The notes beneath the pieces were generated by a model. That model worked only from the letters and a program-made list of their open reading frames with translations, did no database searches and was not told the origin of the DNA. Shown here piece by piece: positions 1-64,000 of a stretch of 64,000 bases of DNA. The DNA comes from Tardiphaga sp. (GTDB taxonomy: Bacteria; Pseudomonadota; Alphaproteobacteria; Rhizobiales; Xanthobacteraceae): assembly GCF_028290495.1 (NCBI RefSeq), contig NZ_JAQGJT010000021.1:1-64000 (forward strand), read 5' to 3'. The position numbers and the translations under genes are program-made. Every line of letters starts with the position of its first letter. Position 1 is the first letter of the stretch.

Positions 1-895
1 CGAACTGTTGATGAGTGCGCAAACACCGAAGGTGCCTTACGTCATCAAGAGGCAGGTGCTGGTTTCCGGCGGCGACCTGACCGATGCGCAGCCAGGTTTT
101 GACCAGCGCACCAATGAGCCGATCGTCAGCTTCCGCTTCAATACCGCGGGCTCGCGCAAAGTCGCGCAGGCAACTTCCGAGAATGTCGGACAACCCTTCG
201 CCATCGTGCTCGACAACGAGGTGATTTCCGCACCGGTAATTCGCGAACCGATCACCGGCGGCTCCGGGCAGATTTCCGGAAGCTTTACGGTACAGCAGGC
301 CAACGAACTGGCGCTGCTGCTGCGGGCCGGCGCGTTGCCGGCGCCGCTCACCGTGATCGAGGAGCGCACCGTCGGTCCCGGCCTCGGTCAGGATTCGATC
401 GAGAAGGGCGAGCTCGCAGCTTACGTCGGCTCGATCATGGTCATCGTGTTCATGCTCCTGACCTATCGGCTGTTCGGCGTGTTCGCCAACAACGCGGTCG
501 CCATCAACGTCGCGATGATCTTCGGCGTGCTGTCGCTGTTGAACGCCACGCTCACGCTGCCCGGGATCGCCGGCATCGTGCTGACGGTCGGCATCGCGGT
601 CGATTCCAACGTGCTGATCTATGAGCGCATCCGCGAGGAACTGCGCGGCGGCCGCAATGCGATTTCGGCGATCGACGCCGGCTTCAAGCGCGCGCTGTCG
701 ACGATCCTGGATTCCAACATCACCACCTTCATCGCTGCCGCCGTGCTGTTCTATATCGGAACCGGTCCGGTGCGCGGCTTCGCCGTGACGCTCGGCATCG
801 GCATCGTCACCACGGTCTTCACTGCTTTCACCGTCACCCGCCTCATCGTTGCGGCGTGGGTGCGTTGGAAGCGGCCGACCAGCGTGCCGATTTGA
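1..895 (+). CDS. secD: Protein translocase subunit SecD, C-terminal part (5' end outside window)
   Basis: SecD works with SecF in the inner membrane and uses the proton gradient to help SecYEG finish export. The reading frame is open to the left edge, so the start lies upstream. What remains (about 297 residues) is the end of the periplasmic domain and then five membrane segments, including the family motif DSNVLIYERIREE. These would be the C-terminal membrane bundle of an RND-type SecD. The stop codon is 16 bases before the GTG start of secF, so the two are read as one operon. The identity is firm from motif and neighbour; only the length of the missing part is unknown. Confidence 0.96.
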   Translation, partial: ELLMSAQTPKVPYVIKRQVLVSGGDLTDAQPGFDQRTNEPIVSFRFNTAGSRKVAQATSENVGQPFAIVLDNEVISAPVIREPITGGSGQISGSFTVQQANELALLLRAGALPAPLTVIEERTVGPGLGQDSIEKGELAAYVGSIMVIVFMLLTYRLFGVFANNAVAINVAMIFGVLSLLNATLTLPGIAGIVLTVGIAVDSNVLIYERIREELRGGRNAISAIDAGFKRALSTILDSNITTFIAAAVLFYIGTGPVRGFAVTLGIGIVTTVFTAFTVTRLIVAAWVRWKRPTSVPI

Positions 896-911
896 GATTG
901 CGGAGCTGGCT

Positions 912-1916
912 GTGACACAAACTGTTCTTTATGGCCTTGGTGCCCTCATCGTGGTGCTGAGCATTGTCAGCGTCTTTGGCTGGCTGCCGTCGCTGCGTAT
1001 CGTTCCGGACGATACCAAGTTCGACTTCACCCGCTTTCGCCGCATCTCGTTTCCGATCTCGGCGCTGCTGTCGATCGCGGCAATCGTGCTGTTCTTCACC
1101 CACGGGCTGAACTTCGGTATCGACTTCAAGGGCGGCACGCTGCTCGAAGTGCAGGTCAAGTCCGGCGCCGCCGATATTCCGGCAATGCGCACCACGCTCG
1201 GTGCGCTGAACCTTGGCGAAGTGCAGATTCAGCAGTTCGGCGGTCCCACCGACGTGCTGATCCGCGTTGCAGAACAGCCGGGCGGCGATGCCGCGCAGCA
1301 GGCCGCGGTGCAGAAACTGCGCGCAGCCTTCGGTGACAGCGTCGAATATCGCCGCGTCGAAGTGGTCGGACCGCGCGTCTCCAGCGAATTGCTGGCCTAC
1401 GGTATGCTCGGCCTGATGGTCGCGATCCTCGGTATTCTTGTCTATCTCTGGTTCCGCTTCGAATGGCAGTTCGCGCTCGGCGCGATGATCGCGAACGTCC
1501 ACGACATCGTGCTGACGATCGGCTTCATGTCGCTGACCCAGGTCGAATTCGACCTGACCAGCATCGCGGCGCTGCTGACCATTCTCGGCTATTCGCTGAA
1601 CGACACCGTCGTCATCTACGACCGCATTCGTGAAATGCTGCGGCGTTACAAGAAGATGCCGATGCCCGAATTGCTCAACGAGTCGATCAATTCGACGCTG
1701 TCGCGCTCGATCATCACCCACGTCACCGTGACCCTGGCGCTGCTCGCGCTGCTGCTGTTCGGCGGCAATGCGATCCACTCCTTCACGGCCGTGATGATGT
1801 TCGGCGTCGTGCTGGTCGGCACCTACACCTCGATCTTCATCGCTGCACCGATCCTGATCTACCTCGGCGTCGGCGAGCATCGCGAAGATGCCGACAAGCC
1901 GGCGAAGCGCGCGTAA
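912..1916 (+). CDS. secF: Protein translocase subunit SecF
   Basis: SecF is the partner of SecD in the SecDF export complex. The protein is 334 residues, normal for the family. It has an N-terminal membrane segment, the FGIDFKGGTLLEV periplasmic motif near residue 75, and a membrane bundle with the second conserved motif DTVVIYDRIRE. I chose the GTG at 912 because GGAGC lies about five bases upstream and it begins directly before the first membrane segment. An ORF start at 849 would overlap secD by about 50 bases and add a non-conserved arginine-rich stretch. The next gene follows after only 6 bases. Confidence 0.96.
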   Translation: MTQTVLYGLGALIVVLSIVSVFGWLPSLRIVPDDTKFDFTRFRRISFPISALLSIAAIVLFFTHGLNFGIDFKGGTLLEVQVKSGAADIPAMRTTLGALNLGEVQIQQFGGPTDVLIRVAEQPGGDAAQQAAVQKLRAAFGDSVEYRRVEVVGPRVSSELLAYGMLGLMVAILGILVYLWFRFEWQFALGAMIANVHDIVLTIGFMSLTQVEFDLTSIAALLTILGYSLNDTVVIYDRIREMLRRYKKMPMPELLNESINSTLSRSIITHVTVTLALLALLLFGGNAIHSFTAVMMFGVVLVGTYTSIFIAAPILIYLGVGEHREDADKPAKRA

Positions 1917-1922
1917 TCCGGG

Positions 1923-2306
1923 ATGCCGGTACCTCCCGAGGCGCCGCATCTTCCACGCTCGGCGGCAATCGAGGCCTATGGCAAGGGCGGTTTCCACTTC
2001 GACACCATGTCGCATGTCGGCTCGCTACTGTGCCTGCCGGATGCGATCTGGTCGTGGTCTGTCACAAAGGCGAACGAGATCGATCGCGCCTCGCTGAAGC
2101 GCGTGTTCGAGAATGCCGCTGGCATCGACACGCTGATCATCGGTACCGGCAACGAGGTCTGGATCGTGCCGCGCGACCTGCGCGAGGCGTTGCGCAACCT
2201 TCATGTCGTGATCGACGCGATGCAGACCGGCCCCGCGATCCGCACCTATAACGTGATGATCGGCGAACGCCGCCGCGTGGCCGCGGCGCTGATTGCCGTC
2301 CCGTGA
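1923..2306 (+). CDS. Mth938-like domain protein (DUF498; NDUFAF3-type)
   Basis: This 127-residue protein has the Mth938/DUF498 fold signature: a central segment IDTLIIGTGNEVWIVP followed by a helix and YNVMIGERRRVAAALI at the C terminus. No active site is known. The human relative NDUFAF3 is an assembly factor for respiratory complex I. The gene starts 6 bases after secF and ends about 45 bases before the chosen start of the phytoene-synthase-like gene, whose own human relative is also a complex I assembly factor (NDUFAF6). A role in complex I assembly or membrane insertion is therefore a reasonable inference, but nothing in the protein proves it. Confidence 0.88.
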   Translation: MPVPPEAPHLPRSAAIEAYGKGGFHFDTMSHVGSLLCLPDAIWSWSVTKANEIDRASLKRVFENAAGIDTLIIGTGNEVWIVPRDLREALRNLHVVIDAMQTGPAIRTYNVMIGERRRVAAALIAVP

Positions 2307-2352
2307 AAAACTCACCCATGAGGCAGCGCCTGACGGCATTGATTGCGGTGCC

Positions 2353-3204
2353 ATGAGCGCCGACACGGATTCGGCCGCGTTTTGTGCGCGACTGGCGCGC
2401 CAATACGATTTCGAGCGCTACGCCGCGACCCTGTTCGTGCCGACCGATCGACGCCGCGCGCTGCTGGCGCTGTACGCCTTCAATGCGGAAGTCTCCCGCG
2501 TGCGTGAACTGGTCAGCCAGCCGCTGCCGGGCGAGATTCGTTTGCAGTGGTGGACCGACATGCTGGCCGGCGCCGGCCACGGCGACGTCGAGAGCAACCC
2601 GGTCGCCGCCGAACTGCTGCTGGCGATCCGTACGCACGAACTTCCGGTCGATCGGCTGACGAAGCTGATCGATGCGCATGTGTTCGATCTCTACAACGAC
2701 CCGATGCCGGATCTCGCGGTGCTGGAGAGCCACATCAACGACACCGTTTCCACACTTTTTGCGCTAAGCGCGCGCATCCTCGGCCATGCGTCGGATGCCA
2801 TCGAGCAGGCGGCTGATCATGGCGGCCTGGCGCAAGGGGTCGTCCGCCTGATCGCGACGCTGCCCTATGATTCCGCGCGGCGGCAGATGTTCCTGCCGCA
2901 GGACAGGCTGATCCAGCACGGCGGCAGCGCCGAGGAAGTCTATGCCGGCAAGCTCACCCCGCCGATCCGCGACACGTTGGAGCAGTTGATCTCCGGAGCG
3001 CAGGAGCAACTGGCGACGGCAATGGCACGGCTGCCTGAAATGCCCAGTGAAGCGCGTCGCGCGTTTCTGCCGCTGGCGCTGGTCGCGCGCGATCTCGAGC
3101 GGGTGCGTGCGGAAGGTCATGACCCGTTCGTGCTCTACGTCCCGTCACGGCTGCGCACGTTGTGGATGCTATGGCGCGCCTCAATGTCGAAGGCGTTCTC
3201 GTAG
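2353..3204 (+). CDS. Squalene/phytoene synthase-family protein, probably non-catalytic (NDUFAF6-like)
   Basis: The 283-residue protein has the all-helical squalene/phytoene synthase fold pattern (RQYDFERYAATLF near the start, LYAFNAEVSRVRELV, LQWW, YDPM-like DLYNDPMP). True synthases carry two Asp-rich motifs that bind Mg-diphosphate. Here the first region reads EVSRVRE and the second lacks the expected NILRD, so catalysis is unlikely. That matches the NDUFAF6 branch, which helps assemble complex I. The start at ATG 2353 gives the conserved N terminus; an upstream start at 2293 would overlap the previous gene. It is the last gene of the secDF run. Confidence 0.85.
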   Translation: MSADTDSAAFCARLARQYDFERYAATLFVPTDRRRALLALYAFNAEVSRVRELVSQPLPGEIRLQWWTDMLAGAGHGDVESNPVAAELLLAIRTHELPVDRLTKLIDAHVFDLYNDPMPDLAVLESHINDTVSTLFALSARILGHASDAIEQAADHGGLAQGVVRLIATLPYDSARRQMFLPQDRLIQHGGSAEEVYAGKLTPPIRDTLEQLISGAQEQLATAMARLPEMPSEARRAFLPLALVARDLERVRAEGHDPFVLYVPSRLRTLWMLWRASMSKAFS

Positions 3205-3258
3205 CCGACGTTTGCTCGAGCTGTTTGAAGCTGCTCCGTGACGCCATCCCACATCCCA

Positions 3259-3360
3259 TGTCATCCTCCGCGAAAGCGGAGGATCCAGTACACGCCGGCT
3301 TTTCCGTTCTATCGTTGAGGCCAGTGGTTACTGGGTCGCCCGCTTTCGCGGGCGATGACA
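3259..3360. repeat. Palindromic intergenic repeat with TGTCAT/ATGACA ends
   Basis: Two hairpins face each other. The left one is ATCCTCCGC-GAAA-GCGGAGGAT (3263-3284), and the right one is TCGCCCGC-TTTC-GCGGGCGA (3336-3355). The outer ends are TGTCAT and ATGACA, so the whole unit is an inverted repeat of about 100 bases. Such short mobile repeats are common between genes in Bradyrhizobium-type genomes. It lies between two convergent genes and may also help end transcription from both sides. Confidence 0.75.
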
Positions 3361-3399
3361 TCGGAGTGTGACGCGAGGCGCGCAAAGCTATTGTCGGTG

Positions 3400-4494
3400 C
3401 TAGCTGGTCTGCGTCGGTTGCTCGAAGTTGAACCGGTCCCGCAAATTCTTCCGCGACTCCAGAATGCCTTTCAGGAACACGCGATCCGCGTCGCTGGTCA
3501 TCAGCGGCTCGATCAGGTCGAGCTGGTTCATCGCCACCAGTTGTAGGATCTCGGTGCGGATGGCGCCGGCGGCGTCGCGCGGCAGCGCCGTGACGACCTG
3601 CAGATGCTCCGGCGGCTTGGCCACCTTGGCGGCGGCCAGCTCGGACTGCAGCTTGCTCTCCAATGCCACGTCGTCGGCCTCGACGAACGCATAGAGGCCG
3701 ACGCCGGAACGGCGGTCGGCGAACGCGACGATGGAGGCGTCGCGCACCGCGGGATTGTTGCGGATGATCTGCAGCAACGGGGGCGCGTCGTTGACGAGCC
3801 TGCGGCCGCCGCCTTCGCGGTCGGTGAAATTGAAGATGCCGCGGGTGATGCCGCGATAGACTTTCTTGCCGGTCATCAGCCAGATCCGCGCGAACAGCGA
3901 TTTCTTGGCGAGGATCTTCTTCTCCTTCGGCGTCAGCAATTCCGGCGCATAGGAGCGCTTGTGCTTCAGGAGATGGCGCAGGTCTTCATAGGCCGCGATC
4001 CGGAACAGCCGGCTGCGGCTCTTGAAGCAGACTGCGAGCTGGAAGTCGGTGACATAGGCCAGGCCATCGGTGCCGCGCAGCCAGTTCTGCTCTTTCGCCA
4101 GATCGTTATGACAGACGCCCATGCGGTGCAGTTTGCGCAACGCGACTTTGGCGGAATGGAAGTAGGCGCGGTCATTGTAAGGCTTGGCGAGATGCAGCGC
4201 CACGCCGTCAATGAAGCCGCGCACCAGCGCCTGTTCGCCGGCCCACAGCAACTCCGGTCCGACGTGCAGTTCGCGCGCCAGCGTCAGGGCGCGACGCTCG
4301 CGCGTAAACAGATGCTGCGCAACGACGTAGGACCACCACGGCACCTGATCGAGGCGGCGCAGCACTGCATCGACCTCGCCGTCGTCGCGTCGGTAACGGC
4401 CGCGCTCGACGGTCGAGAACACGTCGCGCTTCAGCAGCACGCCTTCGGTCCAGTTGGCGGACAGCACAGCGGCGTCCTGTTTGGGCAAGCTCAT
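3400..4494 (-). CDS. Atypical protein-kinase-fold protein with an AMP-binding-enzyme C-terminal-like domain
   Basis: The 364-residue protein begins with a kinase-like fold. A catalytic-loop motif HNDLAKEQN lies near residues 129-137 and a DFQ takes the place of DFG near residue 150, as in lipopolysaccharide/RIO-type small kinases. From about residue 245 onward the sequence resembles the C-terminal lid domain of acyl-CoA synthetase-type enzymes (NPAVRDASIVAF, YAFVEADD, LPRDAAGAIRTEIL), but the usual catalytic lysine region reads AAGAIRTE. The start at ATG 4494 skips a proline-rich extension. The gene lies 31 bases after trmFO on the same strand. The substrate is unknown, and the combination is discussed as a finding. 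Confidence 0.8.
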   Translation of the reverse strand: MSLPKQDAAVLSANWTEGVLLKRDVFSTVERGRYRRDDGEVDAVLRRLDQVPWWSYVVAQHLFTRERRALTLARELHVGPELLWAGEQALVRGFIDGVALHLAKPYNDRAYFHSAKVALRKLHRMGVCHNDLAKEQNWLRGTDGLAYVTDFQLAVCFKSRSRLFRIAAYEDLRHLLKHKRSYAPELLTPKEKKILAKKSLFARIWLMTGKKVYRGITRGIFNFTDREGGGRRLVNDAPPLLQIIRNNPAVRDASIVAFADRRSGVGLYAFVEADDVALESKLQSELAAAKVAKPPEHLQVVTALPRDAAGAIRTEILQLVAMNQLDLIEPLMTSDADRVFLKGILESRKNLRDRFNFEQPTQTS

Positions 4495-4525
4495 GAGACA
4501 GTCCTGAAATTCAAATGCGCTGCCG

Positions 4526-5962
4526 TCACGCCGCAAAGGCGGCGGCGGGCAGGCTGGAGGCAATCCAGCCGTCCATGTCGGCCAGCGCACGCGCGCTCAT
4601 CGCCTGCTTCTTGGCGACGGTTTTCTCGTTGCCGCGCAACCTTCCGCCTTCGGCATTCTTGGTCGGCGCCTGCGCCAGCGGCGGGAACAGGCCGAAATTG
4701 ATGTTCATCGGCTGAAACGAGCGCGGGCCGGCATCGATGGTCTCGATGTGGCCGCCGGTGATGTGGCCGAGCAGCGAGCCCAGCGCGGTCGTGACCGGCG
4801 GCGGCGCAAGCTGCACGCCGCGCGCTTCGGCGGCGGCATAAAGCCCGGCCATCAGACCGACGCTGGCGGATTCCACATAGCCCTCGCAGCCGGTCATCTG
4901 GCCGGCGAAACGCAGCCGCGGCAACGCGCGCATGCGCAGCTGCTGGTCGAGCAGCTTCGGCGAGTTCAGGAAGGTGTTGCGATGCAGGCCGCCGAGCCTA
5001 GCGAATTCTGCGTTCTGCAGGCCGGGGATCATCCGCAGCACGTTCATCTGGTCGCCGTATTTCAGCTTAGTCTGGAATCCGACGATGTTGTAGAGCGTGC
5101 CGAGCTTGTTATCCTGACGCAGCTGCACGATGGCGTAGGCCTTCACCGTGGGGTCGCGCGGGTTGGTGAGGCCGACCGGCTTCATCGGACCGTGGCGCAA
5201 GGTCTCGCGGCCGCGCTCGGCCATCACCTCGATCGGCAGGCAGCCGTCGAAGTAGGGCGTGTTCTTTTCCCATTCCTTGAAGTCGGTCTTTTCGCCCGCC
5301 AGCAACGCGTCGATAAAGGCCTCATACTGGTCCTTGGTCATCGGGCAGTTGATGTAGTCGGCACCGGTGCCGCCGGGCCCGACCTTGTCGTAGCGCGACT
5401 GGAACCAGGCGGTTTCCATGTCGATGGAATCCTTGTGCACGATCGGCGCGATCGCATCGAAGAAAGCGAGCGCGTCCTGATCGCTGACAGCGCGAATCGC
5501 CTCGGCCAGCGGCGCGGAGGTCAGCGGCCCTGTGGCGACAATGACATTGCCCCATTCGGCGGGCGGCAGGCGGTCCACTTCGGCACGGTCGATGGTGATG
5601 AGAGGGTGGTCGGTCAGCGCCTTGGTCACGGCATCCGAGAAGGCGTTGCGATCGACGGCGAGCGCGCCACCGGCAGGCACCTGGTTGGCGTCGGCGCAGC
5701 GCATGATGAGTGAGCCCAGCTTGCGCATTTCAGCGTGCAGCAGGCCGACCGCATTGTTCAACGCATCGTCGGAGCGAAATGAATTCGAGCAGACCAGCTC
5801 GGCCAGACCTTGCGTCAGGTGGGCCTCGGTCATCCGGTTCGGCCGCATCTCGTGCAGCACGACGGGAATACCGGCGGTCGCGACTTGCCACGCAGCTTCA
5901 GAGCCGGCGAGGCCGGCGCCGATGATGTGGACGCAGTCTGTGTTGTCTGGGGCTGTTGTCAT
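4526..5962 (-). CDS. trmFO: Methylenetetrahydrofolate--tRNA (uracil-54-C5)-methyltransferase TrmFO
   Basis: TrmFO makes ribothymidine at position 54 of tRNA, using methylenetetrahydrofolate as carbon donor and FADH2 as reductant. The 478-residue protein opens with the FAD-binding motif [13 protein letters not shown]. It then shows the family blocks [36 protein letters not shown] and [15 protein letters not shown]. The length is typical. It replaces the SAM-dependent TrmA enzyme in many alphaproteobacteria. It is transcribed before the kinase-like gene downstream, 31 bases apart, so the two probably share a message. Confidence 0.95.
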
Positions 5963-6098
5963 GGCCCCGCATGTAGCGCGTTTTGACGCGAAGTGGAATC
6001 TGCTTCGCGGCTGTGGTCGGGGTTGTCCGTATCCTTGATGCGGGTCACGACAGCGCCCGCGGGGGCGGACGCTATCCGTGATGCATCAAAGCGAAAGA

Positions 6099-6251
6099 TC
6101 AACCGTTGTAGGCGCCTGAAGCCACGCGCGGAATGTCGGAACGGTCGAGACCGATGTCGGACAGTTCGCGATCGCTGAGCTGCGAGAGCTCGGCAACGTT
6201 GCGCTGGTAGTCGCGGAACGCCTGGATCATGCGGATGAAAGAAACGAGCAT
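6099..6251 (-). CDS. DUF1127 (YjiS-like) small protein
   Basis: This 50-residue ORF starts at ATG 6251, seven bases after a good AAGGAGA ribosome site. The protein has the DUF1127 pattern: a basic helix (FIRMIQAFRDYQRNVAELSQLSDRELSDIGLDRSDI) written here as its parts RMIQAFRDY, LSQLSDRELSDIGLDRSDI. DUF1127 proteins are arginine-rich, often RNA-related small proteins; some act in phosphate and carbon metabolism in Agrobacterium. The gene stands alone between trmFO and a long spacer, and is too short for routine ORF lists. Confidence 0.88.
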   Translation of the reverse strand: MLVSFIRMIQAFRDYQRNVAELSQLSDRELSDIGLDRSDIPRVASGAYNG

Positions 6252-6944
6252 GGTAGTTCTCCTTTAGTTTGGCGGTTCATCTCTTGAGCCGCCGCCGTCG
6301 TTGAAATGAATATAGGTGGCTGTGTGCTGGTGCAGCAGTGGAAATGTTGCGGTGCAGCTAATCGAATGACGCATGGCTACGGCAAGGAATGATTAAGCTT
6401 TTGGCGCAGTGCCTTGTTTTTGATGCCGCCATGCGCGAATTGACACCGATTAAGACAGGGAGTGGTGTTAATTAGTCAGTTAAATCAGAACTTTGAAACG
6501 TCATTCCTGCGAATCGCACCCGGGCTGGGAAGTCGTCCTCACAGAAGCCCGATGGCAGGAAATATGGTCACGAACGGTTCGGATTTAACCTTCAGAGCTG
6601 CTCGGTCGGATGGGGCGAAATTGCATAGCTTTATTAAATGAATTTATGTTCATATAATAAATGAAGACGACGCCGGTATCCAGAAGCTGTTTCAACACTT
6701 TCGCTGGGATACTGAGCAACGAGAGAAAGCCCACGGGGCCTTCTGCCGATGACGAGGATTACAAATTTGTAAGTCTGTTTCAGACGATGTCCAAAACGTC
6801 GAAAACCCCAGCGTTGTCGAAGTTGTTCACGGCAGCCTCACGCTGAGTTTATGGCCGCGGCTATTTCGAGTTACGCGATCGGCTCGCAGACTTCGTCCTG
6901 CAGAATCCGGCAATGACGCCGGGCTGCTGGGAAGGAAAAGCAAG
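6252..6944. other. Intergenic stretch, no supported gene
   Basis: About 690 bases of lower GC content separate the DUF1127 gene from the small exported protein. A 61-codon ORF at 6661-6846 has no ribosome site, no recognisable domain and an AT-rich lead-in, so I do not call it. The promoter of the DUF1127 gene must lie just right of 6251. I see no tRNA, repeat or clear terminator. Confidence 0.5.
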
Positions 6945-7205
6945 ATGATCACAAGATTACTGGGCGCGGCCGCGATGGCCGCCGTGGTGTTTTCCGTCGT
7001 GCCGGCTTCGGCCGCGCGAATGCAGGGCTGCAGCCCCGACAATCTGATGAAGACCGAAAGCGCGGTCGAGTCGATGGCCGACGGCGGCGTGAAGTGGGTG
7101 GCGTTCAAGGAAATGGCCGATGCGCAGACCGCGTTGCTCGACGGCAAGATGGGCGCGTGCGCGATGCATCTGACAAGGGCGGCGCATGCCGGCATGATGA
7201 AGTAA
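6945..7205 (+). CDS. Small exported protein of unknown function
   Basis: The 86-residue protein has a clear signal peptide (hydrophobic LLGAAAMAAVVFSVV, cleavage after about ASA at residue 23). The mature part of about 63 residues has two cysteines (QGCSP and GACAMH) that could form a disulfide, and is mostly helical. GGAAGGAAAAG is placed well before the ATG. I do not recognise a named family; proteins of this shape are common in Bradyrhizobium-type genomes. It stands alone and converges with the transglycosylase gene. Confidence 0.75.
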   Translation: MITRLLGAAAMAAVVFSVVPASAARMQGCSPDNLMKTESAVESMADGGVKWVAFKEMADAQTALLDGKMGACAMHLTRAAHAGMMK

Positions 7206-7294
7206 CGCGGAAGATAAAATCCGTAACACGCTGTCGCGGCGCTTCGGCGGCGCGACAGCGCAAGTTGCCGTGGACCATCACGGGCGATCGCGAG

Positions 7295-8113
7295 CTACGG
7301 CTCCTTCGCCAACTGGCTGGCGAAATAGGCGATGGTCTTCGAATAGACCTCGCTCTTGTTCCACTGCTGGATGACCGCGAAATTGGCGGTGCCCGGCGCA
7401 AAATCCTGGTCGCGCTTCCAGCCATAGCTGGCGAGGTAGTTCGCCGTCGAGGCCAGCACGTCCGGCGCGCTGCGCAACAGGTCGCGCTTGCCGTTGGCGT
7501 CGAAATCGACCGCATACTTCAGATAGGATGACGGCATGAACTGGGTCTGGCCGATCTCGCCGGCCCAAGCGCCACGCATCTCGGCGGGTGCCAGATCGCC
7601 GCGGTCGACGATGCGTAGCGCGTCCATCAATTCACCGCGAAACATTTCGGCGCGGCGGCAGTCATAGGCCAGTGATGCCAGCGCCCGCAGCGTCGCGAAT
7701 TTCCCGATGTTGACGCCGTAGTCAGTCTCCAGTCCCCAGATTGCCACCAGCACCGGGCCGGGCACGCCATATTGCTGTTCGATGCGAACCAGCACCGAGC
7801 CGTAACGCTTCAGCATGTCGCTGCCGCGCTGTAGCCGCGGCGGCACCATGCGGCCGGAGAACTGCTCGAAACTCTGCTGAAACACCTTCTGGCCGCGGTC
7901 GTGTGACAGCACGGAATTATCGAGCGTGACGCCGCTCAGTCCGGCATCGATCGCGCGCTGCGAAATGCCCTTGGCCGCGGCCTCGGTCTTCACCCCGGCC
8001 AGCCAACTATCGAAATTTCCGCTGCCGCAGGCAACCGCCGCGAAGGCGGATGACGCCGGCGCCAGCAAGGCAGCGCCGAGCAACAAGGAGCGGAGCAGGG
8101 ATATTGTGGTCAT
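7295..8113 (-). CDS. Lytic murein transglycosylase (MltB/SLT_2 type)
   Basis: This enzyme cuts the glycan strand of peptidoglycan and leaves 1,6-anhydro ends. The 272-residue protein has a signal peptide (LLRSLLLGAALLAPASSAFA) and then an SLT_2 domain. It shows the motif AIWGLETDYG with the likely catalytic glutamate, and GEIGQTQFMPSSYLKYAVDFD further on. There is no lipobox, so it should be soluble in the periplasm. I chose ATG 8113 because the signal peptide begins right there; the longer frame to 8242 adds an unrelated 43 residues. It lacks the peptidoglycan-binding domain found in some relatives. Confidence 0.92.
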   Translation of the reverse strand: MTTISLLRSLLLGAALLAPASSAFAAVACGSGNFDSWLAGVKTEAAAKGISQRAIDAGLSGVTLDNSVLSHDRGQKVFQQSFEQFSGRMVPPRLQRGSDMLKRYGSVLVRIEQQYGVPGPVLVAIWGLETDYGVNIGKFATLRALASLAYDCRRAEMFRGELMDALRIVDRGDLAPAEMRGAWAGEIGQTQFMPSSYLKYAVDFDANGKRDLLRSAPDVLASTANYLASYGWKRDQDFAPGTANFAVIQQWNKSEVYSKTIAYFASQLAKEP

Positions 8114-8263
8114 GCGGGGCGCTCGCTGGGCCATGAAGGCGGTTGCATTTGATACTTCGCACTGCGAAATGTCGGTGCTAACCGCGGCCAAAACAAGGCT
8201 TTTCCCGGCTTCACCGGCCCCGTGAACGAGACCGGTGATCACGTTGATGCGCGCTGTGCTTTG

Positions 8264-9166
8264 TTATTTATCGTTGCGCCATTGAAACAGCGACACCGGG
8301 AAGTCGGCAGCAGAGCGCTTGATCCGGCTGCGCGGCGGGATCACCGGTGCGTCAGGATTTTGCTCGACCACCTTGCGGTACAGATGCCAGGTGGAATGGC
8401 CGAGCACCGGCACCACCACCGCAAGCCCGAGGAACATCGGCAGCGAGCCTACGACGAGAAGTGCTGCGACGATCAAGCCCCATGTCGCCATTGTCACGGG
8501 ATTGCGCATGACGGCGCGCAGCGAAGTAATCATCGCATCGGCGATTCCGGCATGCCGGTCGAGCATCAGCGGAAACGACACCACGCTGACGCACATGGAT
8601 ACCAGCGCGAACAGCAAGCCGGTGCCGCAGCCGACCGCGATCAGCTGCCAGCCCTGCGGGGTCGTCAGCACGCGGGAAACGAAGTCGGGGATCTCCGCTG
8701 CCGGCTCGTATCCGAAGACCGCGACATAGATCGCCTGCGCGGTCGCCACCCAGGTCACGAACAGCACCAGCAGCATCGCGCCCAGGCCGAGCATGGCGCC
8801 GAACGACGGTGAGCGCAGTACGTCGAACGCCTGCCAGGCGGAGGCTTCCTCGCCGGCCTCACGGCGCCGGCTGAGTTCGTAGAAGCCAAGCGCTGCGAAC
8901 GGGCCAACCAGCGCAAAGCCGGCGGCGAGTGGAAACAGCAGCGGCAGCACTGAATAGCCGAGCACCATGCGCGCCGCCACCAGGCCAACCAGAGGATAGA
9001 TCACGCACAGCATCACGGCGTGGCTGGGCACCGCCTTGAAATCCTCCCAGCCCAGTCGCAGCGCGTCGAACAGATCGGCGGAGGTGATGGCGCGGATCGT
9101 GGGCTGCGTCACGGCGCCCTCGGTGCTGCGCGCAAATGACGCGGCGGCGGGATAGGTCGTGGCCAT
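8264..9166 (-). CDS. DUF2189 integral membrane protein
   Basis: The 300-residue protein has about six hydrophobic segments (for example LGYSVLPLLFPLAAGFALVG and LGAMLLVLFVTWVATA). It shows the DUF2189 pattern: an N-terminal amphipathic block ITSADLFDALRLGWEDFKAVPSHA and a C-terminal VVPVLGHSTWHLYRKVV. The function is unknown. ATG 9166 is preceded by AGGAGC and begins just before the conserved part. The gene is read toward the transglycosylase gene, about 150 bases away, and may or may not be in the same transcript. Confidence 0.88.
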   Translation of the reverse strand: MATTYPAAASFARSTEGAVTQPTIRAITSADLFDALRLGWEDFKAVPSHAVMLCVIYPLVGLVAARMVLGYSVLPLLFPLAAGFALVGPFAALGFYELSRRREAGEEASAWQAFDVLRSPSFGAMLGLGAMLLVLFVTWVATAQAIYVAVFGYEPAAEIPDFVSRVLTTPQGWQLIAVGCGTGLLFALVSMCVSVVSFPLMLDRHAGIADAMITSLRAVMRNPVTMATWGLIVAALLVVGSLPMFLGLAVVVPVLGHSTWHLYRKVVEQNPDAPVIPPRSRIKRSAADFPVSLFQWRNDK

Positions 9167-9528
9167 GCTTGAGCTCCTGCTGTTGCGGCCATCGGCATCA
9201 CGCCGGAGCGGATGCATGGCCACGGAGAGCGATCGCAAGCAAACCAGACGCGAGAGCAAAGAAACTGGTCTTGCCGCGAACTGTGCGTGGAAGGATACGC
9301 CGATCCGCTGCGGCAGCGGCTCACGCTTAGGTGAGGCGCATGCAGGGTGCACCGCAGCAGCCGATTTTTGCCGCCATTGGTGTCGGTTTGTGCGATGTCA
9401 CATTGCATCCATTGGCAAGCGGCGTGCGGACAGCTAAAAACGCCATCTGACCGGCGGGGTGCCGCCGGGCCGGAACCAAGTGCTTCGTGAGATCTTCTTT
9501 AGCCATCATCTTTATCGGGAGCGACAGA
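9167..9528. other. Divergent intergenic region, nothing else seen
   Basis: This spacer of about 360 bases lies between the divergent DUF2189 and DUF3597 genes, so it must hold both promoters. I see no clear operator palindrome, repeat or small gene. ORFs that cross it on both strands have no domain and no ribosome site. Confidence 0.5.
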
Positions 9529-9903
9529 ATGAGCATTTTCGGAAAAATCATGGGCGCCATCTTCGGCACCAGCGCCAGTGCGGCCAGCCCGGCCACCACG
9601 GCTGATGCAGGCGCGGCTGCAGCCCCCGGCGCAGCGCCGGCGGATAGCGTCGATGTCGCAGCGATCCTCGACAAGGCTGTTGCGGCCAAGGGCGAGAAGC
9701 TGGAATGGAAGACCTCGATCGTCGACCTGATGAAGGCACTCGATATCGACTCCAGCCTGACTGCGCGCAAGGATCTTGCCAAGGAACTCGGCTACACCGG
9801 CGACACCGGTGATTCCGCCACGATGAACATCTGGCTGCACAAGCAGATGATGGCCAAGCTCGCCGCCAACGGCGGTAAGCTGCCGGCGGATATCAAGCAC
9901 TAA
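9529..9903 (+). CDS. DUF3597 protein
   Basis: The 124-residue protein begins MSIFGKIMGAIFG, followed by an alanine/proline-rich linker. It ends in a compact helical domain with WKTSIVDLMKALDIDSSL, RKDLAKELGYTGD and NIWLHKQMM. This is the DUF3597 signature, a small helical domain found in proteobacteria with no assigned role. It has the look of a peptidoglycan- or LysM-free cytoplasmic protein. ATG 9529 is preceded by GGGAGCGACAG. A strong terminator follows about 20 bases after the stop, so it is probably monocistronic. Confidence 0.9.
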   Translation: MSIFGKIMGAIFGTSASAASPATTADAGAAAAPGAAPADSVDVAAILDKAVAAKGEKLEWKTSIVDLMKALDIDSSLTARKDLAKELGYTGDTGDSATMNIWLHKQMMAKLAANGGKLPADIKH

Positions 9904-9919
9904 AACATCGATTGCGACT

Positions 9920-9949
9920 AAAAGCCCGCGCTTTGCGCGGGCTTTTTTT
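9920..9949 (+). terminator. Rho-independent terminator after DUF3597 gene
   Basis: The stem AGCCCGCG-CTTTG-CGCGGGCT is followed by a run of seven T. It begins about 17 bases after the stop codon of the DUF3597 gene. Confidence 0.92.
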
Positions 9950-10022
9950 GTTTGCGATATAGGTACAGTTGGCTGAAGAACTGCGTCGAGTGACGTAATC
10001 AAGAAACAAAACGAGGGATGCG

Positions 10023-10799
10023 ATGACGCCGAACCAGGGACTGCGGGCTGCGGCCATCGCGGTCGTGATGTCGTGCTCCGGCGCGGCTCAGGCCGACACA
10101 TTGAAGGTGCTGACCGCCGGCGCGTTCAAGCAGGTGCTGACTGCCGCACTGTCGCCATTCGAGGCTGTCGGGCACCAGGTCGAGGTGCAGGCCGACACGG
10201 TTGGCGGCCTCGTCAAGCGTATCACTGCCGGCGAGACCTTCGATATGGTGATCGCCTCGCCGGCCGGGCTGGCGACCCTGCGCAAGGCCGGCAAGGTCGG
10301 CGATGCCGACAGCGATCTCGCGCGCGTCGGCGTCGGCATTGCCGTGAAGGAGGGCGCCGTGAGGCCCGATATCAGCACTGTCGATAGCTTCAAGAAGGCG
10401 CTGCTGGCCGCGAAGCACGTCACCTATATCAATCCCGCCGCCGGCGGCAGCAGCGGCATCTATCTCGATGGCCTGATCAACAAGCTCGGCATCGGCGATG
10501 AAATTCGCGCCAAGGCGGTGCTGGTCAATGGCGGCTTCTCCGCCGACCGCGTGGTGTCGGGCGAGGCCGATATTGCCGTGCAACAGATCAGCGAGTTGCT
10601 GCCGGTAAAAGGCGTAGTGCTGGTTGGTCCGCTGCCTTCGGAGATCCAGAACTATACCGTATATTCCGCGGCGATCGCCGCCGGCACCGCGCGAAAACCC
10701 GCGGTGCAGGCGCTGATCGACCTGTTGCAGAGCAAGCAGGGCCGCGACATCATCACTGCCAAGGGAATGGAGCCGGTTGGCTCCACGCCGAACAAATAA
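10023..10799 (+). CDS. Periplasmic substrate-binding protein (ModA-like)
   Basis: The 258-residue protein has a signal peptide ending in AAQA (about residue 24). The mature part has the type II binding-protein fold: TLKVLTAGAFKQVL, then FDMVIASPAGLATLRKAGKV, then INPAAGGSSGIYLDGLI. These blocks match molybdate/extracellular solute-binding proteins that often stand alone without a permease. No ABC ATPase or permease is nearby. The gene for an exported fumarylacetoacetase-family protein follows 23 bases later, so the two are likely co-expressed. The ligand cannot be read from the sequence. Confidence 0.82.
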   Translation: MTPNQGLRAAAIAVVMSCSGAAQADTLKVLTAGAFKQVLTAALSPFEAVGHQVEVQADTVGGLVKRITAGETFDMVIASPAGLATLRKAGKVGDADSDLARVGVGIAVKEGAVRPDISTVDSFKKALLAAKHVTYINPAAGGSSGIYLDGLINKLGIGDEIRAKAVLVNGGFSADRVVSGEADIAVQQISELLPVKGVVLVGPLPSEIQNYTVYSAAIAAGTARKPAVQALIDLLQSKQGRDIITAKGMEPVGSTPNK

Positions 10800-10822
10800 A
10801 ATAAACTTCAACGGAGGAAACC

Positions 10823-11614
10823 ATGGATAGCATCAATCGCAGGACGATTCTGAGCACCGGCGCGCTGGCGCTCGCCGGTGCTGCGGCGCAGGGCACGTCT
10901 GCCCAGGCGCAGGCCGGACCGAAGAGCATTTTCGCGGTCGACGCCGTCACGATCCCGATCGTGGGCCAAAGCGACGTGTTTCCGGTGCGGCGGATCTACT
11001 GCATTGGCCGCAACTACGCGGCGCATTCCCGCGAGATGGGATCGGACCCGACGCGCGAGCCGCCGTTCTTCTTCCAGAAGCCGACCGACGCGATCCAGAA
11101 CGTAGCGATCGGGCAGGTGGCGGATCATCCCTATCCGTCGCTGACCAAGAACTATCATTATGAAGTGGAGCTGGTGGCGGCGCTGAAATCGGGCGGCACC
11201 AACATTTCCGTCGAGAAGGCGCTCGACCATGTCTATGGCTACGCGGTCGGCCTCGACATGACCCGCCGCGATCTGCAGCGCGCGATGGGCGACGAGAAGA
11301 AGCCCTGGGAAATCGGCAAGAGCTTTGACCACGGCGCGGTGATTGGCCCGATCCACCCGGTCAGCAAGACCGGGCACTTCGCCAAGGGCGCGATCTCGCT
11401 GGCGGTGAATGGCACGGTGAAGCAGACCTCGGATCTCGACAAGATGATCTGGAGCGTCGCCGAGCAGATAGCCAAGCTCTCGGAAGCCTTCGAATTGAAG
11501 GCCGGCGACATCATCTATTCCGGCACGCCGGAAAATGTCGGCCCGGTCGTCAAGGGCGACGTGCTCCTGTGCAAGCTGCAGGGCCTGCCGGACATGTCGA
11601 TCAAGATCGTCTGA
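10823..11614 (+). CDS. Fumarylacetoacetate hydrolase-family protein with Tat-type signal
   Basis: The catalytic part has the FAH-family pattern: PVRRIYCIGRNYAAH, FFQKPTDAI, the metal-binding YHYEVELV (E-x-E), VGLDMTRRDLQ, and the C-terminal GDIIYSGTPENVG. Family members hydrolyse or decarboxylate acylpyruvate-like compounds with Mg or Mn. Unusually, the N terminus is MDSINRRTILSTGALALAGA followed by AQAQA, a twin-arginine signal with a cleavage site. Export to the periplasm fits the binding-protein gene just upstream. GGAGG lies seven bases before ATG 10823. A cytoplasmic location would be the family norm, so the signal is the notable point. Confidence 0.87.
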   Translation: MDSINRRTILSTGALALAGAAAQGTSAQAQAGPKSIFAVDAVTIPIVGQSDVFPVRRIYCIGRNYAAHSREMGSDPTREPPFFFQKPTDAIQNVAIGQVADHPYPSLTKNYHYEVELVAALKSGGTNISVEKALDHVYGYAVGLDMTRRDLQRAMGDEKKPWEIGKSFDHGAVIGPIHPVSKTGHFAKGAISLAVNGTVKQTSDLDKMIWSVAEQIAKLSEAFELKAGDIIYSGTPENVGPVVKGDVLLCKLQGLPDMSIKIV

Positions 11615-11630
11615 CGACCCGTTTCACGGT

Positions 11631-11756
11631 TGTCATTTCGGGATGCGCGTCAGCCGGCAAAGCCGGCTGGCGTGCAGACCCGGAACCTCGAGATGTTCAT
11701 CGCCATCTCGGGATTCCGGTTTCGCGCGAGCTTTGCTCGCACGCCGCCGGAATGAC
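11631..11756. repeat. Palindromic intergenic repeat
   Basis: A unit of about 126 bases begins TGTCATTTCGGG and ends CCGGAATGACGG. It holds internal hairpins such as GCCGGC-AAA-GCCGGC and GCGCGAGC-TTT-GCTCGC, plus an AGATG...CATCTCGGG pair. It is the same class of TGTCAT/ATGACA-ended element as at 3259-3360, but with a different core. It sits between convergent genes. Confidence 0.7.
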
Positions 11757-11766
11757 GGTGAGGGGG

Positions 11767-12039
11767 TCACCCCACCATGTCCGAATATTCGGGATGCCGA
11801 TCGAGGTAATCCGACACGAACGAGCAGCCGGCCACGACCTTGTGGCCGTCGGCGCGGATCAGCGCCAGCGCGCCCCTGACCAGCTCCGAAGCAATGCCCC
11901 GGCCGCGCAGAGCCGGCGGCGTCTCGGTGTGGGTGATGATGACCGTTCCGGGGACAAGGCGATAATTCGCGAAGGCCAGCGCGCCATCGACATCCAGCTC
12001 GAAGCGACTGAGCGCCTTGTTGTCGCGCACGCCGGTCAT
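11767..12039 (-). CDS. Small GNAT N-acetyltransferase (YjdJ/Acetyltransf_CG type), copy 2
   Basis: This 90-residue protein belongs to the minimal GNAT family: LSRFELDVDGALAFANYR, then ITHTETPPALRGRGIASELVRGAL with the acetyl-CoA loop (RGRGIA), then GHKVVAGCSFVSDYLDRHPEY. The ATG at 12039 overlaps the TGA of the upstream paralogue as ATGA, so translation is coupled. The two tandem genes are clearly related, and a third, broken copy lies at 14798-14890. The substrate of this family is not known. Confidence 0.88.
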   Translation of the reverse strand: MTGVRDNKALSRFELDVDGALAFANYRLVPGTVIITHTETPPALRGRGIASELVRGALALIRADGHKVVAGCSFVSDYLDRHPEYSDMVG

Positions 12040-12320
12040 GCCGCGTCTTTCAACAGATCCTGATATTCTGCATGCTTCGCGATATATCCCGCGATAAAGG
12101 GGCACTGCGCTACGACCTTCAATCCCTTTGCGCGAACCGCATCGAGCGCGCCACGGGCAAGCTGTGAGCCCACACCTCTGCCGCCCAATTCCTGCGGCAC
12201 AACGGTGTGGACGAAGGTGATAATATCAGACGCCCGAGTATATTCCGCGAAAGCGATATGGCCGTCTATCTCGAGTTCGAAACGGTGGAGTGAAGTATTG
12301 TTGTTAACCGCGTTGCTCAT
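12036..12320 (-). CDS. Small GNAT N-acetyltransferase (YjdJ/Acetyltransf_CG type), copy 1
   Basis: The 94-residue protein has the same pattern as the following gene: LHRFELEIDGHIAFAEY, FVHTVVPQELGGRGVGSQLARGAL with the acetyl-CoA loop GGRGVG, and KVVAQCPFIAGYIAKHAEY. ATG 12320 gives the usual short N terminus; the frame extends further without conservation. It is the first gene of the pair and shares a 4-base overlap with the second. The terminal repeat of the IS-like unit begins about 85 bases upstream. Confidence 0.88.
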   Translation of the reverse strand: MSNAVNNNTSLHRFELEIDGHIAFAEYTRASDIITFVHTVVPQELGGRGVGSQLARGALDAVRAKGLKVVAQCPFIAGYIAKHAEYQDLLKDAA

Positions 12321-12486
12321 GTCATCCCATCCATTGGTGTCCGGCAGAAGGTAGCAATCATCCTTGGATGAGAGCAACGGATGCCCCGTATGGCTCATGA
12401 TGGCTAGGGTCAGGACCCATAAACTGAACGAAAAACCCGGACGACGACTGCGAGCCCAGGACAGACCTCAATCAGCCGGTTGGTGG

Positions 12487-13125
12487 TTAGCGGGTGTAAA
12501 CCGCCAGTTGAGCGGCGAAAGCCCGCTTGTAGGCGGGCCGCGCTTCGCCGCGGGCGACATAGGCGGCGAGGTTCGGATACTCGTCCAGAATGCCGGATGA
12601 TTCCAGTCTGAGTAGCACCGACACCATCATCAGGTCGCCCGCGCTGAACCCACCATCGAGCCAGTCGGCACTGTCAAGGCGAGCGGAAAGTTGCTTCAAC
12701 CGGTCGCGGACGCGATCCTCGACCAGAGGCAGGCGCTCCTTACTCCAAGGCTTATCACCCTCCAGAAGCCTGGCGGTTGCGAGTTCAAGGATCGCCGACT
12801 CCACCGTGTTGAGCGCGGCAAACATCCATGTGATTGCGCGCGCCCTGGCGTTGGCATCGTCCGGCAACAGGCCCGCATGGCGCTCGGCGATATGGAACAC
12901 GATCGACCCTGTCTCGAATAGGGCGAGATCGCCTTCCTCATAGGTCGGAATCTGGCCGAAAGGATGAAGCGCCCGATGCGCGGGTTCCTTCATCGCACGG
13001 AACGAAACAAGGCGAACCTCATAGGGCTGGCCCACTTCTTCAAGCGCCCAGCGAACGCGCGCATCACGCGTCAGTCCCTTGCCGCCATCGGGTGACCGTT
13101 CAAAGGCGGTAATGGTGATGGACAT
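12487..13125 (-). CDS. Glutathione S-transferase family protein
   Basis: The 212-residue protein has an N-terminal thioredoxin-like GST domain (ITITAFERSPDGGKG, YEVRLVSF, HPFGQIPTYEEGDLALFETGSIVFHIAERH, with the cis-proline and the E-S/T-like ETGSI glutathione motif). A C-terminal helical domain contains ADWLDGGFSAGDLMMVSVLLRL. GSTs conjugate or reduce electrophiles with glutathione. ATG 13125 follows AGGAGGGG at good spacing. The gene lies between the two ends of the IS-like unit and is transcribed away from the transposase. Confidence 0.9.
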   Translation of the reverse strand: MSITITAFERSPDGGKGLTRDARVRWALEEVGQPYEVRLVSFRAMKEPAHRALHPFGQIPTYEEGDLALFETGSIVFHIAERHAGLLPDDANARARAITWMFAALNTVESAILELATARLLEGDKPWSKERLPLVEDRVRDRLKQLSARLDSADWLDGGFSAGDLMMVSVLLRLESSGILDEYPNLAAYVARGEARPAYKRAFAAQLAVYTR

Positions 13126-13297
13126 CGTGAGACCCCTCCTTGGAGAAACCATCGGCTCTGGCAAGCTGTCAAGGTGAACTCACCGAGATTGAAGACGACC
13201 CCGTTCCATGTCCTGTTTGTCCGCATAGCAGACCTTTGCAAACTCTAATTCCATCTCAAGTGACATCGTGATTCAAGCGCGGCAGGAGGACCTGCCA

Positions 13298-13998
13298 ATG
13301 TCTGATCAATTCTGGCTGACTAAAGCTCAGCTTGAGCGCCTTAAACCCCTTTTTCCCCTGACGCGTGGTGTGCTGCGCGTGGACGACCGGCGTGTGATCA
13401 ACGGGATAGTCCATGTGATCCGGAATGGTCTGCGATGGCGGGATGCGCTCGCGGTCTATGGCCTCCACAAAACGCGCTACAACCGGTTCGTTCGCTGGCA
13501 CCGCATGGGTGTCTTCGACCGAATCTTCGCCAACCTTGCGGCCGAGAGCGGCCCGCCCGACCGCGCGATGATCGACAGCACGCATCTTAAGGGACATCGG
13601 ACAGCCGCCACTCTGCTCAAAAGGGGGATGCACCCCGTCTCACCGGCCGCACGAAAGGCGGCCTAAACTCCAAGCTGCACGCGGTTCGCGATGGCGCTGG
13701 CCGGCCAGTTATCTTTCTTCTCACGAAGGACAAATGACGAATGAGTGACCACAGGGGCGTGGCTCCGATCTATCCCATGCTGCCAGACGCCGAGACGATT
13801 GTTGCCGACAAGGGCTATGATCGTGATGCATTTGAGACGCTCTCGCCGGACGCGGCATCACGCCTTGCATTCCACCACGAGCCAAGCGCCGGTGCGCCCG
13901 CAATGTACTGCAAGACTTTGTATCGACAGCGCCACAAGGTCGCGAATATGTTCGCTATCTGCATCGCGGCAACCGTTATCTTTTGGCTAGGTCAGTGA
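13298..13998 (+). pseudogene. IS5-family transposase, broken and catalytically dead
   Basis: The first frame starts MSDQFWLTKAQLERLKP at 13298 after GGAGG and carries the DDE Asp region AMIDSTHLKGHRTAA. The frame must then change near the CTCAAAAGGGGG run at about 13616, which may be the programmed frameshift site of this IS group, to read GRTKGGLNSKLHAV. An in-frame TGA follows at about 13735. The last part (13741-13998) has VADKGYDRDAF, but at the E site it reads RQRHKVANMF where active relatives have ENMF, and a block of about 25 residues before ICIAATVIFWL is missing. It is therefore inactive. Confidence 0.88.
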
Positions 13999-14208
13999 GT
14001 CCTGACCCTAGGTAAATCGGCGTCGCCGTCCGGGGTTTCCCGTCGATCCGCAGACTACAAAATGGCTTCGGCGTGGCCTTGCAAAGGTCCGGCGGGTTCC
14101 TACGTGAATCACAGACATACGCCCCCGGAGCGGCCGGAACGGTCGTTCGACAGTTGGAGTGTCATGCCAACGGCCGCTGACGTATGCCTCTTTTCAAGGG
14201 AGGTCACG

Positions 14209-14613
14209 ATGTCAAACTCTCAGTTTCTCAGCACTCATCGCACGTGGGAAGACTGGTGCGGCATGGCGCTTGGCGTCGCGATCGCGCTGTCGCCCTGGTT
14301 TCCCACGGAACAAGGCCATGAATACGCCGGGGCGAACCCCAATGCCGTGATCATCAACACGGTTGCGGTCGGCGCCCTGGTGTTTGGCGTTGCCCAGCTC
14401 CAGTATATCGCGCTGCAGCGCTGGGAGGAGGTGGCCGCGATACTTCTCGGCCTGTGGCTGATCGCGTCACCATATTTCCTTGGTTATTCCGGCGAGGGGA
14501 TGCTCAGATTCATCCATACCTGCCTCGGCGGCGTCGTGGTGCTGCTGGCAACACTGCAGCTGTGGCAGGACTGGGATTTGAGCGATCCAGAAATGGCCCA
14601 GCACGGGCACTGA
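14209..14613 (+). CDS. SPW repeat-containing membrane protein
   Basis: The 134-residue protein has four membrane segments arranged as two SPW repeats. The first has EDWCGMALGVAIALSPWF and the second WEEVAAILLGLWLIASPYF (SPY in place of SPW). The function is unknown. ATG 14209 follows AGGGAGGTCACG, a strong ribosome site. The gene lies about 200 bases right of the IS-like unit and has no close partner. Confidence 0.9.
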   Translation: MSNSQFLSTHRTWEDWCGMALGVAIALSPWFPTEQGHEYAGANPNAVIINTVAVGALVFGVAQLQYIALQRWEEVAAILLGLWLIASPYFLGYSGEGMLRFIHTCLGGVVVLLATLQLWQDWDLSDPEMAQHGH

Positions 14614-15071
14614 CAACGAGCGATCAGGCCCGCCGGTCCTGCATTGAGGTCGGCGGGCTTCGCCCGGATATTTATGGGGACGGTGGTCACGGACGAAATC
14701 ATAGCGACCGAATTGCTGACGGGATCGAAATCCACCCTGCCAAGGCCGTCAGGTCGTCGCTGAATCGTTTAGCGTCTTGGTGCAGCCAGTGCCGCGATCA
14801 CGTCGTCGATTCGTGAAAATCGACGCCGAGTTGGAAGCGGTTCCGGGCCTTGTCGTCGCGGATGACGGCGGCGGCGAGTGCGTCGGTCATCGGGCATTCC
14901 TTGCGCAGGAGGTATGTTGGTTCCTGATCTCGACGTAGCCGGACCGGTTTTCAAGATTACCCGCCCGGCGTCGAGCCGTGCTAGGGTGATTCATCGCGCG
15001 CCGGCCCACCGGCGCGTTTCCATTTAAAAGGCTGGCCCTAAGGCCGCCGATGACCTCGTCTGGACAACATC
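14614..15071. other. Spacer with one acetyltransferase remnant
   Basis: Apart from the remnant at 14798-14890, I see no gene. Longer ORFs on both strands are arginine/proline-rich shadows without ribosome sites. Confidence 0.5.
14798..14890 (-). pseudogene. Remnant of a third small GNAT acetyltransferase
   Basis: A 30-codon frame starting at ATG 14890 encodes AAAVIRDDKARNRFQLGVD, which lines up with the N terminus of the two intact tandem acetyltransferases (for example MTGVRDNKALSRFELDVD). After GVD the similarity stops and the frame ends. Only the first quarter of the gene survives. It suggests a once larger family array on both sides of the IS-like unit. Confidence 0.6.
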
Positions 15072-15209
15072 ATGAGCAACGCCCCCAACCAAAAAGGCCC
15101 CAACACCAAGAAGAAGCAGAAGTGCAAGAACTGCGAGGGCAAGGGCCTGCTCAAGAAGGGCGACAAGGTGGTGACGTGCCAGAGGTGCAAGGGGACGGGG
15201 TTAAGGTAG
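15072..15209 (+). CDS. 45-residue zinc-finger mini-protein (DnaJ-type CxxCxGxG pair)
   Basis: The ORF at ATG 15072 encodes a lysine-rich 45-residue protein. It has CKNCEGKG at residues 18-25 and CQRCKGTG at residues 36-43. This is one complete zinc site of the DnaJ cysteine-rich domain, standing alone with a basic N-terminal tail and no J domain. Such a protein could bind zinc and perhaps nucleic acid or unfolded protein. The four cysteines and glycines are so regular that chance is unlikely. The ribosome site is weak, and no partner gene is adjacent. Confidence 0.72.
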   Translation: MSNAPNQKGPNTKKKQKCKNCEGKGLLKKGDKVVTCQRCKGTGLR

Positions 15210-15657
15210 GCGAGCGCCGCGCGGGGTGACGTGTCCACGTCGTTGACCGCGCCGAACCACGTGGTCAGCACGTGCGCCTTCGCTCACCCTGCATCGCATC
15301 AGCCCAACGCCTCTGCGATGCCTTCCAAATACCACACCCGGTACGCACAACTAAACTTCCGTCGCGCAGCCGCAGACAACCACGATAGCTGGCCGATAGA
15401 GATCCGCCGAAATCGAAGAGTTGAGTTAATAGTTCACGGAATCCGTCATAATTTGCGAAAAAAATAGCTCTGCAGCCAGACCGGTACTGCACTTTGCGCA
15501 ATTTTTTCTAGCGCCGTGAAAGTGTAGTTTCAAACTAAATTGACGGAGGCCGCTCGCTTCGATAATAGGGCTTGAGTAGTCATGCAACTACAGGTGGTTT
15601 GAAGTCGAATAGAAATTCACATCGTCCGGCGCTGGTCGTCGATGGCAGGAAGATTCT
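15210..15657. other. Intergenic stretch, nothing supported
   Basis: About 450 bases with lower GC toward the right end, leading into the unrecognised gene at 15658. A 78-codon ORF at 15231 has no ribosome site or domain. I see no repeat, tRNA or terminator. Confidence 0.45.
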
Positions 15658-17155
15658 ATGTCAGAGACACAGTCGTCTTCATTTCAAGTCATCGAGGTCG
15701 ATAGATTTCAAGTCATTGAGGCCGATAGCGAGCTTGAGCATGAGCCGCATTTCCCCATTGCTCTGCGTGACGAACCGCGGGTCGGAGTGGGAATCGAGCC
15801 CATCACCATGCTCATTGTGGCCCTCATTGCCCTGACTGTGACAACCACCGGGACCTGCATTGGAATCGCTAATCTGGTCAACGGCGAGGCGTCCAAGGGA
15901 AAGATAGCGGAGATCCAGAGCAAGCTGGACGCCCTCCTCCTGCTCGGTCAGAAAGATATTATGGACGAGCTCAGCCGGTTGCGCGGCGAGGTCGAATGGA
16001 CGCAGATTCTCACATTGCTTGGCCCGCCCTTGCAAGTCGTTCAGTACTTCGCCGATGAAATGCGGCGCTTCATCCCTGCGGCTGATTGGGATGAGGCAAA
16101 GATCGACGCTTGGCGGCGGCAGCATGAGTACGAATTCAAAGCGTGGGCGAAGGCTGTATTGGCCGACACAGGCGGGCTGCGCCAGCAACTGTCGTTCATC
16201 AATACTGCCTTTCGCGGAGGCGATGGCTTGATGAGACCGTTGATGGCAGTCCTTATCGAGAAGATGAAAAACAATCGCTTCAAGACACAATCGCGTACTT
16301 TATGGTGTGTCTGGCATACCGTTCACTGAAATATTATGAGGCCCAGGCGCTCGGCGCGCTGGCCTGTGCCTTCAAGATCGAGCATCCGGAAGCCTCGGAT
16401 CAGCAGGTCAAGGATTACACCAGACCCTATCAGGCGGTATTCGAACAACAAATAAACGATACGTTGCCGCTTCTCATTCCGTTCAACAGGTTTTGGACGC
16501 CCCTGCCATCAGCCTGGCGAGCGAGGCGCCCATCAATTGGGATCAATGGCATGTCGTCTATGGCGATCGTCACAAGGTGACCACCGTAGATGGCCGCGTC
16601 GTGGTCGGACTTCAATTCTACAAGAAGGGAAATCGGCTCGCGCTGGAGATGACGCAGGCGGAGCTCGACAAGGCCGGCGACATCAACGCCTCGTCTCAGC
16701 AGAAGAGAAGAAACGACGAATGGGGCGAAGACGTCATCCAGATCGGGGCTAACAGCGAAAATCAGCTAATGACCACGATAGTTCCTACCTTGTGCATGGT
16801 CACCGGCGTGCAGCTTTGGTTGGAAGGAAACAAATTGATGGTTCTGCTGGAATATGTGCCGTTCGACGTGACCACGCAGACAGCCGATTTCAAAAAGAGG
16901 GCGTGGACGCGTGCGGCTGATGCTACGGACTCATCAGCAAAAGCCAAATGGATCAGTAGCGATCCGGACGGCAAAGTGGCTCCGGACTCCCACCGAGGCC
17001 GTGTGGGCCTGCAGTACAACGTCCTACCTAATCCACTATCGCCGATTACGGGAGTTATGCTCGACTTTAATCCGGGAGCGGGCGGCGGGTTTATGTGTGT
17101 GAGGGGCACGACGGATTTTTACGGCCCGGATAAGGCAACGCCGAAAACGGCCTGA
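15658..17155 (+). pseudogene. Unrecognised gene split over three frames by two frameshifts
   Basis: Three frames join into one protein of about 495 residues. Part one (15658 to about 16270) has acidic N-terminal repeats FQVIEVDRFQVIEAD, a membrane segment around ITMLIVALIALTVTTTG, and a likely coiled coil (AEIQSKLDALLLL, MDELSRLRGEVEW). Part two (about 16263 to 16490) reads DTIAYFMVCLAYRSLKYYEAQ. Part three (about 16490 to 17155) has GRVVVGLQFYKKGNRLALEM and VTGVQLWLEGNKLMVLLEYV, a beta-rich domain. The shifts fall at an A5 run near 16266 and a T4 run near 16492. I do not recognise a family. It may be a real pseudogene or contain sequencing errors. Confidence 0.6.
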
Positions 17156-17176
17156 ATTCTATACAGATGTTCAGGA

Positions 17177-20161
<2,985 letters not shown>

Positions 20162-20246
20162 GACAATTCCCCGACGCATGAGGCGCGCCGCATCCGGGCG
20201 CGCATCACCGAACAGGCCGGGACCGAACGCCAATTGATTGACTTCG

Positions 20247-20261
20247 GAACATAGGAAGAAC
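20247..20261 (-). promoter_or_regulatory. LexA SOS box upstream of uvrA
   Basis: On the minus strand the site reads GTTCTTCCTATGTTC, a perfect match to the alphaproteobacterial LexA consensus GTTC-N7-GTTC. It is centred about 93 bases upstream of the uvrA start and is in the same direction as the gene. The position fits a promoter operator. Confidence 0.88.
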
Positions 20262-20351
20262 GGGGGGCGATTTCCAGTGCCCGGCGAAAATCATCAACGG
20301 ATTGTTGGCGGCAAAGTTGCCGGGGTGTCGCGCTCCGGGCATGGCGCAAGC

Positions 20352-20380
20352 AAAAGGGCCGGCTTTGCAGCTGGCCCTTC
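20352..20380 (-). terminator. Terminator of the porin gene
   Basis: On the minus strand the stem AAGGGCC...GGCCCTT is followed by TTTTGC. It lies about 35 bases after the porin stop codon, and would shield uvrA from porin transcription. Confidence 0.75.
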
Positions 20381-20412
20381 CACGATCTCGCAAGCCTCAA
20401 GTCAGGTGATGC

Positions 20413-21150
20413 TCAGTATCGCGCGACGACTGGGCCGCCCCAGCGATAATTGATGCGGGCGGTGATCATATCGACGTCCTGACGGATGCTGTCGATGACC
20501 GGAGCCGGGCCGGGGGTGAAGGCGATATCACGCCGGCCCATGAAGATGTGGTCGTATTCCACGCCGAACGACCAGTTCGGGGTGAAGCCGTATTCCAGGC
20601 CGACGCCGACGGTGGCGCCCCAGCGGGTTTCGCTGGCTGAATTGGTCGTCACGCCGGTCGCGGTCGGGAAGTAGTTGTACTTGTCATTGGCCACGGCTGC
20701 GCCGCCTTTGACGTACAGCATCGTGTTGTTCCAAGCGTAGCCGACCCTGCCGGTGAACAGGCCGAGCGCATCGACCTTCGAGCGGTTGGTGAAGAGCGGG
20801 AAGCGGTTGCTGACGTTGGAACCGGTGAGATCCGCCCAGTCGCCCTGGGCTTCCAGACCGAACACCCAGCTGGCCGACTGCCAGTTGTAGCCGATCTGGC
20901 CACCGAAGACGCCGCCATCGGCGTCATGCGAACCTTCGTCGCCGGGCGCGAGAGGACCGAGGTAATTCCAGTTCTTGCGGGCCGAAGCGTATCCGCCGTT
21001 GGCGCCGATGTAGAAGCCGGTCCAGTCATACACGGCGACCATCATCGGCGGCGCCTTGGTATAGGGGCGGGGAGCGAGGTCCGCGGCAAAAGCGGAAGTC
21101 GCGGTGCCCAGGGCGGCAAATGCGACGGTGGCAAGCAAATACTTCTTCAT
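20413..21150 (-). CDS. Omp25/RopB-type outer membrane beta-barrel protein
   Basis: The 245-residue protein has a signal peptide (KKYLLATVAFAALGTATSAFA, cut before ADLAPRPY). It then has an eight-strand barrel pattern: YDWTGFYIGANGGYA, GVFGGQIGYNWQ, LFTGRVGYAW, WGATVGVGLEYG, and a last strand ending in an aromatic residue (ARY). This family is abundant in Rhizobiales outer membranes and is important for envelope stability. ATG 21150 skips a short upstream extension. It is followed by a terminator and is likely monocistronic. Confidence 0.93.
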   Translation of the reverse strand: MKKYLLATVAFAALGTATSAFAADLAPRPYTKAPPMMVAVYDWTGFYIGANGGYASARKNWNYLGPLAPGDEGSHDADGGVFGGQIGYNWQSASWVFGLEAQGDWADLTGSNVSNRFPLFTNRSKVDALGLFTGRVGYAWNNTMLYVKGGAAVANDKYNYFPTATGVTTNSASETRWGATVGVGLEYGFTPNWSFGVEYDHIFMGRRDIAFTPGPAPVIDSIRQDVDMITARINYRWGGPVVARY

Positions 21151-21592
21151 TTCAAATTCTCCTGTGTTCAATCGCTTCGCTGAATTTCGAAGCGGGGGTC
21201 CCCGGCGCGAGCGCCAAATCCAACTCCATCGTCAAATAATGTACCCCAAGGCTGTGCCTTCGTCCGTCACTCGAATGCCACAGTGACGGCCGAAATAACG
21301 TGTCCCAGAAAGCATTCTAAGTTAATGAATTCGATGTGCTATTTGTGCTGCGCAGCAGCAAATCGTAGGCCTGTGCGCGATAGCCCATAGGCTTGTGGCA
21401 TCAGGGTAGGTGATTGCCGCTTGGCGTGAGAACAAAAATAGAACATAATAATTCCGATCGCCGTGGATAAGTGGGGATCGGTGGCCTGCCGGGGATGCAG
21501 ACCGTATAGGATGGCGCAACGGCGGTTGCGGACCGGCCTTGAGGCCGGCGCGATAGCCAGCAACAATTTCAGTGTGAGTTCAGGAGAGCGGT
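21151..21592. other. Divergent intergenic region between porin and ssb
   Basis: This spacer of about 440 bases holds the promoters of the porin (minus) and ssb (plus). I looked for a GTTC-N7-GTTC site near ssb and saw none. No small gene, repeat or RNA is evident. Confidence 0.5.
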
Positions 21593-22111
21593 ATGGCGGG
21601 CAGCGTGAATAAGGTGATTCTGGTCGGCAATCTGGGCAAGGACCCGGAAGTGCGCCGGATGCAGAACGGCAATCCAGTCGTCAACCTCACCATTGCGACT
21701 TCGGACACCTGGCGCGACAAGGCGAGCGGTGAGCGCAAGGAAAAGACCGAGTGGCATCGCGTGGTGATCTTCAGCGAAGGCTTGGCCAAGGTCGCCGAGC
21801 AGTATCTCAAGAAGGGCGCCAAGGTTTACATCGAAGGCGCGTTGCAGACCCGTAAGTGGACCGACCCGCAGGGCGTCGAGAAGTACTCCACTGAGATCGT
21901 GCTGCAGGGCTTCAACTCGACTCTGACGATGCTCGACGGCCGCGCCGGTGGCGGGGCTGGCGCAGGTGGCGGCGGTGGTGACAGCTATGGCGGTGACGAC
22001 GGTGGCAGCTTCGGCGCCAGCAGTCCGTCCTCGCAGCCGCGCCGCGGCGCGGCAAGCGCGCCGGCCGGCGGTGGCCGCGGCGCCGACATGGACGACGACA
22101 TTCCGTTCTGA
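21593..22111 (+). CDS. ssb: Single-stranded DNA-binding protein
   Basis: SSB protects single-stranded DNA in replication, repair and recombination. The 172-residue protein begins [19 protein letters not shown], continues through the OB fold ([31 protein letters not shown]), then has a glycine-rich linker, and ends with the acidic tip DMDDDIPF that binds partner proteins. CAGGAGAG precedes the ATG. A strong terminator follows the stop codon, so it is monocistronic. Confidence 0.97.
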
Positions 22112-22136
22112 TCGCGAACGGTCGATCGCGTTTCCG

Positions 22137-22169
22137 CAACACCGGCGCCTCTGGCGCCGGTGTTTTTTT
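22137..22169 (+). terminator. Rho-independent terminator after ssb
   Basis: The stem AACACCGGCGCC-TCT-GGCGCCGGTGTT is followed by seven T, about 25 bases after the ssb stop codon. Confidence 0.93.
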
Positions 22170-22265
22170 GAGGGTGGGGCGTCCGGTGTTGCCCGCGCCG
22201 GGAAAGCGATGACCAGTGACGCCGGATAACCGGAAATCTGCGGCGGCTTTGACAATGGAAAGATG

Positions 22266-22284
22266 ATGTAAAGAATGTTTACAT
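22266..22284. promoter_or_regulatory. Perfect palindrome ATGTAAA-N5-TTTACAT before the DUF2306 gene
   Basis: A 7-base inverted repeat with a 5-base spacer lies 24 bases upstream of the ATG at 22309. It is AT-rich against a GC-rich background, which is typical for an operator of a dimeric helix-turn-helix repressor. The regulator is not encoded next to it. Confidence 0.5.
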
Positions 22285-22308
22285 TAATCGATCAACGGAG
22301 TCGTCGCG

Positions 22309-22713
22309 ATGTCATGGCAGCCGCTACTCGATGCCGTTGCGCCCATCCCCCTGCACGCCTTCGCCGCGATCGCCGCATTCGTTCTCGGCGTCGTGCAACT
22401 GGCGGCCCCCAAGGGCACGTTGCCGCATCGCCTGCTGGGCTGGATCTGGGTTCTTTTGCTGCTGACGGTCGCCATTAGCTCGTTCTGGATTCATGGCGAT
22501 AGCTTCCGGATTTGGCGGACATGGAGCCCGATCCATCTGCTGTCGATCTTTGCGCCGGTAATGCTGGCGATGGGGGTGATCAACGCTCGCCGGCACCGTA
22601 TCAGGGCGCATGCCATCTTCATGACGTCGATTTTTGCTGGCGCGCTGCTGATCGCCGGGGCGTTCACGCTGGCGCCGGGCCGGGTCATGCACACTGTGGT
22701 GTTCGGGCCGTAG
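22309..22713 (+). CDS. DUF2306 membrane protein
   Basis: The 134-residue protein has four membrane segments (PLHAFAAIAAFVLGVVQL, GWIWVLLLLTVAISSFW, PIHLLSIFAPVMLAMGV, IFAGALLIAGAFTLAPG). The family pattern includes PHRLLGWIWV and RRHRIRAHAIFMTSIFAGALLIAG, which match DUF2306 with its conserved histidines. The role is unknown; such proteins resemble membrane redox or heme-related helical bundles. ACGGAG lies before the ATG, and a palindrome just upstream suggests repression. Confidence 0.82.
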   Translation: MSWQPLLDAVAPIPLHAFAAIAAFVLGVVQLAAPKGTLPHRLLGWIWVLLLLTVAISSFWIHGDSFRIWRTWSPIHLLSIFAPVMLAMGVINARRHRIRAHAIFMTSIFAGALLIAGAFTLAPGRVMHTVVFGP

Positions 22714-22892
22714 GCGAGGCGATTCGAGGGCGTTGCGTAGGCCGATCGCAGGGCCCGCCGCAAGGCCTGATCAGGCTCCGTAAGTGGTTGGAAAAACGAG
22801 CATAAAATCCACCGACGAAAGTCGCTCGGGGGTGGCTTGCAAGGCCGCGATGCGCTATATGATTCCCAGCAGAATCTGACCGGAAATCATCC

Positions 22893-25667
22893 TTGGCCGA
22901 TACAGAAGACAAGAAGCCCGGGGAGCCGCCGGCGCCCTCGGACGTTCGTCCCGTTTCCATTCTCGACGAGATGAAACGCTCGTATCTCGATTACGCGATG
23001 AGCGTGATCGTGGCGCGCGCGCTGCCCGACGCGCGTGACGGCTTGAAGCCGGTGCATCGCCGCATCCTGTTCGCGATGTACGAGAACGGCTTCGAGTGGA
23101 ACAAGCCGTACCGCAAGTCGGCGCGAACCGTCGGCGATGTGATCGGTAAGTATCATCCGCACGGCGACCAGTCGGTCTATGACGCGATGGTGCGCATGGC
23201 GCAGACCTTCTCGATGCGCGTGCCGCTGATCGACGGTCAGGGCAATTTCGGTTCGGTCGACGGCGATCAGGCTGCCGCGATGCGATACACGGAATCGCGC
23301 CTGACCAAGATCGCGCAGTCGCTGCTCGATGATATCGACAAGGACACCGTCGATTACCAGGACAACTATGACGGCTCGTTCCGCGAGCCGCGGGTGCTGC
23401 CTGCGAAATTCCCGAACCTGCTGGTTAACGGCGCAGGCGGCATCGCCGTCGGCATGGCGACCAACATTCCGCCGCACAATCTCGGCGAAGTCATCGACGC
23501 CTGCATCGCGCTGATTGACGATCCCACGTTGACCATCGACGACTTCATCAAGATCATTCCCGGACCGGATTTCCCGACCGGCGGCATCATCCTTGGCCGT
23601 GCCGGCATCCGGCTGGCCTATCAGACTGGCCGCGGCTCCATCGTGATGCGCGGCAAGGTTTCCATCGAGCCGGCGCGCAAGGATCGCGAAGCGATCATCA
23701 TCTCGGAAATTCCGTACCAGGTGAACAAGGCCACCATGGTCGAGCGCATCGCCGAACTGGTGCGCGACAAGAAGATCGAGGGTATCTCCGATCTGCGCGA
23801 CGAATCCGACCGCGATGGTTTCCGCGTCGTGATCGAGTTGAAGCGCGACGTGGTGCCCGAGGTGGTGCTGAACCAACTGTATCGCTTCACGCCGCTGCAG
23901 ACCAATTTCAGTGCCAACGTCGTGGCGCTCGACGCTGGCCGGCCCCGGGTGATGAACCTGCGGGATCTGCTGACGATCTTCGTCGCGTTCCGCGAACAGG
24001 TGGTTACCCGCCGCACCAAGTTCCTGCTCAACAAGGCGCGCGACCGCGCCCATATCCTGGTCGGTCTCGCCATTGCGGTCGCGAATATCGACGAGATCAT
24101 TCGCGTGATTCGCACCTCGCCGGATCCCGCCACCGCGCGCGATATCCTGATGGAGCGCCGCTGGCCGGCGATGGACGTCGCGGCGATGATCACGCTGATC
24201 GACGATCCGCGACACCGCCTTGAGGAAGACGGCACTGCGCGGCTGTCGTTCGAGCAGGCCAAAGCCATTCTCGATCTGCGTCTGGCCCGCCTTACAGCTC
24301 TGGGCCGCGAGGAAATTTCCGAAGAACTCGACAAACTGGCCATCGAGATCGCCGACTACCTCGAAATCCTGCGCTCGCGCGCCCGCGTCCAGACCATCAT
24401 CAAGGACGAACTGACGGCGGTGCGGTCGGAATTCGCGACGCCGCGCCGCACGGTGATCATCGAGCAGGAGGGCGAGGTCGAGGACGAAGACCTGATCCAG
24501 CGCGAGGACATGGTGGTGACGGTGTCGCATCACGGCTACGTCAAGCGCGTGCCGCTTTCGACCTACCGCGCGCAGCGCCGTGGCGGCAAGGGACGCTCGG
24601 GCATGGCGACCCGCGACGAGGATTTCGTGGCGCGGCTGTTCGTCGCCTCGACGCATACGCCGGTGCTGTTCTTCTCGTCGCGCGGCCAGGTCTACAAGGA
24701 AAAGGTCTGGCGGTTGCCGATCGCGCCGCCGAACGGCCGCGGCAAGGCGCTGATCAACATCCTGCCGCTGGAGCAGGGCGAGCGCATCACCACCATCATG
24801 CCGCTGCCCGAGGACGAGGCGACGTGGGAAACCCTCGACGTGATGTTCGCCACCACCGGCGGCAATGTCAGGCGCAACAAGCTGTCGGACTTCGTCGATG
24901 TCCGCCGCTCCGGCATCATCGCGATGAAGCTGGACGAGGGCGAGGCGATCGTCGACGTGCAGATCTGCACCGAGCATGACGACGTGCTGCTGACCGCCGC
25001 CGGCGGCCAGTGCATCCGCTTCCCGGTGTCCGACGTGCGCGTGTTCCAGGGCCGCAGCTCGATGGGCGTCCGCGGCATCGCGCTGCCGGAGAGCGATACG
25101 GTGATTTCGCTGACGATCCTGCGCCATCTCGATGCGGACTCGGAAGAACGCACGGCCTATCTGCGCCGCGCCAACGCGGTGCGCCGCGGCGGCGTCGAGG
25201 AACGTGGCGCCGTCGAGGACGAAGCGGCTGCAACCGCTGCCGAGTCGGACGAGGCGTCCGCGGCGATCGAGCTCGGCGAGCAGCGTTATGTGGAGATGTC
25301 GGCCAGCGAGCAGTTCGTGCTGACCATCACCGAGAACGGTTTCGGCAAGCGCTCGTCGTCGTTCGAGTACCGGACCACCGGCCGCGGCGGCAAGGGTATT
25401 GCTGCGATGGCGGTGAACGGCCGTAACGGCAAGCTGATCGCCTCGTTCCCGGTCGAGGACGATGACCAGATCATGCTGGTCACCAACAAGGGCCAGCTGA
25501 TCCGTTGCCCGGTCGGCGGCATCCGTATTGTTGGCCGCTCCACCCAGGGGGTCACGGTGTTCAACACCGCGGATGACGAACTGGTGGTGTCGGTCGAGCG
25601 CATCGGCGAGGCCGGTGAGGCGGAAGACCCGGAAGCCGGTAACGAAGTGCCAGTGGCCGAGAGCTGA
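22893..25667 (+). CDS. gyrA: DNA gyrase subunit A
   Basis: GyrA cuts and rejoins DNA in the A2B2 gyrase that adds negative supercoils. The 924-residue protein has [28 protein letters not shown], split here as its parts [17 protein letters not shown] and LKPVHRR, and the catalytic tyrosine in [10 protein letters not shown] (Tyr132). The GyrA box QRRGGKG at about residues 561-567 separates it from ParC. The start is probably TTG 22893; no ATG or GTG gives the usual N terminus. At the quinolone site the sequence is [10 protein letters not shown], so Gln93 sits where E. coli has Ser83 and Asp97 where it has Asp87. An acidic insert lies in the C-terminal domain. Confidence 0.97.
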
Positions 25668-25726
25668 GACAATTCCGGCGAGGCTCCGGCCTCGCTTCGA
25701 GATGCGGCGACAAACCGCTGAATCAA

Positions 25727-25755
25727 GAAGCCCCCGGCCAAGCCGGGGGCTTTCT
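25727..25755. terminator. Bidirectional terminator between gyrA and the next gene
   Basis: The stem AGCCCCCGGC-CAA-GCCGGGGGCT is followed by TTTCTG. It lies between gyrA and the convergent small gene at 25781, so it can serve both. Confidence 0.88.
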
Positions 25756-25780
25756 GATTCCAGTTCGCAGCCGCGAAGGC

Positions 25781-26038
25781 TTACTTGCGTACGGCGGTGA
25801 CGAGGCGGGCTTCGCGGATCATCACGGTCTTGGTGGAGGCGTTGCGCAGGCAGGACGCCTCGAAGTTCGGCCAGGCCTGCTCGGAGCAGTTGCGGCCGAC
25901 GGGCTTGATGTCGAGGCGGTCGCCCTTGGCCAGTGCCACCCGCACGGAGGCTTCCACCTTCGGGGCAAAGCCCGGGAGAACGGTGAGGGCGGCGGCAATA
26001 AACGCTGCAACGGCGATAGCGGAAAGAGCCTTGATCAT
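25781..26038 (-). CDS. Small exported protein of unknown function
   Basis: The 85-residue protein begins with a signal peptide (MIKALSAIAVAAFIAAALTVLPG). The mature part has KGDRLDIKPVGRNCSEQAWPNFEASCLR, whose two cysteines (NCSEQ, ASCLR) could pair. Proteins of this type recur in Bradyrhizobium-like genomes, but I know no function. The ATG at 26038 follows GGGGACCGTC. It converges on gyrA. Confidence 0.8.
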   Translation of the reverse strand: MIKALSAIAVAAFIAAALTVLPGFAPKVEASVRVALAKGDRLDIKPVGRNCSEQAWPNFEASCLRNASTKTVMIREARLVTAVRK

Positions 26039-26361
26039 GACGGTCCCCTGTCATTTGGGCCGTTTGGCCCGGTTGTTTGCGCTTCCTGTGCTGCCTGATT
26101 AACCAAGCCCGGTTTCAGGAGATTGTTGTCACCGCGGAATGAGGTTTCGTCGCCCGCCCGCATTGTGTCGTGCGTTGCCCGGCCACGACACAGTGGCCCG
26201 GAAAGCGCTGCGTTTTCAGCCTCGTCGCCCACCCTTCCCAATAGACGCGGTGCCCCCCGGTCCGGTTCGATTTTCAACCAAAAATAAACAACTCCGTGCC
26301 CGGCGATTTCCCGGGAACCAACCCGGCTTGCGGCTTTAAGTCAGGCGCGGTAGACGAAGCC
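26039..26361. other. Divergent intergenic region before coaD
   Basis: About 320 bases between the small exported protein gene and coaD. It must hold both promoters. I see a weak inverted repeat GTGTCGTG...CACGACAC at about 26167-26192 and no gene. Confidence 0.45.
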
Positions 26362-26859
26362 ATGCCCCGTATCGCGCTGTATCCTGGCTCCTTCGACCCC
26401 GTCACCAACGGCCATCTCGACGTGGTTCGCCATGCCGTGGGGCTGTGCGACAAATTGATCGTCGCGATCGGCGTGCACCCCGGCAAGAAGCCGCTGTTCA
26501 CGACCGAAGAGCGGCTTGAGATGGTGGAAAACGTGTTCGCGCCGATCGCCTCGGCGGGCGGTTGCGCCTTTGACTGCACCACCTACGACAACCTCACCAT
26601 CACCGCGGCGCAGCGGGCAGGGGCCACCATCCTGATCCGCGGCCTGCGCGACGGCACCGATCTCGATTACGAGATGCAGATCGCCGGCATGAACGAGACC
26701 ATGATGCCGTCCGTGCAGACGGTATTTCTTCCGGCCTCGGTTGGCGTCCGCCCGATCACCGCCACACTGGTGAGGCAAATCGCGGCAATGGGCGGCGACG
26801 TTTCCGCGTTCGTGCCGCCGGCGGTTGCCAAGAGCCTCACGTCCAAATTCGCCGGTTGA
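26362..26859 (+). CDS. coaD: Phosphopantetheine adenylyltransferase
   Basis: CoaD joins 4'-phosphopantetheine and ATP to dephospho-CoA, the second-last step of coenzyme A synthesis. The 165-residue protein begins [20 protein letters not shown], with the nucleotidyltransferase T-x-G-H motif (TNGH). It continues with [16 protein letters not shown] and [22 protein letters not shown], the second family motif. The length is normal. ATG 26362 fits the conserved start. Two peptidyl-prolyl isomerase genes follow on the same strand. Confidence 0.97.
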
Positions 26860-26885
26860 CCGGCTTTCTCTGATCCGGAGTTCAC

Positions 26886-27473
26886 ATGATCCGCATTCTC
26901 GCACTCGCCGCGGCGCTGTTCGTCGCTGCGCCCGCTCTGGCCCAGGCCCCCGCGGCCGCGCCGGCCACCGCGCCGCTGCCCGCCGGCCTCGACAAGGCCA
27001 ATGCCATTGTCATCGACACCAGCAAGGGCCGCATCATCTTCAAGCTGCGCACCGATCTGGCGCCCAAGCACGCCGAGCGCATGAAGCAGCTCGTCCGCGA
27101 AGGCTACTACAACAATGTGCCGTTCCACCGCGTGATGGACGGCTTTATGGCGCAGACCGGCGATGGCCAGAACTTCAACGGCACCGGCGGCTCGAAGTAT
27201 CCGAACCTCAAGGCCGAGTTCTCGCCCGTGCCGTACAAGCGCGGTATCGTCGGTATGGCGCGTAGCGCGTCGGAAGACTCGGCGAACTCGCAGTTCTTCA
27301 TCATGCTGGCGGAGAACGCCGGCCTGAACGGCAAGTACACCGTGGTCGGTGAAGTCGTGTCCGGCATGGATGTCGTCGACAAGATCAAGAAGGCCCCGGC
27401 CGGTTCGGCCAGCGGCGCCGTCGCCGACCCCGACAAGATGATCAAGGTCCAGGTCGCTTCCGACATCAAATAA
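26886..27473 (+). CDS. Periplasmic peptidyl-prolyl cis-trans isomerase (cyclophilin type)
   Basis: Cyclophilins speed up the turning of proline peptide bonds. The 195-residue protein has a signal peptide (ILALAAALFVAAPALAQ) and an Ala/Pro linker, then a cyclophilin domain with VPFHRVMDGFMAQTGD and NSQFFIMLAENAGLNGKYTVVGEVVSGMDVVDKI. It is therefore exported. GATCCGGAG lies before the ATG. The gene starts 26 bases after coaD and is followed by a cytoplasmic paralogue. Confidence 0.95.
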   Translation: MIRILALAAALFVAAPALAQAPAAAPATAPLPAGLDKANAIVIDTSKGRIIFKLRTDLAPKHAERMKQLVREGYYNNVPFHRVMDGFMAQTGDGQNFNGTGGSKYPNLKAEFSPVPYKRGIVGMARSASEDSANSQFFIMLAENAGLNGKYTVVGEVVSGMDVVDKIKKAPAGSASGAVADPDKMIKVQVASDIK

Positions 27474-27522
27474 CCGGCGTCGATCGTCGCCTGCACTTCA
27501 CTTCAAACGAAAGAGATTCAAC

Positions 27523-27990
27523 ATGGCCGTTACCGAAAACACCCTGATCCTCGAAACCACCCAGGGCCCCGTCACCATCGAGATGCGTCCCGACCTGGCG
27601 CCGGGCCATGTCGCCCGCATCAAGGAGCTGGTTCGCGAAGGCTTCTATGACGGCATCGTGTTCCACCGCGTCATCGAGGGCTTCATGGCGCAGACCGGCT
27701 GCCCGCAGGGCACCGGTACCGGCGGTTCCGGCCAGAAGCTGAAGGCCGAATTCAACAACGAGCCGCACGTCCGCGGCACGCTGTCGATGGCCCGTGCGGC
27801 GAGCCCGGATTCCGGCGACAGCCAGTTCTTCATCTGCTTCGACGACGCCTCGTTCCTCAACAAGCAGTACACGGTGTGGGGCAAGGTCACCGAGGGCATG
27901 GAGAACGTCGACAAGATCAAGCGCGGCGAGCCGGTGCAGAACCCCGACAAGATCGTCAAGGCCCACATGGCCGCCGACGCCGCGGCGTAA
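27523..27990 (+). CDS. ppiB: Cytoplasmic peptidyl-prolyl cis-trans isomerase (cyclophilin type)
   Basis: The 155-residue protein is a bare cyclophilin domain without signal peptide: IVFHRVIEGFMAQTGCPQGTGTGGSG and DSQFFICFDDASFLNKQYTVWGKVTEGMENVDKI, quoted in parts. It is closely related to the gene just upstream, so the pair is a compartment-split duplication. AAAGAGA lies before the ATG at 27523. queA follows about 100 bases later, after a hairpin. Confidence 0.95.
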   Translation: MAVTENTLILETTQGPVTIEMRPDLAPGHVARIKELVREGFYDGIVFHRVIEGFMAQTGCPQGTGTGGSGQKLKAEFNNEPHVRGTLSMARAASPDSGDSQFFICFDDASFLNKQYTVWGKVTEGMENVDKIKRGEPVQNPDKIVKAHMAADAAA

Positions 27991-28014
27991 GCCAACGACC
28001 ATACGAGTGTTCAT

Positions 28015-28039
28015 GATGCCCGGCCTCGTGCCGGGCATC
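28015..28039. repeat. Hairpin GATGCCCGG-N7-CCGGGCATC between ppiB and queA
   Basis: A perfect 9-base inverted repeat with a 7-base loop. The core GATGCCCGGC...GCCGGGCATC is a known short repeat of Bradyrhizobium-type genomes. No T run follows, so it is more likely a repeat or message-processing hairpin than a terminator. Confidence 0.65.
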
Positions 28040-28088
28040 CCCGTTTCAACGACCCTTGCAGCTAACGTGCTGCGCCAGATCGACCGAG

Positions 28089-29171
28089 ATGCGCACCGAC
28101 CTATTCGATTTTGAACTGCCCGCCGAGAACATCGCGCTGCGCCCCGCCAGCCCGCGCGATTCCGCGCGCCTGCTGGTGGTGCAGCCGGGTGCTGCGCTGC
28201 AGGACAGGACCATCGCCGATCTGCCGGACTGGCTGCGCCCGGGCGACCAGCTCGTGGTCAATGATACCAAGGTGATTTCCGCGCAACTCGCCGGCCGCCG
28301 CATCGGCCGCGAGCCGGAGACGAAGATCGACGCCACGCTGATCAAGCGGCTCGACGGCTCTCGCTGGCAGGCGCTGGTCAAGCCCGCCAAGCGGTTGCTG
28401 AAGGGCGACACCGTTCGCTTCGGCAGCGAGGGCCGGGTCTGCCTGCTCGGTCATCTCGACGCCGTCGTCGAGGCCAAGGGTGATGCCGGCGAAGTCACGC
28501 TGTCCTTTAGCTTTCATGGCCCCGCGCTCGACCAGGCGATCGCCGAACTCGGCGCGCCGCCGCTGCCGCCGTACATCGCCGCGCGTCGCAAGCCGGACGA
28601 GCGCGACGCCGCCGACTACCAGACCATGTTCGCGGTCCATGACGGTGCGGTCGCAGCCCCCACCGCGGGGCTGCATTTCACCCCGGCGCTCGAAGGCGCG
28701 CTGCGCGAGCGCGGCGTCGGGCTGCACCGGGTGACGCTGCATGTCGGTGCGGGCACGTTCCTGCCGGTCAAGGTGGACGATACGACCGAGCACAAGATGC
28801 ATTCGGAGTGGGGCACGATCTCGCGCGAGACGGCGGACACGCTGAACGCTGCGCGCGCCAAAGGCGGCCGCGTCGTCGCCGTCGGCACCACGTCGTTGCG
28901 GGTGCTGGAAAGTGCTGCCACCGAGGACAACATGATCCATCCCTTCGCCGACGAGACCGCGATCTTCATCACGCCGGGCTACCGCTTCCGCGCGGTCGAT
29001 CTGCTGCTGACCAATTTCCATCTGCCGCGCTCGACGCTGTTCATGCTGGTTTCGGCGTTCAGCGGCTTCGAGACCATGACCAAGGCCTATGCGCATGCTA
29101 TCGCGACGGGCTACCGGTTCTATTCCTATGGCGACGCCAGCCTGCTGTTCCCGGATAAAACCACACCATGA
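28089..29171 (+). CDS. queA: S-adenosylmethionine:tRNA ribosyltransferase-isomerase
   Basis: QueA moves the ribosyl part of SAM onto preQ1 in tRNA to make epoxyqueuosine. The 360-residue protein has the family blocks [52 protein letters not shown] and [20 protein letters not shown] 28089 is the conserved start. The stop overlaps the tgt start as ATGA at 29168-29171, so queA and tgt are translationally coupled, as expected for enzymes acting on the same tRNA base. Confidence 0.97.
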
Positions 29172-30301
29172 CCGTCGCCAATCATTTTGAACTGCTCGGC
29201 ACCGATGGCACCGCGCGTCTCGGTAAACTGACCACGCCGCATGGCGAGGTCCGTACGCCCGCCTTCATGCCGGTCGGCACGCTCGGCGCGATGAAGGGCC
29301 TGCACTGGCGCGAAGTCCGCGATGCCGGCGCCGACATTGTGCTCGGCAACACCTATCATCTGATGCTGCGGCCTGGTGCAGAGCGGATCGCCGCGCTCGG
29401 CGGCCTGCAGAAATTCACCACCTGGAACGGGCCGATGCTGACCGATTCCGGTGGCTTCCAGGTGATGTCGCTGGCGCAGTTGCGCAAGGTGACCGAGCAG
29501 GGCGTCACGTTCCGCTCGCATATCGACGGCGCCAAATTCGAGCTGACGCCGGAGCGCGCCATCGAGATTCAGCGGCTGCTGAATTCTGACATCGCCATGC
29601 AACTCGACGAATGCGTGCGGCTGCCGGCCGAGCAGGCGGACATCGACCGTGCCATGCAATTGTCGCTGCGCTGGGCCGAGCGCTGCAAGCGCGCCTTCGA
29701 GACCGCACCGGATGGCTACATGCTGTTCGGCATCGCGCAGGGCGGCGACGTGCCTGCGTTGCGCCGCGCCAGCGCTCAGGGGCTGATCGATATCGGCTTC
29801 CACGGCTATGCGATCGGTGGGCTCGCGGTCGGCGAACCGCAGGACGTGATGCTGGCGATGATCGAGGAAGTCGTCCCGATCCTGCCGTCAGACCGGCCGC
29901 GCTATCTGATGGGCGTCGGCACGCCGGATGATATGCTGGAAGCCGTCGCGCGCGGCGTCGATATGTTCGACTGCGTGATGCCGACCCGCAACGGTCGCCA
30001 CGGCATGGCCTTCACGCGCCACGGCCAGCTCAATATGCGCAATGCCCGTCATATCGACGATCCCCGTCCGCTCGACGAGGAAAGCAACTGGCCGGCAACG
30101 CGCGACTACTCGCGCGCCTATATCCATCATCTGGTGCGGTCAGGCGAAACGCTCGGCGCCATGCTGCTGTCGGAAATCAACATCGCCTACTATCAGAGCC
30201 TGATGCAGGGCATCCGTGCGGCGATCGCGGATGGCACTTTCACCGAATTCCGCGAACGCACCCGCGCCGGCTGGGCGCAAGGCGACATCGCGCCGCGCTG
30301 A
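29168..30301 (+). CDS. tgt: Queuine/preQ1 tRNA-guanine transglycosylase, zinc cysteines missing
   Basis: Tgt swaps guanine-34 of tRNA for preQ1. The 377-residue protein keeps the catalytic motifs: [13 protein letters not shown] with one catalytic Asp, and [14 protein letters not shown] with the nucleophile Asp. In E. coli the following zinc site has three cysteines (DPECDCYTCRNYSRAYLHH). Here the same place reads [19 protein letters not shown], so all three cysteines are replaced while the histidine region is kept. The enzyme may fold without zinc. It overlaps queA by 4 bases. Confidence 0.95.
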
Positions 30302-30495
30302 CATCCAGGGATAGTGCATCTGCGCCCCAAGGGCGTGCAGGCCACTCGGTGCGTCGGCATCCGTCATGATCCGGGCCCGAATGCCGGAGGCATTGGTTGC
30401 CCTAACTTTGAGACGCCACTCGATCTGAGGTTGCATTTCACTTGCTTTTAAGGAAAGCTTAAGGGGCTATTGCGGGGCAAAACGGGTGGGGCCAG

Positions 30496-32229
30496 ATGAA
30501 AGTTCGCTTCAATAAAAACGTGCTGCTGCCCCTTTTCCTGATTATTTTCCACCTCAGCCAAGTCGACCACGCCGCCGCTGCTGCTCCGGATGATTTCGGA
30601 ACAGTGATCAAACAAGGCTGGACGGACTTAATGAGTCTTCTGGGTGTAAATGACGTGCCGGTTGCCAACGCAATTAGGCCCAGCGTTAACCCGCCGAAAG
30701 GCGGAAGAAAGATGGACTCAACGAAGTTCTACCGTGTTGACGTCAAATGCACTGTAGATGTTGATACTTCGAAACTCATCAATAATGGGATTTCTATAAA
30801 CAGCGACACTTTTGTGGCTCATTCTCTTTGGTTCTCAAGTGCGGGGGTGGACGGCGTCGTTCCGCCGAGTTCATCGAAGCTAATAAACGTATTTTCCTTC
30901 ACCAAGGATTCGAGCGGGACGATTATCGATGTCCCGAACAATGCATGTTCTGAGACGTTCCTGTTGCGCGGAACCGATTCCGTCCTGACGGTGAGCTTCT
31001 CCCTGAGCGATACCAAGACACTCGGGGCTGTCCCGCAGGTATTCTACAGTGCCGCGAAGATGGCGGTCGGCATTGTGCCCATGCTTTTCGCGGGGCCCTT
31101 GGGAAAGACGATCGGAGATGCTGCCAAGGCAGCAGGCGAAACCGATGATCCGATGAAGGCTATCATCGCCGCCATGAACAAATCACCGCGAAAAGTTGCC
31201 GTCCCGACCAGGTTGACGGTTAGCAGTGCTCCCACGGTGATCAGAACGGCTCACAGCAAGGTCTCGCTGACCGTGACAGAGGTATCTGATATTTCGGTTC
31301 AAATCACGAAGGACAACGATCTTCGCGCGAGTTTTTACACCACCATTTCCACCATACAGGCGAGCTATTTGTCGGGGGTTACCACGGAATCTGCGACGCG
31401 TAGCAAATGCGGTAGTTTTGCAAATCAACTCAAGGATCAGTACAGCTTCAGCAAAAAGGATAGTAGCTTCTTGATCGGGTATTTTGCTCATTCGGCATTT
31501 CCCTCCGACCCCGTCGCGCGCCTGCGCTGCATCGGAAATCGCTTTAATGCGACCGACATCGTTGCCTATCAATTTATCTACAATGTCGATAGCGGAGCCG
31601 CCCAAGCGCTTACGCAGGAAGACATCGATAATTTTTTTCCGGAGAATGGTTATCCCAAGGCGCCTCTCGATAAAGGCGTGGCTTGGGCGTACGCGCAAAA
31701 GCTTTCAAATTTGCTTTCGATATTCGGAAAGGCCGAGCCTGGAGCGGGTGCGGAGGCGCGGACGTCGGCTGTCCGATGGATGGGAGCTGGGCCAATACGT
31801 GTGGATGACCTGACGGGTGCAATCAGTGCAGATACCATCGATATGAATGCAGACGAGTTGCTTTCGAAATTGGTTGGCGGTGGTGTAAGGCGCTTCGGTT
31901 GCTTCACTCAAAATCCGACCGTGGGCTTAGGCGCATTCGACGTCTTGATTCTGGGTTTTCCGTTGAATGTTCCTGCCGGCAACAGCGCTAACAAGTATGA
32001 GCTAGCCGATATTATCGGACTGCGTATGGTGTTTGGCGGCGTCGTAAAGCCAAAGGCATTGAACCAAGCGAGATCAATGCCGCCAGCGCAGATCAAGCAG
32101 GTGCAGATAACGAGCAATCGGGCGGCCACCCTTGAGGCGGCCAACGCAAACGGGGGCATGTGCGAGAGCGGAATTCAAATAAATCTTCCCGCGCCTGCCA
32201 AGCAGGTGGCAACTGCGGCGGCACAATAG
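30496..32229 (+). CDS. Unrecognised 577-residue exported protein
   Basis: The protein has a signal peptide (LLPLFLIIFHLSQVDHAAAAA, cut near residue 29). The mature part has no domain I recognise. It has six well-spread cysteines (VKCTVDV, NNACSET, RSKCGSF, LRCIGNR, FGCFTQN, GMCESGI) that could form three disulfides. A mildly hydrophobic glycine-rich stretch lies around residues 190-215 (VGIVPMLFAGPLGKTIG). The base composition is lower in GC and richer in Ser/Thr/Asn codons than the core genes, so it may be acquired. GGGG lies before the ATG. It stands alone after queA-tgt. Confidence 0.75.
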   Translation: MKVRFNKNVLLPLFLIIFHLSQVDHAAAAAPDDFGTVIKQGWTDLMSLLGVNDVPVANAIRPSVNPPKGGRKMDSTKFYRVDVKCTVDVDTSKLINNGISINSDTFVAHSLWFSSAGVDGVVPPSSSKLINVFSFTKDSSGTIIDVPNNACSETFLLRGTDSVLTVSFSLSDTKTLGAVPQVFYSAAKMAVGIVPMLFAGPLGKTIGDAAKAAGETDDPMKAIIAAMNKSPRKVAVPTRLTVSSAPTVIRTAHSKVSLTVTEVSDISVQITKDNDLRASFYTTISTIQASYLSGVTTESATRSKCGSFANQLKDQYSFSKKDSSFLIGYFAHSAFPSDPVARLRCIGNRFNATDIVAYQFIYNVDSGAAQALTQEDIDNFFPENGYPKAPLDKGVAWAYAQKLSNLLSIFGKAEPGAGAEARTSAVRWMGAGPIRVDDLTGAISADTIDMNADELLSKLVGGGVRRFGCFTQNPTVGLGAFDVLILGFPLNVPAGNSANKYELADIIGLRMVFGGVVKPKALNQARSMPPAQIKQVQITSNRAATLEAANANGGMCESGIQINLPAPAKQVATAAAQ

Positions 32230-32587
32230 GAATATAAGGCCGTTTATGCTTGGGGGGGCGGGCCGTAGCCGGCGAGTTGGCAACATGCCCCTGTCGGTCC
32301 GGAGCGATCGGATGATTGACGACTGCCACCTATATGGCGGTCGATCTCGCCCGTTCCGCTCGCCTGGTCGGCAGAGGTTGGCGAGTCGTCATGGGAACGA
32401 CGTTTGTTCGGCTAGTGTGGAGAAAAGACTAGTCTGTCCATCAGCGCGCCCAAAAACCCGCGATTTTCCTAGCGTTTCCTAAACCGCGCTTCGAACGAAA
32501 TGGCCATGAATTGCAGCCTAGACTGACTGTCGAAGAAGCAAAAAAAGCCCCTGAAAACGGGAGCTTATAGTTTGTCCAGGTCTTTCC
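32230..32587. other. Spacer after the exported protein, nothing supported
   Basis: About 360 bases. A weak stem AAGCCCC...GGGAGCTT at about 32546-32566 is not convincing as a terminator. No gene seen. Confidence 0.4.
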
Positions 32588-33265
32588 TCAGAACTTAAGG
32601 TCAGATCGTTTGTAAAACGTAGCGTCAAGGCCTGCTAGTTTCTCAGCCGGTTTGATATTTTGAGCGGTCAGTCCTCTCCGAACCGCGGAGGCGTTGCGAC
32701 CTTCGCTCAAAAGATAAAGAGAGACATACTCAACTCGAAATCGTTCCAGTTCCGCAAGCGGGAATAGGATTCTCGGACAGCGGTTTACAGGATCCACGAC
32801 CCGGATAATTTCAATGATGCCGCGGCGGGCGATCTCGCGCAGAACAGGCGCCGGGATCTGGAGAAGTCGGCTTGCCGGAACGCCGGCAAGCCATCCACCG
32901 TCGGTCCCCTTACCAAGGCTTTGACTTCGTCAAGTTTGAGCACAAGCGCCTCAATTCCTTTCAATTTAGGTAGCCGCCCAACCCATCGCACTTTCCGATC
33001 AGGGATCAGTTGAATAATGTCAGCGAGTGATCGCTCAGCATGGTGAGCAACAATTCGAAGTTGCATGACGTAAGCGCTTTTCTGCGTGATCGGTTCGGCA
33101 TCGATTGAAAGACTCTGCAGGAACTGATCGAGCTCGTAGTCAAAGTATCGGTCGTCGTTTTCCCCGCTGGTAATACGATGGCGGTGGATGAAGCCCGTCT
33201 TAAGCAGGATTTGCATAGAAGTTTCGCTGACGTTGAGGCGCTTCTCGGCTTGCAATAACGTCAGG
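32588..33265 (-). pseudogene. Fragment of an unknown HTH-like protein, frameshifted
   Basis: On the minus strand two frames join near 32890. The upstream part reads LLQAEKRLNVSETSMQILLKTGFI (in parts: LNVSETSMQILL) and later RKVRWVGRLPKLKGIEALVL. The downstream part, in another frame, reads ASRLLQIPAPVLREIARRGIIEIIRVVDPVN (in parts: VLREIARRGIIEIIRVV) and FPLAELERFRVEYVSLYLL. The two helix-turn-helix-like blocks, each followed by a marker-type segment, recall the C-terminal part of TniQ-like transposition proteins. That link is weak. The fragment stops abruptly at about 33265, where a plus-strand GntR fragment begins. Confidence 0.5.
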
Positions 33266-33523
33266 CTGCACTTCCACCGCTCGATCCACGAAGCTGCGCG
33301 TAACCAGTATCTGACCTCCGCGCTCGGGCAGCTTGCGGATTCGCTTTCGCTGCTGCCTGGGACCACCTTCGAGGCGCCGGGGCGCGCGGCCGTTGCATCG
33401 AACGAACATCGCGACATCATTGCTGCGATCAGGAAGCACGACGGCGCGAGAGCTGAGGCGGCGGCGCGCAGCCACATCGCAAAAGCCTGCGATACACGGA
33501 TCTCGATGATGTTCCGCAGTTGA
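33266..33523 (+). pseudogene. C-terminal fragment of a GntR-family (FCD-domain) regulator
   Basis: The plus-strand frame reads LHFHRSIHEAARNQYLTSAL, then LADSLSLLPGTTFEAPGR, ASNEHRDIIAAIRKHDGARAEAAARSHI. This matches the last third of an FCD ligand-binding domain, including histidines that bind metal or ligand (FHRSIHEAA, EHRDII, SHI). The DNA-binding half is missing; an unrelated minus-strand fragment lies at that point. The lost regulator probably belonged to a nearby catabolic locus. Confidence 0.7.
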
Positions 33524-33606
33524 TCGCTAGCATCTTCAGGCCAGGGCATTTCAAAGGCAGCGGAGAGTTCACTCTCTTGCCGATTCTTCGTACCATGACG
33601 GAGGTT

Positions 33607-34587
33607 TCAGATGACCAGATCGGTCACCGTCTCCTTGACGTCCGATTGATTGCCAATCAGCGAAACACCCCGCCACTGCTTTGACGTGACCAGCATCCGC
33701 GCCGTATCCCGCAATTCGATCGCAACGGCAGAAGCCGCCGGCGAAAGCAGGTTGGACGCGATCGAATACAGGTAGTTTCGCCGCGTGATGTGTGCGTCGG
33801 AGATGGACAGCGCGCGCCAGTGCTTGCCGCGCTCGCCTTCGTGCTGCAAGGCGGACATCGGTTTAATCGTGACGCCCATGCCGTCATAGACGCAGCTCAT
33901 CAGCAGCGACAGTGAATCGATTTCTGCCACCACATGGGGCGTCAGATCGCGTCGTTCGAATTCCGCCACGACTCTTCGGCGAAGGCCGTGGGTCGATGTC
34001 GGCAGAATAAGAGGCAGCGCGGCGACCTCGGTCACGGTGATGCTGGTTCGGTTGGAGGGAACCAGCGGGCTGTTCTCGGGCAACAGCAGAAACAGTTCTT
34101 CTTCCAGCAGCGGGGTCGCATCGAGCTTCGAGGAGATGTCGTTTGTGAACAGAATCGCCAGATCAAGCTGCCCCAGTCGCATCATCTGGCCGATATGTCC
34201 ACTCATGCCCTCGACGACATTGAGCAGAATGCCCGGGTGCTTCTCGTGAACGCGTCGCATCAGGGGAAGGCCGATCGCCACCACGGTTGTTGCCGGCAAT
34301 CCGAGCGAGACCATGCCACGCACTTCGCCGGCTTCCTGGCGCGCGATGCAGAGCGCCTGATCTAGCTGGCGCAGCATGAATCGGGCGTGATGATACAGCG
34401 CCATTCCGTTGTCGGTCGGCGTCACGCCACGGGCGGTGCGGATCAGGAGCGGCTTGCCGACCTCATCTTCCAGCTTGGCAAGATGTTGGCTGAGCGCCGG
34501 CTGAGCAATGAAAAGGCAGCGTGACGCTTTCGAAAAGCTTCCGCTCTCCACGATCTGGGCGAAATAACGTAACTGACGGAGGTCCAT
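33607..34587 (-). CDS. LysR-family transcriptional regulator
   Basis: The 326-residue protein has an N-terminal winged HTH (MDLRQLRYFAQIVESGSFSKASRCLFIAQPALSQHLAKLE, quoted by its ends) and a LysR substrate-binding domain (GMVSLGLPATTVVAIGLPLM onward, LDLAILF, LLLPENSPL). It closely resembles the Nac/CbbR-like group that controls catabolic operons. It is divergent from the aldehyde dehydrogenase gene across a 138-base spacer that holds two inverted repeats, so it likely controls the 34.7-48.4 kb operon with a pathway intermediate as inducer. Confidence 0.93.
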   Translation of the reverse strand: MDLRQLRYFAQIVESGSFSKASRCLFIAQPALSQHLAKLEDEVGKPLLIRTARGVTPTDNGMALYHHARFMLRQLDQALCIARQEAGEVRGMVSLGLPATTVVAIGLPLMRRVHEKHPGILLNVVEGMSGHIGQMMRLGQLDLAILFTNDISSKLDATPLLEEELFLLLPENSPLVPSNRTSITVTEVAALPLILPTSTHGLRRRVVAEFERRDLTPHVVAEIDSLSLLMSCVYDGMGVTIKPMSALQHEGERGKHWRALSISDAHITRRNYLYSIASNLLSPAASAVAIELRDTARMLVTSKQWRGVSLIGNQSDVKETVTDLVI

Positions 34588-34607
34588 AGGTCTCACACCA
34601 AAATTCT

Positions 34608-34662
34608 GAAATACCCCGAGCTATATGATGTCGTTATAGCACCCAATGCAATTCGGTATTTT
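34608..34662. promoter_or_regulatory. Nested inverted repeats: probable LysR operator
   Basis: The inner repeat is CTATA-N9-TATAG (34621-34639), which also fits the LysR T-N11-A rule. The outer pair is GAAATACC (34608-34615) and GGTATTTT (34655-34662). The sites lie midway between the divergent LysR and aldehyde dehydrogenase genes, where a LysR regulator would bind to control both. Confidence 0.6.
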
Positions 34663-34725
34663 CGTCGGGATTCGATCTACCCTAAGACCGCGATCAACAA
34701 AACAAGAAGCAGGGAGATAGACGCA

Positions 34726-36180
34726 ATGGCGATAGGCCTGGCTCATCAGTTATCGCTTGGTGATCTGCCCTCCTGCCATTTGCTGATTGCAGGAAAATGG
34801 GTTGCGGGCGCAAAAACAGCTGTCGTAACCGACAAGTTTCGTCTGAAACCCTATCTGAACGCCCAATTGCCTTCCCGCGTGCAAGTCAAGGAGTGCGTCG
34901 CAGCAGCCAACGCCGCATTCCTCGCAGATTCACTCACTCCCTATGACCGCGGCGCTATTCTTGATCGGACGGCGGCCCTGATCGAGCGCCGGGTCGACGA
35001 TCTGGTGGAAGTCCTGTGCCGCGAAGCCGGCTTTACGCGCCGCGATGCTGTCGGCGAAATCCAGCGTTGCGCCACCACGTTCCGGCTATCCGCTGAAGAA
35101 GCGCGCCGCTTTGCGGGCGACATGGTACCGATGCAGGGCGCGGCCGGGCAGGCTGGCCGGATCGGTTTTACGCTGCGCGTGCCGCTCGGCGTAATCTGCG
35201 CAATTACGCCGTTCAACGCGCCGCTTAATACCGTGGCGCATAAAGTCGGCCCGGCTCTGGCCGCGGGCAATGCCGTGGTTCTCAAGCCGTCGCTTCATAC
35301 GCCGATGACATCGTGCATCATGGCTGAGTGCCTGATCGCCGCAGGTCTTCCCGAAGGTTTGATTTCCGTCGTGCACGGCGAGAGCGAAGTGGCGCAATGG
35401 CTGCTCAACGATCCGGTCGTCAAGTTCTACGCCTTCACCGGTAGCACGGAAGTGGGGCGCTTGATCCAGTCCAGCGCAGGCCTGCGGCGCACGCAGATGG
35501 AGCTCGGGTCAATTGCGCATTGCATCCTATGCGACGATGCTGACCTCGATGTTGCGTTACCGAAAGTCATCAACGCCGGATTTCGCAAGGCGGGGCAGGT
35601 CTGCACGTCGATCCAGGTTCTGCTTGTGCATGAGTCGCTGATCGATGTCGTAGAGCGCAAACTCACGGCTTTGGTCAAGGCGCTGCCTTATGGAGATCCG
35701 GCCGACGACCGGACTGTCGTAGGTCCGGTGATCAGCGAAGTGGCGGCCAAACGCATCGAATCCTGGATCGGGATGGCGATCGCCGCCGGCGCGCGTCGTC
35801 TTGTCGGCGATGAGCGCCGCGGATCGGTAGTGCCGCCCACCTTGCTCGCCGACGTCGACAAGGGCACGCCGCTCGGATGTCAGGAAGTATTCGGCCCCGT
35901 GATGTGTATCTCGCCATTCTCCAGTCTGGACGAGGCGATCGCGCGAGTGAACGCAACACCGTACGGCCTGGCGACAGGGATCTTCACCCAGAATCTCGGT
36001 GGAGCGATGCTCGCTGCGCGGAAACTGCAGGTCGGCGGCGTCCATATCAACGAGACGCCGAGTTCGCGGGTTGATCTGATGCCGTACGGCGGATCGAAGG
36101 ACAGCGGATTTGGCCGTGAAGGACCACATTACGCTATTCGTGAGATGAGTGAAGAACGCATGGTCACCATTCTGGCTTGA
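34726..36180 (+). CDS. NAD(P)-dependent aldehyde dehydrogenase
   Basis: This enzyme oxidises an aldehyde to an acid. The 484-residue protein has the cofactor site ITPFNAPLNTVAHKVGPALAAGNAVVLKPS (quoted by parts FNAPLN and AAGNAVVLKPS), FTGSTEVG, the general-base Glu in MELGS, and the catalytic Cys in KAGQVCTSIQ. The C-terminal VHINETPSSRVDLMPYGGSKDSGFGREG resembles the branch with phosphonoacetaldehyde, lactaldehyde and succinate-semialdehyde dehydrogenases. The usual LELGGKSP loop is MELGSIAH here. It is the first gene of the operon; AGGGAGATAGACGC precedes ATG 34726. Confidence 0.93.
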   Translation: MAIGLAHQLSLGDLPSCHLLIAGKWVAGAKTAVVTDKFRLKPYLNAQLPSRVQVKECVAAANAAFLADSLTPYDRGAILDRTAALIERRVDDLVEVLCREAGFTRRDAVGEIQRCATTFRLSAEEARRFAGDMVPMQGAAGQAGRIGFTLRVPLGVICAITPFNAPLNTVAHKVGPALAAGNAVVLKPSLHTPMTSCIMAECLIAAGLPEGLISVVHGESEVAQWLLNDPVVKFYAFTGSTEVGRLIQSSAGLRRTQMELGSIAHCILCDDADLDVALPKVINAGFRKAGQVCTSIQVLLVHESLIDVVERKLTALVKALPYGDPADDRTVVGPVISEVAAKRIESWIGMAIAAGARRLVGDERRGSVVPPTLLADVDKGTPLGCQEVFGPVMCISPFSSLDEAIARVNATPYGLATGIFTQNLGGAMLAARKLQVGGVHINETPSSRVDLMPYGGSKDSGFGREGPHYAIREMSEERMVTILA

Positions 36181-36212
36181 GGCCACGCGTCGAAAATGAA
36201 CAGGAATAAACT

Positions 36213-38003
36213 ATGACCAAGATGAAGGGCGGCGAAGTCATCGCCGAGTATCTCGTCAAGCAAAAGGTGCCCTTTGTTTTCGGTATCTGCGGCCACGGCA
36301 ACGTCGGTATTCTCGATGCGCTGCACAGCGTGCGCGATCAGGTCAAACTAATATCGCCCCGTCATGAACAGTGCGCCGGCCACATGGCAGACGCTTACTT
36401 CCGCGTGAAGCATCGTCCGGTTGCGACGCTGACATCCACCGGGCCGGGCTCGGCGAACATGGTGATGTCATTGGCTACCGCGCTCTCGGACTCGTCGGCC
36501 TTTCTGGCGATCACAGCCAACGTTCCGACGTCGCAAGCGAACCGCGGCCCATTTCAGGAGCTCTATGCCCACAACCAGTCGGATTTCGCGCAGGTTCTGC
36601 GACCGGTCGTCAAGCGCTCGTTCCAACCCAGCCGCGTCGATATGCTGCCACTCGCGCTCCGGCAGGCCTTCGATACGATGGTCACGGGCCGCCCGGGTCC
36701 GGTGAACATAGACATTCCCTACAACGTGTTCCAGGAAGAGGCCGACGTCGAACTGCCGGCGTTGTCCCATGTTCATGGTGCGCACCGGCCAAGCGCGAGC
36801 GAGGCTGACATCAAGGCTGCGCTCGATCTGCTGGCGCAGTCCAAGCGCCCGGTGTTCTTCATCGGCCAGGGAACGACGCTGGCGGAGGCCGGCCCCGAAA
36901 TCGCCGCGCTGCAGAAGACGCTCGGCATTCCGGTCATCACCTCGCCAAACGGTATGGGCTGCGTGCCTTCCGAGGATCCGCTGACGCTCGGCTTCATTGG
37001 TCGCAACGGCGCCTATCCCGCCAATCAGGCCGGCCGCTTCGCCGATCTGGTGATCTGCATCGGTACGCGCTTCGACGACCGCTCGTCATCAAGCTGGCAC
37101 GCCGGCTATTCTTGGAATTTTCCCGGCACCAAATTGCTCCAGGTCGATATCGATCCAACCGAGTTGGGTCGTAACTACCCGCCGACGCTCGGCATCATCG
37201 CCGACGCCAAGGTGTTCGCGGCCCAGCTCATTGTCGGCCTGCCGAAGCGCAGCGAGATCTCCCGCGAGAACTTCGGGGATTGGCGCGCCGACGTAGCGAC
37301 GTGGCAGGCCGAGTGGGAAGCCTTCATCCGCCCAAACTTCACATCTGTGACAACGCCGATCCGCCCCGAATACGTCGTCGATGCATTGATGGATGTGTTG
37401 CCGGATGATGTGATCCTGTCGCTCGACTCCGGCGTGCATCACAACTGGTTCATGCAGTTCTGGAAGCCGAAGCGCGCGCAGAGCATGCTCAACAGCTGGG
37501 GTTACTCGTCGATGGGCTTTGGCGTCTGCGGCGTGCTCGGCGCGCAGCTCGCAGCACCCGATCGGCCTTGCGTGGCCGTGGTCGGCGATGGTGGTTTCAT
37601 GATGGCGCCTTACGTCGTCGCAACCGCCGTGGAATATGACCTGCCGTGCATCTGGATCGTCTGGAATAATTTTGCTTGGGGGGCCATTCGCGACATCCAG
37701 TATGGCCTGTTCGAAGGTCGCGAGATCGGCACCGCCTTCTACAAGGGCAACCAGGGCCCGGGCGGCGAGCGCTACAATCCGGATTTTGCAGCGTGGGCCC
37801 GCGCCTGCGGCGCGGATGGGGTCACCGTCACACGCAGCGAAGACCTGCGCGGTGCCGTCGAGACCGCCATCAAGAATCGTCGACCGTGCGTCATCGACCT
37901 GCACGTCGATTCCGAAGTGCGGCCGCCGTCGACCGGCACCTGGGAGCTGCCGCCGATTCCCTTCAAGGAACCGGTTTTCGGCAAGCCGCACCGCACGAGC
38001 TGA
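36213..38003 (+). CDS. ThDP-dependent enzyme with IolD-like GHGNV motif
   Basis: The 596-residue protein has all three domains of the acetolactate-synthase superfamily. The N-terminal domain has FGICGHGNVGILDAL and the cofactor-activating Glu in PRHEQCAGHMADAY. The C-terminal domain has the ThDP motif VGDGGFMMAP...WNN. GHGNV is typical of IolD, the trihydroxycyclohexanedione hydrolase of inositol breakdown, rather than of acetolactate synthase or Xsc. It could cleave a cyclic or linear 1,2-diketone or 2-oxo acid. It follows the aldehyde dehydrogenase by 32 bases and precedes a binding-protein gene. Confidence 0.88.
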   Translation: MTKMKGGEVIAEYLVKQKVPFVFGICGHGNVGILDALHSVRDQVKLISPRHEQCAGHMADAYFRVKHRPVATLTSTGPGSANMVMSLATALSDSSAFLAITANVPTSQANRGPFQELYAHNQSDFAQVLRPVVKRSFQPSRVDMLPLALRQAFDTMVTGRPGPVNIDIPYNVFQEEADVELPALSHVHGAHRPSASEADIKAALDLLAQSKRPVFFIGQGTTLAEAGPEIAALQKTLGIPVITSPNGMGCVPSEDPLTLGFIGRNGAYPANQAGRFADLVICIGTRFDDRSSSSWHAGYSWNFPGTKLLQVDIDPTELGRNYPPTLGIIADAKVFAAQLIVGLPKRSEISRENFGDWRADVATWQAEWEAFIRPNFTSVTTPIRPEYVVDALMDVLPDDVILSLDSGVHHNWFMQFWKPKRAQSMLNSWGYSSMGFGVCGVLGAQLAAPDRPCVAVVGDGGFMMAPYVVATAVEYDLPCIWIVWNNFAWGAIRDIQYGLFEGREIGTAFYKGNQGPGGERYNPDFAAWARACGADGVTVTRSEDLRGAVETAIKNRRPCVIDLHVDSEVRPPSTGTWELPPIPFKEPVFGKPHRTS

Positions 38004-38050
38004 GCGAAAAACAAAAAAACTAGAAACGATCAAACCAGGGAGGAAGAGCA

Positions 38051-39289
38051 ATGACGAGGATGAATCCGCAGCGACGATCGCTGATCCGTACGTTGGCTGG
38101 TGTTGCCGCGCTTTCGGCCGTTGGCTGGAGTGCGGCCGCTTGTGCCCAGGCCGAAGGCCCCATCCGCATTGGCCTGATCTACTCGAAGCAGGGGCCAGGC
38201 GCGGCGATCGGCCAGTATCTGCAGCGCGGCAGCGAACTGGCTGTCGAACAGGTCGGGCGAAAAGTTCTCGGCCGGCCGATTGAGCTGGTCTGGCTCGACG
38301 AGCCGAACCCGCAGGTCTCACAGCAGAACATGCAGCGGCTGGTTGACGAGAACAAGGTCATCGCCGTCGTCGGCGGAAATTACAGCTCGTCGGCGCTGGC
38401 GATGATGAGCGTCGCCAACCGCGAGAAGATTCCGTTGATTTTGACTGGTGCCGCGGCCAGCGAAATCACTGGCAAGAGCTGCAGCCGCTACACGTTCCGC
38501 ACCCAGGCCACCGTTCCCGTGCAGATGAAGGGTCTGATGCCCTACGTGTCGCAGCTCGGCAAGAAAGTCTATTTCCTGACGGCATCCTATGCGTTTGGCC
38601 AGGACATCCTGCGCTCGTCGCGCGCGCTGCTGAAGGAAAACGGCGCAACCGAGGTCGGCGTCGATGAGGTGCCGATCAACACCGCCGACTACAGCTCCTA
38701 CATCCTCAAGATACGCCAGGCCAAGCCTGATGTGATCGTCGGTGGACTGGTCGGCGGCGACTTCTCCAACTTCATGAAGCAGTGGAACGAGATGGGGATG
38801 AAAGACAAGATCCCCTATGCCGCGATCGCTGTCACCGACACCGACTTCTGGGACGTCGGGCCCCAGGCATCGACCGGTATCTATGTGAAGCCGTGGTACT
38901 ATAACAATCCGAAGAATACCGAGGTCGAGAAGAAGATGATGGCCGACTTCACCAAGAAGTACAACGAGCCGCCATCCGACAAGACCTGGTCGGGCTGGAT
39001 CGGCATGCGCGCTCTGCTGGAGTCGATCGAAGCGGCGAAGTCCACCGACTCCAAGGCGATCGTGACGCAGCTCGAGAAATGGAAGAACGCCGAAGGCGAG
39101 ATCCCGTTCTTCTTCCGCGACTGGGATCACCAGATGGTGCGTCCTGCCGTCATCGTCGGCGTGAAGAAGCAGATCACCGACAAGTGGGATTACTTCGACG
39201 TGCTCAAGAACACGTCAGCCTCCGAGGCCGACACCGCAACGGCTTTTGGCACCAAGGAAGAAATCGGCTGTCCGATGCCCGCTCTGTGA
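38051..39289 (+). CDS. ABC transporter substrate-binding protein, branched-chain amino acid type
   Basis: The 412-residue protein has a periplasmic-binding fold of the LivJ group: PIRIGLIYSKQGPGAAIGQYLQRGSELAVEQVG near the start (in parts), DENKVIAVVGGNYSSSALAM, and SYAFGQDILRSSRALLKENGA. The N terminus reads NPQRRSLIRTLAGVAAL, a twin-arginine-type signal, with cleavage near ACAQA. Members of this group bind amino acids, aromatic acids, amides and other catabolic substrates. GGGAGGAAGAGC precedes ATG 38051. The permease and ATPase genes follow directly. Confidence 0.93.
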   Translation: MTRMNPQRRSLIRTLAGVAALSAVGWSAAACAQAEGPIRIGLIYSKQGPGAAIGQYLQRGSELAVEQVGRKVLGRPIELVWLDEPNPQVSQQNMQRLVDENKVIAVVGGNYSSSALAMMSVANREKIPLILTGAAASEITGKSCSRYTFRTQATVPVQMKGLMPYVSQLGKKVYFLTASYAFGQDILRSSRALLKENGATEVGVDEVPINTADYSSYILKIRQAKPDVIVGGLVGGDFSNFMKQWNEMGMKDKIPYAAIAVTDTDFWDVGPQASTGIYVKPWYYNNPKNTEVEKKMMADFTKKYNEPPSDKTWSGWIGMRALLESIEAAKSTDSKAIVTQLEKWKNAEGEIPFFFRDWDHQMVRPAVIVGVKKQITDKWDYFDVLKNTSASEADTATAFGTKEEIGCPMPAL

Positions 39290-39342
39290 GCGTGCCTGAC
39301 GACCGCTGATCTTTGCCCGGCAGACTCCGAACGGATGGAAAC

Positions 39343-40212
39343 ATGTTAGATGCTCTTGTCTCACAGACGGCGAATGGCCTCGTTCTCGGGTTCGTTTACG
39401 TCCTGATTGCTGTGGGGCTTTCCATCACCTTCGGGCTGCTGGGTGTCATCAACTTCGCGCACGGTGCCTTCTTTGCGCTGGGTGCTTATGTGGCCTGGCA
39501 GCTCTATCAGCTGTTCGGCTGGTGGGCGGTGATCCTGGCGCCGCCGATCGTCGGCGTTGTCGGCATGTTGATAGAGGCGACGATCATCCGTCGCCTCTAC
39601 GGCAAGGAGCCGCTGCTCAGCTTGATCGTCACCTTCGCTTTGGCGTTGCTGATCGAGGCCCTGATACGGTACGGCTGGGGCGCCGACGGCAAGCCGTTCA
39701 ACCCGCCGCCTTTCCTCAGCGGCATCGTTGAAATCGGCCCGCTGCTGATTACCAAGTATCGCGTTGCCGTACTGGGCATCACGATCGCCACGCTTCTCGC
39801 GCTGTGGGCGTTCCTGGTCTGGACACCGTATGGACGAGTTCTCCGTGCCGGCAGCCGCGATCCGGAGATGGTCGAACTGCTCGGCATCAATCTGCCGCGC
39901 GTGTTGACGGCGGTGTTCGGCCTCGGTTGCGCGCTCGCGGCCATCGCCGGTGTACTCGCCGCGCCGCTGTGGACGGTGTCGCCATCGATGGCCGCCAACG
40001 CGGTAATGCCGGCTTTCGTCGTCGTCGCGATCGGTGGTCTCGGCTCGCTGCGCGGCGCCGTCGTCGCGGGGCTCGCGGTCGGTGTCGTGACGTCGCTCAC
40101 CATTCAGTTTTGGCCAGAAGCGGCCGCCGCTTCGATGTACGTCCTCATGTTCGCCATCATGCTGATCCGGCCGCGCGGCTTGTTCGGCGAGCGCTGGGAG
40201 CGCTTCGAATGA
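39343..40212 (+). CDS. ABC transporter permease, LivH type
   Basis: This 289-residue membrane protein forms one half of the channel. It has about eight membrane segments and the LivH pattern GLVLGFVYVLIAVGLSITFGLLGVINFAHGAFF (in parts: YVLIAVGLSITFGLLG, INFAHGAFF), and ends MLIRPRGLFGERWERFE. ATG 39343 is chosen as the conserved start. The stop overlaps the ATG of the next gene as ATGA at 40209-40212, so the permease halves are coupled. Confidence 0.94.
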   Translation: MLDALVSQTANGLVLGFVYVLIAVGLSITFGLLGVINFAHGAFFALGAYVAWQLYQLFGWWAVILAPPIVGVVGMLIEATIIRRLYGKEPLLSLIVTFALALLIEALIRYGWGADGKPFNPPPFLSGIVEIGPLLITKYRVAVLGITIATLLALWAFLVWTPYGRVLRAGSRDPEMVELLGINLPRVLTAVFGLGCALAAIAGVLAAPLWTVSPSMAANAVMPAFVVVAIGGLGSLRGAVVAGLAVGVVTSLTIQFWPEAAAASMYVLMFAIMLIRPRGLFGERWERFE

Positions 40213-42773
40213 AATCCGAATCATCCATCTTGCGTCGTCTCTGGGATAATCCGATCGTTGTCATGGCGGTAGTGCTTGTTGCCGCCACCGGCATCGCACT
40301 CGCCACCGGCATGCCCATCCACCGCATTACGCAGATCGCGATCTACACGCTCTATGCCGGCGGCGTGAACTTCCTGATCGGCTATCTCGGCCTGGTGCCG
40401 TTCGGTGCGTCATTCTTTTTTGGCTGCGCCAGCTATGCGCTTGCGATCCTCGGCGGTACCGGCTGGGGCGGAAACGAACTGACTGGCATAGCCATCGCCG
40501 TCCTGTTTTCGCTATTCCTTGCCTTTTGTGTAGGCGCCGTGATCCTGCGCCGCCGCGGGCTGTATTTCTCGTTGTTGACCTTGGCCTGTTCGCAAATAGC
40601 GTTTGAAGTCGCCTTCAAATGGACCTCGGTGACAGGTGGCGAAAACGGCTTGCAGAACGTCGAGCGGCCGCTGTTCGCCTCGGCGAATACCTTCCATGTC
40701 TTCTCGCTGGTGGTCGTGTTGGGAACCTTGTTGCTGGTGTGGCGGCTGGTTCACGCGCCGTTCGGGCGCCTGATGCAGGCGGTTCGCGACAACGAGCAAC
40801 GCGTTGCCAGCCTCGGCTACAATACGTACTGGACCAAGCTGATCGCCCTCACCATCGCCGGCGGCGTGATCGGCCTGGCCGGCGGCCTGATGGCGCTGCT
40901 GCTGCAGGGTGTCTACGCGAATAATCTGAGCTGGCAGCATGCCGGAGACCCCGTACTGATGGCGGCGCTCGGCGGCGTGCATCACTTCCTCGGCCCGCTC
41001 TGGGGCGCCATCATCTTCATCGTGCTGGAAGACCGGCTCAGCGCCTTCACCGAAAACTGGTGGCTGTTCTTCGCGCCGATCATCATTGCCTTTGCATTGT
41101 TGTCGCACGAAGGCGTGCAGGGGATTTTTCAGCGCTTCATCCGCCGTGACCGCTGGACCCTGACGCGGATCGGCATTCCACCGCGTCCCGACAGGGTCAC
41201 GCCGTACGCACCGGCTGTCATGCAGCAGAACAACACCGGCGCGCCGATCCTTGAAGTTCGCAATCTCTCCAAGCGGTTCGGCTCCATCGTGACGCAGAAC
41301 GACATTTCGCTGCAGATGAGCCGCACCGGCCTACACAGCCTGATCGGTCCGAACGGCGCCGGCAAGACCACGTTTTTCAACGTGCTCACCGGCGTCCATC
41401 AAGCCGATGGCGGCAGCATCCTGTTCGACGGCCAGTCGATCGGGCATCTGTCTCCCTATAAGCGGGCGCGGCTGGGCATGTCGCGTTCGTTCCAGATCCT
41501 CAGCGTGTTCCCCAACCTGACGGCATTCGAGAACGTCCGCATCGCGGTGCAGGCGGCGAACCGGCAGTGGGGCGGGTTCTGGCGCGACGCCTATGCCAAC
41601 GACGCGGCGAATGAGCGCGTCTGGTCGCTGCTTGACGCGGTCGGGCTGGCCGACCGCGCGGCCGAGCTGTGCTCGTCGCTGGCACACGGCGAGAAGCGGT
41701 TGCTGGAAATCGCAGTTTCGCTTGCGACCAATGCCAAGCTGCTGCTGCTCGATGAACCGCTCGCAGGCCTGGCCGAATCCGATCGAAAGATCGTCGGTGA
41801 ACTGATCCAGCGCCTGGCGCGCACGCATGCCGTGCTGCTGATCGAGCACGATATCGATCGGGTGCTGGCGATGTCGGACCGCATCACGGTGCTGCACCAG
41901 GGCCGCCTGATCGCCGACGGTAAGCCATCCGACGTCGCGGGGCATCCGGAGGTGGTCGTTGCCTATCTGGGCCAGGCGCATGGCACGGTGGAAGTAGCTC
42001 CGCGCGCGGCTCGGCAGAGCACTGCGACGGCCGGTGCGAAAGAAACGCCATTGCTGAAGGTCGAAGGCGTGAGCGCCGGCTATGGCGGCGGCACCGTGCT
42101 GGACGGGCTTGACCTCACCGTGCTGCCCGGCGAGGTCGTGGCGCTGCTGGGCCGCAATGGCGTCGGCAAGACCACCGCCTTGCGCGCCATCACCGGTACG
42201 CTGCCGCTGTCCGCTGGACGGATTACGTTCGATGGCGTCGATGTCAGCCGAATGCGGCCGAACGAGATCAACCGGCTCGGCATCGCGCTGGTGCCGGAAG
42301 GGCGGCGTCTGTTCCCGAACCTCACGGTGCAGGAAAATCTGAAGATCGCGGCGCGCCCCGGTGGCGCGTCGCAGGAAGAGATCTGCGACCTGTTCCCGAA
42401 GCTCAGATTGCTGATGAAGTCGCGCGCCGAGAACCTGTCGGGCGGCGAAAGGCAGATGGTGGCGATTTCGCGCGCGCTGATGGTGCCGAGCCGGCTGATC
42501 CTGCTGGACGAACCCTTCGAAGGCCTGGCGCCGACGGTGGTGAGCGAGGTCCGTCAGGCCGTCGCCAAGCTGACGACGCGCGCCAGCCTGGTGATCGTCG
42601 AGCATCACGCCGAAAGCGTGCTGGCGATGGCCGATCGCGCCTACGTGCTGGTCAACGGACGCGTGGCGTTTGCCGGGGCCGCCGAGACGCTCGCTGCCGA
42701 CAAGGCGCTGCAGGAGCGGTTACTCGGAATCACCAAGGCGGCAGATCCGCAGCCCAGCGCAAAGGCCGTGTGA
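40209..42773 (+). CDS. Fused ABC transporter: LivM permease + LivG ATPase + LivF ATPase
   Basis: One frame of 854 residues carries three proteins that are normally separate. Residues 1 to about 325 are a LivM permease (GGVNFLIGYLGLVPFGASFF, SLLTLACSQIAFE, GGVIGLAGGLMALL). Residues about 345-600 are a LivG ATPase (Walker A GPNGAGKTT, RSFQILSVFPNLTAFENV, LLLLDEPLAGLAESD; signature region SSLAHGEKRLLEIA). Residues about 613-854 are a LivF ATPase (GRNGVGKTT, ENLSGGERQMVAISRALM, LLDEPFEGLAP). There is no stop codon or frame change between them. It overlaps LivH (ATGA) and the next gene (TGATG). Confidence 0.92.
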   Translation: MKSESSILRRLWDNPIVVMAVVLVAATGIALATGMPIHRITQIAIYTLYAGGVNFLIGYLGLVPFGASFFFGCASYALAILGGTGWGGNELTGIAIAVLFSLFLAFCVGAVILRRRGLYFSLLTLACSQIAFEVAFKWTSVTGGENGLQNVERPLFASANTFHVFSLVVVLGTLLLVWRLVHAPFGRLMQAVRDNEQRVASLGYNTYWTKLIALTIAGGVIGLAGGLMALLLQGVYANNLSWQHAGDPVLMAALGGVHHFLGPLWGAIIFIVLEDRLSAFTENWWLFFAPIIIAFALLSHEGVQGIFQRFIRRDRWTLTRIGIPPRPDRVTPYAPAVMQQNNTGAPILEVRNLSKRFGSIVTQNDISLQMSRTGLHSLIGPNGAGKTTFFNVLTGVHQADGGSILFDGQSIGHLSPYKRARLGMSRSFQILSVFPNLTAFENVRIAVQAANRQWGGFWRDAYANDAANERVWSLLDAVGLADRAAELCSSLAHGEKRLLEIAVSLATNAKLLLLDEPLAGLAESDRKIVGELIQRLARTHAVLLIEHDIDRVLAMSDRITVLHQGRLIADGKPSDVAGHPEVVVAYLGQAHGTVEVAPRAARQSTATAGAKETPLLKVEGVSAGYGGGTVLDGLDLTVLPGEVVALLGRNGVGKTTALRAITGTLPLSAGRITFDGVDVSRMRPNEINRLGIALVPEGRRLFPNLTVQENLKIAARPGGASQEEICDLFPKLRLLMKSRAENLSGGERQMVAISRALMVPSRLILLDEPFEGLAPTVVSEVRQAVAKLTTRASLVIVEHHAESVLAMADRAYVLVNGRVAFAGAAETLAADKALQERLLGITKAADPQPSAKAV

Positions 42774-43609
42774 TGGCGCGAGAACTTGGTATCAACACCT
42801 ATGGCTACATCTGGTCGATGTCCGCGGCAGACTGCGCGCGGCGTCTCGCCGGGCTCAACTACCGGCAGTTCGAATTCTTGCTGCAGCCGCCGCATCTGCC
42901 GCTTGACGACTTTGGTGCCGAAAAACGCCGCGACCTGAAAATGGTTCTGGACGATGTTGGTGCGAAACGCACGGCGCTCAACCTGCCGAGCCTCGATCAC
43001 AATCTGGCCAGCCCGTTCTCGCGCGTCCGGGCGGCGTCGGTGCAGATGCTGGCCGACTCCGTCGATCTCGCCGGCGATCTTGGCGCTGAATGGCTTGTCG
43101 TCGTGCCCGGTCGCATGAGTCCGCTGTTCCCGCCATCGCCGCAAGATCGCATCGACTGGCTGACCGACGGCGTGTCAAAATTGCTGCGACGCGCCGAGGC
43201 GCGCGGCGTCGGCCTGGCTATCGAGAATGTGCCCTTCGCGGGCCTGCCGGACGCCGCCTCTCTCGGCTGTTTCGTGCGCAGCTTTAATTCGCCCTCGATC
43301 AAGGTTTGCTACGACGCGGCGAACGCGCATTTTATCGGCGAGTCGCCGGCCGATGGCATCAGGCAACTCGCCGATCTCTTGCGCATCGTGCATCTGTCCG
43401 ACACCACGCGCACCAATTGGCGCCATGATCCCGTCGGCAACGGGGACGTGCCGTTCGCCGAAGTCGCGGCAGCGCTCGATGCCGTCGACTTTGACGGTGC
43501 CGTAACACTGGAAATTCTCGATCACGATCCCGACGCTGGTATTCTTCGCAGCCATCGCGCTCTGACGCCGCTTGGCTTCACGCAGTGTGCACCGGTGAGG
43601 TCGTCATGA
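42773..43609 (+). CDS. Sugar phosphate isomerase/epimerase-type TIM barrel protein
   Basis: The 278-residue protein belongs to the AP-endonuclease-2/xylose-isomerase-like TIM barrels, which include IolE, IolI and related dehydratases and epimerases. It shows LGINTYGYIWSMSAADC at the start, GVGLAIENVPF with a likely metal-binding Glu, VCYDAANAHFIGESP, RIVHLSDTTRTNWRHDPVGNGDVPF and VTLEILDHDP. The ATG at 42773 overlaps the transporter stop (TGATG) and its own stop overlaps the next ATG, so it is translated with its neighbours. The substrate is unknown. Confidence 0.88.
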   Translation: MARELGINTYGYIWSMSAADCARRLAGLNYRQFEFLLQPPHLPLDDFGAEKRRDLKMVLDDVGAKRTALNLPSLDHNLASPFSRVRAASVQMLADSVDLAGDLGAEWLVVVPGRMSPLFPPSPQDRIDWLTDGVSKLLRRAEARGVGLAIENVPFAGLPDAASLGCFVRSFNSPSIKVCYDAANAHFIGESPADGIRQLADLLRIVHLSDTTRTNWRHDPVGNGDVPFAEVAAALDAVDFDGAVTLEILDHDPDAGILRSHRALTPLGFTQCAPVRSS

Positions 43610-44520
43610 GCGCTATTCTCGTCACTGGTGCAGCCGGCCTGCTCGGGCGTTTCGTCGTGAGCGACTTGCTGGCGCATGGCCACAATGTGCGGGGCCTCGA
43701 CCGTCGGCAAGGCGACAGCGATATCGAGTGGCATGTCGGGGACGTCACGTCTCCCGAACTGGTGCAGCGCGCGATGGCCGGCGTCGATGCCGTGCTGCAT
43801 ATCGCGGCGATCCCGAACATCTGGTCCGGCGACGGCCAGACCATCATGCGCGTTAACCTGCTCGGCACCTACACCGTATTCGACGCCGCCGAGGCAGCGG
43901 GCGTGAATCGTGTCGTGTTCTGCTCCAGCGACTCGGTCGCGGGCTACACTGTCAGGGAAGGGCGGATGTTGCCGCCGCGCTATGCTCCGCTCGATCTCGA
44001 TCATCCGCTGCTGGCGACCGACCCCTATGCGATCAGCAAGGTGCTGGGCGAGGATATGGCGCGCGCCTATGCGCTGCGCGGCATGTCCGTTATCGCGTTG
44101 CGTACCGTGTTCGTCGCCTATCCAGAGATGGCCAGCGAGATCGTCGCCCGGGCCGAAGATCCGGCGGCCTATCGCGGGCCGATGGTCGGCGGTCCATCAT
44201 CAGCCGGCGGCGGGCCGCTGTATCACCACATCGATGCGCGCGATCTCGCGCGCGCGTTCCGTCTGGCGTTCGAGCTGAAGCTGGAGCCCGGTGTGTTCGA
44301 GCAGTTCTACCTCTCCGCGCAGGTCACGCTGTCACCCGAGCCGACGCTTGATCGGCTGCGCCGGCTGCACGGCGACGCCGTCGAGATCCGTGATCCCGGT
44401 GTTTATGCCGCCCAGCCTTTTGCGCCACTTTACGATCTCACCCACGCGGCTGACCGCCTGGGGTTCGTCGCAGAATACGACCAGCGACATCTGCTCGCCG
44501 GCCTGCCTGCATTTTCCTGA
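43606..44520 (+). CDS. NAD-dependent epimerase/dehydratase-type enzyme (first of two)
   Basis: The 304-residue extended SDR has the NAD motif VTGAAGLLGRFVV and HIAAIPNIWSGDG. The active-site tyrosine-lysine is in DPYAISKVLGEDMAR. Family members include uronate dehydrogenase and sugar epimerases. The ATG overlaps the upstream stop (ATGA at 43606-43609). The cupin gene follows 10 bases later. A second, related enzyme lies at 44959. Confidence 0.9.
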   Translation: MSAILVTGAAGLLGRFVVSDLLAHGHNVRGLDRRQGDSDIEWHVGDVTSPELVQRAMAGVDAVLHIAAIPNIWSGDGQTIMRVNLLGTYTVFDAAEAAGVNRVVFCSSDSVAGYTVREGRMLPPRYAPLDLDHPLLATDPYAISKVLGEDMARAYALRGMSVIALRTVFVAYPEMASEIVARAEDPAAYRGPMVGGPSSAGGGPLYHHIDARDLARAFRLAFELKLEPGVFEQFYLSAQVTLSPEPTLDRLRRLHGDAVEIRDPGVYAAQPFAPLYDLTHAADRLGFVAEYDQRHLLAGLPAFS

Positions 44521-44530
44521 GGAGCTACCC

Positions 44531-44953
44531 ATGACCATCGTTGTTCCCAAAGCGGACGCCTTCGCCGATGCCGGCGAAAAGAAATACGCGGTGACGCGAA
44601 ATCTGGCCGAGTTGCGCTGGATTCAGTATCCCGGCCATTTCGAGCAGGCGCTGTCCAAGGCGATCGTCACGCCGGCGACGGTCGGCAGCCGGTTCTTCGA
44701 TCACCGCATCTCGTCGTATGAGCCCGGCGCCTACGTCGAAAGCCACGTCCACAAGGTGCAGGAGCAGATCTACCACGTGCTGAGCGGCGAGGGCGTGCTG
44801 ACCGTCGACGGCGAGGATCGCCTCGTCCGCGCCAATGACGTGACCTACATTCCGCCAGGCGTCGTGCATGAGTTCCACTGCACCGGAAACGACAATCTGG
44901 TGTTCCTGGTCATCACCAGCCCGCCCTCGGATGAAGAGCAGCAGCCGCGGTGA
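44531..44953 (+). CDS. Cupin-domain protein
   Basis: The 140-residue protein has a single cupin barrel. Motif one is PGAYVESHVHKVQEQIYHVLSGEG, quoted here as ESHVHKVQEQIYH, with two histidines and Gln/Glu metal ligands. Motif two is YIPPGVVHEFHCTGND with a further histidine. Such small cupins are isomerases, dioxygenases or metal-dependent lyases. GAGGAGCTACCC precedes ATG 44531. In inositol catabolism a cupin-like isomerase (IolB) acts in a similar setting, but sequence alone does not link the two. Confidence 0.9.
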   Translation: MTIVVPKADAFADAGEKKYAVTRNLAELRWIQYPGHFEQALSKAIVTPATVGSRFFDHRISSYEPGAYVESHVHKVQEQIYHVLSGEGVLTVDGEDRLVRANDVTYIPPGVVHEFHCTGNDNLVFLVITSPPSDEEQQPR

Positions 44954-44958
44954 CCTCC

Positions 44959-45927
44959 ATGAACAAGAAGATATTGGTCACGGGCGCGTGCGGCTGGCTG
45001 GGAACGGCGATCGTACAAGCATTGCTGGATCGCGGCGACAGCGTCGTCGCGACCGACCTCGCAATCGCACCGGCGATTGCGATATTGGCCGAATCCAAGC
45101 CACGACTCGTTGCCGCCGCGGCCGACCTCGGCGAATGGCATCAACTGGTTCGCCTGTTCGAGACGCACCGCCCCGATGCCGTCATCCACGCGGCGGCGGT
45201 CGTCGGCGTGATCCAGGCGATGGACATCCCGATCAAGGCGCTTCGTGCGAACGTGGAAGGCTCGGTCAACCTGTTCGAGGCGATGCGCCTGCACGGGGTG
45301 AAGCGCGTTATTCATGTCAGCACCGAGGAGACCTACGGCGACTTTCAGTCGCCCTTGATCGACGAGGATCACCCACAGAAGCCGCTGAGCGTCTACGGGC
45401 TCACCAAGCTCGCTGCCGAGCATTATGGTCGCGTCTATTCCCGCGACCACGGGCTGGAATGCATCAACGTGCGGACCTGCTGGGTCTATGGCCCGCATCT
45501 CCCAAGGCTGCGTATGCCGCGAACCTACGTCGAGGCGGCGTTACGCGGCGATCCGTTCCATCAGGCCGACGGTGGCGATCTCGCGGTCGATCAGGTCTAT
45601 ATCGCCGACACCGTCGCCGGCGCTCTGCTGGCGCTGGACAAGCCGGTGCATCGCTTCGATGCCTACAACATCGCCACCGGCGTGGCACCGACGCTGCGCG
45701 ACACGGCGGACGCGGTCAATCGTGCCATTCCCGGAGCGCAGATAACGGTCGGGGACAGCGGCCCGTACCGTCACGGCGGCAAGGTGCTCAGCGCCGTGAA
45801 GGGCGCGCTTGATATCAGCCGTGCCAGAGCTGAGCTCGGTTATGAACCGCGCTACGACTTGCAACGCGGCATTGAGGCCACGATCGAAGCGACGCGCGAG
45901 CGTCTCGCCAAAGCCTCGTCGCCCTAG
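44959..45927 (+). CDS. NAD-dependent epimerase/dehydratase-type enzyme (second of two)
   Basis: The 322-residue extended SDR has KILVTGACGWLGTAIVQALL, VIHAAAVVGVIQAMD, and the active site SVYGLTKLAAEHYGRVY. The C terminus has VKGALDISRARAELGYEPRYDL, as in sugar-nucleotide epimerases. The frame is open to GTG 44950; I chose ATG 44959 because the protein then begins MNKKILVTG. It is only distantly similar to the gene at 43606, so the two probably act on different steps. Confidence 0.9.
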   Translation: MNKKILVTGACGWLGTAIVQALLDRGDSVVATDLAIAPAIAILAESKPRLVAAAADLGEWHQLVRLFETHRPDAVIHAAAVVGVIQAMDIPIKALRANVEGSVNLFEAMRLHGVKRVIHVSTEETYGDFQSPLIDEDHPQKPLSVYGLTKLAAEHYGRVYSRDHGLECINVRTCWVYGPHLPRLRMPRTYVEAALRGDPFHQADGGDLAVDQVYIADTVAGALLALDKPVHRFDAYNIATGVAPTLRDTADAVNRAIPGAQITVGDSGPYRHGGKVLSAVKGALDISRARAELGYEPRYDLQRGIEATIEATRERLAKASSP

Positions 45928-45983
45928 CTGCGGACGTCCGCTTCTTCGCCGCTCCGGCTTCCAACCATTTCCAGGAATATCCA

Positions 45984-46694
45984 ATGACCAGTTCATCGCC
46001 CGTCGTCATCATCTTCGGAGGCTCCCGCGGCATCGGCGCCGCCTGTGCCTCGGCCTTCGCCACTGCCGGCTGGCAGGTCTGCACCACCAGCACGTCGGCC
46101 TCGTCGAAGGCCGCGCATGGCCAGAACTACCAGGCCGACATTCGCGATGCGGCGTCTGTTGCCAGCGTGTTCGAGCAGGCCAGGGCGCAATTCGGCACGG
46201 CGCCGCAGGCGGTGATCGCCAATGCCGGCATCAACGTGCCGGGCGCGCCGGTCGGGAGCTTTAAGCCCGACGACTTCCGCCAATTGATGGAAGTCAACGT
46301 GATTGGCGCCTTCAACGTGCTGGCAGAAGCGGCGCGCCAGGTTCGCGACGGCGGCTCCATCGTCGCCATCACGACCTCGCTGGTCCGCCATGTGGTACCT
46401 GGCACCGGCCCCTATGCCGCCACCAAAGCCGCGGTCGAAAGCCTGGTGCGCGCGATGGCGAAGGAACTGTCCGGTCGCAATATTCGCGTCAACGGCGTCG
46501 CGCCGGGTCCGGTCGATACTGATTTGTTCAACGCCGGCAAGACCGACCAAGTGAAGGCGCGGATGGCGGCGTTCAGCCCGTTCAACCGCATCGGCCGGCC
46601 GGAAGAGATCGCCGAAGTCGTGCAATTCCTGGCCTCCGACAAGGCCTCCTGGATCCAGGGCCAGATCGTGCAGCCCAACGGCGGCATGGTTTGA
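45984..46694 (+). CDS. Short-chain dehydrogenase/reductase
   Basis: The 236-residue protein has the Rossmann motif IFGGSRGIGAACASAF, NAGINVPGAP, the catalytic Ser in ITTSLVRH, and Tyr-Lys in GPYAATKAAVESLVRAMAKEL (in parts). The C terminus SWIQGQIVQPNGGM is typical of ketoacyl-reductase-like SDRs. The stop overlaps the next ATG at 46694. It is likely to oxidise or reduce a ring or chain hydroxyl group in the pathway. Confidence 0.94.
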   Translation: MTSSSPVVIIFGGSRGIGAACASAFATAGWQVCTTSTSASSKAAHGQNYQADIRDAASVASVFEQARAQFGTAPQAVIANAGINVPGAPVGSFKPDDFRQLMEVNVIGAFNVLAEAARQVRDGGSIVAITTSLVRHVVPGTGPYAATKAAVESLVRAMAKELSGRNIRVNGVAPGPVDTDLFNAGKTDQVKARMAAFSPFNRIGRPEEIAEVVQFLASDKASWIQGQIVQPNGGMV

Positions 46695-48406
46695 TGAAAG
46701 ACGGCCCCGCCACCGGCGACGTCTGGGACGTGATCGTCGTCGGCAGCGGTGCCGGCGGCCTCACGGCTGCCAGCGTTGCGGCCGCGGAGGGATGTTCGGT
46801 TTTGCTGCTTGAGCAGGCCGATGTGGTTGGCGGTACCACCGCGATATCCGGCGGCATGGTGTGGATACCCGCCAACCACAAGGCAGCGGCTGCGCAGCGC
46901 GCCGATAGTCTCGAGGCCGCACGGACCTATCTGGCCGCGACTGTGCCCGGGCAAGACCGGACCCGGCTTGAAGCGTTTCTCGCGCATGGCGACGACGCGA
47001 TCCGAGACCTTGAGGCGCGGACGTCACTGCGGCTGCAGCCAGTGCTCACCTATCCCGATTACTATCCCAATCTGCCAGGCGCGACATCCGGCGGCCGCGT
47101 GCTCGAACCCGTCCCGTTCGATGCCCGCGCGCTCGGCGAGGCTTTCGCACTGGTGCGCAATCCGCTGCCGGAATTTATGCTGCTCGGCGGCATGATGATC
47201 AGCCGCGCCGACATTCCGCATTTGCGCCGCGTCACGCGCTCGCTGCGCGCGGCCTGGCATGTCGGCAAGCTGCTGCTGAAATACGGCATACAGCGCCTGC
47301 GCGCGCGCCGCGGGACCACGCTGTATCTCGGCAATGCTTTGGTGGCGCGGCTGCTGAAATCCGCGCTTGATCTCGGGGTGACGCTTCGGACCGAGCACGC
47401 GGTCGAGCGCCTGGTGACCGACACGCAGGGCCGCGTCTGCGGTCTCGAGATCCGCGATAGCGCGGGACAGACGAAGGCGCTTCAGGCGCGCCGCGGCGTG
47501 GTGCTGGCAACTGGCGGCATCTCGCATGATTCCGAACTCCGCAGCGGCTACGTGCCCGGCAGCGCGGGGAATCTAACCGCAACAGTCTCGCCCGGAAAGG
47601 CGGTATGCGGCGCCCGTCTAGCGCGGGGTATCGGCGGAAAGTTGTCGGATCCGACCAATGACGGCGCGTTCTGGGTCCCGGCCTCGACCTTCACGCGAAG
47701 CAACGGCAGCCGCGGCGTCTACCCGCACACGGTGACAGACCGAGCTAAGCCTGGCCTGATCGCCGTCGATTCGAACGGCCAGCGTTTCGTCAACGAGGCC
47801 GTCTCCTATCATGAGTTTGTGCGCGCGCAACTGTCGAATGCGAATAGCGCCATTCCAGCTTGGCTGATTTGCGACAGTCGCTTCCTCTGGAAATACGGCC
47901 TCGGCAAGATCAAGCCATTCACGCTTGCAATTAAGCCGGACATCGATTCAGGCTACCTGAAGCGCGCCGATACGCCGGAAGCATTGGCCAAGCTGATCGA
48001 TGTCTCGCCAAGCGCGCTGCAGGAGACGATCGCCAACTTTAATCGACACGCCCAAACCGGCCACGATCCAAAGTTCGGCCGCGGCGGCAACATCTACCAG
48101 CGCTCGCTGGGCGATGCCGAACAGCAGCCCAACCCCTGCGTAGCCCCGTTGAAACAGGCGCCTTATTATGCCGTGGCGGTCTATCCGGCCGACCTTGGCA
48201 TGTCGGCCGGCATCGTGACCGACGCCCATGCGCGCGTCCTTGCCGCGGACGGGGCACTCGTCGCAGGGCTTTATGCTTGCGGCAACGATATGGCTTCAAT
48301 CATGGAAGGCGCCTATCCCGGCCCCGGTATCACCCTCGGACCTGCAATAACCTTTGGCTGGCTGGCGGGGCGACAGGTTGCCGACGACCGGTCTAGGCAA
48401 AATTGA
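46694..48406 (+). CDS. FAD-dependent dehydrogenase (KstD / fumarate-reductase flavoprotein type)
   Basis: The 570-residue flavoprotein has the FAD-binding motif VIVVGSGAGGLTAASVAAAEG and VGGTTAISGGMVWIP. The C-terminal blocks LYACGNDMASIMEGAYPGPGITLGPAITFGW resemble 3-ketosteroid delta-1-dehydrogenases and related enzymes that place a double bond next to a keto group. There is no signal peptide and no heme motif. Its ATG overlaps the SDR stop. It is the last gene of the operon; the following 600 bases hold no clear gene. Confidence 0.92.
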   Translation: MKDGPATGDVWDVIVVGSGAGGLTAASVAAAEGCSVLLLEQADVVGGTTAISGGMVWIPANHKAAAAQRADSLEAARTYLAATVPGQDRTRLEAFLAHGDDAIRDLEARTSLRLQPVLTYPDYYPNLPGATSGGRVLEPVPFDARALGEAFALVRNPLPEFMLLGGMMISRADIPHLRRVTRSLRAAWHVGKLLLKYGIQRLRARRGTTLYLGNALVARLLKSALDLGVTLRTEHAVERLVTDTQGRVCGLEIRDSAGQTKALQARRGVVLATGGISHDSELRSGYVPGSAGNLTATVSPGKAVCGARLARGIGGKLSDPTNDGAFWVPASTFTRSNGSRGVYPHTVTDRAKPGLIAVDSNGQRFVNEAVSYHEFVRAQLSNANSAIPAWLICDSRFLWKYGLGKIKPFTLAIKPDIDSGYLKRADTPEALAKLIDVSPSALQETIANFNRHAQTGHDPKFGRGGNIYQRSLGDAEQQPNPCVAPLKQAPYYAVAVYPADLGMSAGIVTDAHARVLAADGALVAGLYACGNDMASIMEGAYPGPGITLGPAITFGWLAGRQVADDRSRQN

Positions 48407-49029
48407 CGGGTTAGGCTTGGCTGACTGATGCAACTGAGCTTAACCTCCGGCGCGGAAGTGTGATGTGGGACGTCGTTTGCCGAGCAGCTCCAATGGGCGG
48501 GATCAATGAAGGCGAATATGCCGCCGTTGCCGACGCCGCGGTTGAGACCGCCGAGGTACGAGCAGTGGAAGGCGTCGTTCTCCTGCTCAAGCACGATCCA
48601 GAGGGCGGTGCGGACCGCTACCTGGTCAAGGGCATGGAGGAGAGCGAGGGACAGGTTGTCGATTTTTGTCCCGACAAAATTCTCGACCAGCTCTTGCCCA
48701 CCGAAGATCATCTCGCCACGCACTGGAGAGATCGGTGCCGAGCGCGGTTGGCCCGAAACGATTTGATGCCACAGTTTTCGATGAACTAGTCAGATCATGC
48801 AAAGAAACCCGCCGCTTTTGGCGGGCCGTCATTTTGCAAGGACTTTTCGGTAACACCGAGACGGATGGACACCGGGGACGTTCAAAAATGGTCAAAAAAC
48901 CATTAGACGGTCAATCTAGTGGGACACCACACCAACGCTCAGTTACAGATGCCCGCACTTGCGGCGAAATTCTCGGAACGACATTGAGTTACCGGAGTTT
49001 TTCTTCATCCGAAGCGGAGGATGACACCG
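48407..49029. other. Operon end and spacer; one weak ORF
   Basis: An ORF at about 48463-48789 (plus, 108 residues, with VEGVVLLLKHDPEGGADRYLVKGMEES) has no family I know and no clear ribosome site. The stem CCCGCC-GCTTTT-GGCGGG (48808-48825) may be a degraded terminator. A piece near 49003-49024 (CATCCGAAGCGGAGGATGACA) resembles the end of a TGTCAT/ATGACA repeat. I support no gene here. Confidence 0.4.
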
Positions 49030-49204
49030 ATGGACGGCCTCAAGAATATGAGGCCAGCCTGACCGCAGTAAAATCAACATGCATGAAGCGCATGAGGTCA
49101 AATGCTGGATGCATCAGCTTGGTATCTCACGTGATAAGCTCCAGACGATAATTGACAAGGTTGGTAACTCTGCTGCCGCGGTTCGTAAGGAACTTGCAGC
49201 CTGA
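49030..49204 (+). pseudogene. DUF3606 small protein gene with a one-base frameshift
   Basis: A good ribosome site (GGAGG) leads to ATG 49030, but this frame ends after about ten codons. In the next frame the sequence continues GQPDRSKINMHEAHEVKCWM, then HQLGISRDKLQTIIDKVGNSAAAVRKELAA (in parts), which is the DUF3606 pattern. One base is missing near 49051. A short product from ATG 49079 (41 residues) is still possible. DUF3606 proteins are small soluble proteins of unknown role, common in Bradyrhizobium. Confidence 0.68.
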
Positions 49205-49291
49205 CTGACCTAGTCCAGGAGATCTCCGCATGAGCATCGATGAAGAATGCGATCGACGACCTGGCGCAATCAAGAAAAACGCTGATACGAA

Positions 49292-49384
49292 GGGGGGGGG
49301 CGAATACGGTGGTCGGTATGATTGGCAATCTCGCGAAACATCGGGTTGTATTTTAGAAAAATGATGCCGCTCTGCAGGGGGGGG
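49292..49384. repeat. Two poly-G tracts (G9 and G8)
   Basis: A run of nine G lies at 49292-49300 and one of eight G at 49377-49384, 76 bases apart. The second ends 60 bases before the start of the Crp-like gene. Runs of this length are rare and prone to slippage. See findings. Confidence 0.85.
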
Positions 49385-49443
49385 CGATCCACCTGTTGAA
49401 TTCTGCAAATGATCCACCCAGATCTGTCGTTAGAGGATTTGTC

Positions 49444-49905
49444 ATGCCCCAGTCGCTGCAGAATCGACTTTTAGCGCGAGTCCCGCTGGGTGATTTTCAG
49501 CGAATCCGTTCCCACATGCAGTTGATCAGCCTCGATTATAGAAAGCCGCTTTATGAGGCAAATGAGGCAATAAATTCCGTCTACTTTCTTATCGAAGGCG
49601 TTGCTTCGTTGGTGAACACGATGGCTGACGGGTCTTCTGCTGAAGTTGGAACTATTGGGAACGAAGGCATCGTGGGCATTCCAATTATATTAGGTGACGC
49701 AGTTGCCCCCACCACCGTGTACATGCAGGTTCCCGGCGAAGGTTTTCGATTAGATGCGAGCATCCTCGCCGAGGTGATGGATAGCAGAAAAGCCACCCGT
49801 ACATTGATGTTGAGTTACATTCACACGTTAGGAAAATCTGAGTATGACGGGCTTCTGGGGCCTCCCGAGGAGCAGGGCACTCCCCACAAGCTGCGGGCGT
49901 ACTAA
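49444..49905 (+). pseudogene. Truncated Crp/Fnr-type regulator (cyclic-nucleotide-binding domain only)
   Basis: The 153-residue frame starts MPQSLQNRLLARVPLGDF and has a full cNMP-binding fold: LYEANEAINSVYFLIEGVASLVNTMADGSSAEVG (in parts), GNEGIVGIPIILGD, VPGEGFRLDASILAEVM. The family normally continues with a helical linker and a winged HTH to about 240 residues. Here similarity ends at about residue 134 (LMLSYIHTLG) and 19 odd residues follow. The DNA-binding half is absent, so it cannot act as a normal regulator. Relatives are common in Bradyrhizobium. Confidence 0.78.
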
Positions 49906-50023
49906 ACTCCGGAAGAAGGCTTTGTTGTCAGGGATATCTTCTCCCGAGAAGAACATCCCTCGACACAGGACGACAAGCCTCTGGAGATCCGGATTTAGCA
50001 TTGGAGCTTCTGGCTCCGTGGCT

Positions 50024-50203
50024 TCAGGCGGCTGCCTTGGTGACGGGCTGATTGCACTCGACGTGATGCTCGGCAATTAAGTCCATAGCCTTATGCTGCC
50101 ACATCTCCGCTTCAGCTAAATGCTTCCAGCTTTCCTCGGGGAAGAATGAAGCTCGCTGACGGCACAGGCTTTCCATGGCACGACAGGTCTGGAATTCTTT
50201 CAT
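50024..50203 (-). CDS. 59-residue protein of unknown function
   Basis: A 59-residue ORF starts at ATG 50203, seven bases after the strong ribosome site GGGAGGTGG. The protein reads MKEFQTCRAMESLCRQRASF at the start, then ESWKHLAEAEMWQHKAMDLI and HHVECNQPV. It is small, helical, and has three cysteines and several histidines. Similar small proteins with the MESLCRQRA motif occur in Bradyrhizobium-like genomes, with no function known. It is intact although its neighbours are broken. Confidence 0.7.
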   Translation of the reverse strand: MKEFQTCRAMESLCRQRASFFPEESWKHLAEAEMWQHKAMDLIAEHHVECNQPVTKAAA

Positions 50204-50364
50204 TTACCACCTCCCGTTTTCTTCATCCTTGCGCCGCTTCGCGACGGGATCAAGAAAATAATGAGGGACTTTTATGTTTTATTGGTCAGGGATTCTTGCG
50301 GAACAAATCTGACTTGCGGTCGTTTCGCGTCTCAGGCGCATGGGATCGCTGCGGCGCGGTCCTC

Positions 50365-50560
50365 TCATGAGCGGCCAGAGTGAGTGCAGGTCAGAGCTTC
50401 CGTCCGGAGACCGAATACGGCAGCGCGTGGCGGCCGTCGGTCCCGTCGGATTTGTCGCGCCGCCGCCGGGATGGACGAAGTACTGGAAATTCGGCTGCAG
50501 CGTCCAGCCGTCGCGAACCTCATACTGGTAGACGGACGTCACCAGGGATTCGAAGTTCCG
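50365..50560 (-). pseudogene. C-terminal remnant of an OprB-type carbohydrate porin
   Basis: On the minus strand the frame reads LVTSVYQYEVRDGWTLQPNF, then QYFVHPGGGATNPTGP, the typical end of carbohydrate-selective porins. A one-base shift near 50425 then leads to AAVFGLRTEALT, which matches the last barrel strand. The rest of the gene (over 80 percent) is missing. It marks this tract as a graveyard of lost genes. Confidence 0.7.
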
Positions 50561-51124
50561 GAGCGGCCTCTCCTCGTTTCTTCCACCGTGTCTTTGCCAA
50601 CCTTTTCCGGTTCGGCGCGCTGCTCGCATTTGGTGCGGACATCTTCGATTTCGTCGCCGGTGAGATGCTCAATTCCCGATTTCATTGAATTTTCTTCTGA
50701 CTTCGGCAGATGGTGAAATTTCAAGCCTGCTTCGATGACACGCGATTTCGCGTCCCGTTCCCTTGGTCAAACCGGCTTCCAGTCCAGTGAGAAGGATTTT
50801 GAGAGTGCCGAGTTCGAGAAGGATAGAGGGACGCTGCTTGGAGCATCACGTTCTTCGGTGGAAATGGTGTTCCGCATTTCAACCCGGCTGCACGCACTTG
50901 TGAAGTGTGGTGCACAGGTTCCACCGGCGCAGCTCAGCCTTCGTCGAGAGCATATAGTTATGATCATTTGGTCATTTGGGAGATGAAAACGTCAGGGAAA
51001 GTCGACTTCGGCGTCGACGAACGGACAGCGTTTGCGAGTGCGTAGCCTTCGAGATTCTCCATCGCGATCCGGAACTCGCGTATAGTTTAGCGTATATCGG
51101 CGCAATTTGACGTGGGAGCTGAGC
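50561..51124. other. Spacer before the AMP nucleosidase gene
   Basis: About 560 bases without a supported gene. A minus-strand ORF from 50724 has MKSGIEHLTGDEIEDVRTKC and may be the start of another lost small gene. GC content is lower than in the core regions. No repeat or RNA seen. Confidence 0.4.
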
Positions 51125-51925
51125 ATGACTGAGAAAATGGACATCGTCGAAAATTGGCTGCCGCGTTACACAGGAACGCGGCTTGATGAGTTCGGACAAT
51201 ATGTTCTCTTGACGAATTTCGGCGGTTACGTCGCATGGTTTGCCGCCCACCACGACGTATCGATCAGCGGCATGGATCGACCGATGCCCAACGTGACCGC
51301 CGATGGAATTACTTTGATAAATTTCGGCATGGGAAGCCCGAATGCGGCAACCGTCATGGATCTACTGAGTGCCGTTTCCCCAAAGGCTGTTTTATTTCTC
51401 GGGAAATGTGGCGGTTTGAAACGCAAAAATCAGACTGGAGATTTCATTCTACCCATTGCGGCCATTCGGGGTGAAGGTACTTCGAACGATTACCTGCCGC
51501 CCGAGGTACCCGCGCTGCCCGCATTCCAATTGCAGCGCGCGGTGTCAACCATGATCCGTGATTTGGGGCACGACTACTGGACGGGCACGGTCTACACCAC
51601 CAACCGTCGTGTCTGGGAGCACGATGATGCCTTTAAGGAGCAGTTGCGTCGCACGCGGAGCATGGCGATTGACATGGAGACGGCGACGATCTTTGCCGCG
51701 GGATTTGCCAACCACATTCCGACCGGTGCACTGCTTCTCGTATCCGATCAGCCCATGATCCCTGAGGGCGTGAAGACCGAGGCATCGGATCTGGCGGTGA
51801 CGGCGAACTATGTCGAAACGCACATCAAGATTGGGATAGAGGCCCTCAAGCTTGTGCGGCGTCAAGGCCGCAGCGTGAAGCATTTACGCTTCGAAAGCGA
51901 TTTTGACAGACCGCATGAGTCATAA
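51125..51925 (+). CDS. amn: AMP nucleosidase, short type
   Basis: This enzyme splits AMP to adenine and ribose 5-phosphate. The 266-residue protein has the PNP/UDP phosphorylase fold: NWLPRYTGTRLDEFGQYVLL, LINFGMGSPNAATVMDLL, LFLGKCGGLKRKNQTGDFILPIAAIRGEG (in parts: FLGKCGGLK, FILPIAAIRGEG), TNRRVWEHDD, and MAIDMETATIFAAGF, whose Met-Glu-Thr binds ribose. It closely follows the short, single-domain AMP nucleosidases seen in Bacteroidetes and some proteobacteria, not the 480-residue E. coli Amn. ATG 51125 is chosen as the conserved start. It stands alone and converges on the phosphatase gene. Confidence 0.88.
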   Translation: MTEKMDIVENWLPRYTGTRLDEFGQYVLLTNFGGYVAWFAAHHDVSISGMDRPMPNVTADGITLINFGMGSPNAATVMDLLSAVSPKAVLFLGKCGGLKRKNQTGDFILPIAAIRGEGTSNDYLPPEVPALPAFQLQRAVSTMIRDLGHDYWTGTVYTTNRRVWEHDDAFKEQLRRTRSMAIDMETATIFAAGFANHIPTGALLLVSDQPMIPEGVKTEASDLAVTANYVETHIKIGIEALKLVRRQGRSVKHLRFESDFDRPHES

Positions 51926-52099
51926 CGGCGGAACGAGAAATGGCGCGACGGCATGCGTTGCCGATCGGATTCGTCGCTGCTGCGTGGTCGTTGCGCAGCA
52001 TCATCGTGTGTGATGTCGCGGAGCTTCCCGAAATGTCCGTTTCTACCTCTCGGTCATCGAATGCAAGGATCTCATCGAGACGGCCTAGATGAGGACAAC

Positions 52100-52912
52100 C
52101 TATTGTGCCGAGTGCATTGTAGAGGTCGTGTTGAAGTGGTCATGGAGACGTTCCGGAACGCTCGTGACGTCAGGCTCAATTAACTCGACCGTGATTTCGG
52201 AATCCGATTGCACAGTCCAGGCGAATTCCAACGAATCCGCGACAGGGTCGATGATGAGCGTTGTCAGATGCCCGGTCCCATACGCTCCGGTGTCCAGCGC
52301 GATGCGACTTTGGGTGACGAGCGGGCATCGCGTGTCCGTGATGGTGTGCCCATGTACAACAATATGGGATAGATGCTCCGGGTATTCGAGAAACGGTTTC
52401 CGGATTGAACGGCAGTCAGTGCGCTCTTGATTGTCTATGGGTCTTTCCGAATTGACCCCGGCGTGAACGAAGGCGAACGGTCCGTCGATTTCAAGAAGGG
52501 AGGCCTCTTGGAAGAGCGAGATATGGTGCTGATAGTCGATCTTGACCGCGGCTCGGGCCATGCTGAGATCAGCCTCATGGTCGTAGTTGTAGAGGGTAGA
52601 AAGCCTTCCATTGCGCACCCAGGACGCGACCACCGCTGAGTCCAGATCGTCCGTTCCCAAAGCTCGCAGGAACCAGTCGTCGTGATTGCCCAGAACGAGC
52701 CGAGATTTCGGCCGGCGCTCCAACGTTGATACCACCAGTTCGATGCAGCCTCTGTTATCGGGGCCTCGATCAACGATGTCGCCCAGAAATATAATCCTCG
52801 GCTCTTGACGACGGCGTTCGGCATCGTCGGTAACGAAATCGAGTAGGGCTGTGAGAAGGTCGAAGCAGCCATGAATGTCACTGATCGCGTAGATGAGGCT
52901 TGATGCAAGCAT
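52100..52912 (-). CDS. PPP-family metallophosphoesterase (serine/threonine phosphatase type)
   Basis: The 270-residue protein has the full set of metal-binding motifs: ISDIHGCFDLL, FLGDIVDRGPDN, LVLGNHDDWFL, FVHAGVN and VVHGHTITD, followed by LDTGAYGTGHL. This is the phage-lambda/PrpA-like branch, which acts on phosphoproteins or on dinucleoside polyphosphates. It has no signal peptide. The gene converges on the AMP nucleosidase gene, 174 bases apart. Confidence 0.93.
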   Translation of the reverse strand: MLASSLIYAISDIHGCFDLLTALLDFVTDDAERRRQEPRIIFLGDIVDRGPDNRGCIELVVSTLERRPKSRLVLGNHDDWFLRALGTDDLDSAVVASWVRNGRLSTLYNYDHEADLSMARAAVKIDYQHHISLFQEASLLEIDGPFAFVHAGVNSERPIDNQERTDCRSIRKPFLEYPEHLSHIVVHGHTITDTRCPLVTQSRIALDTGAYGTGHLTTLIIDPVADSLEFAWTVQSDSEITVELIEPDVTSVPERLHDHFNTTSTMHSAQ

Positions 52913-53313
52913 CGGGTTATTTTGTTTGATTCGGCATCGATCGTGAATTGAATACGCCGTAATTTTCCATTGAAAGCCTGGTTCTTTGTCAGTTCCGATT
53001 TTTCGCAGTTAGAGCGCTTCGCTCAGGCGCAATCGGTCCGCCAACTTGAGCTCATAGTCGCGGGCAACCGGTGGCTCGCTGGACTTGGTCGCCGCTGCGT
53101 TGGGGCTTGCCGACTCAAGGGGCGGACTTGGCTATTGGCTACCTTGCATCGGTCGAGAAGGCGGAGACCTTGGTGGAGAAGTTGAAAGGGAAGCGGACCT
53201 CCATTTCGGCTTTAAGAAGTGCTGTCGTGTGGGGTGAGCGAGAGGTCTGTGCGTAGATGAGGTCGCATGAAAAGGTATCTCGAAATCGAGAAAATAATTG
53301 CGATTGCAAGAAG
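52913..53313. other. Spacer with an SDR remnant
   Basis: Apart from the short-chain dehydrogenase remnant described separately, I see no gene in this 400-base stretch. The promoter of the phosphatase gene must lie at its left end. Confidence 0.4.
53071..53256 (+). pseudogene. N-terminal remnant of a short-chain dehydrogenase
   Basis: One frame gives GLGRRCVGACRLKG, which fits the glycine-rich NAD(P) loop and first helix of an SDR. The next frame continues ADLAIGYLASVEKAETLVEKL (in parts: ADLAIGYLASVEKAE), matching the second strand and helix. The frame shift lies near 53122 and the similarity ends at about 53215. Only the first quarter of the gene survives. Confidence 0.55.
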
Positions 53314-54030
53314 TCATTTCAATCCGAAATAGGCGCGGCGCAGCGCTTCGTTGTCGGTCATCTCGGCCACGGTGCCTGAGAAGCGGATTCGACCGCCTTC
53401 GAGCACGGAGACCCGGGTGGCGACTTCGAGAAAGCCGATGTTTTGCTCGGCGATCAGCAGCGACAGGCCGCGGCCCTGCAGGTCGCTGAGCACGCGCAGC
53501 ACCTCCTTGACGAACAGTGGCGAAAGCCCGGCGGAAGGCTCGTCCATCACCAGCAGCTTCGGTTCTGCTGCCAGCGCTTTGGCGATGCCGAGCATCTTGC
53601 GCTGGCCGCCGGACAGGCTTGAGGCCGGCGCGCGGCGCTTGTCGCGCAGCACCGGAAAGATGCCGTACAGCTCTTCAGCGCGCGCGCCGGGATTGGCGTG
53701 ACCGAGTGCATGCGCGCCGACCCGCAGGTTCTCCTCGATTGACAGGTCGGGGAAAACCGCCAGCTCCGACATATAGGTCATGCCGAGCTTCATGCGGTCG
53801 CTGGAACGCATCCTTGTCACGTCCTGTCCGGCGAGCGTAATGACGCCCTCTCGGGCCTCTATCAGGCCGACCAGGGTTTTCAGGAACGTCGTTTTGCCGG
53901 CTCCGTTGGCGCCGAGCAGCAGCACGGTCTCGCCCGGCTGGATGTCGAGATCAACGCCCCACAGCACCTGCATCGTGCCGTAGCCGGCATTGACGCCGTT
54001 AGCCTGCATCAGGAAATTGTCAGGCTGCAT
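53314..54030 (-). CDS. ABC transporter ATPase, LivF type
   Basis: The 238-residue ATPase has Walker A LLGANGAGKTT, signature SSLSGGQRKMLGIAKALA, Walker B LLVMDEPSAGLSP and ends RRAYFGLK, all typical of LivF. It powers import with LivG. ATG 54030 lies 11 bases inside the end of the upstream livG-like gene, so translation is coupled. It is the last gene of the five-gene importer on the minus strand. Confidence 0.94.
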   Translation of the reverse strand: MQPDNFLMQANGVNAGYGTMQVLWGVDLDIQPGETVLLLGANGAGKTTFLKTLVGLIEAREGVITLAGQDVTRMRSSDRMKLGMTYMSELAVFPDLSIEENLRVGAHALGHANPGARAEELYGIFPVLRDKRRAPASSLSGGQRKMLGIAKALAAEPKLLVMDEPSAGLSPLFVKEVLRVLSDLQGRGLSLLIAEQNIGFLEVATRVSVLEGGRIRFSGTVAEMTDNEALRRAYFGLK

Positions 54031-54751
54031 GTTCGCCTCCAAGAAACACTTCGATGACCTGCGGCACCTTGACGGCGACCGCAAGCTTGCCTTCGAAGAT
54101 TTCCTTGCCCGCATTCATCACGATGACGCGGTCGGTGATCTGTTCGATGAAACCCATCAAATGTTCGACGACGATGATCGCCATCCCGGTCTGCGCCAGC
54201 GCCTTGATGCGGCCGGAGATCCAGTCAAGCTCGGTTGGGTTGAGGCCAGCCGCAAGTTCGTCGAGCAGCAGCAGCCGCGGCCGCGTCGCCAGCGCGCGCA
54301 CCAGGTCGAGCATTTTTTGCTGTGCATTGTTGAGCTCGCTGGCGGGGCGATCGGCTACTTCGGTGAGGCGATACTCCTCCATCAGCGCCGCCGCAGCCGG
54401 CGGTGCGACCTGCGCCCGCCCATAGGCTAGCGCGACAGCAATATTTTCTCGCACGGTCAGCGACAGGAACGGCTTGGGAATCTGGAAGGTCCGGTTGACG
54501 CCCAAATGCACGAGCTTATGCGAGGCGATGCCGCCAATCCCCTTGCCGTCGAGCGTGACGCTCCCGCCATCCGGCGCATACAGCCCGGAGATGACATTGA
54601 TGGACGTGGTCTTGCCGGAGCCGTTGGGGCCGACAAGCCCCAAAATCTCGCCGGCGGCGGCGTGAAAGCTGAGGCCGTCCAGCGCGTGAAAACCGCCGAA
54701 ACGCTTTACGAGTCCATCGACCTGGAGAATGGGTGCGGAATTAAGGGACAC
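54020..54751 (-). CDS. ABC transporter ATPase, LivG type
   Basis: The 243-residue ATPase has Walker A GLVGPNGSGKTT, NRTFQIPKPFLSLTVRENI, and Walker B LLLLDELAAGLNPTE. The signature region is ASELNNAQQKMLDLVRALA, with NNAQQ in the place of SGGQ, a change seen in some LivG proteins. The GTG at 54751 is chosen because GGAGGGG lies well placed upstream. It overlaps the end of the permease gene by 11 bases. Confidence 0.92.
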   Translation of the reverse strand: MSLNSAPILQVDGLVKRFGGFHALDGLSFHAAAGEILGLVGPNGSGKTTSINVISGLYAPDGGSVTLDGKGIGGIASHKLVHLGVNRTFQIPKPFLSLTVRENIAVALAYGRAQVAPPAAAALMEEYRLTEVADRPASELNNAQQKMLDLVRALATRPRLLLLDELAAGLNPTELDWISGRIKALAQTGMAIIVVEHLMGFIEQITDRVIVMNAGKEIFEGKLAVAVKVPQVIEVFLGGEHAA

Positions 54752-55649
54752 GCCATCCCCTCCGTGTCGCGAGCGAGACAAGGCCCGCCGGCAGGAACAG
54801 GACGAGGACCATAATGAGCAGCCCGTAGATCAGCTGGAAATATTGCGGGGTGGTGAAGCCGATCAGGTTGTAGACGCCATAGAGGGCGATGACGCCGATG
54901 ATCGGGCCGGTGATGGTGGCCACGCCACCGAACAGCGCGAACACGATAGCGAAGATACTGAAGTCGGAGCTGAACACGTTGTCGGGAAAGAACACCGAGA
55001 CGTACCAGGCATAGACCCCGCCTGCGAGGCCTGCGACCAGCGCCGAGGCCAGCCACGCGATGACACGCATCCGGACCACGTTGACGCCGGCCATCGAGGC
55101 ACTGACCGGATCCTCACGCACCGCCTGAAGGGCCAGGCCGAAGCTGGAATTCTTCAGGAACACGACGATGCCCATGGTCAGCGCCAGCACGGCTAACGCC
55201 GCTGCGTAAGCCTGCGTCGGATTGAAGGTGCCGGTGAGCGAGACGCCATAAGGGCCCCGCGTAATATCTTCAAGCGCCGGGTTGGCAACGAAGTGCAGCA
55301 CTGCCAGCGCCGCCGCCATGTTGGCGATGGCGAAATAGGCACCGGACAGTCGCAGCAAAGGTGACAGTAGCAGGCCGAGCGCAACGCCGACCGCGCCCGC
55401 GACTAGGACCGCTACCGGCGCAGAGACATGATACTGCATCACCATGATGGCGAAGCCGTAGGCGCCGGCGCCGAAGAAGCCGACATAGCCGAACGGCAGA
55501 TAGCCCGTGAAGCCGTAGATGATGTTCACGCCCTGGGCGAGCACCAGGAAGATCACGAAATTGAACAGCAGCAGGTGGTTCTGATAGACACCGGGCAGCA
55601 AAGCGAAGATCACGAGTAGCGGCAGAACGATCAGCAGCAGATGGCGCAT
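54741..55649 (-). CDS. ABC transporter permease, LivM type
   Basis: The 302-residue membrane protein has about nine membrane segments. It shows the LivM pattern LVLAQGVNIIYGFTGYLPFGYVGFFGAGAYGFAI (in parts: GFTGYLPFGYVGFFGAGAYG), SGAYFAIANMAAALAV, and SSFGLALQAVREDPVSASMAGVNV. ATG 55649 lies four bases after the stop of the LivH-type gene, so the two are coupled. Confidence 0.93.
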   Translation of the reverse strand: MRHLLLIVLPLLVIFALLPGVYQNHLLLFNFVIFLVLAQGVNIIYGFTGYLPFGYVGFFGAGAYGFAIMVMQYHVSAPVAVLVAGAVGVALGLLLSPLLRLSGAYFAIANMAAALAVLHFVANPALEDITRGPYGVSLTGTFNPTQAYAAALAVLALTMGIVVFLKNSSFGLALQAVREDPVSASMAGVNVVRMRVIAWLASALVAGLAGGVYAWYVSVFFPDNVFSSDFSIFAIVFALFGGVATITGPIIGVIALYGVYNLIGFTTPQYFQLIYGLLIMVLVLFLPAGLVSLATRRGWRVP

Positions 55650-55653
55650 GTAA

Positions 55654-56583
55654 TTAGGCAACGCGCACCTGCCTTCCCAGCAAGCCGCTGGGACGCAGCA
55701 GCAGAATGACGATCAACAAGACGTAGGGCAGCAGGTCCGCCCATGACGACAGATAGGTCTGCACCAGCATGAAACAGATGCCGTAAACCACGCCGCCAAG
55801 CGCGGTGCCGAGAGGATTGCCTAGCGAGCCAAGCACCACCACGGCGAACGAGGTGACGGTGGCGTCAGCGCCGAAGGCCGGTGTCACCGAGCCGAACATG
55901 AACGGCGCAAACACGCCGGCGACGGCGGCAAGGCCGAGGCCGATACCGAAGGCCGCGGCAGAAATACGATCGACGTCGATGCCGGTGGCCAGTGCCTCAT
56001 CGCGGCGCGACATCACGGCGCGGGTCAGCGTGCCCATCCGGCTGCGATAGAGATAAAGATAGACCAACCCGATGGCGACGAGGCTGGTCGTAGCCGCGAT
56101 CACCCAGGACGCCGGAAAGCTCTGGCCGAAAAGCACAATCGGACCGCCGGCATCGTCGGCATTGCCACCGAACAGCTTGATGCGGGCCGTCGTAAATATA
56201 CTGCCCAGCGCGCTGCTCGGGATCGAGCGTTCGCTGGTGCCGAAGAAGATCGTCGTGATCGCCTGGATGACCTGCGACAGGCCGAAGAACAGGATGATCG
56301 ACAACATTTCCGGATTTACCGAGCCCTGCAGGCGCGGCACCAGAATCTTGTAAAGCACCACGCCAACCAGCAGGAACACCACAAAGGCCACGGGCACCGC
56401 GAGCAGCGGATCGAGCCCGGCCAAAGTGACGACGCCGAAAGCGACAAAGGCGCCGAGCATCAGGAAGTCGCCATGCGCAAGGTTGACGATGCGCATGACG
56501 CCGAAGACGAGGTTGAGGCCGATTCCGACCAGGCTGAAATACAGACCGAACAGGACGCCGGCAACGAGGGCGTAGACCAGCAT
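55654..56583 (-). CDS. ABC transporter permease, LivH type
   Basis: The 309-residue membrane protein has about eight membrane segments and the LivH motif SLVGIGLNLVFGVMRIVNLAHGDF (in parts: LNLVFGVMRIVNLAHGDF). It ends LLRPSGLLGRQVRVA. It forms the channel with the LivM-type subunit. A binding-protein gene lies 43 bases upstream on the same strand. Confidence 0.94.
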   Translation of the reverse strand: MLVYALVAGVLFGLYFSLVGIGLNLVFGVMRIVNLAHGDFLMLGAFVAFGVVTLAGLDPLLAVPVAFVVFLLVGVVLYKILVPRLQGSVNPEMLSIILFFGLSQVIQAITTIFFGTSERSIPSSALGSIFTTARIKLFGGNADDAGGPIVLFGQSFPASWVIAATTSLVAIGLVYLYLYRSRMGTLTRAVMSRRDEALATGIDVDRISAAAFGIGLGLAAVAGVFAPFMFGSVTPAFGADATVTSFAVVVLGSLGNPLGTALGGVVYGICFMLVQTYLSSWADLLPYVLLIVILLLRPSGLLGRQVRVA

Positions 56584-56626
56584 CAGCTATTGGCTCCCGG
56601 CGTCCGGTACGAAATCTGGAGATGCA

Positions 56627-57874
56627 TCATGGGCGCGGATAGACCGGCTTGGTGTTGTTGGCGTCGTGCGGGAATACCTCCACGAACTTGACGTGACCAT
56701 GCTCGTTGAGCGCGATCTGACCGAGTGGCGTCAACTCGCCGATCTGGCCGCCCGTCTCGTCGAGGCCGAAGGTGCCGTCAAGGGTCTTGAGCTCGCCCGA
56801 CAGGCTGAACACCGCGCGGCGGAGTTCGAGTTGATCGAGGCTGGTAGCTACCGACAGCGTCTTCTCAATCACCAGCGCGGTGGTGTAGCCAGCGACTGCG
56901 TTGAAGCCGAACTCGACCTTGCCGTCGGGATAGGTTTTGTTCCATGCGGCGCGGTAATCCGCCATCTTCATTCCGAAATTGACGGGGTAATCGAGGTCGG
57001 TCGGCGGCACATAGGTGAAGACGTGCTCCAGCCCCTTGGCACCGACGTTCTTTTCCAGCAGTTCGGTTTCGAGCCCTGCATAAATGCAGAACAGCATTTT
57101 GAACTTGACGCCGACTTCGCCGATGTTGCGCAGCAAGGCGATGTCGTTCGGCGCGTAGCCGAGGTGGATCACGGCATCCGGCTGCTTGTTGCGGATGTTG
57201 TTGATAATCACCGTGTAGTTCGTGGTTTCTGTCGGAACGCCCTGGTCGTAGACGATCTCGATCGGCGCGCCGGAATCCTTGATGAACTTGCGCACCGCGG
57301 TGGCCTGGGTGCCGGTGAATTCGTTGGTCGCATACAGGATTGCGACCTTCTTGATGCCTAGGGCGGGACCGTCATTGATCAGGAAGTCGGCGATCGGCTT
57401 CGGCCACACCGTCGAGACCGGATCGGCCATCAGAGCGATGTAGGGATTGTCCTTGGAGAAGAAGCTGGCGCCGGTTCCGGTCTGGTCGAACAGAAACATC
57501 TTGTGATCTCGGGCAATTGCCACCCCGGGCGCTGTCAGCACCGAGCCTGAATCTGCGACCAGCAGGTCGACCTTGTCCTGGGTGATCAGCTGATTGTAAA
57601 GCGACGAAGCCGTCGCGGTATTGCTCTGGTCGTCATAGGCAATGAGCTTGATCGGAATTTTCTTGTCGAAAGCCTTCACATAGACGCCGCCTTCGGCGTT
57701 CTTCTGCTCGATCCAGAGCTTTAAACCGCTGTGAACCGGCATCGAGATCGAGGCGTAGCGCCCTGACGAAGCGTAGAGCGTGCCGATCTTGATTTCAGTG
57801 GGGGCATCGGCGGCGAAGGCCGGCGTTGCGAGAACCATGCCCAAAGCGAGTGCAGTGATTGATTTCCCGAGCAT
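56627..57874 (-). CDS. ABC transporter substrate-binding protein, branched-chain amino acid type
   Basis: The 415-residue protein has a Sec signal peptide (SITALALGMVLATPAFA, cut before ADAPTE). The mature part has the LivJ-like fold: EIKIGTLYASSGRYASISMP, LIAYDDQSNTATASSLYNQL, VDLLVADSGSVLTAPGVAIA. It resembles binding proteins for amides or aromatic acids more than leucine, but the ligand is open. GGGAGAC lies before ATG 57874. It is the first gene of the importer operon. Confidence 0.93.
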   Translation of the reverse strand: MLGKSITALALGMVLATPAFAADAPTEIKIGTLYASSGRYASISMPVHSGLKLWIEQKNAEGGVYVKAFDKKIPIKLIAYDDQSNTATASSLYNQLITQDKVDLLVADSGSVLTAPGVAIARDHKMFLFDQTGTGASFFSKDNPYIALMADPVSTVWPKPIADFLINDGPALGIKKVAILYATNEFTGTQATAVRKFIKDSGAPIEIVYDQGVPTETTNYTVIINNIRNKQPDAVIHLGYAPNDIALLRNIGEVGVKFKMLFCIYAGLETELLEKNVGAKGLEHVFTYVPPTDLDYPVNFGMKMADYRAAWNKTYPDGKVEFGFNAVAGYTTALVIEKTLSVATSLDQLELRRAVFSLSGELKTLDGTFGLDETGGQIGELTPLGQIALNEHGHVKFVEVFPHDANNTKPVYPRP

Positions 57875-58069
57875 GAATGTCTCCCGTATTTTTTTGTTAT
57901 TTGACGAACTTACGTTGGCTCGTCGCTGATGTACACGACATGGCTGCACTGCAGTCAAGCAGCGTCAATCGAATGACGCCTGAATCGGAATGACTGCTCG
58001 ATACAGACGCGATGGGTGGAACTGCGAATACGGTTGTCTTGGATGTAATCAGCTACCGCCAGAAAGTTG

Positions 58070-59062
58070 TCACTGAATTTTCAGCCCGGCTGTCTCGATG
58101 ACAGGTTGCCACTTGGTGATCTCCTGCTGGAGCTGGTTGGCCAGCTCTGCGGGAGTCGATCCGACCGGGTCGGCACTGAGGTCGCGCAGCCGCTGCTGGA
58201 TCTCGGGGTCGGCGACCGCCTTGCGCAACTCCGCGCTGAGCCGCTCTGCCATGTTGGCTGGCAGCCCGGGCGGTCCGAACACTGCATTCCAGGTGTAGGT
58301 CTCGAACTCAGGGAGGCCTTGCTCCGCGATCGTCGGGAGATCGGGAAACGACGGCGATCGCGTTTTGGTCGTGACGGCAAGCGCGCGTGCGGTTCCGGCT
58401 TTGATAAAGGGGGCGGCGCCGCTGAGCACGTCGAACAGGACCGGGATCTGGCCGCCGATCAGATCGTTCATCGCCGGGGCGCCGCCGCGATAGGGTACAT
58501 GACCCATCTTGACCTTGGCCTGGACATTGAACAATTCGCCGGAAAGGTTGGGGGGCGTTCCGATCCCGGACGAGCCGTAGCTGAAGCTTCCGGGGTCGGC
58601 GCGGATCAGCGCGATCAGTTCCCCGACATTGGCCGCCTTCACCCGGGACGATACGAGCAGCACGTTGGGCACTGTGGCGACCATCGAAATCGCGGTGAAA
58701 TCCTTGATGGGGTCGTAGGGCGGCTGCTTGGCCATCAGCGGGTTGATGGTATGCGTGGAAATGGTCCCCATCAGCAGGCTCGTGCCGTCCGGCGCAGCGC
58801 GGGCCACGCGGGCGGCACCGACCACGCCGCCGGCGCCGGTGACGTTCTCGATCACGATGGATTGACCGATCTGTTCGGAGAGCTTCCTGGCAACGATCCG
58901 GCTGACGACGTCAGTGGCGCCGCCGGCAGCGAACGGCACCACCAGTGTGATCAACCCTTTCGGCAGATCGCCGGATCCCTGTGCGCGGAGCGGTGTGGCA
59001 AGGCCCGCGGGGGCAAGCGCAAGCGAGTTGCAGAACGTTCGCCGGGTGAGACGTGAGGTCAA
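58070..59062 (-). CDS. Bug/TctC-type tripartite tricarboxylate-type binding protein
   Basis: Bug proteins are periplasmic receptors for carboxylic acids. The 330-residue protein has KGLITLVVPFAAGGATDVVSRIVARKLSEQIGQSIVIENVTGAGG near the start (in parts: VVPFAAGGATDVVSR, ENVTGAGG), PDGTSLLMGTISTH and FPDLPTIAEQGLP, all family marks. The N terminus reads TSRLTRRTFCNSLALAPAGLA, a twin-arginine signal. The best start is TTG 59062, with GAGAGGGC upstream. No TctA/TctB membrane genes are adjacent, which is common for Bug proteins. Confidence 0.88.
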   Translation of the reverse strand: MTSRLTRRTFCNSLALAPAGLATPLRAQGSGDLPKGLITLVVPFAAGGATDVVSRIVARKLSEQIGQSIVIENVTGAGGVVGAARVARAAPDGTSLLMGTISTHTINPLMAKQPPYDPIKDFTAISMVATVPNVLLVSSRVKAANVGELIALIRADPGSFSYGSSGIGTPPNLSGELFNVQAKVKMGHVPYRGGAPAMNDLIGGQIPVLFDVLSGAAPFIKAGTARALAVTTKTRSPSFPDLPTIAEQGLPEFETYTWNAVFGPPGLPANMAERLSAELRKAVADPEIQQRLRDLSADPVGSTPAELANQLQQEITKWQPVIETAGLKIQ

Positions 59063-59249
59063 GACGCCCTCTCTGGTTGCGTCCAGACAAGCCGCGCGGC
59101 GCGAAGTGCAGCCATCGTTTCCCCCATGATGTCGTCGGGCCGTTTTCCGGCCTTGGCGTGATTGTTGATCGGGCGCTCGGCGCCGCAAAATGCCAAGCAG
59201 TGATAGCAGCTATCTGTTGTTGCGAAGGCGCTTGCCAATCGCCCGCGTA

Positions 59250-60677
59250 TCAATCTGGCGTGATGACCTTTCCGGGGTTCATCAGCCACTTCGGATCCAG
59301 CGCGCGCTTGATGGTTCGCATCAGGTCCAGCTCGACCGGCGCGGCGTAGCGGGGCAGGCGGTGCAGGTGCATCTGGCCGATGCCGTGTTCGGCGCTGATG
59401 CTGCCGCCAAGCGCAACGCTCGCGTCGTGGACGATGGTGTTGGCGCGGCTGGCGGCGGCCTCGAACTCCTCCGGCGAGTTGTACAGCGAGCGCGGGAAGA
59501 CGATGATCGCATGGATGTTGCCGTCGCCAATGTGACCGCAGAAGCAGACATGGGCTTCTGGAAAAGCCGCCTTTGCCTTTTCATGTACACGCGCGACGAA
59601 GTCGGACTGCCGGGAGATCGGCACCGAGGTGTCGTTGGAAACCGTAAAGCCTTCGCGCTTGTTGGACTCGGAGATATTGTGGCGCAGGTCCCAGATCGCG
59701 GTCGCCTTCGCAAGGTCCGGCGCGATGGTGGCGTCGGCGATGGTGCCGCGTTCCAGGGCGGTGCCGAGCACATCCTCCAGCGCCATGACGAGATCCTGCT
59801 GGCTGTGGCTGTCGGCAATCTCGATCAGGGCGTAATACGGCGCGTTGCCGGCTATCGGATTGCGCAGTTGCGTCATATGCTTGAGAACGATCGCCAACTG
59901 CGGGGCGGACATGATCTCGAACGCCTCGACGCGGTTGCCGAGGCGCGCGCGCAGTTCCTGCAGTAGCGTGATGGCGTCAGACACCGAGTCCAGCGCGACC
60001 ATCGCGGATACCGACGCGGACACCCGCGGGAACAGTTTCAGCACGGCGGCGGTGACGATGCCGAGCGTGCCTTCGGCGCCGATGAACAGCTGCTTGAGGT
60101 CGTAGCCGGTATTGTCCTTGCGTAGCGCGCGCAGACCGTTCCAGATCCGGCCGTCCGGCAGCACGACTTCGAGACCAAGCACCAGTTCGCGCATGTTGCC
60201 GTAGCGCAGCACGCCGGTGCCGCCAGCGTTGGTCGAGACTAGGCCGCCGACTTCGCAGCTGCCTACGCTGCCGAGCAGCATCGGAAACAGCAGGTTCTGG
60301 CGGTCGGCGGCGTCGCGGACATGTTGCAGGATGCAGCCGGCGTCGACGGTCATGGTGCCGTTGACGGCATCGATCTCGCGAATACCGTTCATGCGGGAGA
60401 CATTGATAACAACGCTGTCGCCGCTTTTCGAGGCGATGGCGCCGCCGCACAGGCCCGTGTTGCCGGCCTGCGGGACGACCGGATGATCGTTGGCGATGCA
60501 GAGGACCAGGACTCCTGAAACCTCTTCCGTGTTGCCGGGGCGGACGACGCAACTGGCGCTGCCGGTGTAGCGCCCCCGCCAGTCCTGCAGATAAGGCGCC
60601 ATCTCCGCCGGGTCGGTCAGGATGTTGTTCGGCCCGACGATCGCCGCGACCTGCTGCAGGAAGTCCTTGTCGGTCAT
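59250..60677 (-). CDS. FAD-linked 2-hydroxyacid oxidase/dehydrogenase (GlcD / D2HGDH type)
   Basis: The 475-residue flavoprotein has the PP-loop FAD site VVPQAGNTGLCGGAI and GSVGSCEVGGLVSTNAGG. The C-terminal FAD-linked oxidase domain has HIGDGNIHAI with metal or substrate histidines and GGSISAEHGIGQMHLHRLP. Family members oxidise D-lactate, glycolate or D-2-hydroxyglutarate and pass electrons to quinone or ETF. ATG 60677 fits the conserved start. It is divergent from a LysR gene 185 bases away, which likely controls it. A Bug-type receptor for carboxylates follows. Confidence 0.93.
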   Translation of the reverse strand: MTDKDFLQQVAAIVGPNNILTDPAEMAPYLQDWRGRYTGSASCVVRPGNTEEVSGVLVLCIANDHPVVPQAGNTGLCGGAIASKSGDSVVINVSRMNGIREIDAVNGTMTVDAGCILQHVRDAADRQNLLFPMLLGSVGSCEVGGLVSTNAGGTGVLRYGNMRELVLGLEVVLPDGRIWNGLRALRKDNTGYDLKQLFIGAEGTLGIVTAAVLKLFPRVSASVSAMVALDSVSDAITLLQELRARLGNRVEAFEIMSAPQLAIVLKHMTQLRNPIAGNAPYYALIEIADSHSQQDLVMALEDVLGTALERGTIADATIAPDLAKATAIWDLRHNISESNKREGFTVSNDTSVPISRQSDFVARVHEKAKAAFPEAHVCFCGHIGDGNIHAIIVFPRSLYNSPEEFEAAASRANTIVHDASVALGGSISAEHGIGQMHLHRLPRYAAPVELDLMRTIKRALDPKWLMNPGKVITPD

Positions 60678-60862
60678 TTTTTTCTCGTGTGGGCCCGCCG
60701 CCATGAGAAACGTCGGCGCCTGCATCACAATGAAAATTCCGCGATAACAGCTATGCCTGCCATCTGTTGCGCCGCAGCAATCGGCGTGCCCGCAACGGGT
60801 GGCGTCGAATGCCGTAGCTGTATATCAGTGGGCGCAGGGTTCTAGAAAATGCAAGGCTCACG

Positions 60863-61816
60863 GTGGATCTGCGCCAACTGAGAACGTTTAAATCCGTCGC
60901 GGAGCTGGGGAGTCTGAGCAAGGCATCCGACCGGTTGCGAATTGCCCAGCCGGCGCTGAGCCGGCACATCAAGTTGCTCGAGCATGAGCTGCGGATCGAG
61001 CTGTTCACCCGCAACGGCCGCGGCATGGTGCTGACGCCCGCCGGGCAATTGCTGTTCGATCGCACCGCGGGCCTCGTCCGGCAGATCGAACAGGTGCGCG
61101 ACGACATTCAATCAGTGGGTGGCGCGCCGTCGGGGCGCGTGGTGCTCGGGCTGGTTCCCACGGTAAGCTGCGTGCTGTCGACGCGATTTGCCCGCCGCGT
61201 GATTGAGGAACTGCCGGAGGTTTCGCTTTGCATCGTCGAAAGCTATGGCGGCCATCTGGTCGAATGGCTGCATCGCGGCGAAATGGATATGGCGCTGATG
61301 TATGGCCCATCAGTCGACCTGCACCTCGCGGTGCATACCATCGGGCGCGATAACATCGTCGCCGTCGGGCCGCGCGGCAGCGGGCTGGCGGATCGCAAGG
61401 AAGTGTCGATCGAGTGGCTCTCCGAGCAGAAGCTGGTGCTGCCGAGCCACTCGCATGGCCTGCGGATCCTGATCGAGAAGGCGCTCTCGCGCAAGAATCT
61501 GCCGATCCAGGTGCTGATCGAGGCCGACTCGTTTCGCGTGTTGACAAGCTTCGTTGAGGACGGTCTCGGCTATACGCTGCTGCCACATTCCGCGGTTCGC
61601 GCCGATGCCGCCGCGGGGCGCCTGGAAGTCGCGCCGATCGCCAAGCCAGGCATCACGCGCGAACTCATCATGGCGCTGCCGGCGGACCGGCAACGGTCGA
61701 TCGCCACCGCGGCGATCTCCGACTTCATCAAGATCGAGATCGAACGGCTGCGCGCGGAGGGCCTCTGGGACATCCGGATGGCCGCCGCCGACCATCCGGA
61801 CGGCGCGCTCAAGTGA
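60863..61816 (+). CDS. LysR-family transcriptional regulator
   Basis: The 317-residue protein starts at GTG 60863 and has the winged HTH (DLRQLRTFKSVAELGSLSKAS, RIAQPALSRHIKLLE). A substrate-binding domain follows (RVVLGLVPTVSCVLSTRFA, MDMALMYG, LVLPSHSHGLRILIE). It is related to the LysR at 33607 (both begin MDLRQLR and share the HGLR motif). It is divergent from the FAD-linked oxidase gene and convergent with the ThDP decarboxylase genes. Its target is probably the oxidase and receptor genes. Confidence 0.93.
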   Translation: MDLRQLRTFKSVAELGSLSKASDRLRIAQPALSRHIKLLEHELRIELFTRNGRGMVLTPAGQLLFDRTAGLVRQIEQVRDDIQSVGGAPSGRVVLGLVPTVSCVLSTRFARRVIEELPEVSLCIVESYGGHLVEWLHRGEMDMALMYGPSVDLHLAVHTIGRDNIVAVGPRGSGLADRKEVSIEWLSEQKLVLPSHSHGLRILIEKALSRKNLPIQVLIEADSFRVLTSFVEDGLGYTLLPHSAVRADAAAGRLEVAPIAKPGITRELIMALPADRQRSIATAAISDFIKIEIERLRAEGLWDIRMAAADHPDGALK

Positions 61817-62402
61817 CGGCGAAGCCGAGGTGCTGCCGGAACCGGTTCTTCATGTAGGCGCCGTCGCGCGGCGGCAGCGCCCGTTCCGGATTGCCATGCG
61901 CGATTTTGATGCGCACGAAGCGCGGGCCGCTGGTCACGTCATGCAGCTTGCCGCGGTAGTCCGAGATTTCCTTGAGATCGTCGATCACATCGACGGCGAG
62001 GAAGCCGGCGCCCTGGGCAATCACTTCGAGGCGTGAGCCAAGGCCGGCGTGGCTCTTCTGCATGCCGGTTTCGCCGAAGTGGCCGTTGTCGAGCACGGCT
62101 ACCGCGAGGTTGGCCGGCTTGTGCACGGCGATCGTGAGCAGGGAGCCTAGCCCCATCAACTGTTCGCCGTCGCCGGTCAGCACCAACACCGGACGCTTCG
62201 GCTGCGCCAGCGCAATGCCCAGGCCGACCATCGCCGCGCCGCCCATCGCGCCCCACAGATAGAAGTTGCCGTTGTGATCGCCCGCGGCGAACACATCGTA
62301 AGAAGGCGAACCCAGCCCGGTGACGACAAGGAGATCCTTGCGGTCGGTGAGCAGGGTCTTGACCGCCGCGCGGCGGTCCAGCGTGCTTGTTGCGTCCGAC
62401 AT
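61809..62402 (-). CDS. ThDP-dependent decarboxylase, C-terminal (beta) subunit
   Basis: The 197-residue protein has the ThDP-binding motif LTGDGEQLMGLGSLLTIAVHKPANLAVAVLDNGHFGETG, quoted by its ends GDGEQLMG and LDNGHFGETG. It matches the beta half of sulfopyruvate/phosphonopyruvate-type decarboxylases (ComE-like). ATG 62402 shares one base with the alpha-subunit stop (TGATG). The end overlaps the convergent LysR gene by eight bases. The two halves together make one active enzyme that removes CO2 from a 2-oxo acid. Confidence 0.9.
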   Translation of the reverse strand: MSDATSTLDRRAAVKTLLTDRKDLLVVTGLGSPSYDVFAAGDHNGNFYLWGAMGGAAMVGLGIALAQPKRPVLVLTGDGEQLMGLGSLLTIAVHKPANLAVAVLDNGHFGETGMQKSHAGLGSRLEVIAQGAGFLAVDVIDDLKEISDYRGKLHDVTSGPRFVRIKIAHGNPERALPPRDGAYMKNRFRQHLGFAVT

Positions 62403-62956
62403 CACTTGCTCTCCACCCACTTCTTGCGACCCAGCATGCGCTGGGAAATCAGCACGGCGATCTGCCGGTCGCCATCGAAGGCCAGCGTCGCCGCAGCCGA
62501 GATGACTTCGGCGGCTTCGTCCGGAGTTTCGATGCGCAGCACGGTAACGCCCATCAACTGGAAAGCTCCGGGCGTCGCGCTGCCCATCGGCACCTGCCAC
62601 GGGTTGAACTCGGCCCACTCGCCGCGCATCGTCACGATCGTCAGCAGGGGCAGGCGGCAGGAGTTCATCAGCGACAGCATGTTGACGCAGTTGCCGACGC
62701 CGCTCGACTGCATCAGCAGCACGGCGCGGTCGCCGCCGAGCCACGCGCCGGCCGACAGCGCGATGCCTTCTTCTTCGGTGGTAAGTACGGTCGTTTTGAT
62801 GCTGCGATCATCATGGGAGAGATTGATCAGGCGCGAATGACCGGCGTCCGGCACGTAGGAGATTTGCGAAACGCCGGCTTCTTTCAGCGTGTTGAAGATT
62901 TCAAGCGGCCAGTCGCGGCCGGGGGCGACGCTTGCGTCACGGGCTAGTGCATCCAT
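62402..62956 (-). CDS. ThDP-dependent decarboxylase, N-terminal (alpha) subunit
   Basis: The 184-residue protein has the pyrimidine-binding half of a ThDP enzyme: GVSQISYVPDAGHSRLINL, the cofactor-activating Glu in VLTTEEEGIALSAGAWLGG, and VLLMQSSGVGNCVNMLSL. It matches the alpha half of split sulfopyruvate/phosphonopyruvate decarboxylases (ComD-like). It is translated first and coupled to the beta subunit. The substrate could be a 2-oxo acid with a sulfonate, phosphonate or plain carboxylate group. Confidence 0.9.
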   Translation of the reverse strand: MDALARDASVAPGRDWPLEIFNTLKEAGVSQISYVPDAGHSRLINLSHDDRSIKTTVLTTEEEGIALSAGAWLGGDRAVLLMQSSGVGNCVNMLSLMNSCRLPLLTIVTMRGEWAEFNPWQVPMGSATPGAFQLMGVTVLRIETPDEAAEVISAAATLAFDGDRQIAVLISQRMLGRKKWVESK

Positions 62957-63262
62957 CAGGTGATCTCGCGGTTGAAAGGATCAGCTTGGATGCCATCCTA
63001 TTTCAGTTCGAACCGCTGCAAGCATCTCATCTGCCAAAGGCTGTCATGCCAATCCGTTATATGATCCTGACCCTACAAACTGGTCCACGTTGAAGGTAAT
63101 TTTTTGGGCATCCTGAACCTGATACAGGGAGCAAGCCATGAAGCGGGAGCGGTTTCCGGAGGAATCGACGGTATGAAGCACGTTTTTTGGCTTTCATGCT
63201 CGGGGCGCGCGATCCTGGCGGCAACAATTTAAGCGTGGATAGGGAAAAGGCCGGGCCGTCGC
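62957..63262. other. Spacer upstream of the decarboxylase genes, nothing else seen
   Basis: About 306 bases. It should hold the promoter of the decarboxylase pair near 62960-63010. No palindrome, small gene or terminator was convincing. Confidence 0.4.
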
Positions 63263-64000
63263 TTACTTGGCCGGCTGCTGTTTGGCCCGCGTGACCATCT
63301 GGGTGGGATTGACGAAGCGCAGGGCGATGACGAGCCATATCAGCGTGCTCGCCATGTAGATCACCGCCATCGCATCAACCGACTGAACCGCGCGGACGCC
63401 GGAGGCAAAGACCGCGTAATAGAGTGCCACGACCAGCGTCTGGCTGGTGGGACCTGCGGTCAGGAAAGTCAATTCGAACATCGCGATGGTCCGGACCAGG
63501 ACGAGCAGCAGCGCCGCCAGAATACCGGGCAGCAGCAGCGGCAACAGGATGTGGACGAACATCCGCAACGTCCCCGCACCGAACACGCGCGCCGCAGCCT
63601 CGATGCGCGGGTCGATCTGTTCGATGAAAGGCATCATCACCAGCACGACGAAGGGCACCGTCGGAACCAGGTTCGCGAGAATAACGCCCCACAATGTTCC
63701 ACCGAGACCGGTTTGATAGAGCACCGTCGCAAGCGGGATGCCGTAGGTAATGGGCGGCACCAGCAGTGGTAACAGCAGCAGCAGGGTCACGAACTTCTTG
63801 CCGGGAAATTCCCGCCGCGCCAATGCATAGGCCGCGGGCACGCCGAGAATTCCCGAAATCGCGACGACGGCGAATACGACTTCGACGGTGACGATCAAGA
63901 GGTCGTCGAGCTGAAACTCGGTCCAGGCCGAGAGATACCAGCGTGTGGTCCAGCCGGCCGGAAACCATGTGCCGAGCCAGCGCGTCGCAAAAGAACTGGT
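63263..64000 (-). CDS. ABC transporter permease, spermidine/putrescine (PotC/PhnV) type, 5' end outside window
   Basis: The frame is open to the right edge, so the start lies outside. The visible 245 residues begin TSSFATRWLGTWFPAGWTTR, then WYLSAWTEFQLDDLL, as in PotC-type permeases, and go on to VTVEVVFAVVAISGILGVPAAYALARR and the conserved EAA-like loop EQIDPRIEAAARVFGAGTLRMFVHILLPLLLPG (in parts: IEAAARVFGAG). Such importers take up polyamines, iron or 2-aminoethylphosphonate. The other subunits would lie to the right. Confidence 0.9.
   Translation of the reverse strand, partial: TSSFATRWLGTWFPAGWTTRWYLSAWTEFQLDDLLIVTVEVVFAVVAISGILGVPAAYALARREFPGKKFVTLLLLLPLLVPPITYGIPLATVLYQTGLGGTLWGVILANLVPTVPFVVLVMMPFIEQIDPRIEAAARVFGAGTLRMFVHILLPLLLPGILAALLLVLVRTIAMFELTFLTAGPTSQTLVVALYYAVFASGVRAVQSVDAMAVIYMASTLIWLVIALRFVNPTQMVTRAKQQPAK

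Follow-up and report, generated by a model that had tools for sequence, protein, structure and literature searches.

Organisation of the catabolic locus

The DNA studied here, referred to as the window, is a 64,000-nt stretch of Tardiphaga sp. (NZ_JAQGJT010000021.1, positions 1-64,000), in which positions 34588-48406 were the focus of the analysis. Profile searches (Pfam and NCBIfam) agreed with the initial annotation of a LysR-type regulator followed by a gene series from an aldehyde dehydrogenase (ALDH) to a KstD-like flavoprotein, as eleven open plus-strand reading frames of the stated families were identified. The regulator gene (LysR_substrate and HTH_1 domains) is located on the minus strand at 33607..34587, with an ATG start and an alternative GTG start at 34596; it is placed ahead of the focus interval, which thus opens with the LysR-ALDH gap. 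In many relatives a LysR homologue is likewise divergent from the ALDH gene.

This gap contains a perfect dyad, GCTATA-N9-TATAGC (34620..34640), as a candidate operator. Among 20 aligned LysR-ALDH gaps, which include three pairs representing the same contig under two identifiers, the 12 half-site bases were identical in six and carried at most one mismatch in 15, the remainder showing two to four, consistent with the operator proposed earlier. A GTATT-containing block starts at about 34643, 3' of the dyad, and GTATT was found downstream in 18 of the 20 aligned gaps.

The frequent short overlaps reported between adjacent genes were upheld: 4-base overlaps occur at five of the ten junctions, with a dependence on start codon choice, as three of these five require GTG or TTG starts and, in two of the three, an ATG alternative would shrink the overlap to a single base. 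The analysis supports the earlier view of the locus as a single catabolic unit that encodes an importer of its own. A weak terminator-like stem-loop was detected by consensus scan on the plus strand at 48808..48825, 400 bases 3' of the operon, in a region where 15 such structures were observed versus 11.7 expected.

Predicted functions of the importer and auxiliary enzymes

The importer, like all further genes described here, is encoded on the plus strand. It comprises a LivK-type periplasmic binding protein (38051..39289; Peripla_BP_6, 265.5 bits), a LivH-type permease (39343..40212; BPD_transp_2, 138 bits) and an 854 aa LivM-LivG-LivF fusion of a permease and two ATPases (40209..42773; BPD_transp_2 at 40-296 and two ABC_tran stretches). 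PDB relatives of the binding protein are generic amino-acid-type binding proteins, from which no ligand can be inferred.

The ALDH (34726..36180; Aldedh, 449.5 bits) scored best against lactaldehyde dehydrogenase (376.5 bits, cut-off 650), and none of the NCBIfam models listed for it exceeded its cut-off. The AP_endonuc_2 TIM barrel protein (42770..43609; 126 bits) had been noted as an isomerase; its predicted model (pLDDT 92.4) is closest to D-tagatose 3-epimerase-like folds (3wqo, TM 0.82-0.87), and the protein is probably a keto-sugar or keto-cyclitol epimerase or dehydratase. Residues D182, H208 and E248 are invariant in a 13-sequence alignment and E152 is nearly so; we take these four residues to be the metal site. 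The closest folds being those of epimerases and not of dehydratases counts against the pathway proposed below.

Two extended short-chain dehydrogenases (SDRs) of family PF01370 flank a small cupin (44531..44953, ATG start; Cupin_2, 68 bits when translated from 44525). The first (43606..44520; Epimerase, 108 bits) exhibits a distant likeness to uronate dehydrogenase (3rft, 47 bits), with 93 bits to PDB entry 4id9, and is probably a polyol or hemiacetal dehydrogenase; the second is encoded at 44950..45927 (Epimerase, 154 bits). A classical SDR follows at 45984..46694 (best among NCBIfam SDR models, PRK07231, 166 bits, cut-off 215), and the KstD-like FAD dehydrogenase gene (46691..48406, starting at TTG 46691 or ATG 46694) completes the operon, its product scoring 661 bits against the FAD-dependent oxidoreductase model PRK12843 (cut-off 758).

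Recurrence of the gene set in other bacteria

The proposed search for the same gene set in other genomes recovered partner genes of the set beside the gene for the operon's thiamine diphosphate (ThDP)-dependent enzyme. Neighbouring genes were predicted with a codon-based caller for clustering, and partners were counted in 120 loci holding this ThDP gene and in 40 control regions at thresholds of at least 40% identity and at least 60% coverage. Partners comprised ALDH (82 loci), cupin (82), classical SDR (64), LivH (61), LysR (53), KstD-like protein (44), the second (31) and first (25) PF01370 enzymes, LivM-G-F (23), binding protein (23) and TIM barrel (21); seven of the 120 loci have DNA in common with another one, and in three cases this is because a single contig appears under two identifiers. 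None of these partner families was found in any of the 40 control regions, which were chosen at round positions within the window's bacterial family, while the 120 loci are mostly betaproteobacterial according to database records. The recurrence of partners around the ThDP gene, with empty controls, indicates that the association is not due to chance. Partner genes stand in many different orders, and 11 of 81 loci in the arrangement table carry the ThDP gene without any of the seven other enzyme families. Database records describe the carriers as soil, freshwater, plant-associated and marine bacteria. Keyword searches of an open-access literature collection retrieved no matching published pathway, in agreement with the initial annotation, which knew of no described pathway with this exact set.

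These counts bear on the possibility that the substrate is steroid-like, terpenoid-like or aromatic, with the KstD-like protein as the leading enzyme. This protein aligns with a 3-oxosteroid 1-dehydrogenase (7p18) at 352.7 bits; however, it falls below the 3-ketosteroid dehydrogenase cut-offs (PRK12844, 467 of 789 bits; PRK07843, 415.8 of 788), its gene accompanies the ThDP gene in only the 44 loci mentioned above, and genes for an oxygenase, a CoA ligase or beta-oxidation are absent from the operon, rendering such a substrate very improbable.

A separate clade of ThDP-dependent enzymes

The ThDP-dependent enzyme (36213..38003), which contains three TPP domains, is proposed on the basis of trees and motif to be a ring-opening C-C hydrolase of a separate clade. 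It remained below the curated cut-offs for IolD (TIGR04377, 262.3 of 715 bits), sulfoacetaldehyde acetyltransferase (Xsc; TIGR03457, 266.4 of 676.4) and its best NCBIfam model, acetolactate synthase (ALS; TIGR00118, 379.2 of 538.35), on which the genome's own ALS (contig C199) reached 806.8 bits. A sulfonate route via Xsc was rejected, as the ALDH likewise scored under the SafD cut-off. In the phylogenetic tree, the window enzyme belongs to its own 20-row clade (support 100/100) outside the IolD clade; a 31-row superclade (100/99) unites these two apart from ALS, Gcl and PoxB. The tree comparison suggested earlier thus set the enzyme apart from IolD and ALS, Xsc being judged by score only. By cut-offs and trees, the enzyme does not group firmly inside a known family, Xsc and cyclohexane-1,2-dione hydrolase sequences having been left out of the tree.

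The enzyme carries a GHGNV motif at residues 27-31, including His28, in register with GHGNV in the IolD row, which a 48-row alignment placed one column off. The histidine of this GHG motif was present in all 27 window-clade rows, both sister-clade rows and all four cyclitol-type rows, and in none of 11 other ThDP proteins. Together with the superclade, the common motif supports the earlier suggestion of an IolD-like step followed by aldehyde oxidation, and a ring-opening mechanism class of the IolD type, as read from sequence, appears fairly well supported.

The solved structure closest to the window enzyme by sequence and fold is BbmA, a hydroxy-keto-acid synthase, followed by acetohydroxyacid synthases, with cyclohexane-1,2-dione hydrolase first appearing at rank 30 of the fold matches. 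As the predicted model is of moderate quality (pLDDT 74.7) and many ThDP enzymes fit it about equally well, it cannot decide between IolD-like and ALS-like chemistry. The proximity of BbmA, the ranking of ALS as best model and the TctC-type receptors and TcuAB genes beside many relatives (see below) would suit a decarboxylase, lyase or carboligase of acyclic keto acids acting in branched-polycarboxylate breakdown, with no ring being opened. Conversely, the trees place the enzyme away from ALS and Gcl, enzymes of the latter types do not possess the His28 motif, and a TIM barrel with sugar-type dehydrogenases fits a polyol, making an acyclic role unlikely.

Ring opening, if true, would assign a function to many genes that currently bear the label 'acetolactate synthase' or 'thiamine pyrophosphate-binding protein'. 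Even if the substrate proves to be another cyclitol, the clade represents a well-bounded family open to testing.

Shikimate/quinate-type genes in the sister clade

The sister clade, whose ThDP enzymes are 33-35% identical to that of the window, was joined to the window clade at 92/89. Five of its six loci contain shikimate-dehydrogenase-, dehydroquinase-, QuiC- or citryl-CoA-lyase-type genes, with shikimate dehydrogenase, dehydroquinase or QuiC genes found in loci L202, L079 and L211. Scores above cut-off were obtained in L211 for shikimate dehydrogenase (347.9 versus 235 bits) and AroQ (184.6 versus 169.85), in Azoarcus sp. KH32C for AroD (209.5 versus 139.3), and for citryl-CoA lyase (437.6 and 460.7 versus 261), while all QuiC-like proteins of the sister clade were below the 1200-bit cut-off. 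Within the window clade, AroD, AroE and citryl-CoA lyase were found in none of the 120 loci and QuiC-like and AroQ genes in two each, type II dehydroquinase being located in L042 and L044; the controls contained one QuiC-like gene (L234) and one PrpD-like gene (L252) among 40 regions. Profile searches of the window operon detected no shikimate dehydrogenase (AroE), dehydroquinase or QuiC, and no QuiC above cut-off was detected in the window's own genome. As the window clade is almost devoid of such genes, the link to shikimate comes chiefly from the sister clade. Combined with the tricarboxylate genes found beside part of the relatives, these operons would favour a carboxylated ring, for instance that of the plant acids shikimate and quinate, over a plain cyclitol.

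Tricarballylate and citrate-type neighbours

A TcuB gene was detected close to the ThDP gene in 18 of the 120 window-clade loci and in none of the 40 controls, with representatives exceeding curated cut-offs; TcuA (at least 57% identity) was found in 17 of the 120. TcuAB does not adjoin the window operon; TcuA, TcuB and LigK are present elsewhere in its genome, TcuAB on contig C91. Within the window's family, 30 genomes had a ThDP match reaching at least 55%, and 10 of them possessed TcuB versus 115 of 296 overall; TcuB was thus not enriched in carriers there, and its role as a general partner was rejected. In a second family (150 genomes, centred on G684), all five genomes in which a ThDP match reached E<=1e-150 possess TcuB over cut-off versus 42 of 150, although one match is only 45% identical, one contains an internal stop, one is the centre genome itself, and two (the centre genome and G683) already belonged to the locus set. 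In three of these five, the ThDP gene and TcuB are on the same contig and no more than 10 kb apart. TcuB also exceeded its cut-off in 29 of 32 genomes behind hand-picked loci, a set of 33 of 80 loci of which 11 were known beforehand to have TcuB nearby. On these tallies, TcuAB frequently accompanies the ThDP gene in certain lineages but does not do so universally.

Single window-clade loci encode LigK and PrpB over cut-off, as well as CitE-like, PrpD-like, ATP-citrate-lyase-like and citrate-synthase-domain proteins, and a formate dehydrogenase is located downstream in L106; apart from those for the PrpD-like and citrate-synthase-domain proteins, each of these genes was detected in one locus only. 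TctC-type receptors were noted beside many relatives, by eye in one neighbour cluster and by annotation in L042.

If these tricarboxylate neighbours were separate catabolic genes sharing an island, the substrate could be a non-carboxylated cyclitol or inositol derivative, such as an O-methyl inositol, quercitol or inosamine, opened as IolD opens trihydroxycyclohexanedione. Such a substrate is suggested by the superclade, which besides IolD contains ThDP genes adjoining scyllo-inosose dehydrogenase and MMSDH (Natrinema) or inositol monophosphatase (R. etli), and by L043, where some 13 kb separate the ThDP gene from iol genes; moreover, the window's genome and 291 others of 296 have no IolD match (E<=1e-250), so that an alternative route could be useful. 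The operon, however, has no iol-type equivalog, five of the six sister-clade loci are of the shikimate/quinate type, and part of the relatives have citrate-type neighbours; on balance we consider a non-carboxylated cyclitol unlikely. For mycosporine-like amino acids and gadusol, considered on account of their similar ring, an open-access keyword search yielded nothing relevant among the papers listed.

Proposed pathway

A carbocyclic substrate, as initially suggested, is probable. More specifically, we give a little under an even chance to the reading that the operon serves the breakdown of an oxidised alicyclic substrate through ThDP-dependent opening and ALDH-catalysed oxidation to a citrate-like acid; the likeliest such substrate would be a shikimate/quinate-type carboxylated cyclohexane polyol or a compound closely analogous to it. 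The gene content and its conservation, the position of the clade, the conserved histidine and operator and the neighbouring genes in relatives are observations; the substrate, products and order of steps are inferred as follows. The LivKHMGF-type importer would take up the carboxylated polyol, the ring carbons of which would be oxidised by the PF01370 dehydrogenases, the SDR and the KstD-like flavoprotein. The TIM barrel protein, with or without the cupin, may then epimerise, dehydrate or tautomerise the ketone to a vicinal dione or ketol, following which the ThDP enzyme would open the ring by O2-free C-C cleavage, as do IolD and cyclohexane-1,2-dione hydrolase. Finally, the ALDH would oxidise the aldehyde end to yield a citrate-like tricarboxylate (tricarballylate in relatives carrying TcuAB) destined for the TCA cycle.

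A conceivable though doubtful extension is that both branches represent an oxygenase-free, non-aromatising route for acids of the shikimate/quinate type, in which the ring, once oxidised to a vicinal dione, is opened by the ThDP enzyme and loses one carbon to give citrate, aconitate or tricarballylate directly. The sister branch would end with an acylating aldehyde dehydrogenase and citryl-CoA lyase, and the window branch with the ALDH and, in some lineages, TcuAB.

Comparison with known systems

BbmA and the acetolactate synthases, the closest solved relatives of the ThDP enzyme, are without the His28 motif, the BbmA alignment reading GIPGGPL. Tricarballylate utilisation is represented by TcuB beside the 18 relatives' loci, the window genome's own TcuAB being on another contig.

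With IolD, a 3D-(3,5/4)-trihydroxycyclohexane-1,2-dione acylhydrolase, the window enzyme shares ThDP, a common superclade, the GHGNV motif and adjoining ALDH, TIM barrel and cupin genes. Unlike IolD, it stands on a separate long branch, and none of the curated models listed identifies the accompanying ALDH, TIM barrel or cupin as IolA, IolE or IolB. The inositol likeness of the initial annotation failed when taken strictly (IolD, 262 of 715 bits; MMSDH, 220 of 448.5): the operon had no IolB or IolE model match at E<=0.001, and no IolA, IolB, IolE or IolG equivalog was over cut-off among the models listed for the ALDH, cupin, TIM barrel and dehydrogenases. A close likeness to the iol pathway was rejected on curated cut-offs and tree position. 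We know of no iol counterpart for the two PF01370 enzymes, the SDR, the KstD-like protein or the Liv-type importer.

Cyclohexane-1,2-dione hydrolase of the Azoarcus cyclohexane-1,2-diol pathway is a detectable homologue (2pgn, 149 bits), albeit not among the closest relatives by sequence or fold. This enzyme performs ThDP-dependent C-C cleavage of a cyclic dione (PMC12247030), and its His28 is altered in the pyruvate-ligating variant (PMC12247030, PMC8541089). The window enzyme's His28 has the same residue number and may correspond to it; phmmer pairs query residue 4 with chain residue 4.

The quinate/shikimate route via QuiC shares shikimate dehydrogenase, dehydroquinase and QuiC-like genes with the sister loci, whereas the window operon is without all three; to our knowledge, neither a ThDP enzyme nor citryl-CoA lyase is part of that route. 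Known bacterial quinate and shikimate breakdown proceeds via protocatechuate and ring-cleaving dioxygenases. If the proposed pathway is true, hydrolytic, thiamine-based ring opening feeding the TCA cycle would constitute a second principle for the degradation of such rings.

Gene content and organization of the operon

The operon comprises a LysR gene on the minus strand and eleven plus-strand genes spanning window positions 34726-48406, which were assigned by Pfam and NCBIfam, in order, to an ALDH, a three-domain thiamine-diphosphate (ThDP) enzyme (36213-38003), a Peripla_BP_6 binding protein, LivH, a LivM-G-F fusion, an AP_endonuc_2 TIM barrel, a PF01370 dehydrogenase, a Cupin_2 protein, a second PF01370 dehydrogenase, an SDR and a KstD-like FAD protein. 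The gene set described in the initial annotation was thus borne out, and its observation as a whole was confirmed with respect to ORFs, families and recurrence in relatives versus controls. Its claim of many overlapping junctions holds for the presence of short overlaps, the extent being five of ten junctions (4 bases, or 1 base where a nearby ATG replaces a GTG or TTG start).

Among the best 25 NCBIfam models per protein, none was matched over its cut-off by the operon enzymes, and therefore no enzymatic step carries a curated name; the LivM-G-F fusion passes the generic ATPase models UrtD, UrtE and LptB. The predicted model of the TIM barrel is nearest in fold to D-tagatose 3-epimerase-like structures, suggestive of an epimerase rather than a dehydratase, which was counted against the proposal that the ThDP enzyme opens a carboxylated ring to yield a tricarboxylate.

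The LysR-ALDH gap (34588-34725) contains the dyad GCTATATGATGTCGTTATAGC at 34620-34640, a candidate operator. Across 20 aligned gaps, which include three pairs representing the same contig under two identifiers, all 12 half-site bases were kept in six and at most one mismatch was present in 15, in support of this candidate; the remaining gaps, designated by locus, carried two (L093), three (L094 and L100) or four (L096 and L097) mismatches. A GTATT block was observed downstream of the dyad in 18 of the 20 gaps.

Also located in the window are a queuosine-synthesis and Tgt gene pair with a 4-base overlap upstream of the operon (28089-30301), a cyclic-nucleotide-binding domain protein 1 kb downstream (49396-49905), and a second Liv-type importer, encoded on the minus strand together with a dedicated binding protein (53314-57958), near which an FAD-linked oxidase is encoded (59250-60728).

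Phylogenetic placement of the ThDP enzyme

Scored against curated cut-offs, the ThDP enzyme was rejected as an acetolactate synthase (379 versus 538 bits), Xsc (266 versus 676) and IolD (262 versus 715), and the close inositol likeness suggested earlier accordingly fails in the narrow sense. In the main tree (35 rows, careful method), the enzyme fell inside a clade of its own (20 rows, support 100/100; here the window clade), with a five-row sister clade containing Azoarcus sp. KH32C and L079 (92/89). Both clades, four cyclitol-type rows and IolD formed a 31-row superclade (100/99) separate from ALS, Gcl and PoxB. A quick 48-row tree recovered identical groups, with a superclade support of only 86.

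In the 48-row alignment, His28 of the GHG motif was present in all window-clade (27/27), sister-clade (2/2) and cyclitol-type (4/4) rows and was absent from the 11 other ThDP proteins; the IolD motif lies one column off in this alignment, its GHGNV being in register in an 11-row alignment. A GHG or GHT motif occurred in 116 of 117 ThDP proteins called at the loci, the exception being the split gene of L044 (Ponticoccus alexandrii p-SCP2, 415-2162), which is annotated in two parts; the cluster around it, adjoining conjugation genes, is otherwise complete. In structure and sequence comparisons, no protein was closer to the enzyme than a hydroxy-keto-acid synthase and acetolactate synthases, a result counted against the proposal. 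The best reading of the ThDP chemistry is that an oxidised alicycle undergoes IolD-like ring opening, and as a mechanism class we consider this probable.

Distribution and conservation of the gene set

The ThDP protein was matched in 80 of 296 genomes of the window's bacterial family (E≤1e-100), 30 of them at ≥55% identity, and scanning a single genome from each species yielded at least 80 loci at 74-92% identity. Among the matches listed, Betaproteobacteria predominate (e.g. Hydrogenophaga, Variovorax, Rubrivivax, Limnohabitans and Polaromonas), alongside Bradyrhizobiaceae, Azospirillum and Methylobacterium, with Tardiphaga robiniae being closest (92%). Plasmid pMNOD01 of M. nodulans and several further genomes share all twelve genes in identical order. 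Neorhizobium NCHU2750 retains the ALDH-to-SDR order, its KstD homologue being located 22 kb off, behind tcuR-TcuA-TcuB.

At ≥40% identity and ≥60% coverage, partners in the 120 window-clade loci were ALDH (82), cupin (82), SDR (64) and KstD-like (44), and 40 control regions gave no match to any of the twelve genes; the set thus recurs in other genomes, as the initial annotation had suggested checking. In 81 loci with ≥7 kb on each side of the ThDP gene, 34 different arrangements of eight enzyme families were found, some of them cut by stretch ends: ALDH was present in 61, cupin in 56, SDR in 42, KstD-like in 32, TIM in 24, and the second and first PF01370 in 22 and 18, respectively, and 11 loci had none of these seven families. 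Based on these counts, SDR, cupin, ThDP enzyme and ALDH constitute the core, which is frequently joined by a KstD-like protein and a Liv- or TctC-type importer. The TIM and PF01370 genes appear to form an accessory module.

A ribose-binding-protein-like protein (Peripla_BP_4) was observed near the ThDP set in 30 of 115 loci (e.g. L159:12633-13529 and L144:12597-13544) and by eye lacks a signal peptide at its start; a cytosolic sugar-binding-type protein is unusual within a catabolic operon. L041 (Aminobacter sp. MSH1 pUSP3, typed as conjugative) encodes two window-clade ThDP enzymes a few genes apart (10547-12349 and 16001-17782; 51% and 63% identical to that of the window); a gene pair resembling ATP-citrate lyase and a gene for S-(hydroxymethyl)glutathione dehydrogenase are also present.

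Tricarboxylate- and shikimate-type neighbour genes

Of the 120 loci, 18 had TcuB in the vicinity of the ThDP gene, versus none of 40 controls, and 17 had TcuA (≥57% identity), a count that leaves out eight matches at 30-35% to other flavoproteins. Representatives exceeded curated cut-offs (TcuA 772.9 versus 369 bits; TcuB 690.5 versus 524). Single loci contained LigK (Neorhizobium; 218 versus 179), PrpB (L104; 525 versus 353), an ATP-citrate-lyase-like pair (Aminobacter) or a citrate-synthase domain (L097), and in L138 a CitE-like gene (143.8 versus 443) was accompanied by an acyl-CoA ligase gene and by a PrpD-like gene recognized by eye. In L106 (12714-18796), downstream of the ThDP and cupin genes lie an MFS transporter gene, whose match to a lactate-type model stays under cut-off, and genes for formate dehydrogenase (alpha subunit 720 versus 666 bits), a hint that C1 is released in this lineage.

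The sister clade (33-35% identical) was observed at six loci: KH32C (L202), L079, from the window's own bacterial family, and L211-L214, from four of 398 genomes of the phylum. Besides the ThDP enzyme, KH32C encodes a QuiC-like TIM (156 versus 1200 bits), a CoA transferase, citryl-CoA lyase (460.7 versus 261), a shikimate-dehydrogenase-like protein (161 versus 252) and AroD (209.5 versus 139.3). L211 combines its ThDP enzyme with TRAP-type transporter genes (by eye), a two-domain QuiC-like protein (452.6 versus 1200), shikimate dehydrogenase (347.9 versus 235), citryl-CoA lyase (437.6 versus 261), a TIM, an acylating-ALDH-like protein (411 versus 600) and AroQ (184.6 versus 169.85). L079 harbours AroE-like (135 versus 252), TIM, ThDP, acylating-ALDH-like (396 versus 600), HMG-CoA lyase (317 versus 246) and QuiC-like (479 versus 1200) genes; matches to citryl-CoA lyase and QuiC-like proteins were obtained in L212 and L214, and L213 by eye contains only a TIM, an ALDH and an HpaI-type aldolase. 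Citryl-CoA lyase was thus found in four of six sister-clade loci, one being the query itself, versus none of 120 window-clade loci and 40 controls.

Within the 120 window-clade loci, a type II dehydroquinase was present in L042 and L044 and a QuiC-type barrel in L077 and in L076, the latter branching deepest within the clade; the remaining loci had neither, and AroD and AroE were absent from all 120.

Loss of C4 from the quinate, shikimate or dihydroshikimate ring would give citrate, aconitate or tricarballylate, respectively. The citrate-type neighbour genes are consistent with this inferred loss. Also counted against the proposal were the following results: the window operon has no TcuAB beside it, it has no shikimate-type genes, and TcuB is not enriched among ThDP carriers (≥55% identity) of the window's family (10/30 versus 115/296 overall). 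TcuAB and LigK are encoded elsewhere in the window genome, which has no QuiC over cut-off. In the family of genome G684, TcuB was present in 5/5 carriers versus 42/150 genomes overall; the sample is small, and the centre genome is part of it. The full proposal, i.e. ring opening of a carboxylated ring to a tricarboxylate product, is advanced only tentatively.

Comparison with known systems

Keyword searches of open-access full texts returned no published pathway matching the gene set. Sister-clade loci resemble quinate/shikimate breakdown in their shikimate dehydrogenase, dehydroquinase and QuiC-like genes, whereas the window operon lacks these. On a Natrinema plasmid (L205, 1477-15591), a haloarchaeal ThDP enzyme (37% identical) is encoded beside genes annotated as scyllo-inosose 3-dehydrogenase, TIM barrel, MMSDH and Gfo/Idh/MocA proteins, and this set may represent an inositol pathway of archaea that uses a ThDP enzyme other than IolD. 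The window enzyme shares with IolD of the myo-inositol (iol) pathway a superclade and the GHGNV motif, but scores below the IolD cut-off. Cyclohexane-1,2-dione hydrolase likewise carries a His at residue number 28, which is reported to be important for the reaction of that hydrolase (PMC12247030, PMC8541089).
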